A stretch of DNA of 64,000 bases from contig NZ_JNXI01000004.1 in the NCBI RefSeq assembly GCF_000717055.1, positions 310,001 to 374,000 of the forward strand. The letters run 5' to 3'. How positions within the stretch are numbered: the first letter of the stretch is position 1; every line of letters starts with the position of its first letter. A model generated the notes under the pieces. It was not told the origin of the DNA and searched no databases. It saw only the letters and a program-made list of their open reading frames with translations. Made by a program: the position numbers and the translations under genes. Source of the stretch: Streptomyces iakyrus (GTDB lineage: Bacteria; Actinomycetota; Actinomycetes; Streptomycetales; Streptomycetaceae). Of the stretch, positions 1 through 64,000 are shown piece after piece.

Positions 1-45
1 GAGCTGACCCCGGAGCAGCGCGCCCGGCTGGACGCGGCGCACTGA
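1..45 (+). CDS. C-terminal fragment of an unidentified protein
   Basis: Only the last 14 codons and the TGA stop lie in the window; the gene starts upstream. The peptide ends LTPEQRARLDAAH. Such a tail is common at the end of aldo/keto reductases and related oxidoreductases, but the fragment is too short to assign. It runs in the same direction as the DUF427 gene that starts 56 bp later. Confidence 0.5.
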   Translation, partial: ELTPEQRARLDAAH

Positions 46-101
46 CACCGTGGGACCGTGGAGGGGAACGGCACACCGGACCTCCGGAAGGAGCACCGGC
101 C

Positions 102-926
102 ATGACCACCCACCCGGCCCACCCTGCCGCCGGCTCGATCAGGACCACCCCGGAAGGCCTCTTGTGGGAACCCAGCGAGCGCTGGGTGCGCGGCCGCAAG
201 GGCGACGTCACGGTCGTCGACAGCCGGCACCCGGTGCTCGTCTGGGAGCCCCGACTGCCCGTCCCGCAGTACGTCTTCCCCCGCGAGGACGTCCGCACGG
301 ACCTCCTCCGCCCGGCCGAGAACCCGCCCACGGGCGCCCACACCGGCTCCCGGATCTTCTACGACCTCGACGCCGACGGCGAGGTGCGCCGGAACGCGGC
401 CTGGACGTTCCCCGCCGACGACCTGGCCGGCCACATCGCCTTCGAGTGGTTCCTGCGCACCGACACAGGCCTCGACCACTGGTACGAGGAGGACGAGGAG
501 ATCTTCATCCACCCCCGTGACCCGCACAAGCGCGTCGACGCGCTGCCCAGCAGCCGGCACGTGCGGGTGGAGATCGACGGGCAGGTCGTCGCGGACAGCC
601 ACGACCCCGTCCTGCTCTTCGAGACCTCGCTGCCCACCCGCTACTACCTGCCCCGCGAGGACGTCCGCCTCGACCTGTTCGACGCCACCGACCACCACAC
701 CGGATGCCCCTACAAGGGCACCGCCTCGTACTGGTCCTGGCGCGGCGGGGCCGATGTGCCGCCCAACCTCGTGTGGACCTATCCCGAGCCGCTGCCCGCG
801 GTGGCGGTGATCCAGGGGCGCGTGGCCTTCTTCAACGAGGTCGTCGACATCACGCTGGACGGCGAGCGCCTGGAACGCCCGGACACCCCGTTCAGCCGGA
901 TGCTGCGGAGGCGGAGCCGCTCGTGA
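102..926 (+). CDS. Tandem DUF427 (NTP_transf_9-type) protein
   Basis: 274 residues, start ATG preceded by GGAAGGAG. The protein has two similar halves: about residues 38-70 read DSRHPVLVWEPRLPVPQYVF followed by PREDVR, and about residues 166-192 read ADSHDPVLLFETSLPTRYYL followed by PREDVR. The second half also has CPYKGTASYW, typical of DUF427 (PF04248). The function of this family is unknown; the old NTP-transferase name is not biochemical proof. No signal peptide or membrane segment is visible, so it should be cytosolic. It points toward the leftward gntR gene, with only 25 bp between the two stops. No evident link to the inositol genes. Confidence 0.85.
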   Translation: MTTHPAHPAAGSIRTTPEGLLWEPSERWVRGRKGDVTVVDSRHPVLVWEPRLPVPQYVFPREDVRTDLLRPAENPPTGAHTGSRIFYDLDADGEVRRNAAWTFPADDLAGHIAFEWFLRTDTGLDHWYEEDEEIFIHPRDPHKRVDALPSSRHVRVEIDGQVVADSHDPVLLFETSLPTRYYLPREDVRLDLFDATDHHTGCPYKGTASYWSWRGGADVPPNLVWTYPEPLPAVAVIQGRVAFFNEVVDITLDGERLERPDTPFSRMLRRRSRS

Positions 927-951
927 AGCTGCCGAGGAGAGGGGCCACCGC

Positions 952-1737
952 TTACGGCCGCACCAGCAACTGGAAGTCGAACGTGTAGAGCGAGGCCCGG
1001 TAGATGTGCGTTCCGTACTCGACCGGGCGCCCCGTGTCGTCGTACGCCGTGCGCTGCATGGTGAGCAGCGCCGCTCCCTCCTCCTCGTCCAGGCGGGACG
1101 CCTCCCGGGCGGTGGCCGCGCGGGCGCCGACCGTCTGGCGGGCGCTGTGCAGCGTGATGCCCGCCGAGCGCATCATGCGGTACAGGCCGGTCGACTCCAG
1201 GCGGGCGCTGTCGAGGTCGAGCAGGGGCACCGGCAGGTAGTTGCACAGCAGCGCCACCGGCCGGCCGTGCGTGCGGCGCAGCCGGTCCAGGACGGTCACC
1301 TCGCTGCCCTCCGGCACCCCCAGGGCGGCGGCAACGTCGCAGGCGGCCGGGACGACCTCGTTGCGCACGACCTCGGTGGTCGGCCCCTGCCCGGCCGTCT
1401 CCAGGTCGTCGTAGAGGCTGCTCAGTTCCAGTGGGCGTCTGACTTGGCTGTGCACCACCTGCGTGCCCACCCCGCGCCGCCGGACCAGCAGCCCCTTGTC
1501 GACGAGGGACTGGATGGCCTGGCGGACGGTGGGGCGGGACAGCCCGAGGCGCACGGACAGGTCCACCTCGTTGCCCAGGAGGTTCCCCGGGGCGAGGACC
1601 CCGTGCCCGATCGCCGCCTCCAGCTGCTGCGCGAGCTGGTGGTAGAGCGGCACGGGACTGCCCCGGTCCAGGGCGAAGTCCAGTGAGCTGAGCGCAGGGG
1701 CGGCCGTGGTGCGGGCCCGGTCACCGGTCTTCGCCAT
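952..1737 (-). CDS. GntR/HutC-family repressor, probable inositol regulator
   Basis: 261 residues. The N-terminal winged helix-turn-helix (about residues 25-95) contains LSRPTVRQAIQSLVDKGLL, the GntR recognition region. The rest matches a UTRA ligand-binding domain, typical of HutC-type GntR proteins that sense small catabolites. It is the last gene of the leftward iol operon, 22 bp after mmsA, so it is probably transcribed with the enzymes. By position it is the most likely regulator of the divergent iol promoters near 8,033-8,142; that is inference. The inducer could be inositol or a keto/deoxy intermediate. Confidence 0.85.
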   Translation of the reverse strand: MAKTGDRARTTAAPALSSLDFALDRGSPVPLYHQLAQQLEAAIGHGVLAPGNLLGNEVDLSVRLGLSRPTVRQAIQSLVDKGLLVRRRGVGTQVVHSQVRRPLELSSLYDDLETAGQGPTTEVVRNEVVPAACDVAAALGVPEGSEVTVLDRLRRTHGRPVALLCNYLPVPLLDLDSARLESTGLYRMMRSAGITLHSARQTVGARAATAREASRLDEEEGAALLTMQRTAYDDTGRPVEYGTHIYRASLYTFDFQLLVRP

Positions 1738-1759
1738 GGATGAACCCCCCTTACGGGTG

Positions 1760-3253
1760 TCAGGAGTTGCTCGGGAAGCCGAGGTTGATACCGCCGTCGG
1801 AGGGGTCCGGCCAGCGGGTGGTGATGACCTTGCCCTGCGTGTAGAAGGCGATGCCGTCGTTGCCGTAGATGTGCAGGTCGCCGAAGAGGGAGTCCTTCCA
1901 GCCGCCGAAGGAGTGGTAGCCGACGGGGACCGGGATCGGCACGTTCACGCCGACCATGCCGGCCTTGACCTCCAGCTGGAAGCGGCGGGCCGCGCCGCCG
2001 TCCCGGGTGAAGATCGCCGTGCCGTTGCCCCAGCGCGAGGAGTTGATCAGCCGGATGGCCTCCTCGTACGTCTCCGCACGGACGACCGCCAGCACCGGGC
2101 CGAAGATCTCGTCCCGGTACGCGTCCGCCGTCAGCGGCACCCGGTCCAGCAGGGAGACGCCGAGGAAGAAGCCGTTCTCGTGGCCCTCCACCGAGAAGCC
2201 CGTGCCGTCGACCACGACCTCGGCGCCCTGCTCGGCCGCCGACGCCACGTAGGACGCCACCTTGTCGCGGTGCTCGCGGGTGATCAGCGGGCCCATCTCC
2301 GAGGCCGGGTCGTTCCCGGGGCCGATCCTCAGGTTCTTCGCCCGCTCGGCGATCTTGCCGACCAGCTCGTCGCCGATGTCACCGACGGCCACGACCACCG
2401 ACACGGCCATGCAGCGCTCGCCCGCCGAGCCGTACGCGGCGTTGATCGCCTGGTCGGCGGCGAGTTCCAGATCGGCGTCGGGCAGCACCAGCATGTGGTT
2501 CTTCGCGCCGCCGAGCGCCTGCACCCGCTTGCCGTGCTCGACGGCCTTCAGCTGGATGTACTTGGCGATCGGCGTCGAGCCGACGAAGGACACCGCCTCG
2601 ATGTCCGGGTGCTCCAGGAGACGGTCCACGGCCGTCTTGTCGCCCTGCACGATGTTCAGGACGCCCTCCGGCAGGCCCGCCTCGGTGGCCAGCTCGGCCA
2701 GCCGGAAGGAGGCCGACGGGTCCTTCTCGGACGGCTTCAGCACGAAGGTGTTGCCGCAGGCGATCGCCAGCGGGAACATCCACATCGGCACCATCGCCGG
2801 GAAGTTGAACGGCGTGATGCCCGCGACGACACCCAGCGGCTGGCGGATCGAGGCGACGTCGACCCGGCTGGAGACCTGGGTGGACAGCTCGCCCTTGAGC
2901 TGGACGGAGATCCCGCACGCCAGCTCCACGATCTCCATGCCGCGCGCGACCTCGCCGAGCGCGTCCGAGTGAACCTTGCCGTGCTCGGCGGTGATCAGCT
3001 CGGCGATCTCGTCGCGGTGGGCGTCGAGCAGCTCGCGGTACTTGAACAGGATCGCCGTGCGCTTGGCCAGGGAGGACTCGCCCCAGCTCTCGAAGGCGGC
3101 CCGGGCGGAGGCGACCGCGGCGTCGACCTCGTCGACGGACGCGAACGCTACCTGCTTCTCCTGGGCGCCGGTCGCCGGGTTGTAGACGGGGCCGAACCGG
3201 CCGGAGGTGCCCTCGACGGGCTTGCCGTCGATCCAGTGGGTGATGGTCTTCAT
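1760..3253 (-). CDS. mmsA: Methylmalonate/malonate-semialdehyde dehydrogenase (CoA-acylating)
   Basis: 497 residues from the ATG at 3253. A TTG three codons upstream is possible, but the purine-rich GAAAGG lies 12 nt before the ATG and only 3 nt before the TTG, so the ATG is preferred. It is an aldehyde dehydrogenase-fold enzyme with GITPFNFPAMVPMWMFP (about residues 145-161), LGGAKNHMLVLPDAD (248-262) and catalytic Cys281 in GSAGERCMA, the MMSDH signature. In inositol degradation it converts malonate semialdehyde to acetyl-CoA and CO2 with NAD (the IolA role); the same family acts on methylmalonate semialdehyde in valine and thymine breakdown. Its place between iolD and gntR supports the inositol role. 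Confidence 0.95.
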   Translation of the reverse strand: MKTITHWIDGKPVEGTSGRFGPVYNPATGAQEKQVAFASVDEVDAAVASARAAFESWGESSLAKRTAILFKYRELLDAHRDEIAELITAEHGKVHSDALGEVARGMEIVELACGISVQLKGELSTQVSSRVDVASIRQPLGVVAGITPFNFPAMVPMWMFPLAIACGNTFVLKPSEKDPSASFRLAELATEAGLPEGVLNIVQGDKTAVDRLLEHPDIEAVSFVGSTPIAKYIQLKAVEHGKRVQALGGAKNHMLVLPDADLELAADQAINAAYGSAGERCMAVSVVVAVGDIGDELVGKIAERAKNLRIGPGNDPASEMGPLITREHRDKVASYVASAAEQGAEVVVDGTGFSVEGHENGFFLGVSLLDRVPLTADAYRDEIFGPVLAVVRAETYEEAIRLINSSRWGNGTAIFTRDGGAARRFQLEVKAGMVGVNVPIPVPVGYHSFGGWKDSLFGDLHIYGNDGIAFYTQGKVITTRWPDPSDGGINLGFPSNS

Positions 3254-3295
3254 GGTGCGCAAGGGCCTTTCGTGGAGCCTGGGTTCAGGGGAGGT

Positions 3296-5170
3296 TCAGA
3301 GGTGGCGGCGGCGGTCCGCGACCTGGCGGTCGTAGCGCTCGCGGGCTTCGACGGCGGCCTCGCGGGAGGCGGTCTCGGCCACCGGCACGTCCCACCAGGC
3401 CTCGGCCGGGGGAGCGGTGGGCGCCGGGTCGGTCTCGACGTACACGCAGGTCGGCCGGTCCGAGGCGCGGGCCGCGGCGAGCGCCTCGCGCAGCTCGCGC
3501 ATGGTCTTGGCGCGCAGCACGTCCATACCGAGGCTGGCGGCGTTGGCGGCCAGGTCGACGGGGAGCGCGGCGCCGGTGAAGGTGCCGTCGGCGGCCCGGA
3601 AGCGGTACGCGGTGCCGAACCGCTCGCCGCCGGTCTCCTCCGACAGACCGCCGATGGAGGCGTAGCCGTGGTTCTGGATCAGGACGATGTTGACCGGCAG
3701 GCCCTCCTGGACGGCGGTGACGATCTCCGTCGGCATCATCAGGTAGGTGCCGTCACCGACCAGCGCCCAGACGGGCGTGCCCGGGGCGGCCTGCTGGACG
3801 CCGATGCCGGCCGGGATCTCGTAGCCCATGCAGGAGTAGCCGTACTCCAGGTGGTACTGGCGCGGGCTGCGGGAGCGCCACAGCTTGTGCAGGTCGCCGG
3901 GGAGCGAACCGGCCGCGTTGATCACCACGTCCTCGTCACCGACGGCCGCGTCCAGCGCGCCGAGCACCTGTGTCTGGGTCGGCACCGCGTTCTCGTCGTC
4001 GGCCCGGTAGGCGGCCTCGACGACCTCCTCCCAGCGCTCCTTGCCGGCGCGGTACCCGGCCTCGTAGGCCTCGGACACGCGGTGCCCGGCCAGCCCCTCG
4101 GCCAGTTTCTCCAGACCGGACCGGGCGTCGCACACCAGCGTCCGCGCGGCCAGCTTGTGCGCGTCGAAGCCGGTGATGTTGAGGTTGAGGAACCGCACGC
4201 CCGGGTTCTGGAAGAGCGTGCCGGAGGCGGTCGTGAAGTCGGTGTAGCGGGTGCCGACGCCGATCACCAGGTCGGCGGTGCGGGCCAGTTCGTCGCTGAC
4301 CGCGGTGCCGGTGTGGCCGATGCCGCCGAGGTCGGCGGGGTGGTCGTGGCGCAGCGAGCCCTTGCCGGCCTGGGTGGAGGCGACCGGGATGCCGGTGGCC
4401 TCCACGAACGCCTTCAGCGCCGCCTCGGCCTCGCTGTGGTGGACGCCGCCGCCCGCCACGATCAGCGGCCGCTCGGCCGACCGGATCGCCTCGACGGCAG
4501 CCGTCAGTTCCACCGGGTCCGGTGCGGGGCGCCGTACGTACCAGACGCGCTCGGCGAAGAACTCCTCCGGCCAGTCGTACGCCTCCGCCTGCACGTCCTG
4601 CGGCAGGGCGAGGGTGACGGCGCCGGTCTCGGCCGGGTCGGCCAGCACCCGCATCGCCTGGAGCGCCGAAGGGATCAGCGCCTCGGGGCGGGTGATCCGG
4701 TCGAAGTACCGCGACACCGGGCGCAGGGTGTCGTTGACCGACACGTCGGCCTCGACCGGGTGCTCCAGCTGCTGGAGCAGCGGGTCGGGGGCGTGCGAGG
4801 CGAAGTAGTCGCCGGGCAGGAGCAGCACCGGAAGCCGGTTGATCGTCGCCAGGGCCGCGCCGGTGACCAGGTTGGTGGCGCCCGGGCCGATCGAGGTCGT
4901 CACCGCCTGCGCGGACAGGCGGTTCAGCTGCCGGGCGTAGCCGACCGCCGCGTGCACCATGGACTGCTCGTTGCGGCCCTGGTGGAACGGCATGACCTCC
5001 TCGCCAGCCTCCAGGAGCGCCTGACCGACCCCGGCGACGTTGCCATGGCCGAAGATGCCCCAGGTCCCGGCGATCAGCCGGCGGCGCACGCCGTCCCGCT
5101 CGGTGTACTGGGCGGACAGGAACCGCACCAGTGCCTGGGCGGTCGTCAGTCGGCGGGTGGGGGCGCTCAT
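3296..5170 (-). CDS. iolD: Trihydroxycyclohexane-1,2-dione hydrolase (ThDP-dependent)
   Basis: 624 residues, normal for IolD. It has a thiamine-diphosphate enzyme layout: N-terminal pyrimidine-binding domain (residues 1-190, with WGIFGHGNVAGVGQAL and MPFHQGRNEQSM), central domain, and C-terminal ThDP-binding domain with the GDG...N motif (ALVGDGTYLMMP). IolD hydrolyses the ring of 3D-trihydroxycyclohexane-1,2-dione to 5-deoxy-glucuronate. The start ATG overlaps the iolB stop as ATGA (5167-5170), indicating translational coupling. The same frame stays open upstream through antisense-free iolB sequence, but the ATG after the iolB stop region fits the family start (MSAPTRRLTTAQALVRFL). Confidence 0.95.
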   Translation of the reverse strand: MSAPTRRLTTAQALVRFLSAQYTERDGVRRRLIAGTWGIFGHGNVAGVGQALLEAGEEVMPFHQGRNEQSMVHAAVGYARQLNRLSAQAVTTSIGPGATNLVTGAALATINRLPVLLLPGDYFASHAPDPLLQQLEHPVEADVSVNDTLRPVSRYFDRITRPEALIPSALQAMRVLADPAETGAVTLALPQDVQAEAYDWPEEFFAERVWYVRRPAPDPVELTAAVEAIRSAERPLIVAGGGVHHSEAEAALKAFVEATGIPVASTQAGKGSLRHDHPADLGGIGHTGTAVSDELARTADLVIGVGTRYTDFTTASGTLFQNPGVRFLNLNITGFDAHKLAARTLVCDARSGLEKLAEGLAGHRVSEAYEAGYRAGKERWEEVVEAAYRADDENAVPTQTQVLGALDAAVGDEDVVINAAGSLPGDLHKLWRSRSPRQYHLEYGYSCMGYEIPAGIGVQQAAPGTPVWALVGDGTYLMMPTEIVTAVQEGLPVNIVLIQNHGYASIGGLSEETGGERFGTAYRFRAADGTFTGAALPVDLAANAASLGMDVLRAKTMRELREALAAARASDRPTCVYVETDPAPTAPPAEAWWDVPVAETASREAAVEARERYDRQVADRRRHL

Positions 5171-6060
5171 ACGGAGGTCTCCGGGGCGGTGTAGAGGGGG
5201 AGGCGGGGGTCGACCGGCTGGTCCGGCCAGGTGTCGCGGACCCAGGCGTGGTCGGGGTGGTCGCAGATCAGCCAGGCGCGCTCGGCCTCCGGGCCCGCCA
5301 TGACGTTGAGGTAGTACATGTGGTGGCCGGGCGTGGCCATCGACGGCCCGTGCCAGCCGTCCGGGATGAGCACGACGTCGCCGTCGCGGACCTCGGCCAG
5401 CACGTCGGTGTCCCGGCCCGGGCCGGAGGGGGAGACGCGCTGGTAGCCGAGGCCGGGGACGCCGTCGTGGCCGGCGAACTCGAAGTAGTAGATCTCCTCC
5501 AGCACGGATTCCTCGCCCGGCCGGTGCTCGTCGTGCTTGTGCGGCGGGAACGACGACCAGTTGCCGCCCGGCGTGATCACCTCGACCGCGATGAGCTTGT
5601 CGCACTCGAAGACCCCGGCCGCGCCGAAGTTGTTGACCTGCCGGGAGCAGTTCCCGGTGCCCCGCAGCTCCACCGGCACCTCGGAGGCCGGGCCGTAGCG
5701 GGCGGGCAGGCGGCGGGTGCAGCGGGCGCCGGTCAGCGCGAACCGGCCGCCGCCGGCGGACGTCACGGTCGCGCGGGCGTCGCGCGGCACGTACGCGAAG
5801 TCGCTGACGCCGCTGAACACGTCGGCGCGTCCCTGGAGTTCGAACGTCTCCTGGCCGAAGTCGTCCCCGGCGGCGACCGTGCAGCCGCCGCTGAGCGGGA
5901 CGACGATCCACTCGCTGTCACCGGTGTCGAAGGAGTGCGCGCCGCCCGGCGGCAGCTCCAGGGCCCGCAGGCTGGAATGGCCCCAGCCGGCCTTCTCGGG
6001 CGTGACGTCGACGGCGTAGGGGCCGCCGACGGCCTTGCCGGCGGGAAGGTGGTACGTCAT
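5167..6060 (-). CDS. iolB: 5-deoxy-glucuronate isomerase
   Basis: 297 residues, a two-cupin protein of the IolB family. The C-terminal cupin has the metal-binding cluster PPHKHDEHRPGEESVLEEIYYF (split here: PPHKHDEH then EEIYYF) near residues 192-213, and PDGWHGPSMATPGHHMYYLN. It isomerises 5-deoxy-glucuronate to 2-deoxy-5-keto-D-gluconate, the substrate of IolC. GGAGG sits just before the ATG, 13 bp after the aldolase stop; the 3' end overlaps iolD by 4 bp. Cytosolic. Confidence 0.95.
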   Translation of the reverse strand: MTYHLPAGKAVGGPYAVDVTPEKAGWGHSSLRALELPPGGAHSFDTGDSEWIVVPLSGGCTVAAGDDFGQETFELQGRADVFSGVSDFAYVPRDARATVTSAGGGRFALTGARCTRRLPARYGPASEVPVELRGTGNCSRQVNNFGAAGVFECDKLIAVEVITPGGNWSSFPPHKHDEHRPGEESVLEEIYYFEFAGHDGVPGLGYQRVSPSGPGRDTDVLAEVRDGDVVLIPDGWHGPSMATPGHHMYYLNVMAGPEAERAWLICDHPDHAWVRDTWPDQPVDPRLPLYTAPETSV

Positions 6061-6073
6061 TGCATCCTCCGGA

Positions 6074-6952
6074 TCACAGCAGACCGACGGCCGTGTCCAC
6101 GGCCTCTTCCACGCTGCCCCCGGCCGGGTAGAGCAGCGACCGTCCGACGACCATGCCCTGGACGGTGGGAAGCCGCAGGGCCTTGCGCCAGCGTTCGTAG
6201 GCGCCCTCCTGGTCCTCGCCGACCTCGCCGCCGAGCAGCACGACCGGCAGGGTGGAGGTCTCCAGCACCTCGGCCATGTCGTCCGGGTCGTCGGTGACGG
6301 GCAGCTTCAGCCAGGTGTAGGCGGAGGTGCCGCCGAGCCCGGAGGCTATGGCGACGGACCGGGTGACGGCCTCGGCGGACAGGTCGTTGCGCACCCTGCC
6401 GTCGGCCCGCCGGGAGATGAACGGCTCGACGAACAGGGGGAGGCGCCGATCCGCCATGGCGTCGATGGCCCGGGCGGTGGACTCCAGGGTGGTCAGCGAG
6501 CCCGGGTCGTCGTAGTCGATGCGGACCAGGAGCTTGCCCGCGTCGAAGCGGAGCCGGGCGATGTCCTCGGCGCGGTGCCCGGTGAAGCGGTCGTCCATCT
6601 CGAAGGCGGCGCCGGCGAGTCCGCCGCGGTTCATCGAGCCCATGACGACCTTGTTCTCCAGCACCCCGAGCAGGAGCAGGTCTTCCAGGATGTCGGCGGT
6701 GGCGAGCACCCCGTCGACGCCGGGCCGCGACAGCGCGGTGCACAGCCGCTCCAGCAGGTCGGCGCGGTTGGCCATGGCCAGGCGCCGGTCGCCGACCCCG
6801 AGGGCGCCGCGCGCCGGGTGGTCGGCGGCCACGATCATCAGGCGGCCGCTGTCGCCGAGCAGCGGGCGCCGCGTCCGCCGGGCCGCCGCCTCGGCGACGG
6901 CCTCGGGATTGCGGGCCCGGACCGTGGTGAGGTCGGGGATGCCGATGTTCAA
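6074..6952 (-). CDS. Cgl0158-type (beta/alpha)8 aldolase, probable deoxy-keto-gluconate-phosphate aldolase
   Basis: 292 residues from a TTG at 6952. This start is chosen because GGAG lies 6 nt upstream and the protein then begins NIGIPDLTTVRARNPEAV right after the iolC stop (6966). Barrel elements include LMIVAADHPARGALG, a DbhA-like VRIDYDDPGS and a C-terminal VVLLGGEVGEDQEGAYERW. The family is found in actinobacterial iol operons without a classical iolJ, so it is inferred to split 2-deoxy-5-keto-gluconate 6-phosphate into malonate semialdehyde and dihydroxyacetone phosphate. The lysine that would form a Schiff base was not identified with certainty. Confidence 0.75.
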   Translation of the reverse strand: MNIGIPDLTTVRARNPEAVAEAAARRTRRPLLGDSGRLMIVAADHPARGALGVGDRRLAMANRADLLERLCTALSRPGVDGVLATADILEDLLLLGVLENKVVMGSMNRGGLAGAAFEMDDRFTGHRAEDIARLRFDAGKLLVRIDYDDPGSLTTLESTARAIDAMADRRLPLFVEPFISRRADGRVRNDLSAEAVTRSVAIASGLGGTSAYTWLKLPVTDDPDDMAEVLETSTLPVVLLGGEVGEDQEGAYERWRKALRLPTVQGMVVGRSLLYPAGGSVEEAVDTAVGLL

Positions 6953-6965
6953 GGAAGGCTCCGTT

Positions 6966-7943
6966 TCAGTGGCTCGTGCTCGGCGACGGCACCCCGGCGA
7001 GGAGGTCCGCGACCTCCGACTCGGTGGGCATCGCGGAGGAGCAGGCGAGGCGCGAGGCGACGAGGGCGCCGGCGGCGTTGGCGTGGCGCATGGTCCGCTC
7101 CAGGTCCCAGCCGGCGAGCAGACCGTGGCAGAGCGAACCGCCGAAGGCGTCACCCGCGCCCAGGCCGTTGACCACCTCGACCGGCACCGGCGGCACCTCG
7201 GCCCGGGTGCCGTCGCGGTGCACGGCCAGGACGCCCTTGGGGCCCTGCTTGACGACGGCCAGCTCCACGCCCGCCTCCAGCAGCGCGTCCGCGCAGGCCT
7301 GCGGCTCGCGCACGCCGGTGGCGATCTCGCACTCGTCCAGGTTGCCGACGGCGACCGTGGCGTGCCGCAGGGCCTCGCGGTAGTACGGGCGGGCTTCCTC
7401 GGGGTCGCGCCAGAACATGGGCCGCCAGTCGAGGTCGAAGACGGTGACGCCCGACTTGTCGCGGGCCTTGAGGGCGGCGAGTGTGGCGGACCGGCTGGGC
7501 TCCTCGCTCAGGCCGGTGCCGGTGATCCAGAAGATGCGGGCCCCGCGGATGGCGAAGAAGTCCAGCTCGTCGGTGTGGATCTCCAGGTCCGGGGCCTTGG
7601 GGCGGCGGTAGAAGTAGAGCGGGAAGTCGTCCGGCGGGAAGATCTCGCAGAAGGTGACCGGCGTCGGGTACGCGCCGACCGGGGTGACCCAGCGGTCGTC
7701 GACGCCGAAGCCCTTGAGCTCCTCGTGCAGATAGGTGCCGAAGGGGTCGTCGCCGGTGCGTGTGATCACCGCGGTACGGCGTCCGAGGCGTGCGGCCGCG
7801 ACCGCCACATTGGCCGCGGAACCTCCCAGGAACTTCCCGAACGTCTCCACTTTCTCCAAGGGGACGCCGGTCTGCAGGGGGTAGAGGTCGACCCCGATGC
7901 GGCCCATCGTGATCACATCGAAATACTGGGCTGGCTCGGCCAT
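6966..7943 (-). CDS. iolC: 5-dehydro-2-deoxygluconokinase
   Basis: 325 residues, start ATG with GAGGAGG upstream; an in-frame start further up lacks a ribosome site. PfkB-family sugar kinase: N-terminal GGSAANVAVAAARLG (residues about 37-51), C-terminal catalytic NGLGAGDAFGGSLCHGLL with the general-base Asp in GAGD. The opening MAEPAQYFDVITMGRIGVDLYPLQ is characteristic of IolC. It phosphorylates 2-deoxy-5-keto-gluconate at C6. It is the first gene of the leftward operon and is preceded by the divergent promoter region with the inverted repeat. Confidence 0.92.
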   Translation of the reverse strand: MAEPAQYFDVITMGRIGVDLYPLQTGVPLEKVETFGKFLGGSAANVAVAAARLGRRTAVITRTGDDPFGTYLHEELKGFGVDDRWVTPVGAYPTPVTFCEIFPPDDFPLYFYRRPKAPDLEIHTDELDFFAIRGARIFWITGTGLSEEPSRSATLAALKARDKSGVTVFDLDWRPMFWRDPEEARPYYREALRHATVAVGNLDECEIATGVREPQACADALLEAGVELAVVKQGPKGVLAVHRDGTRAEVPPVPVEVVNGLGAGDAFGGSLCHGLLAGWDLERTMRHANAAGALVASRLACSSAMPTESEVADLLAGVPSPSTSH

Positions 7944-8032
7944 GCGCGACCTCCTCGGGAAGCTGGGGATGCGGGTCCGGGGGCGCCCTGCCACGGTGGG
8001 GGCGTGGATCCACGGGGCCTGCCGCCCCCCAG

Positions 8033-8142
8033 GTGTAGGCGGCGGAGGGCGGTGCTGTCAATAGTTTGTACTTACATTCGGACCTGCTTGTGAAATGATG
8101 TCTTAACAAAGTATTGACAGCGGGCGTGGCAGCGACTTGTAT
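8033..8142. promoter_or_regulatory. Divergent iol promoters with 15-bp inverted repeat
   Basis: CTGTCAATAGTTTGT (8055-8069) and ACAAAGTATTGACAG (8106-8120) form an inverted repeat with one mismatch. Each arm holds a TTGACA -35 box facing outward. Rightward: TTGACA 8114-8119, N17, TTGTAT 8137-8142. Leftward: TTGACA (complement of 8056-8061) with a candidate -10 TACACC (complement of 8032-8037). A regulator bound to the arms would block both iol operons at once; the GntR protein is the obvious candidate. The -10 boxes are weak, so start sites need mapping. Confidence 0.65.
8064..8076 (+). promoter_or_regulatory. GTTTGTACTTACA operator-like motif
   Basis: GTTTGTACTTACA overlaps the left arm of the iol inverted repeat. 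A 12/13 match, GTTTGTACTGACA, occurs on the minus strand at 17369-17381 in the divergent promoter of the second polyol cluster. Read as a weak palindrome the core is TTGT-N4-ACA. Shared regulation is inferred, not shown. Confidence 0.45.
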
Positions 8143-8265
8143 CCCGTGCCATCGCAACAGTCGGTTTGCGGCATCATGATCCGGACTCCGTAAGGCTCCG
8201 GGACCACGGATCCCTTCGTGATCCCTTCCTTTCCCCCGCAGTAGCACAGTGAGGTGCCAGGAAAG

Positions 8266-9285
8266 ATGGACCGCTCTTCTCACCCCCGCTCCCGCAGGTT
8301 CGCGCCCGTCATCGCCGTGGCCGCGGCAGCGGCCCTGACCCTCGCCGGCTGCTCCAGCAGTTCCGGAGGCAAGAAGTCCGAGGAAGGCGCGGCGGACGCC
8401 TCGGCGGGCAAGGCGACCACCCCGCGCATGACCGTCGCCCTGGTCACGCACCAGGCGCCCGGCGACACCTTCTGGGACACCGTCCGCAAGGGTGCCGAGG
8501 CCGCGGCCGCCAAGGACAACATCAAGCTCGTCTACTCCGCCGACCCGAACGCGGGCAACCAGGCGAACCTCGTCCAGAACGCGATCGACCAGAAGGTCGA
8601 CGGCATCGCCGTCACCCTCGCCAAGCCCGACGCCCTCAAGGGCGTCATAGGCAAGGCCGAGAGCGCCGGCATACCCGTCGTCGGCCTCAACTCCGGCCTG
8701 AGCGACTGGAAGAAGCTCAACCTGCTGGAGTTCTTCGGCCAGGACGAGTCCGTCGCGGGCGAGGCCTTCGGCAAGAAGCTCAACGAGGTCGGCGCCAAGA
8801 AGGTCCTCTGTGTCATGCAGGAGCAGGGCAACGTCGGCCTCACCCAGCGCTGCGACGGCGTGGCCAAGACCTTCGAGGGCAAGGTCGACCCGCAGAACGT
8901 CAACGGCACCGACATGCCGTCCGTGAAGTCGACGATCACCGCCAAGCTCAAGCAGGACCCCTCCATCGACTACGTCGTCACCCTCGGCGCCCCCTTCGCG
9001 CTGACGGCCGTGCAGTCGGCCGCCGACGCCGGCAGCAAGGCGAAGATCGCCACCTTCGACCTCAACAAGGACCTCATCAAGTCCATCAAGGCCGGCGACA
9101 TCCAGTTCGCCGTCGACCAGCAGCCCTACCTCCAGGGCTACCTGGCCGTCGACGGCCTGTGGCTCTACAAGAACAACGGCAACTACAGCGGCGGCGGCGA
9201 GCAGCCCGTGCTGACCGGCCCGGCCTTCGTCGACAAGTCCAACGTCGACAAGATCGGGGAGTTCGCCGCGAAGGGCACCCGGTGA
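8266..9285 (+). CDS. Sugar ABC transporter substrate-binding lipoprotein (inositol type)
   Basis: 339 residues from ATG 8266, with GAGGTG 9 nt upstream; a GTG at 8254 is less well supported. Signal peptide with lipobox LAGC (cleavage before Cys at about residue 28), then a Ser/Gly-rich linker and a type I periplasmic-binding fold (RbsB/PBP1 sugar family): TVALVTHQAPGDTFWDTVRKG, NAIDQKVDGIAVTLA, VVGLNSGLS, AKIATFDLN. It would capture a polyol or sugar at the outer face of the membrane. First gene of the rightward iol operon, so myo-inositol is the likely ligand by context. Confidence 0.9.
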   Translation: MDRSSHPRSRRFAPVIAVAAAAALTLAGCSSSSGGKKSEEGAADASAGKATTPRMTVALVTHQAPGDTFWDTVRKGAEAAAAKDNIKLVYSADPNAGNQANLVQNAIDQKVDGIAVTLAKPDALKGVIGKAESAGIPVVGLNSGLSDWKKLNLLEFFGQDESVAGEAFGKKLNEVGAKKVLCVMQEQGNVGLTQRCDGVAKTFEGKVDPQNVNGTDMPSVKSTITAKLKQDPSIDYVVTLGAPFALTAVQSAADAGSKAKIATFDLNKDLIKSIKAGDIQFAVDQQPYLQGYLAVDGLWLYKNNGNYSGGGEQPVLTGPAFVDKSNVDKIGEFAAKGTR

Positions 9286-10361
9286 TGAGCATGACCCAGC
9301 AGGCCACGCCGGCGGTGGGAACACCGCCGGCCCCCGGCCAGAAGCAGTCCGACGGCAGGACGCAGCGGCGCCCGCTGGCGCTGCGGCTGCTGGCCCGGCC
9401 CGAGGTCGGGGTGTTCCTCGGCGCCGTCGCCGTGCTCGTGTTCTTCCTGATCGCCGCGCCGCCGGTACGTGACGGCAGCTCGATGGCGAACATCCTGTAC
9501 CAGTCGTCGACCATCGGGATCATGGCGCTGCCCGTGGCCCTGCTGATGATCGGCGGCGAGTTCGACCTGTCCGCCGGTGTCGCCGTGATCACCTCGGCGC
9601 TGACCGCGTCGATGCTCAGCTACCAGCTGACCCTGAACGTCTGGGTCGGCGTGATCGTCGCCCTGCTCGTCTCGCTCGCGATCGGCGCCTTCAACGGCTG
9701 GCTGCTGGTCAAGACCGGCCTGCCGAGCTTCCTGGTCACCCTGGGGACGTTCCTGATCCTCCAGGGCGTGAACCTGGCGATCACCAAGCTGGTCACGGGC
9801 AACGTGGCCACCGATGACATCAGCGACATGGACGGCTTCGCCCAGGCGCAGAAGATCTTCGCCTCGTCGTTCGAGGTCGGCGGGGTGAACGTCAAGATCA
9901 CGGTGGTGTACTGGCTGGTGTTCGCCGCCCTCGCCACCTGGGTGCTGCTGCGCACCAAGTACGGCAACTGGATCTTCGCCGTGGGCGGCAACAAGCACTC
10001 CGCGCGGGCCGTGGGTGTGCCGGTGACCTTCACGAAGATCTCCCTGTTCATGCTGGTCGGGTTCGGCGCCTGGTTCGTCGGCATGCACCAGCTGTTCTCC
10101 TTCAACACCGTGCAGTCCGGCGAGGGCGTGGGCCAGGAGCTCATCTACATCGCCGCGGCCGTCATCGGCGGCTGCCTGCTCACCGGCGGCTACGGCTCGG
10201 CGATCGGCCCGGTCTTCGGCGCCTTCATGTTCGGCATGGTGCAGCAGGGCATCGTCTACGCCGGCTGGAACCCGGACTGGTTCAAGGCCTTCCTCGGCGT
10301 GATGCTCCTGGGCGCCGTTCTCATCAATCTGTGGGTCCAGCGCACGGCGACCCGGAGGTGA
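9285..10361 (+). CDS. Sugar ABC transporter permease (BPD_transp_2)
   Basis: 358 residues. The ATG at 9285 overlaps the receptor stop (TGATG), and another ATG follows two codons later. About eight to ten hydrophobic segments begin near residue 40 ([17 protein letters not shown]), and the family signature [20 protein letters not shown] lies near residues 85-105. It forms the membrane channel for the lipoprotein receptor and the following ATPase. The end, [17 protein letters not shown], is typical of RbsC/FrcC-like permeases. Confidence 0.92.
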
Positions 10362-10366
10362 CCGCG

Positions 10367-11278
10367 ATGACCAGCGAAGAAACCGGCACCCACGGTGCCG
10401 TCCTCAAGGACACCCCGCCCGCCGGCGAGCGCCCCCTCGTCGAACTCCGGGGCGCGGGCAAGTCGTACGGCAACATCCGGGCCCTGCACGGCGTGAGCCT
10501 GGAGGTCCACCCGGGCAAGGTGACCTGCGTCCTGGGTGACAACGGCGCCGGCAAGTCCACCCTCATCAAAATCATCTCCGGGCTGCACCAGCACACCGAG
10601 GGCGAGTTCCTCGTCGACGGCGAACCGGTGCGCTTCTCCACCCCGCGCGAGGCCCTCGACAAGGGCATCGCCACGGTCTACCAGGACCTCGCAGTCGTCC
10701 CGCTGATGCCGGTGTGGCGCAACTTCTTCCTCGGCTCCGAGCTGACCAAGGGCCCCTGGCCGCTGCGCCGTCTCGACATCGAGCAGATGAAGAAGACCGC
10801 GGACGACGAACTGCGCAACATGGGCATCGTCCTGGACGACCTGGAGCAGCCCATCGGCACGCTCTCCGGCGGCCAGCGCCAGTGCGTCGCCATCGCCCGC
10901 GCCGTCTACTTCGGTGCCCGCGTGCTCATCCTGGACGAGCCCACCGCCGCCCTCGGCGTCAAGCAGTCCGGCGTGGTGCTGAAGTACATCGCCGCCGCCC
11001 GCGAGAAGGGCCTCGGCGTCATCTTCATCACCCACAACCCCCACCACGCCTACATGGTCGGCGACCACTTCAGCGTCCTGCGCCTGGGCACCATGGAACT
11101 GTCCGCCTCCCGCAGCGACGTCTCCCTCGAAGAGCTCACCAACCACATGGCCGGCGGCGCCGAACTCGCCTCCCTCAAGCACGAGTTGGCGCAAGTCCGC
11201 GGCGTAGACGTCGAAGAGCTCCCCGAAGAGGGGGACCTCACCGCTCCCGTAGCCACGTCCTCGGAAGGAAAGTCCTGA
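10367..11278 (+). CDS. Sugar ABC transporter ATP-binding protein (single-domain FrcA type)
   Basis: 303 residues; GGAGGTG precedes the ATG, 5 bp after the permease stop. One complete ABC domain: Walker [10 protein letters not shown] (about residues 60-68), signature [15 protein letters not shown], Walker [14 protein letters not shown], switch His in FITHNPHHA. RbsA-like proteins have two such domains; this one has one, as in fructose-type FrcA, so it must act as a homodimer. Energises inositol uptake by context. Confidence 0.92.
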
Positions 11279-11279
11279 C

Positions 11280-12182
11280 ATGGCCCACGCGCTCGACCGC
11301 ATCCGGGTCGGCTCCGCCCCCGACTCCTGGGGCGTCTGGTTCTCCGACGACCCCCAGCAGGTGCCCTGGGAACGCTTCCTCGACGAGGTCGCCGAGGCCG
11401 GCTACTCCTGGATCGAACTCGGCCCCTACGGCTACCTGCCCACCGACCCCGCCCGGCTCACCGACGAGGTGGCCAAGCGGAACCTGAAGGTCTCCGCCGG
11501 CACCATCTTCTGCGGACTGCACCGCGGCCCCTCCGAGTGGGACTCCACCTGGGAGCAGGTCAGCAACGTGGCCGCCCTCACCCAGGCCATGGACGCCAAG
11601 CACCTGGTCGTCATCCCGTCGTTCTGGCGGGACGACAAGACCGCCGAGATCCTGGAGGAGCCGGAGCTCACCACCGAGCAGTGGCGCAACCTCACCACCG
11701 GCATGGAGCGCCTCGGCCGCGAGGTGAAGGACACGTACGGCCTGGACATCGTCGTCCACCCGCACGCCGACACCCACATCGACACCGAGGAGCACGTCGA
11801 GCGGTTCCTCGACTCGACCGACTCCGGCGCCGTCAACCTCTGCCTGGACACCGGGCATTACGCCTACTGCGGCGGCGACAGCGTCAAGCTGATCGAGACG
11901 TACGGCGAGCGCATCGGCTACCTGCACCTCAAGCAGGTCGACCCGGAGATCCTCGCGGACGTCGTCAAGAACGAGGTCCCGTTCGGCCCGGCCGTCGCGC
12001 GCGGCGTGATGTGCGAACCGCCCGCCGGTGTCCCGGAGCTGGGCCCCGTCCTGAGGGCCGCGCAGAAGCTGGGCGTGGACCTCTTCGCCATCGTCGAGCA
12101 GGACATGTACCCCTGCGAGCCGGACAAGCCGCTGCCGATCGCGGTGCGCACCCGCAAGTTCCTGAGGTCCTGCGGCGCCTGA
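11280..12182 (+). CDS. TIM-barrel sugar isomerase/epimerase-fold protein, candidate inosose dehydratase
   Basis: 300 residues, starting 1 bp after the ATPase stop with GGAAGGAAAG upstream. Xylose-isomerase-like barrel: RIRVGSAPDSWGVWF at the N-terminus, likely metal ligands in VVHPHADTHIDTEEHV, LCLDTGHYAYCGGD, GYLHLKQVD and AIVEQDMY. IolE (inosose dehydratase), IolI (inosose isomerase) and IolH share this fold. The pathway needs a dehydratase between dehydrogenase and IolD, and this is the only barrel of the type in the window, so the IolE role is inferred. The first-strand motif differs from Bacillus IolE. Confidence 0.75.
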   Translation: MAHALDRIRVGSAPDSWGVWFSDDPQQVPWERFLDEVAEAGYSWIELGPYGYLPTDPARLTDEVAKRNLKVSAGTIFCGLHRGPSEWDSTWEQVSNVAALTQAMDAKHLVVIPSFWRDDKTAEILEEPELTTEQWRNLTTGMERLGREVKDTYGLDIVVHPHADTHIDTEEHVERFLDSTDSGAVNLCLDTGHYAYCGGDSVKLIETYGERIGYLHLKQVDPEILADVVKNEVPFGPAVARGVMCEPPAGVPELGPVLRAAQKLGVDLFAIVEQDMYPCEPDKPLPIAVRTRKFLRSCGA

Positions 12183-12200
12183 CGACCCGAAAGGACGGCC

Positions 12201-13220
12201 ATGACGGAGCGCGCCCCCCTCGGAGTCGCGGTCATCGGTACCGGAAGGATGGGCGCCGACCACGTGCGCCGTATCCACGAAGTCACCAGCGGAGCACGGG
12301 TGACGGCCGTCGTGGACGTCGACGCGGAGCGCGCGAAGGCCGTCGCCGCCCGAGTCGACGGCTGCACCGCCCACACCGACCCGGCGGCCGCGATGGCGGC
12401 GGCCGACGTCGACGCCGTCCTGATCGCCTCCCCGGGCCCGGCCCACGAAGCCACCCTGCTCGCCGCCTTCGAGCACGATCTGCCCGTCCTGTGCGAGAAG
12501 CCGCTCACCCCCGACGCGGCCTCCGCCCTGCGCGTCCTCGAAGCCGAACTGCGCCTCGGCCACCGCCGGGTCCAGGTCGGCTTCATGCGCCGCTACGACC
12601 CCGAGTACGCCAAGCTGAAGGCCCTGCTGACGACGGGTCAGCTGGGCCGCCCGCTCATGCTGCACAACCGGCACCGCAACGTCGCCAGCCCGCCCTTCTT
12701 CACCAGCTCCATGCTGATCAGCGACTCCGTCGCCCACGAGGCCGACGCGACCCGCTGGTTGCTGGGCCACGAGATCACCGCCGTCACGGTGCTGCGCCCC
12801 ACCCCCTCGGCGAGCGCCCCGGAGGCCCTGCAAGACCCCCAGTTCGTCGTCTTCGAGACCGACGGCGGCGCCCTCAGCGATGTCGAGATCTTCGTCAACT
12901 GCGGCTTCGGCTACCAGGTCCAGGCCGAGGTCGTCTGCGAACGCGGCACCGCCCGCATCGGCGACGGCCACGCCCTGGTCACCAACATGGCCGGCCGCTG
13001 GGGCGGCACCATCGCCCAGGACTGGACCGAACGCTTCGAGACGGCCTACGACCAGGAGCTCCAGGCCTGGGTCGACGCCACCCGCCGGGGCGAGGTGACC
13101 GGCCCGAGCGTGTGGGACGGCTATGCCGCTGCGGCGGTGTGCGAGGCGGGGGTCCGGGCGCTGGAGGACGGCGGCCGGGTCGAGGTCGAACTCGCGGAGA
13201 AACCCGCGCTGTACGCGTGA
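12201..13220 (+). CDS. iolG: Inositol 2-dehydrogenase (Gfo/Idh/MocA family)
   Basis: 339 residues, GAAAGGA before the ATG. Rossmann NAD site [15 protein letters not shown] (residues 7-21), then the family motif CEKPLT (about 100-105) with the conserved Lys, and [14 protein letters not shown] containing the Asp-x3-His-like catalytic region. It would oxidise myo-inositol to 2-keto-myo-inositol, the first step. Last gene of the rightward operon, followed by a very strong hairpin. The exact substrate (myo-, chiro- or scyllo-inositol) cannot be read from the sequence. Confidence 0.85.
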
Positions 13221-13252
13221 ACAGGGCCCGGGGACGCGTTCCCGGGCCCTGT
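13221..13252. terminator. Bidirectional hairpin terminator
   Basis: ACAGGGCCCGGG (13221-13232) pairs perfectly with CCCGGGCCCTGT (13241-13252) around an 8-nt loop. It begins right after the iolG stop and ends 9 bp before the stop of the convergent dehydrogenase, so it can serve both. No T-tract, as usual in Streptomyces. Confidence 0.85.
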
Positions 13253-13261
13253 CGGCGTGCC

Positions 13262-14278
13262 TCAGATCCTGGTGCGCGGCCGGGGCTCGAACCCGGCCTT
13301 CCGGTAGCAGGCGTCGATGAGCTCCATCGTCGTCACCGCGTCGTCCGCGTCCAGCGGAAGCGGCGTGCCTTCCCGCACCCGGGCCGCGAACGCCTCCAGC
13401 TGGTACGTGTACGACGAGCGCGTGCCGAGGTGCTCCGTGCGCTCGCCCTCGGGTGTGCGGATCACGACCCGGTCGTCCAGCTGGGGCAGGACGAAGTTCG
13501 GGGCCGTCGCCTCGCCCCGGGTGCCGATGAGCCGGATGCTCATGTCCAGGCCGTCGTACGCCATGTGACAGCGGGCCGAGCCCGTCGCGCCGCCGGGGTA
13601 CTCCAGGTCGGCGTCCAGCCACTCGTCGACGCCGGGCGCGCCCGCGCGCTCCCCGGCCCGGGCCGCGGTCAGGCGCGGGGCGCCACCCGCCCAGGGGGCG
13701 AGCATCCGCAGCGCGTGCAGGCTGTAGCAGCCGAGGTCCATCGCCGCGCCGCCGGCCAGCGGCAGCGACCAGCGCGGGTCGGTGTCCGGCGGCGCGGCGA
13801 TGGCGACCATGGCCTCGACGTGCCGCAGTTCGCCGAGTTCGCCGGAGGCCAGCAGTTCGTGGAGGCGCCGGGTGACCGGGTGGAAGAGGTAGTGGAACGC
13901 CTCCATGAAGACCGTCCCGGCCTTCTCGGCGGCCCGCCGCACCTCCGCCGCCTCCCCGGCGTTGCTCGCCGACGGCTTCTCCGACAGCACGTGCTTGCCG
14001 GCGGCGAGGGCGGCCAGGTTCCACGGGCCGTGCAGACCGTTGGCGAGCGGGTTGTAGACGACGTCGACCTCGGGATCGGCGATCAGCTCGGCGTACGAGG
14101 ACGCCACCCGCTCCACTCCGTGCCCCGCGGCGAACGCCTCGGCGCGGGCGCGGTCACGGGCGGCCACCGCGACGACGCGGTGGCCGGTCGCCCGGGCCGG
14201 GTCGACCAGGGAGCGTTCGGTGATCCGCGCGGCTCCCAGCACACCTATGCGCAGGGGTTCCCGGCCCGTCTCGCTCAT
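13262..14278 (-). CDS. Gfo/Idh/MocA-family oxidoreductase
   Basis: 338 residues. The ATG at 14278 overlaps the upstream gene's stop by 4 bp (ATGA); an in-frame extension upstream would run into that gene. NAD-binding LRIGVLGAARITERSLV, family motif SEKPSA (about residues 94-99), and a trans-dihydrodiol/xylose dehydrogenase-like FMEAFHYLFHP. The substrate is unknown. It lies at the 3' end of the four-gene leftward operon that starts at PhyH (17324), which suggests oxidation of a polyol or a modified inositol. Confidence 0.8.
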   Translation of the reverse strand: MSETGREPLRIGVLGAARITERSLVDPARATGHRVVAVAARDRARAEAFAAGHGVERVASSYAELIADPEVDVVYNPLANGLHGPWNLAALAAGKHVLSEKPSASNAGEAAEVRRAAEKAGTVFMEAFHYLFHPVTRRLHELLASGELGELRHVEAMVAIAAPPDTDPRWSLPLAGGAAMDLGCYSLHALRMLAPWAGGAPRLTAARAGERAGAPGVDEWLDADLEYPGGATGSARCHMAYDGLDMSIRLIGTRGEATAPNFVLPQLDDRVVIRTPEGERTEHLGTRSSYTYQLEAFAARVREGTPLPLDADDAVTTMELIDACYRKAGFEPRPRTRI

Positions 14279-15279
14279 GCCTGCCGTACCTCCTCGATCG
14301 TCACCGGACGGTGCTCGTGCAGGGACAGGGTGCACGCGTCGGCGATCCAGCCCGCCTCCAGCGCGTCCTCGATCGTGCAGGGGGAGGGGCGCGTGCCGGC
14401 GACGACCTCGGTGAACGCGGTCAGTTCGGCGCGGTAGGCGGCGGTGAAGCGGTCCATGAAGAAGTCGTGCGGCGTGCCCGCCGGGAAGGTCACCCCGGGC
14501 TCGACCGAGCGCAGCGGCAGCTTGTCCTCCAGGCCGACGGCGATGGAGTCCTGGAAGCCGTGGATCTCCATGCGGACGTCGTAACCGCGGGCGTTGTGGC
14601 GGGAGTTGGACACCACCGCGATGGTGCCGTCGTCGAGGGTGAGGATCGCGCCGGTGGTGTCGGCGTCACCGGCCTCCTTGATGAAGTCCGCGCCGCGGTT
14701 GCCGCCGACGGCGTACACCTCGGTCACCTCACGGCCGGTCACCCAGCGGATGATGTCGAAGTCGTGCACCGAGCAGTCGCGGAAGATGCCGCCGGAAGCG
14801 GCGATGTACGCGGCCGGCGGGGGCGCCGGGTCCAGCGTGGTCGAGCGGACCGTGTGCAGCTTGCCGAGCTCACCGCTCTGCACGGCCGCGCGGGCGTTGA
14901 CGAAGCCGGCGTCGAAACGGCGGTTGTAGCCGATCTGGATCGGCACGTCCCGGCCGGCGACGGCCTTGAGCACCTCGACACCCTCGGCCATGGTCCGGGC
15001 GACGGGCTTCTCGCAGAAGACGGGGACGCCGGCCTCGACACCGGCCAGGATCAGCGCCGGGTGGGCGTCCGTCGCGGCCGCGACGACGATGCCGTCCACG
15101 CCGGCGGCCAGCAGGGCCTCCGGCGAGTCCACGACGTCGGCCCCGAACCGCTCGGCGGCGGCCTTGGCGGCGTCGGCGAACGGGTCGGTCACCACGAGGG
15201 AGTCGACGGCGTCGAGTCCGGAGAGGGTCTCGGCGTGAAAGGCGCCGATGCGGCCGAGGCCGAGGATTCCGATACGCAT
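14275..15279 (-). CDS. Inositol 2-dehydrogenase-like oxidoreductase
   Basis: 334 residues from the ATG with AAGGAG 6 nt upstream. Rossmann MRIGILGLGRIGAFHAETL, CEKPVART with the conserved Lys, IGYNRRFDAGF, and FRDCSVHDFDIIRWVTG containing the Asp/His pair typical of IolG. It is closer in these motifs to classical inositol dehydrogenase than the gene at 13262. Together with the iolG copy at 12201 the window holds at least two inositol-type dehydrogenases, possibly for different isomers. Confidence 0.82.
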   Translation of the reverse strand: MRIGILGLGRIGAFHAETLSGLDAVDSLVVTDPFADAAKAAAERFGADVVDSPEALLAAGVDGIVVAAATDAHPALILAGVEAGVPVFCEKPVARTMAEGVEVLKAVAGRDVPIQIGYNRRFDAGFVNARAAVQSGELGKLHTVRSTTLDPAPPPAAYIAASGGIFRDCSVHDFDIIRWVTGREVTEVYAVGGNRGADFIKEAGDADTTGAILTLDDGTIAVVSNSRHNARGYDVRMEIHGFQDSIAVGLEDKLPLRSVEPGVTFPAGTPHDFFMDRFTAAYRAELTAFTEVVAGTRPSPCTIEDALEAGWIADACTLSLHEHRPVTIEEVRQA

Positions 15280-15309
15280 GAATTGCTCCTTGGTGTGGTG
15301 CACGCCCTC

Positions 15310-15352
15310 AGGGGCGCGGGGAACTGCGCGACCAGCCACGACGGCGCCGCAC
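15310..15352. repeat. Intergenic Streptomyces short repeat
   Basis: The stretch AGGGGCGCGGGGAACTGCGC followed by GACCAGCCACGACGGCGCCGC, between the SDR and the dehydrogenase, matches from memory a short repeat scattered between genes in many Streptomyces genomes. It separates genes of one operon by about 100 bp. No protein is encoded. Confidence 0.55.
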
Positions 15353-15381
15353 GCGACAGACGGACAAAGCGCGGCAGATTT

Positions 15382-16158
15382 CTAGTCGAGTCCGCCCAGA
15401 ACGTTCTGATCCCATTCGATGATCGACCCGGTGACCACCCCGGACCGGTCCGACAGCAGGAACACAACAAAGTCGGCGATCTCGTCCGGCTGGCCAAGCT
15501 TGCCCATCGGCAGCTTCGCCGCAGCCTCCTCGCGCCAGCCGTCCCCCGCCCCGTGAAACGCCTTCTGCGTCGCGTCCTCGCCCTCCGTCGCCGTCCAGCC
15601 GATGTTCAGGCCGTTGATCCGGACCCGGTCCCACCGGTGCGCGTGCGCGGCGTTGCGGGTCAGGCCGATCAGACCCGCCTTGGCGGCGACGTACGGCGCG
15701 AGGAACGGCTGCCCGCCGTGCGCCGACGAGGTGATGATGTTGACGATCGTGCCGGGCGCCTGACGCCCCACCATGTCCGCCACCACCGCCTGCATCGCGA
15801 AGAACGGGCCCTTGAGGTTGATCCCGATGTGCTGGTCGAACAGCTCGGGCGTGGTGTCGAGCAGCGTGCCGCGGGAGGTCAGTCCGGCCGAGTTCACGAG
15901 GCAGTCGACCCGGCCGTACGCCTGTACGACCTGCGCTACGGAGCCCTTGGCCTGCCCGGCGTCGGACAGGTCGGCCCGCACGTACAGGGCCTTGCCGCCC
16001 GCGGCGGTCAGCTCCTCCACCAGGGCCTCGCCCGGCCCGGGGCGCCGTCCGGTGACGGCCACGACCGCCCCCTCGCGCAGCGCGGCCCGCGCGATGGCCG
16101 CGCCGACCCCCTGGCTGCCGCCGTTGACCAGGACGACCTTGTCGTCGAGAAGTCCCAT
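15382..16158 (-). CDS. Short-chain dehydrogenase/reductase
   Basis: 258 residues. Cofactor motif VNGGSQGVGAAIA (residues 10-22; the usual TG is NG), NSAGL, and the catalytic Ser...Tyr-x3-Lys in TSSAHGGQPFLAPYVAAKAG. It has IGWTATEG in place of the common PG motif and ends with a GGLD tail. Starts 8 bp after the PhyH stop. Likely oxidises or reduces an alcohol in the same pathway as PhyH and the two dehydrogenases; substrate not deducible. Confidence 0.85.
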   Translation of the reverse strand: MGLLDDKVVLVNGGSQGVGAAIARAALREGAVVAVTGRRPGPGEALVEELTAAGGKALYVRADLSDAGQAKGSVAQVVQAYGRVDCLVNSAGLTSRGTLLDTTPELFDQHIGINLKGPFFAMQAVVADMVGRQAPGTIVNIITSSAHGGQPFLAPYVAAKAGLIGLTRNAAHAHRWDRVRINGLNIGWTATEGEDATQKAFHGAGDGWREEAAAKLPMGKLGQPDEIADFVVFLLSDRSGVVTGSIIEWDQNVLGGLD

Positions 16159-16166
16159 CGGGTTCC

Positions 16167-17324
16167 TCAGCTCTCTCGCCGTTCGGCACCGGCACGCAGC
16201 TCCGTCCGGAGCGCCTCCGGCGTCCATTCCTCGCGCAGCGCCCGCCGCATCAGATCCGCCTGCGAGGGCGGCGCCAGCCCGTCGACCGGCGGGTCGCTGT
16301 CGAGGTTGGTGGGGAAGGGGTAGCCCTCGGCGCTCGCCGCGATCACGTGCTCCAGCCACGCCTGGTCGGTGCCCTCGGCCTTGCGCTTGAGCAGAACCGG
16401 GTACACCGCGTTGCACACCGCCTCCCGGTCCACCGTCTCCATCGCCCGGCCGAACGCGGACGACACCTGGAGCAGGTTGGCCATGCGCCGGATGTCCGCG
16501 GAGCGGTTGGTGCCGGCCGCGTGGAACAGGGCCGGGTTGAAGAACACCGCGTCGCCTTTCGCGAGCGGCAACTGCACCTGGTGCGCCTCGAAGTACGCCC
16601 GGAACTCCGGCCGCCGCCAGGCGAGGTAGCCCGGCTCGTACTTCTGCGAGTGCGGCAGGTACATCGTCGGCCCGGACTCCACCGGCATGTCGCAGTGCGC
16701 GACCGCGCCCTGGAGCGTCAGCACGGGGGAGAGGCGGTGCACGTGCGCCGGATAGGCGGCGGCCACGTCGTTCGGCAGGAAACCCAGGTGGTAGTCGCGG
16801 TGCGCGGTCTGGGCAGCCCCACCCGGGTTGACCACGTTGAGCTGGGAGGTGACCTGGTAGCCGGGCCCCAGCCAGGCGGTGGCCACCAGGGCCAGGATCT
16901 CGTTCGCGTAGTAGTCGGCGAACGCCTCCGCGTCGTAGAGGGCCGCCTTCTCCAGTGCGTTCCACACCCGGTCGTTGGCGCCCGGCTTGGCGAAGTGGTC
17001 TCCGGCGGCCGCGCCCGAGGCGCGCTGCTCGGCGATCAGCGCCTCGAACACGTCGGTGGCCCGGTCCACGACCCGCGAGTCGGGAAAGGCGCCGCGGAAG
17101 ACCACGATGCCGGGCCCGTCGGCGAGCGCCCGCACCAGCTCGGCCTGGACCACCCGGTCACCTTCGAGCAGGCCGCAGTCGTAGACGAGCACGTTCCGCT
17201 CCACGGCGGAGGCGTGCGGATAATCGGCGGGGTCGGTGGCCTGCTCGACCAGCGCGCGGAACGCGTCGAGATCGCAATCCTGTTCGGACAGCCAGGCGCG
17301 GTGGTGGACGGAAGTGAAGGACAT
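16167..17324 (-). CDS. Phytanoyl-CoA dioxygenase (PhyH)-family oxygenase
   Basis: 385 residues. A jelly-roll Fe(II)/2-oxoglutarate oxygenase: metal ligands are likely His and Asp in AQTAHRDYHLGFL (H-x-D, about residues 171-183), with a distal His in NPALFHAAGTNRS and the 2-oxoglutarate-binding Arg in DIRRMANLL. First gene of the leftward operon and divergent from a LacI regulator. An oxygenase together with an SDR and two inositol-type dehydrogenases suggests demethylation or hydroxylation of a modified polyol, for example an O-methyl inositol; this is speculation. Confidence 0.82.
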   Translation of the reverse strand: MSFTSVHHRAWLSEQDCDLDAFRALVEQATDPADYPHASAVERNVLVYDCGLLEGDRVVQAELVRALADGPGIVVFRGAFPDSRVVDRATDVFEALIAEQRASGAAAGDHFAKPGANDRVWNALEKAALYDAEAFADYYANEILALVATAWLGPGYQVTSQLNVVNPGGAAQTAHRDYHLGFLPNDVAAAYPAHVHRLSPVLTLQGAVAHCDMPVESGPTMYLPHSQKYEPGYLAWRRPEFRAYFEAHQVQLPLAKGDAVFFNPALFHAAGTNRSADIRRMANLLQVSSAFGRAMETVDREAVCNAVYPVLLKRKAEGTDQAWLEHVIAASAEGYPFPTNLDSDPPVDGLAPPSQADLMRRALREEWTPEALRTELRAGAERRES

Positions 17325-17368
17325 CGTCGTCCCTTCGGGGTCACGGAGCGACGCAGCCCTGTCATTCT

Positions 17369-17381
17369 TGTCAGTACAAAC
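17369..17381 (-). promoter_or_regulatory. GTTTGTACTGACA operator-like motif
   Basis: On the minus strand this reads GTTTGTACTGACA, 12/13 identical to the motif in the iol divergent promoter at 8064. The wider sequence CTTGTCAGTACAAA contains TTGT-N4-ACAA symmetry. It lies 45 bp upstream of PhyH and 52 bp upstream of the LacI gene, a good position for control of both. Confidence 0.45.
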
Positions 17382-17432
17382 ACCTCGAACAACCAGCAGC
17401 GAGCCATCAAAAACCCCTCAAGGAGCCGGCGC

Positions 17433-18464
17433 ATGGGCCACCCGTTCCCGATCCGGGAGATCGCACGTCAGGCGGGCCTGAGCGAGGCGACCGTCGACCG
17501 GGTGCTGAACGGCAGGGGAGGCGTGCGCGAGAGCACCGCCCGGGAGGTCCGCCAGGCCATCGCCGACCTCGACCGGCAGCGCACCCAGGTCCGCCTCGTC
17601 GGCCGGACGTTCATGGTCGACATCGTGATGCAGGCGCCCGAGCGGTTCACCACGGCCATCCGCGCCGCCCTGGAGGCGGAACTGCCGTCCCTGCGTCCGG
17701 CGGTGCTGCGCTCCCGCTTCCACTTCCGCGAGACCGGCCCGGCCGGGGAGCTGGTGCGGACCCTGGACCGCGTCGCCCGGCGCGGCTCGCAGGGCGTGAT
17801 CCTCAAGGCCCCGGACGTCCCCGAGGTGACCGCCGCGGTCGGCCGGCTCGAAGCCGCCGGTGTCCCGGTCGTGACGCTGGTGACCGACCTGCCCGCCAGC
17901 GCCCGCCGCGCCTACGTCGGCATAGACGACCGGGCGGCGGGAGCTACGGCCGCGTACCTGATGGGCCAGTGGCTGGGGGAGCGCCCTGGCAACATCCTCA
18001 CCAGCCTCAGCAGCGGCTTCTTCCGGAACGAGGAAGAGCGCGAGATGGGCTTCCGCAGCGCGATGCGCGCCCGGCACCCCGAGCGCACGCTGGTCGAGAT
18101 CGCCGAGGGCCAGGGCCTGGACGCCACCCAGTACGACCTCGTCCGGGCCGCACTGGAACGCGACCCGGACATCCGCGCCGTATACTCCATCGGCGGCGGC
18201 AACATCGCCACGCTGCGCGCCTTCGACGACCTCGGCCGCGACTGCGCGGTGTTCGTCGCGCACGACCTCGACCACGACAACACCCGGCTGCTGCGCGAGC
18301 ACCGCCTGTCCGCCGTGCTCCACCACGACCTCCGCCAGGACGTCCGCGAGGCCTGCCACACCGTCATGCGCGCCCACGACGCGTTGCCGCCGGCGGGGCC
18401 GACCCTGCCGTCGGCGATCCAGGTGGTGACGCCGTACAACATGCCACCGCAGGCGGCCGTGTGA
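17433..18464 (+). CDS. LacI-family transcriptional regulator
   Basis: 343 residues, AAGGAG 7 nt before the ATG. N-terminal helix-turn-helix IREIARQAGLSEATVDRVLNGRGG with the hinge region to residue 55, then a type I periplasmic-binding effector domain (GVPVVTLVTDLP, GIDDRAAGATAAYLMGQWLG, YSIGGGNIATLRAF). The fold class is that of sugar-sensing LacI proteins. Divergent from the PhyH-SDR-dehydrogenase operon, which it most likely controls; effector unknown. Confidence 0.88.
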   Translation: MGHPFPIREIARQAGLSEATVDRVLNGRGGVRESTAREVRQAIADLDRQRTQVRLVGRTFMVDIVMQAPERFTTAIRAALEAELPSLRPAVLRSRFHFRETGPAGELVRTLDRVARRGSQGVILKAPDVPEVTAAVGRLEAAGVPVVTLVTDLPASARRAYVGIDDRAAGATAAYLMGQWLGERPGNILTSLSSGFFRNEEEREMGFRSAMRARHPERTLVEIAEGQGLDATQYDLVRAALERDPDIRAVYSIGGGNIATLRAFDDLGRDCAVFVAHDLDHDNTRLLREHRLSAVLHHDLRQDVREACHTVMRAHDALPPAGPTLPSAIQVVTPYNMPPQAAV

Positions 18465-18528
18465 TCCGGACGGCCCGGCCGGGCGTGGATCCGGAAGCAG
18501 GACCCGCGCCGCGCCTACCGTCGGACCC

Positions 18529-19140
18529 ATGTGGACATCACGCCCGGACGGCGGGCCGGACCGGTTGCTGGCGCTTGCCGACGGCGTGTTCGCCATCGCC
18601 ATCACCCTGCTCGTCCTGGATCTCTACGTGCCGCGGGACCTGGAGCCCGACCAGTACCGCGAAGCCCTGCGCCGGGTGCTCCCCGACCTCGGGGCCTACG
18701 CGCTCAGCGTCGCGGTGCTCGGCAGCTACTGGCGCGACCACCGCAGGATCTTCCGCGGGGTGAGCGAGGTCGACGGACAGGTGATCAGCCTGTCCGTCCT
18801 CGGGTTCGGCGTCGCGGCCCTCGTGCCCTTCCCGACCCGGCTGCTCGCCGAGTACGGCGACCAGTCCGTGACGGTCGCCGTCTACGCCGGGGCCGTCGCC
18901 GCGCTCGGCGCCTGCCACCTGGCGGTGGCCGCCGTCCTGGCCAGCCGCCCCTGGCTGCGCCACGGCACGCCCACCGAGGCGACGGCTCCGCTGTACCTCC
19001 TCGACAGCGCCACGATCGTGGTGGTCTTCCTCGTCACCGTTCCGCTGGTCTTCGTCACCGGCCCGGCCATCATGTGGCTGTGGCTGGTCCTCGTCCCGGC
19101 GAAGGTCTACCTGGGCCGGCGGTATCAGGGCCCGCGTTGA
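18529..19140 (+). CDS. TMEM175-family (DUF1211) membrane protein
   Basis: 203 residues, about five to six hydrophobic helices. The first helix DRLLALADGVFAIAITLLVLD carries the family hallmark: Arg, then a [FA]-x-D turn before a hydrophobic run. Bacterial TMEM175 homologues are potassium-selective channels, but the canonical FSD is LAD here, as in many bacterial members. Stands alone between the LacI gene and a convergent dehydrogenase 10 bp away. Confidence 0.8.
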   Translation: MWTSRPDGGPDRLLALADGVFAIAITLLVLDLYVPRDLEPDQYREALRRVLPDLGAYALSVAVLGSYWRDHRRIFRGVSEVDGQVISLSVLGFGVAALVPFPTRLLAEYGDQSVTVAVYAGAVAALGACHLAVAAVLASRPWLRHGTPTEATAPLYLLDSATIVVVFLVTVPLVFVTGPAIMWLWLVLVPAKVYLGRRYQGPR

Positions 19141-19150
19141 CGGGACCGCT

Positions 19151-20314
19151 TCACGCCCGCCCGGCCACCTCCGCCCAGCTCCCGCTCCGCGCGGACCGCG
19201 CCATCGCGTCCAGCGCGGCGGCGCTGTGCACGGCGTCCGTGAGCGTCGCTCCGTGCGGCCTGCCCTCGGCGACCGACGTGAGGAAGCGGTACGCCTCGAT
19301 GACCTTCAGGTCGTCGTACCCCATCGCGTTCGCAGCGCCCGGCTGGAACGCGGCGAACTCCCCGTGGCCCGGGCCGACGTAGACCGTGCTCACGGACTGG
19401 TCCTGGTACGTCGTGCCGCGGCTGACGCCCAGCTCGTTCATGCGGCGGAAGTCCCAGAACACCGCCCCCTTGGTGCCGTGCACCTCGAAGCCGTAGTTGT
19501 TCTGCTCGCCGACCGAGACCCGGCAGGCCTCCAGGACGCCGCGCGCCCCTGAGGCGAACCGCAGCAGGCAGCTGACGTAGTCCTCGTTCTCCACCGGGCC
19601 GAGTTCGCCTCCGGCGGCGCGGCTGTGGCCCGCCGTGGCGCCGGCCGGGCGGGCCCGCTCCGGGAGGAAGACCGCCGTGTCGGCCGCGAGGGACGTGATG
19701 TCGCCGAGCAGGAACCGGGCCAGGTCCACGCCGTGCGAGGCCAGGTCGCCCAGCACCCCGCTGCCGCCCCGCTCCCGCTCGTACCGCCAGGTCAGCGCCC
19801 CCTCGGGGTGGGCCGCGTAGTCGCTGAACAGCCGTACGCGGACGTGCGTGACGGTGCCGATCTCCCCGGAGGCGATCAGCTCGCGGGCCGCCTCGACGGC
19901 GGGCGCGTTGCGGTAGTTGAAGCCGACGGTGCCCTGCACTCCCGCCGCGGCCACCGCGTCCGCCACCGCGCGGGCGTCCTCGGCGGTCAGACCCACCGGC
20001 TTCTCGATCCAGATGTGCTTGCCCGCTTCGGCCATGGCGACGCCGATTGCGCGGTGCAGGAAGTTCGGCGCGGTGATGCTGACCGCCTTGACCCGCGGGT
20101 CGGCGGCCACCTCGCGCCAGTCGCGGGTCGTGGAGGCGAACCCGAACTGCGCGGCGGCCTCCTCCGCACGGCCCGGCACCTCCTCGGCGACCGTCACCAG
20201 CTCCGGGACGAGGGGCAGCCGCGGGTAGTGGTGCCGCACACGCGCGTACGCCTGGGTGTGCACCCGCCCCATCCAGCCGAATCCGACGACGGCGACGCCG
20301 AGCGTGTCCACCAT
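19151..20314 (-). CDS. Gfo/Idh/MocA-family oxidoreductase
   Basis: 387 residues from the ATG at 20314 (AGAGGGG upstream). Rossmann LGVAVVGFGWMGRVHTQAYAR, then IEKPVGLT with the conserved Lys, VGFNYRNAPAV, and DLASHGVDLARFLLGDI containing the catalytic His/Asp region. The C-terminal substrate domain is long, including a YVGPGHGEFAAFQPG stretch common in myo-inositol 2-dehydrogenase-like proteins. Divergent from a LacI regulator with matching operator boxes before both genes, so probably a single-enzyme sugar module under dedicated control. Confidence 0.85.
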   Translation of the reverse strand: MVDTLGVAVVGFGWMGRVHTQAYARVRHHYPRLPLVPELVTVAEEVPGRAEEAAAQFGFASTTRDWREVAADPRVKAVSITAPNFLHRAIGVAMAEAGKHIWIEKPVGLTAEDARAVADAVAAAGVQGTVGFNYRNAPAVEAARELIASGEIGTVTHVRVRLFSDYAAHPEGALTWRYERERGGSGVLGDLASHGVDLARFLLGDITSLAADTAVFLPERARPAGATAGHSRAAGGELGPVENEDYVSCLLRFASGARGVLEACRVSVGEQNNYGFEVHGTKGAVFWDFRRMNELGVSRGTTYQDQSVSTVYVGPGHGEFAAFQPGAANAMGYDDLKVIEAYRFLTSVAEGRPHGATLTDAVHSAAALDAMARSARSGSWAEVAGRA

Positions 20315-20327
20315 GAGAGCCCCTCTT

Positions 20328-20421
20328 TGGACCGTTCCAGAATCTGTCCAGGCCACCCTGGGCGGGGTTCGCCGACGCTGTCAACCCTTTGACAAGCCGT
20401 GGCGCCGCATGGAACGGTCCA
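20328..20421. promoter_or_regulatory. Divergent promoter with two LacI-type operators
   Basis: TGGACCGTTCCA (20328-20339) and its exact reverse complement TGGAACGGTCCA (20410-20421) flank the region, one close to each start codon. Between them TGTCAA (20379-20384) and TTGACA (20389-20394) are outward-facing -35 boxes separated by 4 bp. A leftward -10 CAGGGT (complement of 20356-20361) fits with a 17-bp spacer. The symmetrical central CG operators fit the adjacent LacI protein and predict autoregulation. Confidence 0.7.
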
Positions 20422-20425
20422 TCCC

Positions 20426-21463
20426 ATGAGACAGCCGACGATCCGGGACGTGGCCGAGCGGGCCGGTGTCTCCAAGTCGCTGGTCTCCCTGGTGCTGCGC
20501 GGCTCCGACCAGGTACGCCCCGAGAAGCGGGACGCCGTGCTCCGGGCCGCCCAGGAGCTGGGCTACCGGCCCAACGCCGCCGCCCGCAGCCTCAGCGAGC
20601 AGCGCACCCTCCCCCAAGCTCTCGACTTCGCTCGACCAGGGGGGACCCCCATGGTCGGCGTCCTCCTCAACGACCTGCGCAACCCCTGGTTCGTCGACCT
20701 CCTCGACGGCCTGAACTCCCTGCTGCACGCCAATGGCCTGCACATGCTGCTGGCCGACGCCCGTCTCAACCGCCGCACCGGCCAGGACCCCGCCGACCCG
20801 CTGCTGGACCTGCGCGTCGACGGCCTGGTCGTGGTCGGCACGCTGCCCGACCCGGCCGCCCTCGGCGCGGTGGCCGAGCGGATTCCGGTCGTACTGGCCG
20901 GCTCCCGCGAACCGGCCCCGCCGGGCGTGGACGTGGTGGCGGGCGACGACGAGCGGGGCGCCCGGCTGGCCGCCGAGCACCTGATCGGCCTCGGGCACCG
21001 CCGCATCGCGCACATCGCGGGCTACGGCGCGGTGGGCGAGCTGCGGCGCGGCAGCTTCGAGGCGACCATGCTCCGGCACGGCCTGGCGGAGCGGGCGGTG
21101 GTCGAACCGGGCGACATGACCGAGGAGGGCGGCTACCGCACGACCGTCCGGCTGCTCAGCGGCCCCGAACGGCCCACGGCCGTCTTCGCCGTCAACGACA
21201 TGGCCGCCATCGGCGTGCTCTCGGCGGCCGAGGAACTGGGGCTGCGGGTCCCGCGCGACCTGTCCGTCGTCGGCTACGACAACACGAGCATCGCCCGGCT
21301 GCGGCACGTGTGGCTCACGACGGTCGACAACACGAGCCACGAGGTCGGCCGCCGCGCCGCCCGCTGCCTCCTGGAGCGCTTCGAGGGGCCCGGCGGAGCT
21401 GGCCGGGTTCAACTGGCCACGCCGACCCTGGAGATCCGGGGGTCGACGGCCCCGGCGCCCTGA
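20426..21463 (+). CDS. LacI-family transcriptional regulator with in-frame repeat insertion
   Basis: 345 residues, start ATG 4 bp after an operator box. Helix-turn-helix IRDVAERAGVSKSLVSLVLRG, hinge LGYRPNAAARSLSEQRT, then a sugar-binding effector domain (MVGVLLNDLRNPWFVDLLDGL, LGHRRIAHIAGYG, VVGYDNTSIARL). Between hinge and effector domain 14 extra residues (LPQALDFARPGGTP, 20609-20650) are encoded by a Streptomyces repeat. The insertion keeps the frame and lengthens the linker, so the protein may still work. Confidence 0.88.
   Translation: MRQPTIRDVAERAGVSKSLVSLVLRGSDQVRPEKRDAVLRAAQELGYRPNAAARSLSEQRTLPQALDFARPGGTPMVGVLLNDLRNPWFVDLLDGLNSLLHANGLHMLLADARLNRRTGQDPADPLLDLRVDGLVVVGTLPDPAALGAVAERIPVVLAGSREPAPPGVDVVAGDDERGARLAAEHLIGLGHRRIAHIAGYGAVGELRRGSFEATMLRHGLAERAVVEPGDMTEEGGYRTTVRLLSGPERPTAVFAVNDMAAIGVLSAAEELGLRVPRDLSVVGYDNTSIARLRHVWLTTVDNTSHEVGRRAARCLLERFEGPGGAGRVQLATPTLEIRGSTAPAP
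20609..20650 (+). repeat. 42-bp Streptomyces repeat inserted in frame within lacI-type gene
   Basis: The sequence CTCCCCCAAGCTCTCGACTT followed by CGCTCGACCAGGGGGGACCCCC is, from memory, a hairpin-forming repeat abundant in Streptomyces (CCCCC arm pairs with GGGGG; TCGA pairs with TCGA). It sits exactly at the hinge/effector junction. Its length of 42 bp preserves the reading frame, adding 14 codons. Confidence 0.65.
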
Positions 21464-21476
21464 CCGCTCACCTCGC

Positions 21477-21821
21477 TCAGAGGTTGATCGCGTACGCCTT
21501 GCGCAGCGTCTCGTGGACCGTCCACGTCGTACGGTCGCCCTCACGCAGGACGGCCAGGTCGCCGGGCCCGACCGTGAGGGTCGGCCCGCCCTCCACCTCG
21601 ATCGTCGCCGAGCCGCTGATCACGACGAACAGCTCGTCGGCCTCGGTGTCGGTGACCACGCCGGGCGTGATCTGCCAGACGCCCCGGACCTGACGGCCGT
21701 CCTCCGACTCCCAGACGACCTTGCCGGTGACCTCGGGCGTTCCGGAGACGATCTGCTCGGGCGCGAGGGGCTCGGGTTCGAGCTCGGCGTCGGGGATGTG
21801 GACTACGAAGCTGTGCGTCAT
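21477..21821 (-). CDS. Small cupin-domain protein (DUF861 type)
   Basis: 114 residues. A single beta-barrel cupin of the ureidoglycine-aminohydrolase-like family: GVWQITPGVVTDTEADELFVVISGSATIEV and GPGDLAVLREGDRTTWTV. Metal-binding His residues of classical cupin motif 1 are largely absent (the first motif has TDTEADELF), so a catalytic role is doubtful. Convergent with the LacI gene 13 bp away. Function unknown. Confidence 0.75.
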   Translation of the reverse strand: MTHSFVVHIPDAELEPEPLAPEQIVSGTPEVTGKVVWESEDGRQVRGVWQITPGVVTDTEADELFVVISGSATIEVEGGPTLTVGPGDLAVLREGDRTTWTVHETLRKAYAINL

Positions 21822-22085
21822 GCGGCGACCTTAGCCCCGGTGAACGGGGGAGCGGCCTGGACAGAGTGTGGGGCGCGGGGCGGGCCGGGCGGACACTCCG
21901 TCGTCCCCGGCCCTGCGACCGCGGGGCGGACCGGACCGGAACGGCGCCCCCACACCTCCTTTGTCCGTCTCAACCTCTATGCCCTGGTCGGGAGTTCCCG
22001 CCGATTGGCGTATTGTTTGCGGCATATGCCCGGGAGTTGAGGTGTCCCCGGGCAGGCGACTGCGTGGGTGAAGGGGGAGCAGGAC

Positions 22086-22307
22086 GTGGAGGAGACGGGG
22101 CGACGACCCGCCCGATGGGCCGGACTGCCCGGAGGGGTTGTCACGGCACTCCTGGCCGTGGCGGCCTGCGCCGGTCACGCGACCAAGGCGGGCCTCCCCT
22201 GGTGGGCCGTCCTCGCCGTCGCCGTCTCGACGGTGGGTCTCGCGGGCTGGACCCGGCGCCCGGACCGGCTGTCGGCACGGACCGGGGGACGGCTCCCCAT
22301 GCGGTAG
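22086..22307 (+). CDS. Small two-helix membrane protein, unknown function
   Basis: 73 residues from the GTG at 22086, chosen because AGGGGGAG lies 6 nt upstream; a GTG 18 bp earlier has no such site. Two hydrophobic segments: GGVVTALLAVAACAGHA and WWAVLAVAVSTVGLAGW, then a basic C-terminus. No known domain. It lies just upstream of tRNA-Pro and could be co-transcribed. Codon use looks like real Streptomyces coding sequence. Confidence 0.6.
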   Translation: MEETGRRPARWAGLPGGVVTALLAVAACAGHATKAGLPWWAVLAVAVSTVGLAGWTRRPDRLSARTGGRLPMR

Positions 22308-22350
22308 GGTTGACCTGCGTGATCACGCGGTTCGTCCGCGCGGTACGCAA

Positions 22351-22424
<74 letters not shown>

Positions 22425-22442
22425 CTGGAGACAGTTGCAGGT

Positions 22443-22478
22443 CAGGGCCGGTTTCGGAGGTATCCGAAACCGGCCCTG
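22443..22478. terminator. Strong hairpin terminator after tRNA-Pro
   Basis: CAGGGCCGGTTTCGG (22443-22457) pairs perfectly over 15 bp with CCGAAACCGGCCCTG (22464-22478), loop AGGTAT. It lies 18 bp after the tRNA and 17 bp before the convergent levansucrase stop, so it may end transcription from both sides. Confidence 0.9.
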
Positions 22479-22495
22479 TTCATGGTCGGGCCGGT

Positions 22496-23830
22496 CTACG
22501 GAATGAAGCCGTAGTCCAACTGACCGGCCAGCCTCGTCCTGTCGTCCTTCAGGGACAGCACGAGCGTGCGTGCGAGGGTGCCGCCGAAGCGGGTCCCGCC
22601 GTCAGCCGTCGGGACCGTGTCGATGAAGCTCTCCACCAGCCCGTTGGGCATCACGTAGTGCGAGTACTGCTGTGTCGGGGCGTCCTCGGGGTTGCCCAGG
22701 ACCAGCGCGCTGCCGTTGAGCGGGCGGTAGTCGCTGCGCAGCCCCGGGCCGACGAACCCGTAGAGGCCGTCCCAGCCGCTCAGCCCCGGCGCGAACGTGA
22801 ACTTGTGGCTGATGGTGAACAGGTAGTACTTGCCGCCGCGGATGACCAGGTGCGGCCGTTCGGTCTGCTGGTTCACGCAGTTGGCCGAGAGCAGCGGGGG
22901 CTGGAGCTTCCAGTTCTCCATGCTGTCGCCGGTGGCCGTGGCCAGCCCTATGTTGCCCGTGTAGTACTTCGAGTCCTCCGGCACCTCGTGGCCGGCCGGG
23001 AGGTCACCCAGGTCACGTTTGGTGCACTCGTACGAGCCCGCGGTACCGCCCGTGTTGCCCTCGAACAACAGGTGGACCTTGCGGTCCCGCGGGTCGCGGA
23101 AGACGAACGGGTCGCGGAAGGCGTAGATGATCGGGCCTTGCTGCGACTGTTCGAGGGTCTGGTACAGCTTGCCGTCGGCCTCGGCGATGATGCGGTGATC
23201 CCGGAAGCCGGAGAACCACACGCGGTTCTTGTCCGCGTGGATCTTGCCGGTCGCCTGCGCCAGACGCTGCAGAGCGTCGCTGGGGTCGACCCCGCCGTTG
23301 TCGCGCCCGGAGGCGGTGTAGAAGGACTGCACCTTGTCGCCGATGAGCGCCGTCGAGCCGGCCCACTCACGTGAGCCGAACGAGGTGCCGGACGGGAACA
23401 GGTCGCCGCCGTACTTCCAGCTCTTGGCGTCACGCGAGTAGAAGTAGCCGATCTTCGCGTACCAGTGCCGGTCGCCGAACGGCACCGACCGCGGGGCCGT
23501 CAGCGAGAAGATGACGTGCCAGCCCTTGTAGGTGGCGGTCCGGGTGTTGAGCTTGGTGAGCGGCCAGGTGTCCCACACCCACACCTTGTCGGTCATCACC
23601 GGGAAGTCGGGTGACACGCGCGGGGCGGTGTTGGTCCTGTCCTGCCGGAGTTTCAGGGCGTCCGCGCGGGACCAGACGGCTGTGTGGTCGTCGTCGGCGG
23701 TGTACTGCCGTGTCCCGGTCCGGGACGGGTCGTGGGGGGAGGCGGAAGCGGGAGTGATGACGCCGCTCAGGGTCGCGAGGGCTGCCAGACCCGTCGCCAG
23801 CCGGAGCACCACTCGTCTTGCTCTGTACAT
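22496..23830 (-). CDS. Secreted levansucrase-type GH68 fructosyltransferase
   Basis: 444 residues with a signal peptide (basic start MYRARRVVLR, hydrophobic core to residue 25, cut near ASA-SP at 30). GH68 five-blade propeller: nucleophile Asp87 in WVWDTWP, EWAGS (155-159), transition-state stabiliser Asp240 in FRDP (238-241), acid/base Glu324 in TERPH. It splits sucrose and transfers fructose to growing levan (or inulin) outside the cell. A perfect 16-bp palindrome lies 38 bp upstream of the start. Forms one end of the fructan island whose other end is a levanase. Product type (levan versus inulin) cannot be read from sequence. Confidence 0.93.
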   Translation of the reverse strand: MYRARRVVLRLATGLAALATLSGVITPASASPHDPSRTGTRQYTADDDHTAVWSRADALKLRQDRTNTAPRVSPDFPVMTDKVWVWDTWPLTKLNTRTATYKGWHVIFSLTAPRSVPFGDRHWYAKIGYFYSRDAKSWKYGGDLFPSGTSFGSREWAGSTALIGDKVQSFYTASGRDNGGVDPSDALQRLAQATGKIHADKNRVWFSGFRDHRIIAEADGKLYQTLEQSQQGPIIYAFRDPFVFRDPRDRKVHLLFEGNTGGTAGSYECTKRDLGDLPAGHEVPEDSKYYTGNIGLATATGDSMENWKLQPPLLSANCVNQQTERPHLVIRGGKYYLFTISHKFTFAPGLSGWDGLYGFVGPGLRSDYRPLNGSALVLGNPEDAPTQQYSHYVMPNGLVESFIDTVPTADGGTRFGGTLARTLVLSLKDDRTRLAGQLDYGFIP

Positions 23831-23868
23831 ACGTCACCCTTGGGGGGAAGAGGGAACGAATGGAAGGT

Positions 23869-23884
23869 GTGGAACCGGTTCCAC
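23869..23884. promoter_or_regulatory. 16-bp palindromic LacI-type operator before levansucrase
   Basis: GTGGAACCGGTTCCAC is a perfect palindrome with the central CG of LacI-family operators. It differs clearly from the TGTCATCG-type operators of the importer and levanase, which suggests a different regulator. The LacI protein encoded immediately upstream (24011-25024) is the natural candidate. Confidence 0.7.
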
Positions 23885-24010
23885 CGCTGACGGTACCTCA
23901 ATTCCACTGAAAAGCAGTGAACTTGTGAGGTAAACATTCACTTATGAGCAGCGGTCGGAATGACGACATGGAAGATCACGGAAACGGATCCAACGTCGGC
24001 GTACCGCGGG

Positions 24011-25024
24011 TCAGGCTCCCGCTGCGGCCGTCGTACGCCGAGGCACGAGCTCCAGTTCCAGCATCTTCTCGACGGGGTCGCCGGCGAGCCCGTCGATGCG
24101 TTCCAGCAGCAGGCGGGCTGCGATCCCGCCGCTGGTGCGCAGGGGCTGGCGTACCGTGGTCAGCCCTACGTAGGCCGCCACGTCGAGGTCGTCGAAGCCG
24201 ATCACGGACAGTTCCTGAGGGACCCTCACGCCCGCCGAGTTCGCCGCTTCGATGACCCCCAGCGCCCGGGTGTCGGACGCGGTGACGATCGCGCTGGGGG
24301 GCTCCGGAAGGGCCAGCAGCTCGTCGGTGAGGCGGTGCGCCACCGCGCGGCCGTGGGGTCCGAGCTGGACGTACGGCTCCTCCAGCGCCAGGCCGTACGC
24401 GCGCAGCGCCAGCTCGCAGCCCTCGCGCCGACGGGCGCTCGCGCTGAAACGGAAACGATCGTCGGCGACATCGCCCATGAACGCGATACGACGATGGCCG
24501 AGTTGCAGCAGATGACGGGTCGCCAGCATGCCGCCGCGCACGTCGTCGATCACCACACGGGGCAGCTCCGGGTGCTCACAGTCCAGCAGCACCGTGGGCA
24601 GACCGGCACGTGCCAGCTGCTTCACGTCGTCGTCGGTGGGAGCGAGCGAGATCGCCAGCAGCCCGTCGAAGCGGTCACCGGCCGCCACCGCCCGGTACTG
24701 CTGATCACGCTGATCCGGTGTTGCCACGTCCAGCAGGGTGAGGTCGTGGTCGCTGCCGTGCAGCTCGTGCGAGATGCCACGCAGCCGCTCGACGACCGAC
24801 GGCTCGGTGGCGAAGGGCGCGATGACGGCGATGCTCTGGGTGCGTCCCGTGGACAGCGCGCGAGCGCGCCGGTTGGGCCGGTAGTCCAGGTCCCGGATCA
24901 CCCGCAGCACCCGCTCGCGGGTGTCCTCGCTGACATTCCGGCTGTCGTTGAGGACGCGCGAAACCGTGCCGACCCCCACCCCGGCCCGGGCCGCGACATC
25001 GCCGATGGTCGCCCGTTCTCCCAC
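24011..25024 (-). CDS. LacI-family regulator (levansucrase-side)
   Basis: 337 residues from a GTG at 25024, giving the standard family start VGERATIGDVAARAGVGVGT. No ribosome site precedes this GTG, so translation may be leaderless or begin further upstream (the frame stays open to 25144). Helix-turn-helix to about residue 25, hinge DLDYRPNRRARALSTGRT, then a sugar-type effector domain (IAVIAPFATEPSVVERLRGI, LQLGHRRIAFMGDV, VIGFDDLDVAAYVGLT). 180 bp upstream of levansucrase and in the same direction; inferred to bind the palindrome at 23869. Confidence 0.87.
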   Translation of the reverse strand: MGERATIGDVAARAGVGVGTVSRVLNDSRNVSEDTRERVLRVIRDLDYRPNRRARALSTGRTQSIAVIAPFATEPSVVERLRGISHELHGSDHDLTLLDVATPDQRDQQYRAVAAGDRFDGLLAISLAPTDDDVKQLARAGLPTVLLDCEHPELPRVVIDDVRGGMLATRHLLQLGHRRIAFMGDVADDRFRFSASARRREGCELALRAYGLALEEPYVQLGPHGRAVAHRLTDELLALPEPPSAIVTASDTRALGVIEAANSAGVRVPQELSVIGFDDLDVAAYVGLTTVRQPLRTSGGIAARLLLERIDGLAGDPVEKMLELELVPRRTTAAAGA

Positions 25025-25103
25025 GGCCGTACAGTACCCGAACTCGCAGATCAGCCTGCTGACACGCACATCCACAGCTGTCGGCGGGAGGCGCTTCGGT
25101 CCG

Positions 25104-26132
25104 TCAGCGACCGCCGCCTGTGATGCGTTGCTCCCCCGATCCACGGACGATCAGCCGAGTGGGCACGGTGATCGTGCGGGCCCGGGAGCGGTCGCCGTCG
25201 AGGCGGGCCAGCGCGGTGGTCGCGGCGCTGCGGCCGATCTCCTCGGGCGCTTGGGCGACGACCGTGAGGGCCGGTTCCAGCGCTTCGGCGAGAGAAACGT
25301 CGTCGAAGGCCACGACAGCCACGTGTTTGCGCTTGCTGCGGGCGAGCTCGGCGACGATGCCGAGCGCCATGATGTTGTTCCCGGCGAACAGGGCCGTGGG
25401 GGCATCGGGCCGTTCGAGGAGTTGCGCCGTCACCGCCTCCGCCCCCTGCTGATCGTGCGCGCTGACGACCAGCGAGCGGTCGTAGGGGATGTCGGCTCCC
25501 TGTAGCGCGGCACGGTATCCGGCGAGGCGTTCGCGGCGGGTGTACAGCCTGACCGGCAGGTCGCCGACGAAGCCGATGCGGCGGTGGCCGTGGGCGATGA
25601 GGTGTGCGACGCCCTCCTGGGCGCCCGCACGGTTGGAGCTGACGACGCTGTCCGTCGACAGGCCGACCCCCGGCCGGTCGAGGAAGACGACGGGCAGTCC
25701 CGCCGTACGGTGCGACTTGAGGTCGGAGTGGTCGGCGCCGACGGACGGCACGACGATCAGGATGCTGACGCGCCGGGCGAGGAACTGGGCCGTCAGGGCG
25801 CGTTCACGCTCGGGATCGTCCGCGGACGATCCCATGAGCAGCGTCAGGCCGCGGCCGCGGACCGTGTCCTCGATACCGCGGGCCACGGCTCCGAAGAAGG
25901 GGTTGGCCAGGTCGGGGATGACCAGCCCTACGGTCGTGTCGGGACCACCGACGCGGATGTTGCGGGCCATGAGGTTCGGCTGGAAGCCCAACTCGGCCAC
26001 CGCGGCGAGGACGTGCTCCCGCGTCCGGGCCGAGACGGGCCCGTCCTCGTTGAGGACTCGGGACACCGTCTTGGCGCTGACACCCACTTCTCGGGCGACA
26101 TCGGCCAAGGTGGGTCTGCGGCTCGCTGCCAT
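25104..26132 (-). CDS. LacI-family regulator (importer/levanase-side)
   Basis: 342 residues from the ATG at 26132. Helix-turn-helix LADVAREVGVSAKTVSRVLNE, hinge LGFQPNLMARNIRVG, effector domain with VGLVIPDLANPFFGAVARGI, HGHRRIGFVGDL, VAFDDVSLAEALEP. It follows the importer ATPase gene by 77 bp on the same strand, so it may be the last cistron-like unit of the ABC operon. It is the best candidate to bind the paired TGTCATCGTTGACA sites before the importer and the levanase. Inducer likely fructose or a fructose phosphate; inferred. Confidence 0.87.
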   Translation of the reverse strand: MAASRRPTLADVAREVGVSAKTVSRVLNEDGPVSARTREHVLAAVAELGFQPNLMARNIRVGGPDTTVGLVIPDLANPFFGAVARGIEDTVRGRGLTLLMGSSADDPERERALTAQFLARRVSILIVVPSVGADHSDLKSHRTAGLPVVFLDRPGVGLSTDSVVSSNRAGAQEGVAHLIAHGHRRIGFVGDLPVRLYTRRERLAGYRAALQGADIPYDRSLVVSAHDQQGAEAVTAQLLERPDAPTALFAGNNIMALGIVAELARSKRKHVAVVAFDDVSLAEALEPALTVVAQAPEEIGRSAATTALARLDGDRSRARTITVPTRLIVRGSGEQRITGGGR

Positions 26133-26209
26133 GGAGGAAACCGTCTCCTGGTTGCTCCCTGTTCCGGGCCGCGGCCTCGGCCGGAACATGCGAGAGCGGG
26201 GTTGCGCTG

Positions 26210-27046
26210 TCAGGTGGCCTGTACTCCGGCGGCCTTCGCGGCCTCGGAATCCGCTACGACAGTATCTCCAGCCTCGTCGACGGTGAGCGCGCCGGTCATG
26301 ATGGCCACGACCTCCGCCATGGAGTAGTCGGACGGCTTGATCACAGCGGCGCGCCGGCCCAGCCGGTGGACGTGGATCCGGTCGGCGATCTCGAAGACGT
26401 GCGGCATGTTGTGGCTGATCAGGACGACCGGCATGCCCTTGTCGCGGACGCGGCGGATCAAGTCCAGGACTTGGCCGGACTCCTTGACGCCGAGGGCGGC
26501 CGTGGGTTCGTCCATGACGACGACGCTGCGCGCCCAGGCGACCGCGCGGGCGACCGCCACGGCTTGGCGCTGTCCGCCGGAGAGGGTCTCGACCGACTGG
26601 GTCAGCGAGCGCAGGCCGATCTTCAGATCGGCCATGTGCTCGGCGGCCTCCTGGCGCATGCGCTTCTTGTCGAGCATGCGGAAGGCACTGCCGAGGACAC
26701 CGGGGCGGCGCAGCTCACGTCCGAGGAACATGTTCGAGGCGATGTCCATGGACGCCGCCACGGCGAGGTCCTGGTACACCGTCTCGATGCCGTGAGCGCG
26801 TGCGCTCTGCGGGCCGGAGAACTGGATCGGTTCGCCGTTGAGGCGAATCTCCCCCTCGTCCGGCACCACCGCGCCGGTGAGGGCCTTGATGAGGCTGGTC
26901 TTACCGGCGCCGTTGTCGCCGATGACGGCGAGGACCTCGCCGGGCATCAGGTCGAAGTCGGCGCCGTCGATGGCGGTGACCTGGCCGTAGCGCTTGACGA
27001 GGCCGCGAGCCTGAAGCACGGGGGTCTCAGCGGTGGTCGTGGTCAT
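26210..27046 (-). CDS. Fructose-type ABC importer ATP-binding protein
   Basis: 278 residues from the ATG at 27046, overlapping the permease stop as ATGA. Single ABC domain: Walker A GDNGAGKTS (about residues 42-50; the usual ST is TS), signature LSGGQRQAVAVARAV, Walker [14 protein letters not shown], switch His in LISHNMPHV. As in FrcA there is only one nucleotide domain, so it dimerises. The C-terminal tail after residue 245 is acidic and specific to this protein. Confidence 0.92.
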   Translation of the reverse strand: MTTTTAETPVLQARGLVKRYGQVTAIDGADFDLMPGEVLAVIGDNGAGKTSLIKALTGAVVPDEGEIRLNGEPIQFSGPQSARAHGIETVYQDLAVAASMDIASNMFLGRELRRPGVLGSAFRMLDKKRMRQEAAEHMADLKIGLRSLTQSVETLSGGQRQAVAVARAVAWARSVVVMDEPTAALGVKESGQVLDLIRRVRDKGMPVVLISHNMPHVFEIADRIHVHRLGRRAAVIKPSDYSMAEVVAIMTGALTVDEAGDTVVADSEAAKAAGVQAT

Positions 27047-28056
27047 CGGGCCCTCCTCCGGGAGATCTGGTCGACGGTCACCGCGAGGATCACCAGGACA
27101 CCGGTGATCAGGGTCTGGTAGATGGAGGCGACACCCATCAGCTGAAGCCCGTTGCGGAACACGCCGACGATGAGGACGCCGATGAACGTGCCCAGGACCG
27201 AGCCCCGTCCGCCGAAGAGGCTGGTGCCGCCGAGCACCACGGCGGTGATGCTGTCGAGGTTGTCGGTCTGACCGGCCTGTGGATCGCCCACGCCGGTGCG
27301 GGAGATGAGCAGCAGGGCGGCGATGCCGTAGAGGAGACCGGCCACGGTGTAGACGCCGATGGTCAGCCGGGAGGTGCGGATGCCGTTCAGCCGTGCCGCT
27401 TCCGGGCTGTTGCCCAGCGCGTAGACGTGCCGGCCCCAGCCGGTGCTGCTCAGCGCGTAGGCGAGGAGGAGGAACAGGGCGATCGTGACCAGCGAGCCGT
27501 AGGTGATGTCGGTCTTGCCCAGCGGGAAGGTCTGCCCGAGGGCCGTCAGCGGGCCGGGCAGGTTGCTGACCGTCTGCTCCTCGGAGTAGATGTGCGTCAG
27601 CGCGAACGCCACGTTGAGCATGCCCAGGGTGACGATGAACGGCGGCAGCGGGACCTTCTGCACCAGTGCCCCGTTGAGCAGGCCGAAGCCGGCGCAGACG
27701 ACCAGGCCCAGCGCGATCGCGGCGAGCGGCGGCAGGGAACCCTCGGCGGCCATCTTCGCGATCACGATGCTGCCGAACGCCATCACCGCTCCGCAGGACA
27801 GGTCGATGCCCGCGGTGAGGATGATGAGCGTCTGGCCGATGGCCAGCGTGCCGACGACCATGACCTGCTGGACGATCAGTGAGAAGTTCCCGCCGGTGAG
27901 GAACTGGTCGGTGGAGACGGAGAAGAAGACACAGGCCAGGAGGAGGGCGATCAGCGGGCCGGTGGTCGGCTGGGTGAGCAGTCTGCGGGCCGTGGTCGGT
28001 GCTTTGAGGTCGGAGTACGGCGTGGACGTGGAGGGTGGCGTGGACGTGGCAGTCAT
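27043..28056 (-). CDS. Fructose-type ABC importer permease
   Basis: 337 residues, about eight to ten hydrophobic helices starting near residue 35 (TGPLIALLLACVFFSVSTD). Contains the BPD_transp_2 signature LTAGIDLSCGAVMAFGSIV and the C-terminal GVASIYQTLITGVLVILAV. Member of the RbsC/FrcC group. It is separated from the receptor gene by 144 bp that carry a stable hairpin, while it overlaps the ATPase gene by 4 bp. Confidence 0.92.
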   Translation of the reverse strand: MTATSTPPSTSTPYSDLKAPTTARRLLTQPTTGPLIALLLACVFFSVSTDQFLTGGNFSLIVQQVMVVGTLAIGQTLIILTAGIDLSCGAVMAFGSIVIAKMAAEGSLPPLAAIALGLVVCAGFGLLNGALVQKVPLPPFIVTLGMLNVAFALTHIYSEEQTVSNLPGPLTALGQTFPLGKTDITYGSLVTIALFLLLAYALSSTGWGRHVYALGNSPEAARLNGIRTSRLTIGVYTVAGLLYGIAALLLISRTGVGDPQAGQTDNLDSITAVVLGGTSLFGGRGSVLGTFIGVLIVGVFRNGLQLMGVASIYQTLITGVLVILAVTVDQISRRRAR

Positions 28057-28118
28057 GCGAGGTCCTTGTCGGAAGACAGAAGTCCTTGTCCGTCCCTTTG
28101 GGGCGGCAGGAGGACGAG

Positions 28119-28160
28119 GAGGCGGCCGTCCCCGGTCGGGGAGGAGGGGCCGGCCGCCTC
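28119..28160 (-). terminator. Intra-operon hairpin between receptor and permease genes
   Basis: GAGGCGGCCG (28119-28128) pairs with CGGCCGCCTC (28151-28160); the loop contains a second small hairpin CCCCGGTCGGGG (28130-28141). Such a structure after a receptor gene usually stabilises the upstream mRNA or partly stops transcription, so that more lipoprotein than permease is made. Effect inferred. Confidence 0.6.
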
Positions 28161-28200
28161 GCCCAGGGGTGTCGAACGGTGTCAGCGGGGAGCCGGCGGC

Positions 28201-29217
28201 TCAGCCCCAGCAGTTGTCCAGGCCGTAGGCGGTGTCCTTGGAATCGACCCCGTCCTGCGCCTTGTCGGTGATCAGGGTGACCCCGGTGTCCGTGTAACCC
28301 GACGCCTTCTTGCCGTCCTTGGCGAACGTCACGACGGCCTTGACGCCCTCGGCGGCCATCTTCAGCGGGTACTGCTGCGAGGTCGCGGCGATCTTGCCGT
28401 CCTTCACGGCCCGGGTGCCGGTGCAGCCGCCGTCGACGGAGACGATCAGGACGTCCTTCTCCCGGCCCTTGGCCTTGAGCGCTGTGTACGCGCCCAGCGC
28501 GGCCGGCTCGTTGATGGTGTAGACGACGTTGATGCCGGGTTCCTTCTGGAGGCAGTTCTCCATCGCCGTCTGGCCCTTGGACTGGTCGCCGCCGGTGTCC
28601 TGGGCACAGGCGACGTCCTTGTCGGTGGCGCCGAAGCCCTTGAGGAAACCGTTGTGCCGCTGGATGCCGACGGACACACCCGGCGCCAGGTCGAGGGCGG
28701 CTATCTTCGCGGTCTTGCCCTTCATCGCGGCCTTGGCGTACTCGCCGATCAGCTCGCCGGCCTTGAGGTTGTCGGTGGCGAAGAGGGCGTCGACCGCGCT
28801 CTCCGGCTCGGTCGGGGTGTCCAGGGCGATGACCAGGACGCCCTTGGCCTTGGCCTTCTCGAGCGCGGGCACGATCGCCTTGGAGTCGCTCGGGGTGATC
28901 AGGATGCCCTTCACGCCGGCGGCGACCATGTTCTCGATCGCGGTGACCTGCCCGGCGTTGTCGCCGTCGAACTTGCCGGCCGCGGTCATGAGCTTGACGC
29001 CTTCGGCCTTCGCGGTCTTCTCCGCGCCCTCCTTCATCTTGACGAAGAACGGGTTGGTGTCCGTCTTGGTGATCAGGCCGACCTTGACCTCGCCCGAGCC
29101 GGTGCTCGTGCTGCCCGATCCCGATCCGGAACCACAGGCGGTCAGGGCGAGCGCCGCGACGCCCGTGCAGGCAGCGGCTCGGAGCAGTGAGGAGGGCAGA
29201 CGAGAGGTGCGTGACAT
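28201..29217 (-). CDS. Fructose-type ABC importer substrate-binding lipoprotein
   Basis: 338 residues. Signal peptide with lipobox ALTAC (Cys at about residue 28) and a Gly/Ser-rich linker. Type I periplasmic-binding fold of the sugar group: VGLITKTDTNPFFVKMKEGA, MVAAGVKGILITPSD, VLVIALDTPTE, IVSVDGGCTGT, ending YGLDNCWG with a probable Cys pair. Strongly FrcB-like. First gene of the leftward importer operon under the paired operators at 29276-29305. Confidence 0.92.
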   Translation of the reverse strand: MSRTSRLPSSLLRAAACTGVAALALTACGSGSGSGSTSTGSGEVKVGLITKTDTNPFFVKMKEGAEKTAKAEGVKLMTAAGKFDGDNAGQVTAIENMVAAGVKGILITPSDSKAIVPALEKAKAKGVLVIALDTPTEPESAVDALFATDNLKAGELIGEYAKAAMKGKTAKIAALDLAPGVSVGIQRHNGFLKGFGATDKDVACAQDTGGDQSKGQTAMENCLQKEPGINVVYTINEPAALGAYTALKAKGREKDVLIVSVDGGCTGTRAVKDGKIAATSQQYPLKMAAEGVKAVVTFAKDGKKASGYTDTGVTLITDKAQDGVDSKDTAYGLDNCWG

Positions 29218-29275
29218 GGACGACTCCTGCGGGATGTCGGGCGGGTGGTCGGCAGCTAGGCCTGCCGTCCCGCGA

Positions 29276-29348
29276 TGTCAACGATGACCGATGTCATCGT
29301 TGACACTGCTTGGCGAGGATGATGGACTCCGCTCACCGGCAACGTCAA
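29276..29348. promoter_or_regulatory. Importer promoter with two operators 16 bp apart
   Basis: Operators: TGTCAACGATGAC (29276-29288) and TGTCATCGTTGACA (29292-29305), which are reverse-complement versions of the same site starting exactly 16 bp apart. Leftward promoter: TTGACG (complement of 29343-29348), N18, CATCAT (complement of 29319-29324). The operators lie just downstream of the -10, where a bound repressor would block initiation. They also lie 160 bp before the divergent kinase. The same arrangement recurs at the levanase. Confidence 0.75.
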
Positions 29349-29467
29349 TGCCTTGCACCCGTCACAAATCGGCAACGTCCCTCGGTGGTCGCCCGCCCCG
29401 AAGCCGTTCACCGGCGTGCCCGGGTCATGCCCGTTTCCGCTCCGCGCGTCCCAGAGAAGAGCAGCCC

Positions 29468-30448
29468 ATGAGCCGGATCACCGTCCTCGGAGAATGCGTC
29501 GCCGACGCGTTCACCGAGCCCGCACCCGCCCCGAACGAACTCGCCCTGCGCGTCCTGCCGGGCGGCGGGCCGGCCAACACGGCCGTGGCCCTGGCCCGCC
29601 TGGGCACCCCTGCCCGCTTCCTCGCGCGGCTGTCCGGCGACGTGTTCGGCCGCCTCTTCCGGGCCCACCTCGCGGCTTCCGGCGTGGACCTCTCGCACGC
29701 CGTGGAGGCCGCCGAACCCAGCACGCTCGCCGTCGCCGAACTGGATGCCCAGGGCCAGGCCGCGTTCTCCTTCCACGCCCAGACCACCGCCGACTGGCAG
29801 TGGACGAGAGCGGAACTGTCCGGGGTGGACATGGCCGACACCGCCTGCGTGCACACCGGTTCGCTGGCCCTGGTCAGGGAACCGGGAGGGGCGGTGGTGG
29901 AGGACTTCCTGGCAGCGGCCGCCCCGAGGGCCACCATCAGCATCGACCCCAACGTCCGTCCCCTCCTGGTGCGCCCCGAGGTCTACCGCGCCCGGCTGGC
30001 GCACTGGTGCTCCCTCGCGGACGTGCTGCGGCTGAGCGAGGACGACCTGGATCTCCTCCTGCCCGGAACACCGCCCGAGCAGGCGTGCGACGCCTGGCAC
30101 GCTGCGGGGGCACGGCTCGTGGTGATCACGCGCGGCGCCGAAGGAGCCCTGGCCTCACTCGACGGGGAGCGCGTGCAGGTGCCGGCGGTGGCGACACCGG
30201 TCGTCGACACGGTCGGTGCGGGGGACTCCTTCACGGCGGGCCTGCTGCACCACCTCGGCACCCACGGACTCCTCGGCGGCAGGCTGACGGACTTGAGCCT
30301 CGCCGACGTCGAGGCGGCCTGCCTGTTCGCCGTGCAGGTGGCAGCCCTGACCTGCTCGGTCGCCGGCCCCAACCCGCCCTGGCGGGACCAGCTGCCGAAG
30401 CTCACGCCGGACGCTTCCACGGTCCGGCACCTCGACCCCACCCCCTGA
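29468..30448 (+). CDS. PfkB-family sugar kinase, probable fructokinase
   Basis: 326 residues. N-terminal GGGPANTAVALARLG (about residues 35-49), C-terminal DTVGAGDSFTAGLLHHL with the catalytic Asp in GAGD. The motif set fits fructokinase/ribokinase-like enzymes; fructose is the likely substrate because the gene is divergent from the fructose-type importer and shares its operator region. It would make fructose 6-phosphate from imported fructose. Likely operon with the ABM-domain gene 27 bp downstream. Confidence 0.85.
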   Translation: MSRITVLGECVADAFTEPAPAPNELALRVLPGGGPANTAVALARLGTPARFLARLSGDVFGRLFRAHLAASGVDLSHAVEAAEPSTLAVAELDAQGQAAFSFHAQTTADWQWTRAELSGVDMADTACVHTGSLALVREPGGAVVEDFLAAAAPRATISIDPNVRPLLVRPEVYRARLAHWCSLADVLRLSEDDLDLLLPGTPPEQACDAWHAAGARLVVITRGAEGALASLDGERVQVPAVATPVVDTVGAGDSFTAGLLHHLGTHGLLGGRLTDLSLADVEAACLFAVQVAALTCSVAGPNPPWRDQLPKLTPDASTVRHLDPTP

Positions 30449-30475
30449 ACCCCACGGACAAGGACGGAAAAGACC

Positions 30476-30778
30476 ATGACGAAGACCCTGCTCGCCGAGT
30501 TCACCGCCCGCGAGGGAGCGGAGGACGAGGTCACCCGCCTCATCCAGGAGTACGCCCTGAAGGTGCGCGAGGAGGAAGGCAACCTGGCCTTCGACGTCTA
30601 CACCAAGGCGGCCCATCCCCGCGCCTACTGGATCTTCGAGGTGTACCGGGACGAGGACGCCTTCCAGGCACATCTGAACGCCCCGTACGGCCCTCCGTTC
30701 AACGCCGCCCTCACTCGGCTGATCGAGGAGGACGCCTCCGTACTGACGTTCCTCGACCCACTGGCCCCGCGCCCCTGA
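30476..30778 (+). CDS. ABM-domain (antibiotic/quinol monooxygenase-like) small protein
   Basis: 100 residues. Ferredoxin-like dimeric alpha/beta barrel: LLAEFTAREGAEDEVTRLIQE, EGNLAFDVYTKAAHP, YWIFEVYRDEDAFQAHLNAPYG with the conserved E-x-Y-x-D. Members include YgiN quinol monooxygenase and enzymes found beside sugar kinases and rhamnose operons. A metabolic role in the fructose operon is not evident. The stop codon lies in a small GC-rich hairpin (30769-30785). Confidence 0.8.
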   Translation: MTKTLLAEFTAREGAEDEVTRLIQEYALKVREEEGNLAFDVYTKAAHPRAYWIFEVYRDEDAFQAHLNAPYGPPFNAALTRLIEEDASVLTFLDPLAPRP

Positions 30779-30785
30779 GGGGCGC
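30769..30785. terminator. Candidate hairpin at the end of the kinase/ABM operon
   Basis: GCGCCCC (30769-30775) pairs with GGGGCGC (30779-30785) around TGA, the loop holding the stop codon. Seven G-C pairs, no T-tract; short, so only a possible terminator. Confidence 0.4.
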
Positions 30786-30878
30786 CGCCCGATGCCCGCT
30801 CGCCGGAGACGCCGGGCCACGGGCGTCGTGCGAAAAACTCCGGTGCATCGCCTCGCGCACCTCTGCGATCATCCCCGA

Positions 30879-33050
30879 ATGGCGCACAGTTTCGAATCGC
30901 TGGTCATCCGGCACACTCATCGCCTGCCCTTCCCCAAGGGATCCGCGGGTGAAGGAGCCGCCGCCGCCCGGCAGTTCGACGTGGCGCTGACCGCCGTGGG
31001 CTTCAAGCTCTCCGCCGAGCTGCTGGAGCGGCTGTCAGGGCTGTCCGAGGCCGCGGTCGTGCACACCGCCCGGCGAACACTGGCCACCGTGAGCGAGATG
31101 GTGGGCGGCCACGTCCGGCACAACTCCTACTTCATCGACTTCCCGGCGAACGTGCCGGACACCGAAGAGTTCTGGATGTGCTGCGTGACGAAGGCGCTCG
31201 CGGACGGCACCTCTCGCGAGAACGTACTGGCGCAGCTGACGCACGGGGTGCTGAACCTGCTCAGCCTCCCCACGTACGGCCGCTACCAGCACACCTACGA
31301 GGAGATGCTCGCGGCACAGGACGAGCTGATCGCCTCGGCGGGTGACCGGGTGACCGTCCTGCACCTCGGGCGGGACCTGGACGCCGAAATCACGGACCTC
31401 TACCTGGCGTTGGCGGGCAGCAGGACGCCCCTGGGCGATGACCACCTGCGCGACCTCAGGATCCTCGCCGAGCGGTGCGCGCCCGGCCCCCAGCCGGAGT
31501 CGATCCCCGTCCGCGAGAACCGGGCGGTCGTCAACGAGGCCCGCCTCGGCGTCGGCGCCGACCTCCTGCTGGACACCGTCACCGATGTGCTGCGTCTGGC
31601 CTGTGCCCTGTCGGGCGGCGACGTCACGCTCCAGGAGCCGACGCGGTTCCGGACGCTGCCGCGGCCGGTCCGCCGGGGGCTGCTCGCGGGCCTCGACGCG
31701 GTGGTGGCGGCGAACCCGGCGAAGCTCGCCGACGTGCACGCGCACCGGGAGCCCTTCAAGCGCCTCGGCGAGCGTCTCCATCCGCACGAGTACCCGCGCT
31801 GGCCGCACGCCGCCGACGTGTTCGCCGTGGCCCGGGGAGAGAAGGAGGCACGGTCCTTCGACAGCCGCGCCGAGAAGCTGCTCGACGAGTACGACGTCAC
31901 CGGTGCGGTGCAACTGTTGAAGTCCGCTCCCGGCAAGCTGTTCCGCGCCCTGGACCTCCTGCTGCGCATCGCCGCCGGCCAGGAGGAGCGGGACGCGGTG
32001 GTGGCCGCCGCGGTGGAGGTCGCTCCCGAGGTCTCCGGCCGGGTCGTCCTCTCGGTCCGCGAGCACTTCCACAACCGGGAGCGGGAGACCGACGAACCCC
32101 GCATCTTCGTCAATCGCCGGGGTCGGGCCTGGGTGACCGCAGACAGCAGGCCTCCGGTACCGGCCGCGGACCGCGATCGTCTGATCGCCGCCCTCGACGC
32201 GGAGATGCGCCGCCGGCTCCCGGCGCCGGGCCGGCTGCTGCTCGATCCCGAGGTCCTCGACGTGGCGCTCCCGCTCAGCGGCAGGGCGACCGCGGCCGGG
32301 TTCGGCGTTCTGCCGCGGGGTTCGGTCTCACGGGTCGAGGGCGCACGGCTGCGCTTCTTCGTGCACTGGAAGCAGACGGAGGTCCGCACCGACTACGACC
32401 TGTCGGCCCTGCTCCTGCACCGTGACTACAGCACCGACTCCTGGCTCTCCTACACGTCGCTCAAGGCCGGCGGGGGCAAGCACTCGGGCGATGTCACCGA
32501 GGCACCCGACGGGGCCTCGGAGTTCATCGATCTGTCCCTGGACCGGGTGCGCAGCACGTACATCGTTCCGCAGGTCAACATCTACGCGGGCGAGAGCTTC
32601 GAGGAGGCCGAGGAGTCGTTCTTCGGGTTCATGCTGCGCGACGGTGAGCAGAAGGGCCGTCCGTTCGAGCCGCGCACGGTGCGGATGAAGTCGGAGCTGC
32701 GTGGGGTGGGCCGGGTGGCACTGCCTCTGGTCTTCCGGCGCGGGGACGACGGCACGTGGCGTGCGAAGTGGCTGCACCTGTATCTGAAGGGCATCTCGGA
32801 GGCGAACCGGGTCGAGGAGAACCAGGTGTCGGTGTCCAAGGTGGTGCGTGCCCTCGTGGAGCGCGAGCAGCTGACGATGAGGTATCTGATCGACCTGATG
32901 TCCCACGACACCACGGCCGTGGCCCTGTGGGACGGCGGGCCGGTCCCGGGGGAGCCCGTGACGTACATCGGTCTCGAACGTCCCGAAGGCCTGCACCCGG
33001 ACTCCCGGATCATCACCCTCGAAAATCTGCGCGACCTGATCCCGGCCTGA
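30879..33050 (+). CDS. TerD-like domain fused to a large uncharacterised N-terminal region
   Basis: 723 residues from the ATG at 30879; no clear ribosome site, so possibly leaderless. Residues 1-450 are alpha-rich and match no family I recognise. From about residue 490 a TerD-like calcium-binding beta sandwich follows: DYDLSALLL (505-513), KHSGDVTEAPDGASEFIDLS (534-553), QVNIYAGESF (565-574). TerD proteins act in tellurite/phage/stress responses and bind calcium through such acidic loops. Related long TerD fusions in Streptomyces and Myxococcus carry a RING domain, but no Cys-x2-Cys pairs are seen here. Its place inside the fructan island looks accidental. Confidence 0.75.
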   Translation: MAHSFESLVIRHTHRLPFPKGSAGEGAAAARQFDVALTAVGFKLSAELLERLSGLSEAAVVHTARRTLATVSEMVGGHVRHNSYFIDFPANVPDTEEFWMCCVTKALADGTSRENVLAQLTHGVLNLLSLPTYGRYQHTYEEMLAAQDELIASAGDRVTVLHLGRDLDAEITDLYLALAGSRTPLGDDHLRDLRILAERCAPGPQPESIPVRENRAVVNEARLGVGADLLLDTVTDVLRLACALSGGDVTLQEPTRFRTLPRPVRRGLLAGLDAVVAANPAKLADVHAHREPFKRLGERLHPHEYPRWPHAADVFAVARGEKEARSFDSRAEKLLDEYDVTGAVQLLKSAPGKLFRALDLLLRIAAGQEERDAVVAAAVEVAPEVSGRVVLSVREHFHNRERETDEPRIFVNRRGRAWVTADSRPPVPAADRDRLIAALDAEMRRRLPAPGRLLLDPEVLDVALPLSGRATAAGFGVLPRGSVSRVEGARLRFFVHWKQTEVRTDYDLSALLLHRDYSTDSWLSYTSLKAGGGKHSGDVTEAPDGASEFIDLSLDRVRSTYIVPQVNIYAGESFEEAEESFFGFMLRDGEQKGRPFEPRTVRMKSELRGVGRVALPLVFRRGDDGTWRAKWLHLYLKGISEANRVEENQVSVSKVVRALVEREQLTMRYLIDLMSHDTTAVALWDGGPVPGEPVTYIGLERPEGLHPDSRIITLENLRDLIPA

Positions 33051-33147
33051 GTGCTAGCGTTGCCGACGGCGAGGCCATGAAGGGGCTTCCTTCTCATTCA
33101 CTTTCAATGGACTCGAGTTCCTTCGCTTTCCTCGCCCTCGACTCCGG

Positions 33148-33177
33148 CTGGGAGGCGCCCGCGGCGGCGCCTCCCAG
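33148..33177. terminator. Hairpin terminator between TerD-fusion and levanase genes
   Basis: CTGGGAGGCGCC (33148-33159) pairs perfectly with GGCGCCTCCCAG (33166-33177), loop CGCGGC. It lies between two convergent genes, 21 bp from the levanase stop. Confidence 0.85.
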
Positions 33178-33198
33178 TCTTCGTACGCCGACAGCTCA

Positions 33199-35745
33199 TC
33201 ACCGCCAGATGGACTTCAGCTGCCAGGCACGGAGGTCGTCGAGGGTGGCGGTGCCTCCCTCGGCGAACACCTCGACGCCGGTGCTGGAGGGATCGGGGAA
33301 GATCTGGTCGGTGATCACGGCCTCGCCGCGGCCGCCGAAGACCTCCACGGACGACCAGTCGACGAGGATCCGCAGCCTGACCTTGCCGTTCTCGGCCTTC
33401 AAGGGCGCGGTCTGCACGCCGGGGAAGGTGCTGCTGAAGTCCCCCGCGCCGGATCGGCTGCGGTCGACGTACAGCTCCTGGGCGGCGGTGTCGTAGCCGA
33501 TGACGGTCTCCTCGCCGCCCGCACCGGTGCGTACCTTCAGGCCGAAGCGGTCCGCGTCCTTGAGGGAGAAGGTCGCCTCGATGTCGAGCGCCTTGCCCTT
33601 GGCCCCGAGGCCGGTCAGGGACTTCGAGGTGCTCTCGACGGTGACGCCGGACGCCGTGGCAGGGTTCTTCCGCCGGAGGGACTCCAGAGGGCCCACCGGC
33701 TTGCTGGTCAGCCGGATCCGGCCGTCGACGGTACGCAGGGCCATCTCCCTCGGGACGCTCTGCACGCCGCGCCACGGTGAGGTCGGGACGGACTGGCCGT
33801 AGTCCCAGTTGTTCATCCAGCCGATCATGTAGCGCTTGCCGCCCGGCGCGTCCTCCCAGGACACGGCCGCGTAGTAGTCCTTGCCGTAGTCGGCCCAGTC
33901 GGCGCGCTGCAGAACGGACTCGGCGGGCTTGTCCGCGGTGGTGAACCGGTCGGCCAGTACGTGGCCCCAGCCGCCGGTGTTCATGTCGACGATCCTGATC
34001 TGCGCCTCCTTGCCGATGTATGGACGCATGTCGAAGGACGCCCAGTCCAGGGCCTCACTGTCGGTGCCGGTCACGCTGCGGACGACCTTGCCGTCGACGA
34101 TCAGGTTGACGGACGTCTCCTGGGAGGCGCGCTGGACCGGGGTGTCGGACACGACGATGTGGTCGGCGTTGACATGGCCCCAGCCGCCGGTGTTGTCGTC
34201 GACGATCCTGATCCGCGCCTTCTTGCCGGCCAGGTCGCCGACGTCCCACGAGGCCCAGTCGAGCGCCTCGGAGTCCTTGCCCGTGGCGCTGCGCACGACC
34301 CGGCCGTCCACGAGGAGTTCGACGGCGGTGGGGCCGGCCCCTTCTGCCGGGTGGTTGCCGCCGCCGATGAGGAAGTTGATGTGCTTCTTGTCGACGGTGA
34401 ACTCGGGCGAGGTGAGGGTGCCGGTGGTGGAGTCGCCGCTCCGGAAGGTGTTGACCAGGCCGCTGCCCAGGTATCCGGAGACGTGTTGCTGGCCGGGGAG
34501 GGTGCCGTTGGCCGGTGCCGTGCCGAAGGCGTCCCCGGTCGCCGTCCAGTCGCCGTAGCCGCCGCCCTCGAAGTCGGCGAGGACCGTGCCCTCGGGCGCG
34601 GTGCCGTCCAGGACGGTGCCGGCCTTGTGCGGATGCCGCCCGCCACCGATCTTGAAGTTCAGGTAGGGGCTGGTCACGGTGAAGGAGGGGGAGGTGAGGG
34701 AGCCGGTGGTGCCGTCACCGCCGTGGAAGCTGTTGGCGAGGCCCTTGCCGTCGAAGCCCGAGACGGCTTGCTGACCGTCCAGCGTACCGGTTGCCGGTCT
34801 CTGGCCGAACGCGGTCCCGGTCGCCGTCCAGTCCCCGAAACCGTCGCCCTCGAAGTCCTGCACGACATCGCCCGTGGGCGGTGTGTAGGTGCCCTTGTCG
34901 TCAGGGGTGAACTTCTTGCCGTCGAAGTCTCCGACGAAGTACTGGGCGGCCGAACCACCCGCGATGCCACCGGGGTTGAGGTTGACCACCAGGACCCACT
35001 TGATCTTCTTCGGGTCCCCGTCGACCGCGAGGGGGAACAGGTCGGGGCACTCCCACACACCGCCCGTCGCACCGGCGGGCCCGAACTCGCTCTGCAGGTC
35101 CCAGTCCTTGAGGTTCTTGGACGAGTAGAACCGCACCTTGTGCTCGACGGACAGGGACACGGTCATCAGCCAGCTCTTGGTCGGCGCGTACCACTGGACC
35201 TTGGGGTCGCGGAAGTCCTTGGAGCCGATGTCGATGACGGGATTGCCCTGGTACTTGGTCCAGGTGCGGCCCCGGTCGGTGCTGTAGGCGAGCGACTGGG
35301 CCTGCTTGCCGCCGTTCTTGTAGGCACTGGTGTAGATCGCCACCATGGGCGGGTTCTCCTTCGTGCCGAACCCGGTCGTGTTGTTCCAGTCGACCACCGC
35401 GCCGCCGGAGAACACCATCTCCTCGTCGTCGTGCGACAGAGCGAGCGGCAACTCCTCCCAGTGCACGAGGTCCTTGCTCACTGCGTGCCCCCAGGACATG
35501 GCGCCCCAGGAGTTGCCGTTCGGGTTGTACTGGTAGAAGAGGTGGTACTCGCCCTTGTAGTACACGAGACCGTTGGGGTCGTTCATCCAGTTCTTCTGCG
35601 GGGTGAAGTGGAACTGGGGCCTGTAGGTCTCGGTGTATGTCTGTGCGGCGCCCTGCGGGGTGAGCGGGGCCGCCGACAGGACGAAGGCGGTCACCACCGA
35701 CGCCACCCGCATGCGGGCCTGCCGGGATACGCGTATACGGCTCAT
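33199..35745 (-). CDS. Secreted GH32 levanase with nested inserted modules
   Basis: 848 residues from the ATG at 35745 (AAGGAG 6 nt upstream); signal peptide to about residue 34. GH32 propeller: nucleophile Asp56 in NWMNDPNG (52-59), Asp180 in FRDP (178-181), acid/base Glu232 in ECPD (232-235), and C-terminal beta sandwich (about 690-848). Residues about 297-602 are inserted between propeller strands: half-module A (297-370), A' (391-464), B' (475-531), B (546-602), i.e. one complete A'B' domain nested inside a second copy AB. The propeller resumes at ADWADYGKDYYAAVSW. Typical levanases lack such a large insert at this point. It would release fructose from levan for the importer. Confidence 0.93.
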   Translation of the reverse strand: MSRIRVSRQARMRVASVVTAFVLSAAPLTPQGAAQTYTETYRPQFHFTPQKNWMNDPNGLVYYKGEYHLFYQYNPNGNSWGAMSWGHAVSKDLVHWEELPLALSHDDEEMVFSGGAVVDWNNTTGFGTKENPPMVAIYTSAYKNGGKQAQSLAYSTDRGRTWTKYQGNPVIDIGSKDFRDPKVQWYAPTKSWLMTVSLSVEHKVRFYSSKNLKDWDLQSEFGPAGATGGVWECPDLFPLAVDGDPKKIKWVLVVNLNPGGIAGGSAAQYFVGDFDGKKFTPDDKGTYTPPTGDVVQDFEGDGFGDWTATGTAFGQRPATGTLDGQQAVSGFDGKGLANSFHGGDGTTGSLTSPSFTVTSPYLNFKIGGGRHPHKAGTVLDGTAPEGTVLADFEGGGYGDWTATGDAFGTAPANGTLPGQQHVSGYLGSGLVNTFRSGDSTTGTLTSPEFTVDKKHINFLIGGGNHPAEGAGPTAVELLVDGRVVRSATGKDSEALDWASWDVGDLAGKKARIRIVDDNTGGWGHVNADHIVVSDTPVQRASQETSVNLIVDGKVVRSVTGTDSEALDWASFDMRPYIGKEAQIRIVDMNTGGWGHVLADRFTTADKPAESVLQRADWADYGKDYYAAVSWEDAPGGKRYMIGWMNNWDYGQSVPTSPWRGVQSVPREMALRTVDGRIRLTSKPVGPLESLRRKNPATASGVTVESTSKSLTGLGAKGKALDIEATFSLKDADRFGLKVRTGAGGEETVIGYDTAAQELYVDRSRSGAGDFSSTFPGVQTAPLKAENGKVRLRILVDWSSVEVFGGRGEAVITDQIFPDPSSTGVEVFAEGGTATLDDLRAWQLKSIWR

Positions 35746-36150
35746 AGCGGCTCCTTGTCCCACGGCCGTCGACGCGGCGGTGGGGAGGAACCCTGCGCGA
35801 CGACCGAGAAGTGCACCCCGGCCCGACGAAGGCTGCCCCGTCGTCACCCGAGGGTGTCATCGTTGACTTGTGTCATCGATGACAGTGGCTGCCCGATTAT
35901 GAGACGCAGTCAGGTGGCCGCGTCAACGGTCCGGAAGTGATTGGTCCGGCGCGCCCTGTGGGAGTCAGGGCGTCGATCTACCCCCGCCGACCGGGCAAGG
36001 GCGAACGGACTCGTCGCCGGTCGCACGTCGCACATCATCGACCGTGACATAGGCCACCCGTGTGCATCCGCAGCGCGTGTGTTTGCGTTCGCGTCGGCTG
36101 GAAAGTGGCTCTGTAGTCATGTGACCGAAAGCCGGGAAAGAGGAGGTCCG
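35746..36150. other. 405-bp intergenic region, levanase to bL37
   Basis: Holds the leftward levanase promoter and paired operators (35855-35926) and, further right, the presumed rightward promoter of the bL37 gene. No Zur-like box or other clear site was seen before bL37. No additional coding sequence is convincing here. Confidence 0.6.
35855..35926. promoter_or_regulatory. Levanase promoter with two operators 16 bp apart
   Basis: Operators: TGTCATCGTTGACT (35855-35868) and the perfect palindrome TGTCATCGATGACA (35871-35884), starts exactly 16 bp apart. Leftward promoter: TTGACG (complement of 35921-35926), N19, CATAAT (complement of 35896-35901). Layout and site sequence repeat those of the importer promoter at 29276-29348, so both should answer to the same LacI protein. 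Confidence 0.75.
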
Positions 36151-36228
36151 ATGTCCTCGAAGCGACGTCGCAAGAAGAAGGCCCGCCGCAAGAACGGCGC
36201 GAACCACGGCAGTCGTCCGCAGTCCTGA
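36151..36228 (+). CDS. bL37-type 50S ribosomal protein (25 residues)
   Basis: A strong GAGGAGGT precedes the ATG by 4 nt. The peptide starts MSSKRRRKKKARRKNGANHG, and ends SRPQS. Extremely basic, it resembles the actinobacterial ribosomal protein bL37 (about 24 residues, lysine/arginine-rich then ANHGKRP), first seen in mycobacterial ribosome structures. The SRPQS tail departs from the usual KRPN ending, so this may be a second, diverged copy. Followed by an 18-bp perfect hairpin, as expected for a single-gene transcript. Confidence 0.75.
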   Translation: MSSKRRRKKKARRKNGANHGSRPQS

Positions 36229-36247
36229 GCGTCGTGCGGGCACGCTG

Positions 36248-36289
36248 ACGCAAACGGGTGAGTGGCACCTGCCACTCACCCGTTTGCGT
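36248..36289. terminator. 18-bp perfect hairpin terminator after bL37
   Basis: ACGCAAACGGGTGAGTGG (36248-36265) pairs without mismatch with CCACTCACCCGTTTGCGT (36272-36289), loop CACCTG. Starts 20 bp after the bL37 stop. One of the strongest structures in the window. Confidence 0.92.
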
Positions 36290-36321
36290 TCGCAGGGGCT
36301 TCACGGCCTCGCACATGGCGT

Positions 36322-36363
36322 GGTCGAGGACGTCACCCGCCCCCATGGGCGACGTCCTCGACC
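36322..36363 (-). terminator. Hairpin terminator downstream of the metzincin-like gene
   Basis: GGTCGAGGACGTC (36322-36334) pairs perfectly with GACGTCCTCGACC (36351-36363); the loop holds a further GCCC/GGGC stem (36339-36350). It lies 53 bp beyond the stop of the leftward gene at 36417. Confidence 0.85.
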
Positions 36364-36416
36364 GCTCCCCCGGTGCCGGACTGTGGCTCAGGTGCCCGCG
36401 CGGCGGATCCGTGCCG

Positions 36417-37499
36417 TCACCAGCACATCACCGCCGTCCCGCCGGAACCCCAGGCGGAGTACAGGCGTACGCGGACGACGTAGCGGCGGCCCTTGACGAG
36501 CCGGGCGCCGATCGTGGCGTTGTGCGGAGTTCCCCCGTCGTCCCGGCCGGCGAGGTAGCGGGGCTCCCAGTCCCGCTCCTCGAAGAGCACCATGACGGCG
36601 TCGCAGTCGCCGAAGACGGCCAGCGTGTAGCTGCGGGTCTCCGGCGGGTCGATCACGAAGTCCGCCTGCTCGCCGGGTCCGGTGCCGAGCGGCGCCGAGC
36701 GGAACGGCACCAGCGCGGGCGATCCCTGCGGATGCGCCGGCGGATACCAGCGCAGCACGGACTCCTTGTCGGCGGCGGACAGCGTGCCGGGCGGATGCAG
36801 ACCCCCGCGGTACTGCTCCGGCTCCAGGATCAGCCCCGGCGGGAAGGGGAACCCCATGACCGACTGCGGGTCCCAGACACCGTCGGCCTCGTCCGGGCCG
36901 AGCTTGCGCAGGATGTTGTAGTGCGTCCGCTCGCGGCTCCAGTGGTGGGGCGGGCCCGCCAGTTCGGCGTACACAGCCTCGTCGTCCCAGTGGATGCCCG
37001 CGAACGGGCTCTGGTGCTCGTGCAGCAGGCCGAGCGCGTGGCCGATCTGGTGCAGGGCCGCCCAGCTCTCCCCGGGCGCGGTCAGGTCCCAGCCGAAGTT
37101 CATGGTGCGTTCCCGCCCGCCGGCCGGGAGCGCCTCCCGGCCCACCCTCGACCAGGAGCCGTCGCCGGCCTGGAACCCGCTGCGCAGTTCGGCCTCCGAG
37201 CGGTCGCCGACCTCGGCGAAGGTGATCCCGATGCCGAGGTCCTGCCACTCCCGGAAGGCCGCGCGCACCACCTCCCGCTGCTCCTCGGCGCCGGCCCACG
37301 ACACCCGCCGCGTCATCCCCCTCCCCGGCACGGGGATGACGGACGCGTCGGAGTCGCCGTCGAAGAACCAGTAGTGCAAGACGGTGCCGTTGACCCACAT
37401 CCGCCGCCCGCTCGCGAGCGCGCTCAGCCGCTCGGCCGCCAGCCCCGGTGCGAAGGCGGGCGCCGGCGCCTGAGCCAGCGAGCAGTAGCGTGCGGTCAT
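36417..37499 (-). CDS. Metzincin-like (M12A/astacin-type) protein with altered active site
   Basis: 360 residues, no signal peptide. The zinc site reads ALHQIGHALGLLHEHQSP (residues 148-165): ligands His150, His154, His160 are present but the catalytic base, Glu in HExxH, is Gln151 (codon CAG). A Met-turn candidate SVMGFPFP follows (about 216-223). After about residue 260 a C-terminal beta-rich domain occurs (QADFVIDPPETRSYTLAVFG...GRRYVVRVRLYSAWG), like the pre-peptidase/PPC folds. Zinc binding is plausible, peptide hydrolysis doubtful. Divergent from the LuxR regulator, sharing its promoter region. Confidence 0.78.
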   Translation of the reverse strand: MTARYCSLAQAPAPAFAPGLAAERLSALASGRRMWVNGTVLHYWFFDGDSDASVIPVPGRGMTRRVSWAGAEEQREVVRAAFREWQDLGIGITFAEVGDRSEAELRSGFQAGDGSWSRVGREALPAGGRERTMNFGWDLTAPGESWAALHQIGHALGLLHEHQSPFAGIHWDDEAVYAELAGPPHHWSRERTHYNILRKLGPDEADGVWDPQSVMGFPFPPGLILEPEQYRGGLHPPGTLSAADKESVLRWYPPAHPQGSPALVPFRSAPLGTGPGEQADFVIDPPETRSYTLAVFGDCDAVMVLFEERDWEPRYLAGRDDGGTPHNATIGARLVKGRRYVVRVRLYSAWGSGGTAVMCW

Positions 37500-37544
37500 G
37501 GGCCATAGCCTGCCCCGCGGCCCGCCCCCGGCGCCTGAGTCGGG

Positions 37545-37591
37545 GGCTACTCAAGTCGCCCTGTATCAAGAGTGAGTAGCCGCGCTCATGT
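37545..37591. promoter_or_regulatory. Promoter region with island motif CTGTATCAAGAG-N12-CTCATGT
   Basis: CTGTATCAAGAG starts at 37561 and CTCATGT at 37585. The same pair with the same 24-bp offset occurs at 42017/42041 before the S8 protease. A 9-bp inverted repeat GGCTACTCA (37545-37553)/TGAGTAGCC (37573-37581) surrounds the first box here only. If CTCATG is a -10, the start of transcription falls near the GTG at 37596, which would make the LuxR mRNA leaderless. Interpretation as an ECF-type promoter is inferred. Confidence 0.5.
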
Positions 37592-37595
37592 CTGT

Positions 37596-39320
37596 GTGAC
37601 GACTTACGAGCGGGACGCGACGACGCTGGAGCTGCCCTGGCCGTTCGCCGGGCGGGAGGACGAACTGGAACTGGCCCGCCGGTCGTTGACCGGCGTGCGG
37701 CGCGGCATCGTGGTGACGGGCCCGGCCGGCTGCGGGAAGACCCGTCTCGTCACCGAGGCGATCCGCGGCACCGATTGCGCCCGGGCGGCCGGCACGCCCG
37801 AGAGCCGGGCCATCCCCTTCGCGGCGTTCGCGCATCTGCTCCCCGAGTCGGTCACCCTGCACCGCGCGGTCCAACTGCTGTCCGGTGTCCGCACGCTGCT
37901 GGTGGACGACGCGCACCTTCTCGACGACGCCTCCGCCGCCCTGGTCCATCAGCTCGCCGTGCACGGGCGCACCCGGCTGCTGGTCGTCGCCACCGCCGGC
38001 GCTCCCGTGCCCGGCGCGGTCTCCCGGCTGTGGACCGGCGAACTCCTGCCGCGCCTCGCGCTGGAGCCCCTGGCGGAGGAGGAGACCGGCCGGCTGCTCA
38101 CGGCCGGCGCCGGCCCTCTCGACGCGCTCACCCTCAACCGGCTGCGCCGCCTGAGCCGGGGCGACCTGCGGCTGCTGCGCGACCTGCTGGGCGCGGTGCG
38201 CGGGCAGCTGACCCCGGTCCCGGACACCGGCGAACGCGCGTGGCGGGGCCCGGTCCCGCTGACCACGGCCGTACGAGAACGCACCGCCCCCGTCCTCGGC
38301 CGGAGCCGCCCCCTCGAACGGGAGACCCTCGACCGCCTCGCCTTCGCCGAGCCCCTGCCCCCGGACCTGGACGACCTGGACCTCGGGGCTCTCGAAGCGC
38401 TGGAGTCGGACGGCCTGATCGAGGTCGACGACCACGGGGCCGTCCGACTCGCCCACCCCCTGTACGGGCCGGTGCTCCGGGCCGCGGCGGGCCGGCTGCG
38501 GGCCCGCCGGCTGGCCCGGGCACCGGAGGAGTACGCCGCCGCCCTCGACGCCGAGTGCGCGGACCTGACCCGCCGCATCGACCGGGCCGACGTACGGGCG
38601 ACGGCCAAACCGGTGGGGGAGTGGCAGGTCGCCGAGGGCGGCCCCCTGCCGGGCGGGTACGCCGCCGTGCGCGCCCGCTATGCGCGGCTGCGCGGGGAGG
38701 TGCGGGAGGCCGCCGCCTGGGCCCGGGAAGGGCTGCGGAGCGAGCCCGCGCACGCCTCCTGCCGCGCGGAACTCCACCGCGCATCGGCGACGGTGGACAG
38801 CCCGGGCGACCTCGGCCCGGAGGCCTTCACCGACCCCTACGACGCCGTCCGCCTCGGCGCCCCCGACCAGGCCGTCGACCGCCTCGGCGGCGTCTTCGCC
38901 CGGCATGCCGACGCCCTCACCCGCGCCGACGGCCCGGAGCTGGACGCGGTGGCCGGGGAACTGGAAAGGCGCGGCTTCCTGCTGTTCGCCGCCGAAGCAC
39001 ATGCCCAGGCCGTACGCGCCCACCGGGACCCGCGCGCCGCCCGGCACTCCCGCACCCGGGCGGTCGCCCTGGCCCGGCGCTGCCAGGGTGCCCGCACCCC
39101 CGCGCTGGCCGGGCTGGTCCTCGGCGAACTCACCGCCCGCCAGCGGCAGATCGTCACCCTCGCCGCGGCCGGCCTGACCAACCGGCAGATCGCCGAACGC
39201 CTCACCCTGTCGGTCCGCACCGTCGGCAACCACCTGTACAGCGCCTACGCCCGGCTCGGCGCGAGTGACCGCGGCGCCCTGCCGTGGACGGCCCACGCGC
39301 CGCAAGCCCAGCCGGCCTAG
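37596..39320 (+). CDS. LuxR-family regulator with N-terminal AAA-type ATPase domain
   Basis: 574 residues from the GTG at 37596; a GTG 24 bp upstream (37572) is also possible but overlaps the promoter motif. N-terminal P-loop: Walker A VTGPAGCGKTRLV (about residues 40-52) and Walker B TLLVDDAHLLDD. The middle is helical and repeat-like. C-terminal GerE/LuxR helix-turn-helix: LTARQRQIVTLAAAGLTNRQ followed by IAERLTLSVRTVGNHL. It belongs to the large LAL-like regulators but is shorter than the usual 900 residues. Likely controls the protease island. Confidence 0.88.
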   Translation: MTTYERDATTLELPWPFAGREDELELARRSLTGVRRGIVVTGPAGCGKTRLVTEAIRGTDCARAAGTPESRAIPFAAFAHLLPESVTLHRAVQLLSGVRTLLVDDAHLLDDASAALVHQLAVHGRTRLLVVATAGAPVPGAVSRLWTGELLPRLALEPLAEEETGRLLTAGAGPLDALTLNRLRRLSRGDLRLLRDLLGAVRGQLTPVPDTGERAWRGPVPLTTAVRERTAPVLGRSRPLERETLDRLAFAEPLPPDLDDLDLGALEALESDGLIEVDDHGAVRLAHPLYGPVLRAAAGRLRARRLARAPEEYAAALDAECADLTRRIDRADVRATAKPVGEWQVAEGGPLPGGYAAVRARYARLRGEVREAAAWAREGLRSEPAHASCRAELHRASATVDSPGDLGPEAFTDPYDAVRLGAPDQAVDRLGGVFARHADALTRADGPELDAVAGELERRGFLLFAAEAHAQAVRAHRDPRAARHSRTRAVALARRCQGARTPALAGLVLGELTARQRQIVTLAAAGLTNRQIAERLTLSVRTVGNHLYSAYARLGASDRGALPWTAHAPQAQPA

Positions 39321-39337
39321 CCCGGGCGCCCAGGACC

Positions 39338-39374
39338 GGCGGCCTGACCCGGACAGGGGACGGGTCAGGCCGCC
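39338..39374. terminator. Hairpin between convergent LuxR and CHAT genes
   Basis: GGCGGCCTGACCCG (39338-39351) pairs perfectly with CGGGTCAGGCCGCC (39361-39374), 9-nt loop. It overlaps the last codons of the CHAT gene and lies 17 bp after the LuxR stop; can act in both directions. Confidence 0.85.
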
Positions 39375-41971
39375 CCGAACGCCGAGAACGCCCACCCCGT
39401 GGCCTGGTGCAGGGCGTCGTCCGGCTGGGCGGCCCGGGCGTCGCGCAGCGCCTCCGCCAGGGACAGGCCGGCGTCGAGGCCCTTGTGCAGCGCCAGCATC
39501 AGCGGCACCACCGCGGCGTCGTTGACGGGGGCGCTGCACGCCACCACCCCGGCCGTGCCCAGCGGCAGCAACGCCGTGACCAGGCCCAGCAGTTCGTCGG
39601 CGCCGACCGAGGCGAGGCGGGCGGTGTCGCAGCAGGACAGGATGATCCGGTAGGGGCTGCGGTCCAGCCGCTCGAAGTCGTGCACGACGATCGGCCCGTC
39701 GGCCATCCGCAGCGACGAGAACAGCGGACTGTCCGCACGGAACGTGCCGTGCGCGGCGATGTGCGCCAGCGCGGCCCCGTCCAGCTCCTCCAGCACCCGC
39801 GGCACCCGCGCCCCGTCCCCTTCAAGGACCGTCGCGCAGCCGTACCGGCCGGCCAGCTCGGGCACCTCGGCACCGCCGGTCGCCAGGCCCGGGCCGCGCA
39901 CCAGTACGTGGCAGCCGTCCGGCGCCGGCGCGGTCTCCCGCGCCCGCAGCCAGCTGCCCGCCGACGGCGACACGCTGAGCACCCGCTCCCGCAGCGACGG
40001 GAGCAGCGCCCACGGCACCCGGTGCAGCCGCCCCGGCGGCACGATCACCACCGGACCGCCGCCCAGGTGCGCGGCGGCCGGTCCGAGGAGCAGTTCCTCC
40101 AGCCGCCGCCCCGCCGCCTCCACCACCGGGAGCCGGGCCTCCGCCCCGGGGTGGGCCAGCCGCCGCAGCCCCGCCTGGACGTGTTCGGCCTCGCTCTCCG
40201 CCTCGGCGAGCAGCCCGGCCTCGAACCGGCGCACCCGCCCCCGCCCGCACAGCAGCACCTGCACCCGGCCGCCGAGCACGGCGAGTTCCACCAGCAGCAC
40301 CTCGCCGCCCAGGTGCTCCAGCAGCCGGCCGACGTCGAACCGGGCCCCGTCCCCGAGTGCCTCTCCCCGAATGTGCAGGGTCCGGGAGCGGATCTCCCGC
40401 TCCAGGCGCCGCTGTTCGCGCTCCAGCGCCGGGACCGGCCGGCCCTCCATCCGGGCGGCCTCCGCACGCGAAGCGATCTCGCGGAAGGCGGTCATGCCGC
40501 TGAGCAGTTCCGGGTCGGCGGGCGGCCGCGTCGGCGGGGTGGACAGCGCCGTGGCCCGCCAGCGCTCGCTCCACACCAGCAGCCGCCGCGGCCCGCCGGA
40601 GACCAGACTGGCCCGCTGCGCCAACGCCGCCAGTTCCGCGCCCTGTTCGGTGGCACGCGCCCGCAGCTCCGAGGCGCCCAGCGTCATCCGGTGGTCGTCC
40701 AGCACGTCCAGGCCCCGTCGGCAGGCCTCCAGCACGCCCCGGGCCGACCCGGCGGCCTGCGCCCGCAGCGCCTGCGCCGCCCAGCCCGTCAACCGCGCCA
40801 GCGGCGGACCGCTGCGCCGGCTGCGCGCGGCCACGGCCAAGTGCCGCTCCGCGTCCGCCGTCCAGCCCAGGTCCAGCGCGATCCGGCCCGCGAGCAGCGA
40901 CGCCTCCGGCGCGGCCGGAGCGCCGAAGGAGGCCAGCTTCCCCGCCACCGCGGCGGCGTCGGCGACCAGCCGCCCCGAGCCGCGCCCGGCCGCGTGCCGC
41001 GCCTCGATCAGCACCAGCCGGGCGTGCGTCTCCCACCAGGTGCGCCGCTGCCCGGCGAACAGCCGTACCGCGAGGGCCGCGCGGGCGATCGCCGTATGCG
41101 CGTCGCCGGCCAGTCGCGCGGCCCGTGCGGCGGCCAGCAGCAGCTCAGCCTTGCGGGTGGACTGCCCGCCGATCCCGTCCAGCTTCCCGATCGCCGCGTC
41201 CGCCTCGGCCAGCGCCTCCGGCGCGAGACCGGCAGCCATCAGCACCTCACAGCGCCGGATGTTCAGCATGAACGTCGGCGTGCCGAGCCGGGCGTAGCGC
41301 TCCTCCGCCTCGTCCAGCAGCCGCAGCGCCACCGGCACGTCCCCCGACCGGAACGCGGCCAGGCCCCGGCTCTCCACCGCGTCGGCCTTGTCGTGTTCCT
41401 GGCCGGTGGTGTCCCACAGCGCCTCCGCCGCGGTGAAGTCCGCCTCCGCCCGCTCCACCGCCCCCAGCGCCAGATGCACGGTGGCCCGCAGGGTCAGCGT
41501 CCGCGCCGTCCAGATCACGTCCTCCGCCTGCCGCAGCACCGGCACCGCCCGGCGCACGTCCTCCAGCGCCTCGCGATGGTGGCCGAGCACCCACCACACG
41601 TACGCCCGCCGGTACAGCACCCGCGCCCTGGTGTGCCCGCCGCCGCGCGCCACACCCCGCTCGAACGCCGCCAGGCCCTCCCGGGTGCGGCCCGCATGCA
41701 CCAGCGCCACGCCCAGCGTGGCCAGCACGTCCGCCTCCCGGTCGGCCGAGTCGGCGCGCGCCGCGCACTCCCGGGCCCGCCGAAGGTGGTGCAGTGCGAG
41801 CCGCAGATCGCCGAAGTCCCGCTGCCAGATGCCGATCACCTGGTGGGCCACCGAGGCGGCCGGCGGGGCGGGGTCGGCGTCGAGCAGCGCCCGGGCCCTC
41901 GCGAGAGCCTCGCCCGGGTCGGCGAACACCATCGGCAGCAGTTCCGTAACCGAGTCGCTTCCCGCTGTCAC
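39365..41971 (-). CDS. TPR-CHAT protein (caspase-like protease)
   Basis: 868 residues from the GTG at 41971; no proper ribosome site, and an ATG at 41932 is an alternative. Residues about 20-400 are tetratricopeptide-like helical repeats (e.g. ALHHLRRARECAARADSADR, REALEDVRRAVPVLRQ). The C-terminal CHAT domain (about 640-868) has both dyad residues: His741 in AHIAAHGTF and Cys780/781 in ILSCCDTARLA (family consensus SxCxT). CHAT is a caspase-related cysteine peptidase; TPRs usually sense a partner or a signal. No secretion signal, so cytosolic. Divergent from an S8 protease and sigma factor, suggesting a proteolytic signalling cascade. Confidence 0.88.
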   Translation of the reverse strand: MTAGSDSVTELLPMVFADPGEALARARALLDADPAPPAASVAHQVIGIWQRDFGDLRLALHHLRRARECAARADSADREADVLATLGVALVHAGRTREGLAAFERGVARGGGHTRARVLYRRAYVWWVLGHHREALEDVRRAVPVLRQAEDVIWTARTLTLRATVHLALGAVERAEADFTAAEALWDTTGQEHDKADAVESRGLAAFRSGDVPVALRLLDEAEERYARLGTPTFMLNIRRCEVLMAAGLAPEALAEADAAIGKLDGIGGQSTRKAELLLAAARAARLAGDAHTAIARAALAVRLFAGQRRTWWETHARLVLIEARHAAGRGSGRLVADAAAVAGKLASFGAPAAPEASLLAGRIALDLGWTADAERHLAVAARSRRSGPPLARLTGWAAQALRAQAAGSARGVLEACRRGLDVLDDHRMTLGASELRARATEQGAELAALAQRASLVSGGPRRLLVWSERWRATALSTPPTRPPADPELLSGMTAFREIASRAEAARMEGRPVPALEREQRRLEREIRSRTLHIRGEALGDGARFDVGRLLEHLGGEVLLVELAVLGGRVQVLLCGRGRVRRFEAGLLAEAESEAEHVQAGLRRLAHPGAEARLPVVEAAGRRLEELLLGPAAAHLGGGPVVIVPPGRLHRVPWALLPSLRERVLSVSPSAGSWLRARETAPAPDGCHVLVRGPGLATGGAEVPELAGRYGCATVLEGDGARVPRVLEELDGAALAHIAAHGTFRADSPLFSSLRMADGPIVVHDFERLDRSPYRIILSCCDTARLASVGADELLGLVTALLPLGTAGVVACSAPVNDAAVVPLMLALHKGLDAGLSLAEALRDARAAQPDDALHQATGWAFSAFGAA

Positions 41972-42016
41972 TCCTCGGATGGTAGTGGTCCCGGAGCGCA
42001 CGACACAGGTGTCGAG

Positions 42017-42047
42017 CTGTATCAAGAGATGGCGGCGCGGCTCATGT
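42017..42047. promoter_or_regulatory. Island motif CTGTATCAAGAG-N12-CTCATGT before S8 protease
   Basis: CTGTATCAAGAG at 42017-42028 and CTCATGT at 42041-42047, identical in sequence and spacing to 37561/37585. The spacing between TGTATC and CTCATG is 17 bp, compatible with -35/-10 boxes of an alternative sigma factor, possibly the one encoded at 43595. The box lies in the 130 bp between the CHAT and S8 starts. Confidence 0.5.
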
Positions 42048-42101
42048 TGACGACCGCTCAGCGGAACCGGCCGACGCCGTCGCACCCACGGGAGGACCCG
42101 C

Positions 42102-43532
42102 ATGGCACCTCAGCGATTCCACGAGCAGTTCGACCAGATCCAGCGCTCGATGCCGGACGTCCCCCTGGCGATGGGCCCGGACGACTCGGCGGAGTTCATG
42201 TACGAGAAGGGCGTGGTCCTCGTCCGGGACGGCGAGGAGGCCCGGATCGTCGAGGACACCGTACGGGCCCACTTCACGGCCGCACCCGACCTCGACCAGG
42301 AGCAGATCCGCCGCGCGGGCCCGCAGACCAACCGCAGCGGCATCACCCGCATCCGCGTCGGCGACCCCGGGGAGGGCGGCCGGGACACCGACCGCGCCGT
42401 CGCCCACGCCCTGCGCTCCGTCCGGGAGCACGAGTCCCGCGCCGGGCACCGGATGGTCGCCCGCAACCACGTCGTGCACATCGCGGTCAACGCCTGCCCC
42501 GGCGACGAACCCGTCCCCGCCCCGCTCAGCGAGCCGCCCAACCCGGCCGCCGCCGGCACGCCCCACGACCCGGACACCGCCGTCGGCGTCCTCGTCGTCG
42601 ACACCGGCCTCATGCACGACTACCGCTCCTGCGGCCTGCTCGCCCACACCGGCGGCGACGCCCAGGTCCAGGAGTGCGACGACCGGGGCGTCCTCCAGCA
42701 GTACGTCGGCCACGGCACGTTCATCGCGGGGCTCGTCGCCGCCGTCGCGCCCAACACCGACATCACCGTGCGCGGCAGCCTCAACGACGCGGGTGCCGTC
42801 CTGGAGTCCGAGTTCGGCGAGAAGCTCTTCGAGGCCGTCGACGCGGGCGGCTGGCCCGACGTGCTCAGCCTCTCCGCCGGCACCTCCAACGGCCGCACCG
42901 ACGGCCTGCTCGGCGTCGAGAACTTCATGCGGGAACTGCGCGAGCAGCGCACCCTGCTGGTCGCCGCCGCCGGCAACAACGCCAGTGCCGCGCCCTTCTG
43001 GCCCGCCGCCTACGCCGATCTGCCCGGCTGGGAGGACTCCGTGCTGTCGGTCGGCGCCCTGCGCAGCGACGGCGAGTCCGGCGCCTGCTTCACCAACCAC
43101 GGCCCCTGGGTGAAGGTCTACGCCCCGGGAGAGCGCCTCACCAGCGCCCTCACCGGCTTCGAAACACCCGTCCCGTACGTGTACCAGCACTCCACGTACG
43201 ACGCCTGCCGCTACGGCTTCTCCTACGGCTGCACCTGCCAGCACCCCCGCCACAGCGGCGTGCTGAGCGACGAGGGCGACGCCGCCAAGCCGGACCAGGT
43301 GATGTTCGAGGGGTACGCGCAGTGGAGCGGCACCTCCTTCGCCACCCCCGTGACCGCCGGCCTGGTGGCCGCCCACATGACGGCGCACAAGGAGACCGAC
43401 CCGCGTGCGGCCCGGCGGCAACTGCTGGCCGCCGACGCGGAGTTCACGGAGGTGCGCGGTGCGCAGGTCCCGGCGCTGCGTCCGCCCACCTGGCGCCCGG
43501 TCCCGGTCGTGCGCCTCGGCCCCGGACTGTGA
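42102..43532 (+). CDS. Cytoplasmic subtilisin-family (S8) serine protease
   Basis: 476 residues, GGGAGGA before the ATG. Complete triad: Asp167 in VLVVDTGLM, His204 in GHGTFIAG, Ser412 in GTSFATP; oxyanion Asn292 in AAAGNN. There is no signal peptide and no obvious inhibitor propeptide; residues 1-150 form a separate N-terminal region (with MYEKGVVLVRDGEEARIV) that may be a regulatory domain. Cys-rich insert around 369-380 (CRYGFSYGCTC). Sits 62 bp before the sigma factor gene on the same strand and divergent from CHAT. Intracellular targets unknown. Confidence 0.9.
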   Translation: MAPQRFHEQFDQIQRSMPDVPLAMGPDDSAEFMYEKGVVLVRDGEEARIVEDTVRAHFTAAPDLDQEQIRRAGPQTNRSGITRIRVGDPGEGGRDTDRAVAHALRSVREHESRAGHRMVARNHVVHIAVNACPGDEPVPAPLSEPPNPAAAGTPHDPDTAVGVLVVDTGLMHDYRSCGLLAHTGGDAQVQECDDRGVLQQYVGHGTFIAGLVAAVAPNTDITVRGSLNDAGAVLESEFGEKLFEAVDAGGWPDVLSLSAGTSNGRTDGLLGVENFMRELREQRTLLVAAAGNNASAAPFWPAAYADLPGWEDSVLSVGALRSDGESGACFTNHGPWVKVYAPGERLTSALTGFETPVPYVYQHSTYDACRYGFSYGCTCQHPRHSGVLSDEGDAAKPDQVMFEGYAQWSGTSFATPVTAGLVAAHMTAHKETDPRAARRQLLAADAEFTEVRGAQVPALRPPTWRPVPVVRLGPGL

Positions 43533-43594
43533 GGGCCGGGGCCGTCCCCTCCACGGCGTACGATGACGTGCCGTATTCGAGGGGTGGGGCTGCC

Positions 43595-44170
43595 GTGGAC
43601 CGTACTGATGCCGGCGCGCTCGTCCGGGCAGCCGCCGACGGTGACGCGGCGGCCTGGAAGGCGCTCGTGGAAGGGCTGAGCCCGCTGGTCTGGTCCGTCG
43701 TCCGGGCCCACCGGCTCTCCGACGCCGACGCCCACGAGGTCTACCAGACGGCCTGGTTCCGCTTCGCCCAGCACCTCGGGCGGATCCGCGAGCCCGGCAA
43801 GGCCGGCGCGTGGCTGGCCAGCACCGCCCGCCACGAGTGTCTCAAGGTCATCAGGAACTCCCAGCGGCTGACCCTGACGGACGATCCGCGGCTGCTGGAC
43901 CGGGTCAGCGAGGACGGCACACCGGAACAGTCGCTGCTCGACTCGGAGGAGGCCGCCGCGCAGAGCGAACGCGTCCGGCGGCTGTGGCAGGAGTTCGAGG
44001 AACTGGGCGAGCGGTGCAGGCAGTTGCTGCGCGTGCTGATGGCCACGCCGCCGCCCAGCTACCAGGACGTGTCCGCCGCGCTCGGAATCGCGGTGGGCAG
44101 CATCGGGCCGTTGCGCCAGCGCTGTCTGCGGCGTCTGCGGGCCCGGCTTCAGGCACGGGGGGCGATATGA
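43595..44170 (+). CDS. ECF-type sigma-70 family RNA polymerase sigma factor
   Basis: 191 residues from the GTG at 43595. Sigma region 2: LVRAAADGDAAAWKALVEGL, DADAHEVYQTAWFRFAQHL, AGAWLASTARHECLKVIRNS. Region 4: CRQLLRVLMATPPPSYQDVS then AALGIAVGSIGPLRQRCLRRL. It overlaps the next gene by 4 bp (ATGA). Follows the S8 protease, so its activity may be governed by proteolysis of a partner. It may read the shared motif upstream of its own operon and of the LuxR gene; inferred. Confidence 0.88.
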   Translation: MDRTDAGALVRAAADGDAAAWKALVEGLSPLVWSVVRAHRLSDADAHEVYQTAWFRFAQHLGRIREPGKAGAWLASTARHECLKVIRNSQRLTLTDDPRLLDRVSEDGTPEQSLLDSEEAAAQSERVRRLWQEFEELGERCRQLLRVLMATPPPSYQDVSAALGIAVGSIGPLRQRCLRRLRARLQARGAI

Positions 44171-44697
44171 GTGACATGAACGGCGACAGGTACGACGACG
44201 GACTGTACGACCACGACCTGTACGAGGACGACCTGTCCGGCGAAGGGGACTTCGGCGACGAGGAGTTCGACGCCGGGATGCTGGAGGAGGAACTGCGGCA
44301 GGCCGCCGCCGTCCTCGACCCGGTGCCGCCGGAGCTCCAGCAGATCGCCGTCGACGCCTACGCGCTGCACGACCTCGACGCGCGCGTGGCCGAGCTGACC
44401 TTCGACTCACTGGTCGACGCCCTCCCGGTCCGGGGCGTCACCGACACGCCCCGGATGCTGACCTTCCGGGCGGGAGAGGTGACCGTCGACGTCGAGGTGA
44501 CCGCGCAGGGGCTGATGGGCCAGGTGCTGCCGCCGCAGCCGGCCCGCATCGAGATCCTCGGCGGACCGCGGCCCGGCTTTCCGCTCACCGCCGACGACCT
44601 GGGCCGCTTCACGGGCGACGTGCCGCTGTCCGGCCCGTTCGCCCTGCGGTTGCGCACCGGCGGGGACGTGGTGGTGACGGAGTGGCTGCGGGCCTAG
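44167..44697 (+). CDS. Acidic protein coupled to the sigma factor, unknown function
   Basis: 176 residues. The first 50 residues are strikingly acidic (YDDGLYDHDLYEDDLSGEGD, then FGDEEFDAGMLEEEL). A short helical part follows (VPPELQQIAVDAYALHDLDA), then a beta-rich C-terminus (MLTFRAGEVTVDVEVTAQGL). No membrane segment and no zinc motif of classical ZAS anti-sigma factors. The 4-bp overlap with the sigma gene suggests a partner, perhaps an anti-sigma factor or a protease substrate. I do not recognise the family with certainty. Confidence 0.7.
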   Translation: MSDMNGDRYDDGLYDHDLYEDDLSGEGDFGDEEFDAGMLEEELRQAAAVLDPVPPELQQIAVDAYALHDLDARVAELTFDSLVDALPVRGVTDTPRMLTFRAGEVTVDVEVTAQGLMGQVLPPQPARIEILGGPRPGFPLTADDLGRFTGDVPLSGPFALRLRTGGDVVVTEWLRA

Positions 44698-44716
44698 ACA
44701 CCCGCTGCGGGCCCGG

Positions 44717-45505
44717 TCAGCGGGACACGGCGTCGACCAGCCCGGCCAGTGCGGCGGCCAGTCGCTCCAGGCCGGGCCCGGCGGAACCGCCCGGCTCGGT
44801 CATATAGGTGTCCCGGCGGATCTCCACCATGAGCGCGCTCACCTCGGGCCGCTTCCCGTAGAACTCCAACGGGACGTAGGTCCCGCCGAACGGCGTGTCG
44901 AGTTCCGTCTCCCCGAACGCCTCCCGGGCCGCGTCGAGCAGCGCGGGAGGCGTGTGGAAGGAGTCGGTGCCGAGGCAGACCGGTGGGCGCGGCCCCTCCC
45001 CGTGCAGTTCGTACGGCAGCCTCCGGCTCGGGTAGGAGTGCACGTCGATGATCACGGCCCGCCCGGTGGCCTCCAGCCGGTCCGCCACCGCCCGCGTCAT
45101 CGCCCGCGCGTACGGCTCGAAGTACTGCTCGACGAGGGGCGTGGCGTCGACGTCGTCGGGCCGCAGCACCCGGCCGTGCGTGGTGCGCGTGTAGACCGCT
45201 CCCATCCCGACGGCGAGCATCTCCTCCCGCTCGTCCGGAAACCGCTCCGGATCGACGACCAGCCGCGACAGCCGATTGACGAACCGCCACGGTGTGACGC
45301 CGGCCGGCCCGGCCGCCGCCTCGGCGATCTCCGTCGTGTGTGCGTCCGTGATGTGGTCCAGCTCCCGTGCCAGCTCCTCGTCGTCCAGGACGATTCCCGC
45401 CCGCACGGCGGCGGGTATCTCCCGCGCGGAGTGCGGCACATGGAGGATCACAGGCGACTGCCGGTCGCCGGGCAGCAGCTCGAAGGAGGGCGGGACGTCG
45501 GTCAC
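44717..45505 (-). CDS. N-formylglutamate amidohydrolase
   Basis: 262 residues, start GTG with GGAG 5 nt upstream. Family motifs: ILHVPHSAREIP (residues 20-31), RFVNRLSRLVVDPERF, the metal-binding VIIDVHSYPSRRLPYE, and EIRRDTYM. The zinc-dependent enzyme hydrolyses N-formyl-L-glutamate to glutamate and formate, the last step of one histidine pathway. No hut genes are nearby. It is convergent with the acidic-protein gene 19 bp away. Confidence 0.9.
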   Translation of the reverse strand: MTDVPPSFELLPGDRQSPVILHVPHSAREIPAAVRAGIVLDDEELARELDHITDAHTTEIAEAAAGPAGVTPWRFVNRLSRLVVDPERFPDEREEMLAVGMGAVYTRTTHGRVLRPDDVDATPLVEQYFEPYARAMTRAVADRLEATGRAVIIDVHSYPSRRLPYELHGEGPRPPVCLGTDSFHTPPALLDAAREAFGETELDTPFGGTYVPLEFYGKRPEVSALMVEIRRDTYMTEPGGSAGPGLERLAAALAGLVDAVSR

Positions 45506-45810
45506 GGGGGCTCCGGGGGAGTGGTCAGTTGGTGGAGGACGTGCAGGTGCCCTTGCCTCGTGTCTGTCATGCCCGGCGTCCTCCGTTGTTCTGTGTCCGG
45601 CAGGGTAGAGCCCAACCGGGTCGGCCGCTCGCCCTCGCCGGTGAACTCCTGCCGCGCCGCCCGATGGTCCGGCTCATCGGCCGGACGGCCGGCCGCCGGC
45701 AGACGCAGCAACGTCCATTGTCAGCGGGGACGTTGTCCCAGCGAGCGTTTCGTGTTCCACTGATCTCCCTCCGTAACGTCGATCACCCGCTCCCGGGCGG
45801 GAGAGTCTCC
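45506..45810. other. 305-bp intergenic region before the NTPase operon
   Basis: Divergent promoter region between the amidohydrolase and the NTPase gene. Base composition is a little lower in GC near 45720-45780 (TTCGTGTTCCACTGATCTCC), where a rightward promoter would be expected. CTCCCGGGCGGGAG (45790-45803) is a short hairpin overlapping the GGGAG ribosome site. No gene or clear operator found. Confidence 0.5.
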
Positions 45811-47988
45811 ATGGGGGGATCCGTGGGTGAGGATCTGGGGTTCGAGAGACTTCTCGAAGAGGAAGGTTTCTTCGCGCGCCTGCTCGGGCGGTCGCCCTCG
45901 GGCGGTGGCAGCAAGCTGTTGTACGGCCCCGACCTTCCCGTTGTGCTGCTCACCGGCGGCCCGGGGATGGGCAAGGGGCGGCTGCTGCGCTTGGTGCGCG
46001 ACCGCTTCGCCGCCAAAGTGCCCGTGATCTATCTGGACTGCGCGTCACAGGCGTACGAGGACGACGCGGGGCCGGAACCGGGCGCCCGCTCGGATCTCAC
46101 CGAGGCCTTGGTCGACGTCGCCGGGCGGCTGCGCGCGTGGCAGGGAACGGGCGGCCCGTTCGTCTTTCCGCGGTTCTTCGCAGGCCTCACGATGATCGCG
46201 ACCGGCGCTGCGGATCGCAGCCCCGAAGCGGTCAGGAGGGAAGTCGAGCGCTACGAGAACCTGCCCCAGCAGCAGGGCCTGCGCGGACTGGGAACCGGTG
46301 GGTTCTGGCGGAACGTGCTCATCGGAGTCATCCGCAATCTGCTGAACACCCTCGCCGGACAGTTGCTCGGCACACCCGGCGCCTCCGTGGCCGGCGCCCT
46401 GCTGGAGGCGCTCTTCGCGAACGCGGCGCCCAAGGGCAGGGGGGAACTGACGCGGATCTACGGCGCCTATCCCACCGCGGGCCACCAGCCGGAGCACGGG
46501 CTGCTCGATCTCGCCACGGACTTCAAGGCCGGCGGCGAGGCACGGGAGGTGGCGGAGCGCTTCCTCTTCCGGGCGCTGCGCGAGGACATCGAGGCGGCGT
46601 ACGACGGCCCGGTCGGCTGGCTGAGCCGCGTCGGCCGCCCGGCACTGCTCCTGGACCACGCCGACTCTCCGCTGGGAGAGCGATTGCTGCGGGCCGTGCT
46701 CTCCGACCGGCGCGACGGACAGCGCGACCGCGTGGTGATCGTGGGCACGGCACGCCAGGAGGACGGCGGCGCCTTCCTGTACGGAGGGCTGTCGCCCGAG
46801 GACGCGGGGTACCCGGCGGAGTACCGGCCCGCCGACGGAATACCGGCCACATGGTCCCGGAACACGGGCCCGCAGCCGGACCAGGCGCCTTTGGCCGACG
46901 GGGTACTCCTCCTGCGGATGCCCTTTCTCACCGGTGACCAGCTCCGTGACGAGACCCTGCGAAGACAGCGGCGCACGGAGCCGGAGAGCGGCGCGAACCG
47001 CCGCCGTGTCGTCGCCGCCGTGGCCCGGCTGAGCGGCGGGCGTCCGCACACGGTGATCCGGCTGGCCGCAGCAGCCGCCACCTTCCGGATGCCGACGGAC
47101 GCCAACGACCGAGACCTCCTCGACGCCCCGCTGCGCCACCCGGACGGCGCCGCCGAACGGCCGGTGACCGACGTTTTGCTGCAGGAGCTGATCCTGGACC
47201 AACTGCCGACAGAGCTGCCGGACGAGCACCGTGACCAGTGGCTCGATCTGATCACCCATCTGTCGGTGGCCCACGGCATGGAATGCGCAGACGTCCTGCT
47301 GCTCCACCATCAGGCCCACCGGGTCTCCGTCCTGACAGCACATCAGGTCGCCAAACTGCTCACCGAAACCGGGTGGCCCGGCTGTGAACGGCACTTCATC
47401 GGGGACTTCGGGCTGCGTCAGCTGCTCGTGCACCGGCTCTACGGACTGCGCCCCGACGGCGCCGCCTGGCACGCCGACCACCATCTGCTGCGCGACCACT
47501 ACGCCCTGCGCGCGGCGGACGACGGGGCGGCGAGTGGCGAGGCGTTCCGTTCCCTCACAGCGCACCGGATGAACCACCACCTGGTCTCGGGCGGCGCGGA
47601 CGACGTGGTCCGCCACCTCGCCGCCACGCTGCCCGGCCGCCCCCGGGAGTGGTGCGCGGAGCTGCTGGAGATCGCGCAGGCTCCTTGTCCGGGCGGCGCG
47701 GACGCCCGCCGTGTGCGCGCCCAGGGTCTGGTGCCGATGGAGGGACCCGCGCTGCGCCGCACCGTCGACCAGCTGCTGCACGCGGTGTGGCTGTGCGAGG
47801 AGCGGACCAGGCCGACCGGGAGCGAGATGGCCCGCACGCTGGCAGGCCTGCTGGAGCGTCTGTCGATCATGGAGTTCGACGGCGCCGGAGATCTCGGCCC
47901 GACGGCCACCGAGTGGAGCGGCCTGGCGGCGAACCAGCGGCCGCTGCTTCGCTGTTCCTGCACCGATCAGCTCGGGCGACGGAGGTAA
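45811..47988 (+). CDS. Large P-loop NTPase with altered Walker A, paired with membrane receptor
   Basis: 725 residues from the ATG at 45811 (GGGAG 7 nt upstream). Walker A region TGGPGMGKGRLL: Gly56 replaces the usual Ser/Thr after Lys55. Walker B candidate ALLLDHAD (278-285). The insert between them is long (about 220 residues) with hydrophobic NVLIGVIRNLLNTLAGQLLG. C-terminal half is helical with IIx repeats typical of STAND-like ATPases but no named sensor domain. Its stop is 5 bp before the receptor gene; the two must work together. No family name can be given with confidence. Confidence 0.75.
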   Translation: MGGSVGEDLGFERLLEEEGFFARLLGRSPSGGGSKLLYGPDLPVVLLTGGPGMGKGRLLRLVRDRFAAKVPVIYLDCASQAYEDDAGPEPGARSDLTEALVDVAGRLRAWQGTGGPFVFPRFFAGLTMIATGAADRSPEAVRREVERYENLPQQQGLRGLGTGGFWRNVLIGVIRNLLNTLAGQLLGTPGASVAGALLEALFANAAPKGRGELTRIYGAYPTAGHQPEHGLLDLATDFKAGGEAREVAERFLFRALREDIEAAYDGPVGWLSRVGRPALLLDHADSPLGERLLRAVLSDRRDGQRDRVVIVGTARQEDGGAFLYGGLSPEDAGYPAEYRPADGIPATWSRNTGPQPDQAPLADGVLLLRMPFLTGDQLRDETLRRQRRTEPESGANRRRVVAAVARLSGGRPHTVIRLAAAAATFRMPTDANDRDLLDAPLRHPDGAAERPVTDVLLQELILDQLPTELPDEHRDQWLDLITHLSVAHGMECADVLLLHHQAHRVSVLTAHQVAKLLTETGWPGCERHFIGDFGLRQLLVHRLYGLRPDGAAWHADHHLLRDHYALRAADDGAASGEAFRSLTAHRMNHHLVSGGADDVVRHLAATLPGRPREWCAELLEIAQAPCPGGADARRVRAQGLVPMEGPALRRTVDQLLHAVWLCEERTRPTGSEMARTLAGLLERLSIMEFDGAGDLGPTATEWSGLAANQRPLLRCSCTDQLGRRR

Positions 47989-47993
47989 CGGGG

Positions 47994-49649
47994 ATGTCCG
48001 GTCGGCTGTCGAGAACCAGATGGACGGGGCTGCCCAGGTGGCGGCAGATCCTCTACGTGCTGCTCGGCCTGACGGTGCTCGTGGCCGCCGTCGTGTACGG
48101 CAGATCCGCCGCCCAGAAACCCGACACCTGCGCCGACGGCGTCGAGCGGATCGACGACGAGTGCATCGGTGTCAACGGCGAGGGATACGACTTCGGCACA
48201 CGCGAGATCCGGGCCGTCGCCCAGGCCATCAAGAAGGAGAACGACCGGATCGCCCAGCAGCCCCATGTCACCGTGGCGATGATGCTGCCGCTCCAGTCGG
48301 ACCAGCCGACACTGCGCCGGCAGATGCGCAGCGACCTCCAGGGCGCGTACCTGGGGCAGCGACAGGCCAATGCGGGTGAGGGTGAACTGCCCAGGATCCG
48401 GCTGGTTCTGGCCAATCCAGGACGGAACTACGGGCGGCAGGACGAGGTCGTGGACACCCTGATCGGCATGGCCGGCTCGTCGAAGGACCGGCTGCGCGCC
48501 GTCACGGGCTTCAACCTCAGCCTCGACGCCACGGAAAAGGCCGTCGAACGCCTGACGAAGAACGGGATCCCGGTGCTCGCCTCCCGGATCAGCGGCGACC
48601 GGATCGCGAACGAGGACGACACGGACGGCGCGGCGGGACAGCGATTCCCCGGTCTGGCCCGGATCATCCCCACCAACAGCGGCGCGGCCAGAGCCCTGGC
48701 CGACTTCAACGGTGCACGCGGGCGGCAGGACGCCCGAACGGTCTTGGTCTTCGACACCCGCCAGGACGCCTACGACGAGTCGCTGGCGGACGCGTTCCGG
48801 GGCATCAAGGAGGCCGGCCCGGCCGGGCCCGCCGCGATGCCCTTCGAGTCCCCGGGGATCTACGAGGCGGGGTCGACCGGCAATCAGTTCACCCAGATCG
48901 CCAACAACATCTGTGACTCGCCGGCCGACACCGTCTACTTCGCGGGCCGCACACTGCACTTGCGGATATTCGCGCTCAAACTCGCCCAACAGCCTTGCGG
49001 GGACCGGCATTACACGATCATCAGCGGATCCGACGCCGCCTCGCTGCGGCAGGGCATGTCGGAGAAGGACTGGGCGCAGCTGCGCGGCACGGGCGGCGAA
49101 GCGAAGGTGACGGTGCAGTACGCCGCCCCCGCGCACCCGGCCGCCTGGAGCACCGAGTTGAAGGCATGGAGGAAGAAGTGGGACGCGAGCCACGACCGCG
49201 AGCCCACCGCCGACGAGCTCCCTCAGTACCTCACCGAACCCAAGGCGGCCCTGGACAACCTGAACAAGCTGATCGAGGCCACCCTCCAAGAGGGCACCGG
49301 TCTCGGCTCCGTCCCGAACCTCGAGGACTCCCGGACGATGCTCGTCTATGACGGTCTGCTCACCATCGGCACCGCCCTGCACGAGGTACAGGGCGACGAC
49401 GCCGAGCAGGTACCCGGCCTGAGAGACGTCGGCACGGAGTGGTCCAAGCTCCAGTCCCGGCACCGTGTCAAGGGAACGAGCGGTCTGATCTGCCTCACCA
49501 GCGGCGGAAATCCGTACGACAAGCCGGTCGCCGTGGTCGAACTGGACCCAGGGCAGAAGGGCCGCGGCACGCTGAAGTTCGTCGGCATCGGCTGGCCCAC
49601 CGGCCGGGAACAGCCGAGAAACTGCGTGATTCCGAGCAGGACACCCTGA
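47994..49649 (+). CDS. Membrane-anchored type I periplasmic-binding-fold protein
   Basis: 551 residues, GGAGG overlapping the NTPase stop. One N-terminal helix (about residues 17-37, WRQILYVLLGLTVLVAAVVY) anchors an extracellular domain. The first extracellular part has two Cys (CADGVERIDDECIGV), then a PBP type I fold as in branched-chain amino-acid receptors: VTVAMMLPLQSDQP, VTGFNLSLDATEKAVERL, GIPVLASRISGD, TVLVFDTRQDAYDESLADAF, DTVYFAGRTLHL. It has no lipobox and there is no permease nearby, so it looks like a sensor rather than an importer component. Confidence 0.78.
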   Translation: MSGRLSRTRWTGLPRWRQILYVLLGLTVLVAAVVYGRSAAQKPDTCADGVERIDDECIGVNGEGYDFGTREIRAVAQAIKKENDRIAQQPHVTVAMMLPLQSDQPTLRRQMRSDLQGAYLGQRQANAGEGELPRIRLVLANPGRNYGRQDEVVDTLIGMAGSSKDRLRAVTGFNLSLDATEKAVERLTKNGIPVLASRISGDRIANEDDTDGAAGQRFPGLARIIPTNSGAARALADFNGARGRQDARTVLVFDTRQDAYDESLADAFRGIKEAGPAGPAAMPFESPGIYEAGSTGNQFTQIANNICDSPADTVYFAGRTLHLRIFALKLAQQPCGDRHYTIISGSDAASLRQGMSEKDWAQLRGTGGEAKVTVQYAAPAHPAAWSTELKAWRKKWDASHDREPTADELPQYLTEPKAALDNLNKLIEATLQEGTGLGSVPNLEDSRTMLVYDGLLTIGTALHEVQGDDAEQVPGLRDVGTEWSKLQSRHRVKGTSGLICLTSGGNPYDKPVAVVELDPGQKGRGTLKFVGIGWPTGREQPRNCVIPSRTP

Positions 49650-49747
49650 CGGCCGAGGACCTTCAGAGCAACCGCTGTGCCGATGTGGAGCCTCTCGCCG
49701 CGCTCTACGCGCTGATGCAGGCGGCCACGGGGGAGGGGCGCACACGG

Positions 49748-49785
49748 CTCCGCCCCGGCCGGGCGCTGTGCCGGCCGGGGCGGAG
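49748..49785. terminator. Hairpin terminator after the NTPase/receptor operon
   Basis: CTCCGCCCCGGCCGG (49748-49762) pairs perfectly over 15 bp with CCGGCCGGGGCGGAG (49771-49785), 8-nt loop. It lies 98 bp after the receptor stop and 26 bp from the convergent icd stop. Confidence 0.9.
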
Positions 49786-49811
49786 TCAGCGGGCCGTGGG
49801 GGCCCGGGGCG

Positions 49812-52163
<2,352 letters not shown>

Positions 52164-52218
52164 TCACTCCAAGCCACGGCCGGATCTGACCACCCGGCCG
52201 TCCGAGCGAAAGCGGACC

Positions 52219-53763
52219 ATGAGATATCGCACCAGAGTGACGGCCCCGGCGGTTGCCCTTCTCGGCACGGCGGCGGCACTGACCACGGGGGTCCCGGCCC
52301 AGGCGGCCGGCCGGACCGGCGCCGTCCCGGGCGCCGAGACCCTCGGCGACCCCGTCTACCCCGCCCTCGGCAATGACGGGTACCGCGTCTCGGCGTACCA
52401 CCTCGACTTCGCGTACGACGCCACGACCAAGCTCGTCGAGGCCACCGCCACCCTGACCATCCGCACCACCCAGGCACTGAGCCGCTTCTCCCTGGACGCG
52501 CGCGGCCTGGACATCCGCTCCGTCCGGGTCGACGGCCGCACGGCCAGCTTCGAGCAGGTGGCCGAGAAGCTGCGGATCACCCCCGCACGCAAGCTCGCGG
52601 CGAAGTGCCGGGTCACCGTCTGCGTGGCCTACGGCGCGGACCCGCGCCGGACCCCGCCGCCCGCCGGCGGCTGGGTGGCCGCGCCGGACGGGTTCGCGGT
52701 GTGCTGCCAGCCGGACCTGGCGCACACCGTCTTCCCCTGCAACGACCACCCCTCCGACAAGGCCGACTTCACCTTCCGCCTCACCGTTCCCACCGGACTG
52801 CGGGGCGTCGCGAGCGGCCTGCTGGAGCGCACCGAGCAGCTGGCGGGCGACCGGACCGCGTACACGTACCGCTCCCGCTCGCCGATCGCCACCGAGGTGG
52901 TGCAGATCACCGTCGGCGACTATGTGATCAAGGACCGGCAGGGCCCGCACGGCCTGCCGCTGCGCGACGTCGTCCCCGTCGCCCGAGCCACCGCCCTGGA
53001 GCCCGCCCTGGCCCTCACCCCGGCGCTGGTGTCCTGGGTCGAGCAGCGGCTCGGCGCGTACCCCTTCGAGACGTACGGCCTGCTGCCCTGCAACAACGAC
53101 GCCCCGGACGCCTTCGACTTCACGGGTCTGGAGACCCAGACCCTCACGATCTACAAGCCGAACTACCTCCTCCAGGAGGAGAGCAAGATCGGCTCGCACA
53201 TGATGCACGAGCTGGTCCACTCCTACTTCGGCAACAGCGTCAGCCCCGCCACCTGGGCCGACCTGTGGCTGAACGAGGGCCACGCCGACTTCTACGGCCT
53301 GCTGTACCGCTACGAGCGGGGCTGGCCCGACTCCAAGGGCATGACCACCATGGAAGCCCGGATGAAGGACACCTACGCCCTCGGCGACCAGTGGCGCCAG
53401 ACCTCCGGGCCGGTCGCCGCCCCCAACGCGGCCAACCTGTTCGACAGCCAGCGCTACCTCGGCGGCGTGCTCGTGCTGTACGCGCTGCGGCAGCAGGTCG
53501 GCGAGGCGGCGTTCACGGCCCTGGAGCGCACGTTCCTGGAGCGGTACCGGGACTCCTCGGCCTCCACGGAGGACTACATCGCCGTCGCCTCGGAAGTCTC
53601 CGGCCAGGACCTGACCGGCTTCCTGCGGGACTGGCTGTACGGCACGAAGACGCCCCGGATGCCGGGCCACCCGGACTGGACCGTGACGCCGGCGAAGGCG
53701 TCCCTCTCGGCACCGCGCGACCGGAGGGACAGCCGCCACCACGAGAACTCCGCGACGCTGTAA
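52219..53763 (+). CDS. Secreted M1-family aminopeptidase
   Basis: 514 residues from the ATG at 52219; signal peptide MRYRTRVTAPAVALLG..., cleaved near AQAA at 27-30. Zinc site His330-Glu331-x2-His334 in MMHELVHSYFGN with third ligand Glu353 in LWLNEGHADF (18 residues on); the exopeptidase motif is GLETQTLTIY (303-312). Short for an M1 peptidase: only the N-terminal saddle and catalytic domain, no long C-terminal helical domain. Removes N-terminal residues from extracellular peptides. Cys residues at 130, 135, 162, 163, 174 and 291 may form disulfides. Confidence 0.92.
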   Translation: MRYRTRVTAPAVALLGTAAALTTGVPAQAAGRTGAVPGAETLGDPVYPALGNDGYRVSAYHLDFAYDATTKLVEATATLTIRTTQALSRFSLDARGLDIRSVRVDGRTASFEQVAEKLRITPARKLAAKCRVTVCVAYGADPRRTPPPAGGWVAAPDGFAVCCQPDLAHTVFPCNDHPSDKADFTFRLTVPTGLRGVASGLLERTEQLAGDRTAYTYRSRSPIATEVVQITVGDYVIKDRQGPHGLPLRDVVPVARATALEPALALTPALVSWVEQRLGAYPFETYGLLPCNNDAPDAFDFTGLETQTLTIYKPNYLLQEESKIGSHMMHELVHSYFGNSVSPATWADLWLNEGHADFYGLLYRYERGWPDSKGMTTMEARMKDTYALGDQWRQTSGPVAAPNAANLFDSQRYLGGVLVLYALRQQVGEAAFTALERTFLERYRDSSASTEDYIAVASEVSGQDLTGFLRDWLYGTKTPRMPGHPDWTVTPAKASLSAPRDRRDSRHHENSATL

Positions 53764-53775
53764 GGGTGGAGCGCC

Positions 53776-54873
53776 TCAGTCGAACCGGGCGGGGCTCAGC
53801 CCGCCCGGTTCGATCTCGCCGGTCCGCTGCTGCGGGATGCCGACCGAACCCTGCTGCAACGCCACCGTCCGGGCCGGGGCGGGGATGCGGATGCCCTCCG
53901 CGCGGTAGCGCTTGTGCAGGCGCTTGATGAACTCGTGCTTGATCCGGTACTGGTCGCTGAACTCGCCGACGCCCAGGATGACGGTGAAGCCGATCCGGGA
54001 GTCGCCGAAGGTGTGGAACCGGATGATCGGCTCGTGGTCCGGCACCGCGCCCTCGACCTCGGTCATCGTCTCGGCGATGACCTCGTTGGTCACCCGCTCC
54101 ACGTGCTCCAGGTCGCTGTCGTAGGCCACCCCGACCTGGACCAGGATGGTCAGCTGCTCCTCGGGGCGCATGAAGTTGGTCATGTTCGCCTGCGCGAGCT
54201 GGCCGTTGGGGAGCACGATGAGGTTGTTGGACAGGTTGCGGATGGTCGTCTGCCGCCAGTTGATGTCCTCGACGTAGCCTTCCTCGCCGCTGCTGAGCTT
54301 GATGTAGTCACCGGGCTGGACGGTCTTGGAGGCGAGGATGTGGATGCCCGCGAAGAGGTTGGCGAGGGTGTCCTGGAGGGCCAGCGCGACCGCCAGACCG
54401 CCGACACCCAGGGCGGTGAGCAGCGGGGCTATGGAGATGCCCAGCGTCTGGAGCACCACCAGGAAGCCGATCGCCAGGACCAGGATCCGGGTGATGTTGA
54501 CGAAGATCGTGGCCGATCCGGCGACCCCGGAGCGGGACTGGGTGACCGTGCGCACCAGTCCGGTCACCACCCGGGCCACCGACACCGTCGCCACGAAGAT
54601 GAGCAGCACGGTGAGCACCTGGTTGGTGGTGTGCTGCACGGTCCTGGTCAGCGGCAGCACGGCCGCCGCGCCCGCCACGCCGCCCACGACCGCCGCCCAG
54701 GGCACCACGGCCCGCAGCGCGTGCACGATCACGTCGTCCCCGCTCCAGCGGGTCCGGTCGGCGTGCCCGCCCAGCCAGCGCAGCAGGATCCGCAGCGCGA
54801 AGGCCGCCAGCAGGCCCGAGGCGAGGGGGATGCCGGCGAACAGCAGATCGTCCACGGTGAGGTCCCGGTTCAC
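53776..54873 (-). CDS. Small-conductance mechanosensitive channel (MscS family)
   Basis: 365 residues, start GTG with GGAGGT. Four to five N-terminal hydrophobic helices, then the pore helix/beta-domain region ITRILVLAIGFLVVLQTLGI, LTALGVGGLAVALALQDTLA, NLFAGIHILASKTVQPGDYI, WRQTTIRNLSNNLIVLPNGQ. This matches MscS TM3 and the cytoplasmic vestibule. It opens under membrane tension to protect against osmotic downshock. The last codons overlap a terminator hairpin. Confidence 0.93.
   Translation of the reverse strand: MNRDLTVDDLLFAGIPLASGLLAAFALRILLRWLGGHADRTRWSGDDVIVHALRAVVPWAAVVGGVAGAAAVLPLTRTVQHTTNQVLTVLLIFVATVSVARVVTGLVRTVTQSRSGVAGSATIFVNITRILVLAIGFLVVLQTLGISIAPLLTALGVGGLAVALALQDTLANLFAGIHILASKTVQPGDYIKLSSGEEGYVEDINWRQTTIRNLSNNLIVLPNGQLAQANMTNFMRPEEQLTILVQVGVAYDSDLEHVERVTNEVIAETMTEVEGAVPDHEPIIRFHTFGDSRIGFTVILGVGEFSDQYRIKHEFIKRLHKRYRAEGIRIPAPARTVALQQGSVGIPQQRTGEIEPGGLSPARFD
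53780..53813. terminator. Hairpin in the 3' end of the MscS gene
   Basis: TCGAACCGGGCGGG (53780-53793) pairs perfectly with CCCGCCCGGTTCGA (53800-53813), loop GCTCAG. It lies 16 bp after the convergent aminopeptidase stop and inside the last codons of MscS; likely terminates the aminopeptidase transcript. Confidence 0.8.
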
Positions 54874-55087
54874 CGGTCACCTCCGGGGCGGACAACCACG
54901 GCCAACGCCGTCGTCAACGGCCGGATGTGAAATCGCGTCACGTCGTCACCTGCTCGTTCTCCGGGATGCTCGAAGGTGTCCGACCACCCTGACCCGCGGT
55001 CGGCACGATCGTTCATCCTGCCGCATCCCGCACGGGGTTCCGAACCGCGGACGGGGGTCGGGGGAGGGTGAGTCGGCGCACATGACG

Positions 55088-55120
55088 CGCGGTCACGCGC
55101 GCTCCTGTCGCGTGACCGCG
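55088..55120 (-). terminator. Hairpin terminator of the YbhN-type gene; rest of 54874-55173
   Basis: CGCGGTCACGCG (55088-55099) pairs perfectly with CGCGTGACCGCG (55109-55120), 9-nt loop, 54 bp beyond the leftward stop at 55174. The remaining 54874-55173 interval carries the leftward MscS upstream sequence and a duplicated 3' gene end (see repeat at 55136); no other gene was found. Confidence 0.8.
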
Positions 55121-55135
55121 CCGGCGCGCCACCCC

Positions 55136-55204
55136 TGTCAAGATCACCTTCAGCCGCACAAACGCCGCCCGTGTCAGATCACCTTCAGCCGCACCAGCGC
55201 CGCC
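55136..55204. repeat. 35-bp tandem duplication of a gene 3' end
   Basis: AGATCACCTTCAGCCGCAC occurs at 55141-55159 and again at 55176-55194, each preceded by TGTCA and followed by a similar ACGCCGCC/GCGCCGCC. The right copy encodes the last residues (LVRLKVI) of the leftward YbhN-type gene; the left copy lies just after the stop. A recent slip or recombination event at the gene end. Confidence 0.7.
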
Positions 55205-56250
55205 AGCGTCAGCGCACCCGGCACCAGCGGCAGCCAGACGGTGATGACCCGGAAGGCCAGGACCACGGCCGTGGCCACCGCGGCCGGGCCGCCCGCCGCC
55301 ACCAGCGCCACCACCAGCGCCGCCTCCACCGAGCCGATCCCGCCCGGCGTGGGCACCAGCGCGACGGCGACCGTCGCCGCCAGATAGGCCACCGCCATGT
55401 GCGCGGGCGGGATGTCCAGTCCCAGCGCCCGCCCGGTCAGCACCAGCACGGACGCCTGCAGCGCCGGGAACGCGAACGACCCGCCCCACAGCGCCAGCGC
55501 CCGGGCCGGGCGGGTGTGCACCGAACGCGCCTCGCCGAGAGCCGTCCGCAGGAAGGACACCAGGGCCGAGCGCAGTCTGCGGACGAGGGCGAGCACGGCC
55601 GCGGCGATCACGAGCACCACCGCGACGCCGGCCAGCAGGGGGCCGAACGCCGTCTCCGGCACCAGCGTGCCGAGCCGCAGCGCGTCGGGGAACGCGATGA
55701 GCAGGGCACCCAGCAGCGCCACCCGGCCGATGCTCTCGGCCAGCAGGTACAGGCCGAGAGCGGCCGAGGAGCGGGCGAGGGGCAGCCCGCACACCGTCAT
55801 GAACCGCAGGTTGACCGCGCTCGCGCCGAGACCGGTCGGCAGCAGGTGGTTGGCCGCTCCCGCCGCGAACTGCGTGGCCAGCAGCCGCCGTCGGGGCAGC
55901 CGTTCGACCACCGCGCCCTGCCGGGTGCAGGAGGCGGCGACCCAGGTCAGACAGGTCGCTCCGGCCGCGGCCAGCAGCCAGGGCCACTCGGCGGTGCGCA
56001 GATGCGCGAAACCCGCGGCCAGCACCGACCGGTGCTGCACGGCGACGACGGTGACCAGCAGGAGCGGGAGCAGACACAGGATCTGCCGCAGGCGGCGCAC
56101 CGGGACGCGACGGGGGAGTCGTTCCGGGCGGAGGTCGGGGAGTTGTACCGCTGTCACATCCCCAGAGCCTGACCAGGGCGGGCCAACTGCGGGTTGCGGG
56201 AGCGGGGACTGGGGATTGCGCGCGGGAAGCGGCTGCGTGGGGAGCGTCAT
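55174..56250 (-). CDS. YbhN/LPG-synthase-type integral membrane protein (UPF0104)
   Basis: 358 residues from the ATG at 56250. About eight hydrophobic helices from residue 55 onward. Family motifs: AAGAANHLLPTGLGASAVNL, LYLLAESIGRVALLGALL, VPTPGGIGSVEAALVVALVA. This corresponds to the flippase-like membrane half of MprF; the lysyl-transferase domain is absent, so a lipid-transport or envelope role is likelier than lysyl-PG synthesis. An alternative frame carries nothing comparable. Confidence 0.85.
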   Translation of the reverse strand: MTLPTQPLPARNPQSPLPQPAVGPPWSGSGDVTAVQLPDLRPERLPRRVPVRRLRQILCLLPLLLVTVVAVQHRSVLAAGFAHLRTAEWPWLLAAAGATCLTWVAASCTRQGAVVERLPRRRLLATQFAAGAANHLLPTGLGASAVNLRFMTVCGLPLARSSAALGLYLLAESIGRVALLGALLIAFPDALRLGTLVPETAFGPLLAGVAVVLVIAAAVLALVRRLRSALVSFLRTALGEARSVHTRPARALALWGGSFAFPALQASVLVLTGRALGLDIPPAHMAVAYLAATVAVALVPTPGGIGSVEAALVVALVAAGGPAAVATAVVLAFRVITVWLPLVPGALTLAALVRLKVI

Positions 56251-56329
56251 CGGGGCCTTTGCGCGGAGGGACGGGGAAGAGGGGGATCGGGCTGATTGTG
56301 CGGGATGTCGGGGGCCGAGCGCGAGCTCC

Positions 56330-56360
56330 TTGACCTCAAGATTGCTTGAGGTTCTACGGT
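56330..56360 (+). promoter_or_regulatory. SoxR box and promoter of the ABC exporter
   Basis: CCTCAAGATTGCTTGAGG (56334-56351) is a perfect 7-4-7 palindrome and fits the SoxR operator. It lies between TTGACC (56330-56335) and TACGGT (56355-56360), a 19-bp spacer as used by MerR-family activators. Transcription would start at about the ATG (56368), giving a leaderless mRNA. In S. coelicolor SoxR answers redox-active compounds such as actinorhodin and induces an ABC exporter with such a box. Confidence 0.9.
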
Positions 56361-56367
56361 CGCTGCC

Positions 56368-58269
56368 ATGAGCATGGAGACCACAGCGTGGACACAGCTG
56401 CACAGCGTCATGAACGCCGAACGGGAGCGCCGCCCCTTCGCCCTGACGACCCTGCGCCGCATCGGCGCGTTCGCCCGCCCGCACCGGCGCCGCATCGCCC
56501 TCTTCGTCCTGCTCGGGGTGGGCACCGCCCTGCTGGCCGTGGCGACCCCCGTACTGGCCGGGTCGGTCGTGGACACGATCGTCTCGCACGGAGACGAGGG
56601 CACCGTCGTACGTCTCGCCCTGCTCATCGCGCTGATCGCGGTGGCCGAGGCGGTGCTCGGCGTCCTCGGCCGCAGGCTGTCGGCGAGGCTCGGGGAGCAT
56701 CTCATCCTCGATCTGCGGACCGCCGTCTTCGACCATGTGCAGCGCATGCCGGTCGCGTTCTTCACACGCACTCATACGGGCGCCCTGGTCTCCCGGCTCA
56801 ACAACGACGTCATCGGAGCCCAGCGCGCGTTCAGCAACACCCTGTCCGGAGTGGTCAGCAACCTGGTCACGCTGCTGCTCACGCTCGCGGTGATGCTCAC
56901 GCTGTCCTGGCAGATCACCCTGCTGGCGCTGGTGCTGCTGCCGGTGTTCGTGATCCCCGCCCGGCGCATGGGCAGCCGGATGGCCCGGATGCAGCGCGAG
57001 GCGGCGACGCTGAACGCGGCGATGGGCACCCGCATGACCGAGCGGTTCTCCGCCCCCGGGGCCACGCTGGTCAAGCTCTTCGGGCGGCCGGAGGAGGAAT
57101 CGGAGGAGTTCGCCGAGCGGGCCCGCCGCGTCGCGGACATCGGGATCCGCACGGCGACCGCCCAGGCGGCCTTCATCACCGCACTCACCCTCGTCTCGGC
57201 CCTCGCCCTGGCCCTCGTCTACGGCCTCGGCGGCTGGTTCGCCCTGCGGGGCGCCCTGGAACCGGGCGCGGTCGTCTCGCTCGCGCTGCTCCTGACCCGG
57301 CTCTACGCGCCGCTGACGGCGCTCGCGGGAGCGCGCGTCGAGGTGATGAGCGCGCTGGTCAGCTTCGAGCGGGTCTTCGAGGTGCTCGACCTCAGGCCGC
57401 TCATCGAGGAGAAGCCGGACGCGCGCCCGGTGCCCGACGGGCCCGTGGCGGTCGAGTTCGACCGGGTCCGCTTCGGCTACCCCGCCGCCGACAAGGTCTC
57501 CCTGGCCTCCCTGGAGGAGGTCGCGTCCCTGGACGGGCGGGGCGGCGACGAGGTCCTGCACGGCCTGTCCTTCCGCGCCGAACCCGGCCAGACCGTGGCA
57601 CTCGTCGGCTCCTCCGGCGCGGGCAAGTCGACCATCGCCCAGCTGATGCCGCGCCTGTACGACACCGACGAAGGGGCGGTGCGCATCGGCGGCGTCGACG
57701 TCCGCGACCTCACGGCGCGGTCGCTGCGGCAGACCCTCGGCATGGTCACCCAGGACGGCCACCTCTTCCACGACACCGTCCGCGCCAACCTCCTGCTCGC
57801 CCGCCCCGAGGCCACGGAGGACGAGCTGTGGGACGCGCTGCGCCGGGCCCGTCTCGACGACCTCGTACGGTCCCTGCCCGACGGCCTCGACACCGTGGTC
57901 GGCGAGCGCGGCTACCGCCTCTCAGGCGGCGAGCGCCAGCGCATGACCATCGCCCGGCTGCTGCTGGCCCGCCAGCGCGTCGTCATCCTCGACGAGGCCA
58001 CCGCCCACCTCGACAACACCTCCGAGGCGGCCGTCCAGGAAGCCCTCACCGAAGCCCTCGAAGGCCGCACGGCCGTCGTGATCGCCCACCGCCTGTCCAC
58101 CGTCCGCGCGGCGGACCAGATCCTCGTCGTCGAGGCCGGCCGGATCGTGGAACGCGGCACGCACGAGGAACTCCTGGCGGCGGGACAGCGCTACGCGGAG
58201 CTGTACCGCACCCAGTTCGCCGGACCGTCCGGCGCGACGCGGGGCCCCGCCGTGGAGGAGGCCGCCTAG
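56368..58269 (+). CDS. SoxR-regulated ABC exporter (fused membrane and nucleotide-binding domains)
   Basis: 633 residues. N-terminal six-helix exporter domain (about residues 30-320, starting PHRRRIALFVLLGVGTALLA), then an ABC domain: Walker A GSSGAGKST (about 413-421), signature LSGGERQ, Walker B RVVILDEATAHLD, switch His in IAHRLST. Functions as homodimer exporting a compound, probably a redox-active drug, antibiotic or quinone, given the SoxR box. The ATG at 56368 is directly at the predicted transcript start; a second ATG is two codons on. By position and box it resembles the SoxR-target exporter SCO7008. Confidence 0.93.
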   Translation: MSMETTAWTQLHSVMNAERERRPFALTTLRRIGAFARPHRRRIALFVLLGVGTALLAVATPVLAGSVVDTIVSHGDEGTVVRLALLIALIAVAEAVLGVLGRRLSARLGEHLILDLRTAVFDHVQRMPVAFFTRTHTGALVSRLNNDVIGAQRAFSNTLSGVVSNLVTLLLTLAVMLTLSWQITLLALVLLPVFVIPARRMGSRMARMQREAATLNAAMGTRMTERFSAPGATLVKLFGRPEEESEEFAERARRVADIGIRTATAQAAFITALTLVSALALALVYGLGGWFALRGALEPGAVVSLALLLTRLYAPLTALAGARVEVMSALVSFERVFEVLDLRPLIEEKPDARPVPDGPVAVEFDRVRFGYPAADKVSLASLEEVASLDGRGGDEVLHGLSFRAEPGQTVALVGSSGAGKSTIAQLMPRLYDTDEGAVRIGGVDVRDLTARSLRQTLGMVTQDGHLFHDTVRANLLLARPEATEDELWDALRRARLDDLVRSLPDGLDTVVGERGYRLSGGERQRMTIARLLLARQRVVILDEATAHLDNTSEAAVQEALTEALEGRTAVVIAHRLSTVRAADQILVVEAGRIVERGTHEELLAAGQRYAELYRTQFAGPSGATRGPAVEEAA

Positions 58270-58345
58270 CGCGTGAACACCCGCCCGGACCTGTGCGTAC
58301 TCCTGTGCAGTACTCCCGCCGACAGCCCGCACCCGGAGAGGCGAC

Positions 58346-58840
58346 GTGTCCCAGCAGCAACCGCCCGTACGACCCGCCCGCCGCAGCCCGTCCCGCGTCC
58401 CCCGGCCGGGCGCCCTCGCTGCGGCCGGTGTCCTGGTCGTGCTTCCCCTCGTCACAGCCTGCGGCGGCGACAAGGACGCCGGCGGCGGCAAGGCGACGCC
58501 GAGTGTCACGGCCGCTCCCGCCGCCGGGGTCGTCGCCCCGGCCAAGGTGGAGGTGATCGCCGGGCTGACCGGCTGCAAGGCGAAGATCCGCATCGACGCC
58601 GACGAACTGCGCCAGGGGCTGTGCCGCACCGAGAAGGCCGACTACCTCATCACCACCTTCCCCGAGGAGAAGCTCAAGGAGACCTGGCTGGAGAGCGCGC
58701 GCGTCTACGGCGGGAAGTACCTCGTCGGCACGCGCTGGGTGGTCAGCGCCAAGCCGGCGCTGCTGGAGTCCTTCCGCGCGAAGCTCGGCGGCACGATCAG
58801 GGAGCTGCGGGGCATCGGGCCCAAGCCCACCGGGTCGTGA
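58346..58840 (+). CDS. Secreted lipoprotein of unknown function
   Basis: 164 residues, start GTG, GGAGAGG upstream. Signal peptide with lipobox LVTAC (Cys at about residue 39), then a Gly/Lys linker. The mature part has two Cys (GLTGCKAKIRID, RQGLCRTEKADYLIT) and WLESARVYGGKYLVGTRWVV. No known domain. It lies 76 bp after the exporter on the same strand and might belong to its transcript. Confidence 0.8.
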   Translation: MSQQQPPVRPARRSPSRVPRPGALAAAGVLVVLPLVTACGGDKDAGGGKATPSVTAAPAAGVVAPAKVEVIAGLTGCKAKIRIDADELRQGLCRTEKADYLITTFPEEKLKETWLESARVYGGKYLVGTRWVVSAKPALLESFRAKLGGTIRELRGIGPKPTGS

Positions 58841-58911
58841 CCGCTCCCTTTCGATTTCGGCTGGTGGGCGTCATGATGGTGCGGCTCGGAACATGAGCCG
58901 CCCCTCCCCGC

Positions 58912-60567
58912 GTGGCGGCATCGGAGATTGAGTTCGTCGTGGTCGCCACCTTCCGTCGCCACTCGCTCGCGGGCGAGATGCTGGTGCTCCAGCTCGCCAT
59001 CGTCGTGGTGGTGCTGCTGGCCGTCGCCGCGGTCTCCCTCGCCCAGTCCCAGGCCACCTTCAACCGCGTCGAGGGACGCCGGGTGAGCGCGCTCGCCGAG
59101 CAGCTGGCCGCCAACCCCCTGGTGCGCAGCCAGCTGGTGCGTCCCGCGCCGGGAGAGGCCCTCGCCCCGCTGGTGCTGGCCACGCAGGCGCAGTCGGGAG
59201 TGACGTCGGTGACGGTGGCCGACGGGGCCGGGCGGATCGTCAGCTCCACGAACCCCACGGTCATCGGCGAGCGCATGCGGCTCGGCCCGGGCACCGGCCG
59301 GGGGCGCGGCTGGTCCGGGCAGCTGACGCTGGACGGCAACCGCGAGCTGGCGGCCCAGGTGCCCGTCCTCGGAGCGACCGAGGAGAACCTGGGCCGGATC
59401 CTGGGCACGGTGATGATCGGCGAGGCCGATCCGACGGTGTGGCAGCGGCTCAGCGGCGCCTCCTCCTACCTGCTCGCCTACCTGGGCATCGCCAGCGGAC
59501 TCGGCGTGGCCGGCTCCTGGCTGCTGGCCCGACGGGTGAAACGGCAGACCCTCGGGCTGGAGCCGGGCGAGATCGCCGGGCTCGCCGAGCACCGGGAGGC
59601 GATGCTGTACGGGATCGCCGAGGGCGTGATCGCCCTGGACCCGCAGCACCGGCTCACCCTCGTCAACGACATGGGCCGCCGCCTGCTCGACCTGCCCGAG
59701 GACTGCGTCGGCCAGAGCCTCACAGGCCTCGGGATCGACGGGCGGCTGCGCGACGTGCTGTCCGGCACCGCGGCCGGCGAGCGGGACGAGGTCGTCGTCC
59801 GCCACGGCCGGGTCCTGGTGATGAACCGGATGACCGTCACCAAGGACGGCCGGTCCCTCGGCTCGGTCACCACGCTGCGCGACCGCACCGAACTGGCCCG
59901 GCTGGAGCGGGAGATCGGCTCCTTCCGCAGTTCCTCGGAGCTGCTGCGCGCGCAGGCGCACGAGTTCGCCAACCAGCTGCACACCATCTCCGGCCTGATC
60001 CAGATCGGCGAGCAGGACGAAGTGGTCAGCTACATTCGCGCGTTGAGCCGCCACCGCCAGTCCCTGGACGTCACCCTCAGCCGCCGTGTCCGGGACACCG
60101 CGGTGGCCGCGCTGCTGATGGCGAAGGCGTCCCTGGCGGCGGAACGGAAGGTCAGCCTGCGGATCTCGGACGACACCGCCCTGGAGCGCCTCGCCCCGGA
60201 GGACGCCGCCGACGTGGCGACCGTGGTGGGCAACCTGGTGGACAACGCCGTTGACGCAGCCGCCGCCCGCGACGACGCCTGGGTGGAGGTGGCGCTGCGC
60301 CAGGACGCCTCCAGCGTGGAGATCGCGGTCCGCGACTCGGGGCCGGGCGTGGCTCCCGAACTGGCCCACGAGGTCTTCTCCCACGGCTTCACCACCAAGG
60401 CCGCGCGGGAGGGCGAGCGCGGCATCGGACTGGCCCTGACCAAGCTGGTCTGCGAACGGCACGGGGGAGAGGTCTCGGTGTCCAACACCCCCGAGGGGGC
60501 CGTGTTCACCGCACGCATGACGGTCAGCCACCTCACCGGCACGGTGGCGGAAGGAGCGGCCCGATGA
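58912..60567 (+). CDS. CitA/DcuS-type sensor histidine kinase
   Basis: 551 residues. First helix (about residues 22-45), extracytoplasmic PAS-like sensor (46-180), second helix (about 185-207), cytoplasmic PAS (225-325), then a SpoB-like phosphoacceptor helix with His350 in RAQAHEFANQLHTISG and an HATPase domain (N box NLVDNAVDAA, G1 DSGPG, G2 GIGLALTK). Such kinases sense C4-dicarboxylates or citrate. GTG 58912 is given; a GTG at 58939 (start of VVATFRRHSLAGE) is possible. Overlaps the regulator gene by 4 bp. Confidence 0.92.
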   Translation: MAASEIEFVVVATFRRHSLAGEMLVLQLAIVVVVLLAVAAVSLAQSQATFNRVEGRRVSALAEQLAANPLVRSQLVRPAPGEALAPLVLATQAQSGVTSVTVADGAGRIVSSTNPTVIGERMRLGPGTGRGRGWSGQLTLDGNRELAAQVPVLGATEENLGRILGTVMIGEADPTVWQRLSGASSYLLAYLGIASGLGVAGSWLLARRVKRQTLGLEPGEIAGLAEHREAMLYGIAEGVIALDPQHRLTLVNDMGRRLLDLPEDCVGQSLTGLGIDGRLRDVLSGTAAGERDEVVVRHGRVLVMNRMTVTKDGRSLGSVTTLRDRTELARLEREIGSFRSSSELLRAQAHEFANQLHTISGLIQIGEQDEVVSYIRALSRHRQSLDVTLSRRVRDTAVAALLMAKASLAAERKVSLRISDDTALERLAPEDAADVATVVGNLVDNAVDAAAARDDAWVEVALRQDASSVEIAVRDSGPGVAPELAHEVFSHGFTTKAAREGERGIGLALTKLVCERHGGEVSVSNTPEGAVFTARMTVSHLTGTVAEGAAR

Positions 60568-61265
60568 CCGCGGCAAGCGACAAGGCGGACGCGATCGACG
60601 TCCTCGTGGTCGACGACGACTTCATGGTGGCCAGGGTCCACCGCGCCTTCGTCGAACGCGTCGAGCCGTTCCGCGTCGTCGGTACGGCCCACACCGGCGG
60701 ACAGGCCATCGAGGCGGCCGACGCACTGCGCCCCGATCTCATCCTGCTCGACCTGTACCTGCCCGACCTCTTCGGACTCGACGTCATCCCCCGGCTGCGC
60801 ACGGCCGGCCACGACTGCGACGTCATGGTCATCAGCGCCGCGACGGAGGCCGACACCGTACGCGGCGCGGTCCGGCGCGGTGTGGTCGACTACCTCCTCA
60901 AGCCCTTCGACTTCGAGGACCTGCGCCTGCGCCTGGAGCGCTACGCGGCCCAGCGGGGCCGGCTGCTCACGACGGTGGTCCGCGGGCAGGCGGACGTGGA
61001 CCGGGTCCTGGCCGGTGCCTTCGCCCCCGCCCCGGCGCCCACCTTGCCCAAGGGCATGAGCGCGGAGACCGCCGGGCTCGTCGAGCGGGCCCTGCGCGCT
61101 GCGGACGGCACGCTGTCCGCGAGCGAGTGCGCCGCCCTCACCGGAGTGTCGCGGGTCAGCGCCCGCCGCTATCTGGAGTACTTCCACGGCACGGGCAGCG
61201 CGGAGGTTTCCCTGCGCTACGGCGTCGCCGGCCGGCCCGAACGGCGCTACGGCTGGCGGGCCTGA
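60564..61265 (+). CDS. CitB/DcuR-type response regulator
   Basis: 233 residues. Receiver domain with acidic DDD (17-19), phospho-acceptor Asp63 in LILLDLYLPD, Thr/Ser region SAATEADT and Lys113 in YLLKPFDF. C-terminal winged-helix typical of CitB-type regulators: LSASECAALTGVSRVSARRY, LEYFHGTGSAEVSLRYG. Works with the preceding kinase; by family, target genes are citrate/dicarboxylate transport genes, none of which lie here. Its 3' end overlaps the convergent MarR gene by 19 bp. Confidence 0.92.
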   Translation: MTAASDKADAIDVLVVDDDFMVARVHRAFVERVEPFRVVGTAHTGGQAIEAADALRPDLILLDLYLPDLFGLDVIPRLRTAGHDCDVMVISAATEADTVRGAVRRGVVDYLLKPFDFEDLRLRLERYAAQRGRLLTTVVRGQADVDRVLAGAFAPAPAPTLPKGMSAETAGLVERALRAADGTLSASECAALTGVSRVSARRYLEYFHGTGSAEVSLRYGVAGRPERRYGWRA

Positions 61266-61726
61266 GCCGCCGGCCGGATGCCGGCCGCGGGGCCCATGTC
61301 CTCGTGGTGGGCGTGCACGCGCCGCAGCAGGGCGGCGAGTTGCTCCCGTTCCGCCTCGCTCAGCGGCGTCAGGAGGTCGTCGTCCGCGGAGGCGATGTCG
61401 GCGCTGAGATGGTCGAGGGCGAGTCTGCCCTCCGGGGTGATGAGGACATCGACGCGGCGGCGGTCGGTGAGGCTGCGGACGCAGGTGACCTGCCCCGCGT
61501 CGGCCAGGTCCTTCACGATCTTCGCGAGGTCACTGGCGTTCATGTCCAGCCGGGCGGCCAGCACGCCCTTGGGCTGCGGACCGAGGTCGGCGACCAGGGT
61601 CAGGACGGTCAGATGCCACAACCGCAGCCCTCGGGCGGTGAGCTTCTCCGACAGGGTGCGGCGGGCGGCCTTTCCCGTCGCGTACATCAGGTACGCGCTG
61701 AGGTTCAGCACGCTGGGCGGGGTCAT
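61247..61726 (-). CDS. MarR-family transcriptional regulator
   Basis: 159 residues. Winged helix: LRLWHLTVLTLVADLGPQPK, GVLAARLDMNASDLAKIVKD, wing LTDRRRVDVLITPEGR. The RxDRR motif is the MarR wing signature. The 3' end overlaps the response-regulator gene convergently. No evident target; its own upstream region (61727-61812) separates it from the siderophore genes. Confidence 0.88.
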   Translation of the reverse strand: MTPPSVLNLSAYLMYATGKAARRTLSEKLTARGLRLWHLTVLTLVADLGPQPKGVLAARLDMNASDLAKIVKDLADAGQVTCVRSLTDRRRVDVLITPEGRLALDHLSADIASADDDLLTPLSEAEREQLAALLRRVHAHHEDMGPAAGIRPAAQARQP

Positions 61727-61812
61727 GCGTGAACGTTAGCCCGGCTGTGCCCTTCCTGTGAACGTCGTCCGGACACAGGGCACTTGGAGGATGCAGGGGC
61801 GTTGAACGCGAC

Positions 61813-61845
61813 CGTCGCCGCGCGGACCTGTGCCGCGCGGCGACG
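61813..61845 (-). terminator. Distal hairpin terminator of cchA transcript
   Basis: CGTCGCCGCGCGG (61813-61825) pairs perfectly over 13 bp with CCGCGCGGCGACG (61833-61845), 7-nt loop. Second of two tandem hairpins beyond the leftward cchA stop. Confidence 0.75.
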
Positions 61846-61851
61846 ATGCCG

Positions 61852-61880
61852 GCCGGCCCCGGGACCGTACCGGGGCCGGC
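61852..61880 (-). terminator. Proximal hairpin terminator of cchA
   Basis: GCCGGCCCCGG (61852-61862) pairs with CCGGGGCCGGC (61870-61880), 7-nt loop, 4 bp beyond the cchA stop. Confidence 0.8.
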
Positions 61881-61883
61881 ACG

Positions 61884-62831
61884 TCAGGGGCGGGTGGTGA
61901 GGTAGCCGCCCATGGAGGTGAAGTACTCGGTGGCGGGCAGCTCCCGGCCGTCCTCGGTGCGGACGCGCGTGATGGCCAGGCCGTGGTTGCGGCCCGTCCG
62001 GGCGTCGGCGCCGGCGACGATCACCACCCCGTCGCCCTCGCGGTAGAAGATGCGGCCGGGCGTGCCGCCGTAGCGGCCCTCGGACACGAACGAGGCCAGG
62101 ACGTCGAGCCGCTTGCCCTTGTGGAAGGTGTAGGCGCTGGGGTACGGCTCGGACTGGGCGCGCACCAGGCGCTCCAGGTCCTCGGCCGGCCAGCTCCAGT
62201 CGATGCGGCTGTCGTCGTCGGCGCGCTTGTGGAAGAAGGACGCCTGGGAGCGGTCCTGCCGGGTGAACTCGGTCTGCCCGGCGGCGATCAGGTCCAGTGC
62301 GCCGATGGTGACCGGGGCGATGAGGTCGACGGTCTTGTGGAAGAGGTCCGTCGCGGTGTCCTTCGGGCCGACCGGCACGGCCTCCTGCCGGACGATGTCG
62401 CCGGCGTCGAGCTCGTCGTTCATCATGTGCGCGGTGACGCCCACTTCGGGTTCGCCGTTGATGAGCGCCCAGATCAGCGGGGAGAACCCGGCGTACTTCG
62501 GCAGCAGCGAGTCGTGCACGTTCAGCGTGCCCCGGCGGGGCAGGCCGAAGATGCGCGGGGGGATCCACGTACGCCAGTTGTTGGCCACGATGATGTCCGG
62601 GTCGGCCTCCTTGAGGCGCTCGAACAGCTCGTCGTCGTCCGGGCGGTTGCGGATCAGCACCGGGACGCCGTGCTCCTCGGCGAGGTCCGCGACGGAGTCG
62701 CTCCAGATCTTCTCGTAGGCGTGCTCGCTCTTGGGGTGGGTCACGACCAGCACCACGTCGTGCTCGGACTCCAGGAGGGCTTGCAGGGTGCGGTGCCCCC
62801 AGGTCTGGTAACCGAACATGACGACCCGCAT
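61884..62831 (-). CDS. cchA: Hydroxyornithine formyltransferase (coelichelin-type)
   Basis: 315 residues, GAGGAGG before the ATG. Methionyl-tRNA formyltransferase-like fold: MRVVMFGYQTWGHRTLQALL, catalytic region VANNWRTWIPPRIF, TLNVHDSLLPKYAGFSPLIW (Asn-x-His-Asp-SLLP), AHMMNDELDAGDIVRQE, and a C-terminal FMT domain. It would formylate N5-hydroxy-L-ornithine using formyl-tetrahydrofolate, feeding an NRPS for a coelichelin-like siderophore. Divergent from cchB, with an iron box in the promoter region. Confidence 0.92.
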   Translation of the reverse strand: MRVVMFGYQTWGHRTLQALLESEHDVVLVVTHPKSEHAYEKIWSDSVADLAEEHGVPVLIRNRPDDDELFERLKEADPDIIVANNWRTWIPPRIFGLPRRGTLNVHDSLLPKYAGFSPLIWALINGEPEVGVTAHMMNDELDAGDIVRQEAVPVGPKDTATDLFHKTVDLIAPVTIGALDLIAAGQTEFTRQDRSQASFFHKRADDDSRIDWSWPAEDLERLVRAQSEPYPSAYTFHKGKRLDVLASFVSEGRYGGTPGRIFYREGDGVVIVAGADARTGRNHGLAITRVRTEDGRELPATEYFTSMGGYLTTRP

Positions 62832-62869
62832 GGGGTTCCTCCTCAGAGCAAGGTGTTGGCCGAGGCAAG

Positions 62870-62888
62870 TAAAGCAAGGCTTACCTTA
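62870..62888 (-). promoter_or_regulatory. Iron box (DmdR/IdeR) before cchA
   Basis: TAAAGCAAGGCTTACCTTA matches the 19-bp consensus TTAGGTTAGGCTCACCTAA at 13 positions. It is about 40 bp upstream of cchA, in a position to repress it when iron is sufficient. Confidence 0.7.
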
Positions 62889-62973
62889 GTCCGCAACGGG
62901 TGGGTGTTCCGCCGCAGTTGAGAGGCCCTGTGCGTCCGGCTGTCCGTTTTGCCCTGTCGACACCCTCGCGGGT

Positions 62974-62992
62974 TTAGCTTAGGCTCACCTAA
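62974..62992 (+). promoter_or_regulatory. Iron box (DmdR/IdeR) before cchB
   Basis: TTAGCTTAGGCTCACCTAA matches the 19-bp consensus at 18 of 19 positions. Located 88 bp upstream of cchB; repression under iron-replete conditions is expected. Confidence 0.9.
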
Positions 62993-63080
62993 GTTCCCTT
63001 GGGGTGCTGCATCGTCTGCATGCCCATCTTTCGTTCCCTCCGCACCTGACACGCGGCTGCCCCGCACGATGGGAGTGACA

Positions 63081-64000
63081 TGTCGCAGGTTCTTCCTGAT
63101 GACGCATCACCGGTCCATGACCTGATCGGTATCGGCTTCGGGCCGTCCAATGTGGCCATGGCGATCGCGCTCCGCGAGCACAACACCCGCGTCGGCAGGC
63201 AGGAGGCGATCACCGCTCACTTCTTCGAGCAGCAGCCCCGTTTCGGCTGGCACCGCGGCATGCTCATCGACGACGCCACCATGCAGGTCTCCTTCCTCAA
63301 GGACCTGGTGACGCTGCGGAACCCGGCCAGCGAGTACAGCTTCCTCTGCTACCTGCAGAGCAAGGGCCGGCTGATCGACTTCATCAACCACAAGAACCTG
63401 TTCCCGCTGCGCGTGGAGTTCCACGACTACTTCGAGTGGGCCGCGTCCCAGGTCGACGACATGGTCTCCTACGGCCACGAGGTCGTCGGGGTCGCGCCCG
63501 TGACCCGGGACGGCGTCGTGGAGTACCTGGAGGTGACCGTCCGCTCGGGCGGCGGTCTGGAGGTCCACCGGGCCCGCAACCTCGTCATCGGCACCGGCCT
63601 GCGCCCCCTCATGCCCGAGGGCGTGGAGCGCGGCGAACGCGTCTGGCACAACTCCGAACTCCTGGCGCGAGTCGACGAGTTGGAGGGCACCTCGCCCTCC
63701 CGGTTCGTCGTCGTGGGGGCCGGCCAGAGCGCCGCCGAGAACGTCGCCTACCTGCACCGCCGCTTCCCCGGGGCCGAGGTCTGCGCCGTCTTCTCCCGCT
63801 ACGGCTACAGCCCCGCCGACGACAGCAGCTTCGCCAACCGGATCTTCGACCCCCAGGCCGTCGACGAGTACTTCGTGGCGCCCGAGGACGTCAAGCGCCG
63901 CCTGATGGACTACCACGGCAACACCAACTACTCCGTGGTGGACATCGACCTGATCGACGACCTCTACCGGCAGTCGTACCAGGAGAAGGTCCTCGGCACC
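63081..64000 (+). CDS. cchB: L-ornithine N5-monooxygenase, partial (coelichelin-type)
   Basis: Partial: the first 306 codons are present and the gene continues beyond the window. GGGAG precedes the ATG. FAD motif DLIGIGFGPSNVAMAI (residues about 14-29), substrate/flavin region GMLIDDATMQVSFLKDLVTL, NADPH motif VVVGAGQSAAENVAYLH (about 211-227), and SRYGYSPADDSSFANRIFDP. Hydroxylates the side-chain amino group of L-ornithine, the first step to the hydroxamate of coelichelin. Divergent from cchA and under an iron box; the NRPS and transport genes should follow to the right. Confidence 0.93.

What the first reader, a model, noticed from the sequence alone, without database searches (positions are those of the whole stretch)
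36417..44697. Protease-rich island: TPR-CHAT, cytoplasmic S8 protease, ECF sigma, acidic partner, LuxR and a pseudo-metzincin
Seen: a caspase-like TPR-CHAT protein with His/Cys dyad, a divergent S8 protease with an intact triad and no secretion signal, an ECF-type sigma factor, an acidic protein translationally coupled to it, a LuxR/AAA regulator, and a metzincin-like protein without the catalytic Glu. Known: CHAT domains are caspase-related and act in bacterial conflict and programmed-death systems; sigma activity is often controlled by proteolysis. Inference: a stress- or phage-triggered cascade in which CHAT activates or is activated by S8, and one of them cuts the acidic protein to release the sigma factor. 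I know of no described system with this gene set.
Basis: partly seen in the sequence, partly recalled or inferred. Interest (0 to 1): 0.78.

Follow-up and report, generated by a model that had tools for sequence, protein, structure and literature searches.

The report
Putative protease-gated sigma factor switch
Next to known antibiotic-control genes in a Streptomyces genome sits a conserved set of two proteases, a sigma factor and a small acidic protein that looks like a switch in which cutting the acidic protein frees the sigma factor; the gene set is already in print, but the likely cut site, the promoter and the link to an antibiotic repressor may be new.

Summary
The genes are as described, and the core is a real system. 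TPR-CHAT, S8 protease, ECF sigma and acidic protein occur together in 13 of 13 same-genus loci fetched and in 44 of 80 named actinobacterial loci picked by the sigma alone. Of 296 phylum genomes, all 20 with a credible acidic protein also have this CHAT.

Catalytic residues of both proteases are conserved. The CHAT model resembles Csx29 of Craspase and separase. The acidic protein is helices plus an Ig-like domain, joined by a disordered linker holding an invariant Arg (228 of 228 listed database relatives): a likely cut site.

A two-part promoter (TGTATCA-N16/17-CTC) lies before S8 and before the LuxR gene absR2, here and in relatives. So absR2, a published repressor of antibiotics, is probably an output.

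Best model: CHAT cuts the acidic anti-sigma; freed sigma drives its own operon and absR2. Binding and cleavage are inferred.

Prior art: a review names this neighbourhood as ECF54, proposing sigma degradation without an anti-sigma. A phage trigger and a stable 'pseudo-metzincin' are not supported.

The parts
36417..37499 (-). AbsR1 (SCO6992-type) metzincin-like protein; neighbour, not part of the conserved core
   Evidence: NF050131 E 3.5e-208; astacin/matrixin weak; Glu-to-Gln at residue 151 in this genome, Glu intact in 7 of 11 aligned orthologues
37562..37587 (+). Promoter-like site of absR2: TGTATCA-N16-CTC; CTC ends 8 nt before GTG 37596
   Evidence: of 12 same-genus loci with absR2 (window included) 12 have TGTATCA there and 11 the strict CTC (read)
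37596..39320 (+). AbsR2 (SCO6993-type) LAL/LuxR regulator, probably leaderless start at 37596 (longest ORF starts at 37572)
   Evidence: NF050132 E 8.7e-294; the 37572-type start is not available in L023, L025-L029, which start at or after the 37596-type position
39365..41932 (-). TPR-CHAT protease (start 41932 or 41971); His728 codon 39749-39751, Cys768 codon 39629-39631
   Evidence: PF12770; His728 and Cys768 in 53 of 53 aligned and 14 of 14 added; model pLDDT 92.6
42018..42043 (+). Promoter-like site TGTATCA-N16-CTC of the S8-sigma-acid operon, in the CHAT/S8 divergent gap
   Evidence: of 14 same-genus loci (window included) 14 have TGTATCA there and 12 the strict CTC (read; L020 and L024 have GTC)
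42102..43532 (+). S8 subtilase, predicted cytoplasmic; Asp167, His204, Ser412
   Evidence: PF00082; triad invariant in 14 of 14 orthologues and 12 of 12 aligned across the phylum
43595..44170 (+). ECF sigma factor, GTG start
   Evidence: TIGR02937 72 bits over cut-off 42.9; sequence
44167..44697 (+). Acidic protein, candidate cytosolic anti-sigma: acidic low-confidence tail, helices 36-49 and 55-83, linker, Ig-like domain 96-170
44428..44436 (+). V88-R89-G90 in the low-confidence linker: predicted protease cut site
   Evidence: R89 in 61 of 61 and 228 of 228 listed database relatives; pLDDT under 50 at residues 87-90

Best explanation
A cytosolic proteolytic switch for an ECF sigma factor. (1) The sigma is made together with, and held inactive by, the acidic protein, whose helical half binds it [inferred]. 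(2) A signal sensed through the TPR superhelix turns on the separase/Csx29-like CHAT protease [inferred]. (3) CHAT cuts the acidic protein after Arg89 in the disordered linker, parting the helical half from the Ig-like half; S8 removes the remaining inhibitor fragment or amplifies the cut [inferred]. (4) Freed sigma transcribes from TGTATCA-N16/17-CTC promoters [inferred from strong sequence evidence], raising S8, sigma and its own inhibitor and, in Streptomyces and several Planotetraspora/Microbispora/Actinomadura/Thermomonospora relatives, an AbsR2-like LAL regulator [likewise]. (5) AbsR2 represses antibiotic activator genes [shown in S. coelicolor by others]. Shown here: conserved gene set, intact catalytic residues, sigma-acid gene overlap, invariant Arg, shared promoter-like site.
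Against: No binding, cleavage or transcription was measured. The acidic protein has no detectable anti-sigma domain; its role rests on position, gene overlap and the linker Arg. The Arg could serve sigma binding instead. Three distant loci have an acid gene without a sigma found in the stretch (L054, L056, L061), and one duplicated unit (L069) has a second acid gene without its own sigma. 10 of 80 sigma loci lack the acid protein. Genome-wide the promoter pattern is not in excess: 47 matches in the 14 quartet genomes against 49 for the backward control, and 12 of 20 genomes without the quartet also have at least one match (my sums); only position speaks for it. The strict site is missing from 17 of 44 quartet loci and from L191-L193, L203, L204. 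SCO6995 transcript was reported to depend on AdpA, with an AdpA-like motif in its promoter, so other control exists. Which protease cuts is a guess; four Dactylosporangium loci have S8 without CHAT within 10 kb.
Confidence: 0.5

Rival explanations
1. The published ECF54 view: no anti-sigma; the proteases keep sigma low by degrading it until a signal stops them.
For: Review PMC8999054 section 3.3 (passages) proposes this for ECF54 from the same kinds of neighbours. S8 and sigma are adjacent in one direction, which fits negative feedback.
Against: It leaves the acidic protein unexplained. That protein matches CarboxypepD_reg, by name a regulatory-like domain, weakly in 10 of 21 members, and no carboxypeptidase enzyme family; its gene overlaps the sigma gene and it carries the invariant linker Arg. 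Overexpressed SCO6995 lowered antibiotics, the direction expected if sigma and absR2 rise, though this is indirect.
Confidence: 0.2
2. A conflict or phage-defence system, with CHAT and S8 as toxic effectors.
For: A TPR-CHAT protease acts in CRISPR type III-E (PMC10028731, abstract and passages); caspase systems with ECF sigma factors are discussed as conflict systems (PMC8195603, passages); patchy presence, 14 of 150 family genomes by single sequence.
Against: No PADLOC match beyond a generic subtilase and, for the LuxR protein, CARF and weak GajB models; same chromosomal neighbours in relatives (FGase in 13 of 13, isocitrate dehydrogenase in 12 of 13); predicted output at the locus is a regulator of antibiotics.
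Confidence: 0.12
3. The acidic protein is a scaffold or delivery adaptor that brings sigma to a protease, or a co-activator, rather than an inhibitor.
For: Ig-like sandwich suits protein binding; no known anti-sigma domain found.
Against: The invariant Arg in a disordered linker is more easily read as a cut site.
Confidence: 0.15
4. The TGTATCA...CTC element is an operator of another regulator, not the sigma's promoter, so absR2 is not tied to the sigma.
For: The site is partly palindromic in some loci (CTGTATCAG); genome-wide matches do not exceed the backward control; SCO6995 is reported AdpA-dependent.
Against: Two parts with 16 or 17 bp spacing fit -35/-10; the two published AbsR2 footprints in its own promoter have other sequences and, by the window sequence, the nearer one lies upstream of the site (PMC9628970, passages); the site also accompanies sigma in 4 of 10 loci with sigma alone, two of them directly before a LAL-like gene (L095, L099).
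Confidence: 0.1

Closest known systems
ECF54 group of ECF sigma factors (review PMC8999054, passages read; primary papers Casas-Pastor 2021 and Huang 2015 not held)
   Same: ECF sigma with carboxypeptidase-, subtilase- and CHAT-domain proteins nearby; proteolytic control proposed
   Different: There: degradation of sigma without anti-sigma. Here: acidic protein as candidate cut inhibitor, invariant Arg, promoter, AbsR2 as output
Craspase / CASP (Csx29, Csx30, CASP-sigma; PMC10028731, abstract and passages read)
   Different: Extra S8 protease here; no CRISPR partner was seen among nine scanned neighbours, but none was searched for by name; the acid profile found no significant PDB sequence
DdvA, titled transmembrane anti-sigma factor (PDB 8rot/8rw5; title only seen, paper not read)
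   Different: DdvA is titled transmembrane and anti-sigma; here no membrane segment was noted in CHAT and a separate acidic partner exists
Separase
   Different: Eukaryotic cohesin protease; no shared partners known to me
absR1/absR2 of S. coelicolor (PMC9705864, PMC9628970, passages read)
   Same: Same families by NCBIfam equivalog models
   Different: The passages read do not treat CHAT, S8, sigma or the acidic gene

Membership tests
ECF54 | Subtilase and CHAT proteins and a 'carboxypeptidase' protein in the sigma's neighbourhood | tested here: met
   (the third only as weak CarboxypepD_reg matches)
ECF54 | Match to the ECF54 sequence model / member SFT86700.1 | not testable with these tools
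   No ECF classification library here; primary papers not held
Craspase/CASP (type III-E) | TPR-CHAT protease with His/Cys dyad | tested here: met
Craspase/CASP (type III-E) | Cas7-11 (gRAMP) effector and CRISPR array beside it | tested here: inconclusive
   Nine neighbouring frames at 33199-49649 had no Cas family in Pfam; array and whole genome not searched
Craspase/CASP (type III-E) | Csx30 as substrate and sigma inhibitor | tested here: inconclusive
   Acid profile found no significant PDB sequence; whether Csx30 chains are in that set was not checked
Anti-sigma factor (acidic protein) | Downstream of and translationally coupled to its sigma | tested here: met
   4-bp gene overlap available in 14 of 14 same-genus loci (L021 by an alternative start); coupling itself not measured
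Anti-sigma factor (acidic protein) | Binds and inhibits the sigma | not testable with these tools
Metzincin protease (AbsR1) | HExxHxxGxxH with catalytic Glu | tested here: not met
   HQIGH in the window; Glu present in 7 of 11 aligned orthologues
Subtilase S8 | Asp/His/Ser triad | tested here: met

The most novel reading that the evidence does not exclude
A separase-like bacterial CHAT protease, without CRISPR, cuts a cytosolic anti-sigma at a phylum-wide near-invariant VR|(G/S) site to release an ECF54-type sigma, which re-arms its own protease-inhibitor operon and switches on the antibiotic repressor AbsR2; type III-E CRISPR may have recruited such a module.
Probability: 0.35. Interest if true: 0.82.

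Novelty: new variant of a known kind. Interest (0 to 1): 0.64.

Why it matters
It gives the ECF54 kind of sigma a concrete, testable mechanism: a named cut site, named promoters and a named output. It would show CHAT proteases controlling sigma factors outside CRISPR, and would tie the long-studied absR genes to a proteolytic signal, bearing on how Streptomyces times antibiotic production.

Tried and rejected
Phage-defence reading: PADLOC scan gave nothing specific. AbsR1 as core protease: absent in 3 of the 13 fetched same-genus loci (L021, L023, L024) and reported without protease activity (PMC9705864, passages). AAA and periplasmic-binding-like genes at 45811-49649 as parts: seen in only 1 of those 13 loci (L017). 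Single-sequence acid search suggested a one-genus family (14 of 150); the profile showed this was a sensitivity limit. The weak acid hit in G425/L070 (35 residues inside a 937-residue frame) was treated as false and dropped from the counts. S8 tandem repeats as a general feature: found in a minority only. Fold searches with the acidic protein gave no confident relative beyond beta sandwiches, on residues 91-176. The site at G000:C1:359440 lies inside an open frame that looks dndC-like (name recalled from the sequence) and was taken as chance; the fourth, C30:24794, was not examined. Sites of the pattern outside the loci were followed only in 7 quartet genomes.

Rows dropped: A10 holds 5 of the 17 distant acid sequences of A6 and leaves out the more diverged ones; in A6 Arg89 is kept in 20 of 21 (L068 has Gln). 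In one search the column read R in 93 of 101 profile-found acid stretches; of the other 8, L069 and L141 show an R shifted beside the column, five are partial or weak stretches (L092, L094, L122, L126, L137), and L195 lacks a clear one. The 228 proteins are the rows listed (best 120 per search) of 892 and 1085 hits, so weaker hits were not seen.

Literature: ten searches found no paper on this quartet's mechanism; the ECF54 remark came from reading passages of PMC8999054. That cut site, promoter and AbsR2 link are unpublished rests on these searches alone, and the two primary ECF papers were not held. Passages of PMC11256431, PMC6295645 and PMC7730460 were searched without a finding on this system.

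Full report
WHAT IS THERE. The window lies in a 9.1 Mb genome; named relatives of its proteins are Streptomyces, and I call its genus so by inference. From left to right: a metzincin-like gene (-), a LuxR/LAL gene (+), TPR-CHAT (-), and then S8, ECF sigma and acidic protein in one direction (+), the last two overlapping by 4 bp. NCBIfam identifies the first two as AbsR1 and AbsR2, i.e. SCO6992 and SCO6993. By order, and by what papers call SCO6995 (putative intracellular serine protease, PMC2936110, passages) and SCO6996 (sigma factor, PMC9739823, passages), the S8 and sigma are very likely SCO6995 and SCO6996; I did not align them to S. coelicolor.

IS THE LINKAGE REAL. The acidic protein was found in 14 of 150 family genomes by single sequence; in all 13 other loci CHAT, S8, sigma and acid are adjacent in the same order. 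With a profile, the acid protein appears in 21 of 296 genomes of the phylum, one hit weak. Of 18 distant loci fetched, 10 hold all four genes, 1 lacks S8, 3 have sigma and acid, 3 acid only, and 1 is the weak hit. Several loci are cut by contig ends; two (L124, L128) look like duplicates. From the CHAT side, 37 of 296 genomes have this CHAT family at E up to 1e-30, including all 20 with a credible acid protein (hypergeometric 2.8e-21, which ignores kinship). Eight of the 17 apparent CHAT-only genomes were fetched; all eight have sigma, acid and S8, the acid at E from 1e-6 to 8e-21. In G265 and G234 the CHAT-S8 pair lies apart from the sigma-acid pair in the same genome (L055/L197, L058/L199); G190 and G332 also have CHAT-S8 pairs apart from an acid gene. 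So the genes tend to occur together without needing to be neighbours.

THE ACIDIC PROTEIN. No Pfam or NCBIfam family matches it in the window; 10 of 21 relatives match CarboxypepD_reg weakly, which may explain the 'carboxypeptidase' in the ECF54 description. The model (61 sequences, pLDDT 81.5) has a low-confidence acidic tail, helices 36-49 and 55-83, a low-confidence linker, and a beta sandwich 96-170. The only residue invariant outside the sandwich and the start is Arg89, in the linker where most flanking columns vary strongly. In the 228 listed database relatives, 108 of them new and most of those at 35-56% identity to the window protein, it is Arg in all 228. In A6, which keeps the most diverged loci, it is 20 of 21; profile-found stretches gave 93 of 101, the rest shifted, partial or weak. 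A fixed Arg in a floppy joint is what a protease site looks like; a binding role is not excluded.

THE PROMOTER AND THE LUXR GENE. Aligning the CHAT/S8 gap of the 14 same-genus loci showed a fixed TGTATCA. Word counts found TGTATC in 18 of 32 S8 upstream regions against 0.6 expected. A second half, CTC, sits at offset 16 or 17 in 59 cases, against 19 cases summed over 22 other offsets, in the 80 named loci; 47 of the 59 lie within 500 bp of a quartet gene. The window genome has four TGTATCA-N14-17-CTC sites in 9.1 Mb, as many as the backward control, but two of them are exactly before absR2 and S8. In 34 same-genus genomes the same holds: 47 matches in the 14 with the quartet, 49 for the control there, 23 matches in the 20 without it (my sums); about half of the 47 lie in the quartet locus. 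So the evidence is position, not number. Among other genera the site precedes AbsR2-like LALs in L073-L077 and L079 (42-48% identity to AbsR2 over the best segment) and more distant ones in L095 and L099; in 9 of the 10 LAL cases the start codon begins 8-9 nt after CTC, i.e. leaderless by inference. L095 runs off its contig and showed no HTH in Pfam. The two AbsR2 footprints reported in SCO6993's own promoter (PMC9628970, passages) do not contain this site. Hence absR2 is probably a target of the sigma. The strict site is absent from 17 of 44 quartet loci.

MECHANISM. As in Best explanation. It parallels the CASP system, where a TPR-CHAT protease cuts Csx30, an inhibitor of an ECF sigma (PMC10028731, abstract and passages). 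The order of S8 and CHAT in the cascade, the trigger, and the identity of the cutter are open. AdpA dependence of SCO6995 shows that other control exists.

PRIOR ART. PMC8999054 (passages) lists ECF54 as controlled by proteolysis, citing carboxypeptidase, subtilase and CHAT neighbours. New here, as far as ten library searches show, are the candidate substrate with its invariant Arg, the promoter, the AbsR2 link and the co-occurrence without adjacency.

Noticed in passing
L057, L063, L065, L067, L068, L069 (two copies), L149, L194, L195, L196: S8 proteases of diverged quartets carry arrays of a hexapeptide (e.g. NPAYQG, HPFWGG, GYGDGV), different in most; 11 of 74 S8 frames. In the seven aligned the array lies between the N-terminal and catalytic domains.
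   Followed up: partly
L184-L190 (7 of 14 same-genus quartet genomes): A further TGTATCA-N16-CTC site in gaps between genes, followed by ACGGGGGAA-like repeats and no convincing ORF: possible sigma-dependent small RNA. Contexts of sites in the 20 genomes without quartet were not examined.
   Followed up: partly
window 36417-37499 and orthologues: AbsR1 active-site Glu is Gln in 4 of 11 aligned orthologues; the Met-turn SIMEY-type motif is altered in three of these four (window, L017, L027) but not L022.
   Followed up: partly
L069 (G245): Two S8-CHAT-acid units side by side, only one with a sigma.
   Followed up: no
L102, L105, L117, L124, L128, L116: The promoter-like site precedes a gene of about 220-245 aa beyond CHAT, with a CarboxypepD_reg-like C-terminal domain where Pfam was run (L105 and L116 only).
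   Followed up: partly
L118, L121, L133, L138 (Dactylosporangium): S8-sigma-acid without CHAT within 10 kb; in L121 and L138 an FHA-ABC transporter gene lies in the opposite direction upstream of S8.
   Followed up: partly
window 45811-49649: An AAA-like protein and a membrane-anchored, possibly binding-protein-like partner, present beside the quartet in only 1 of 13 fetched relatives.
   Followed up: no
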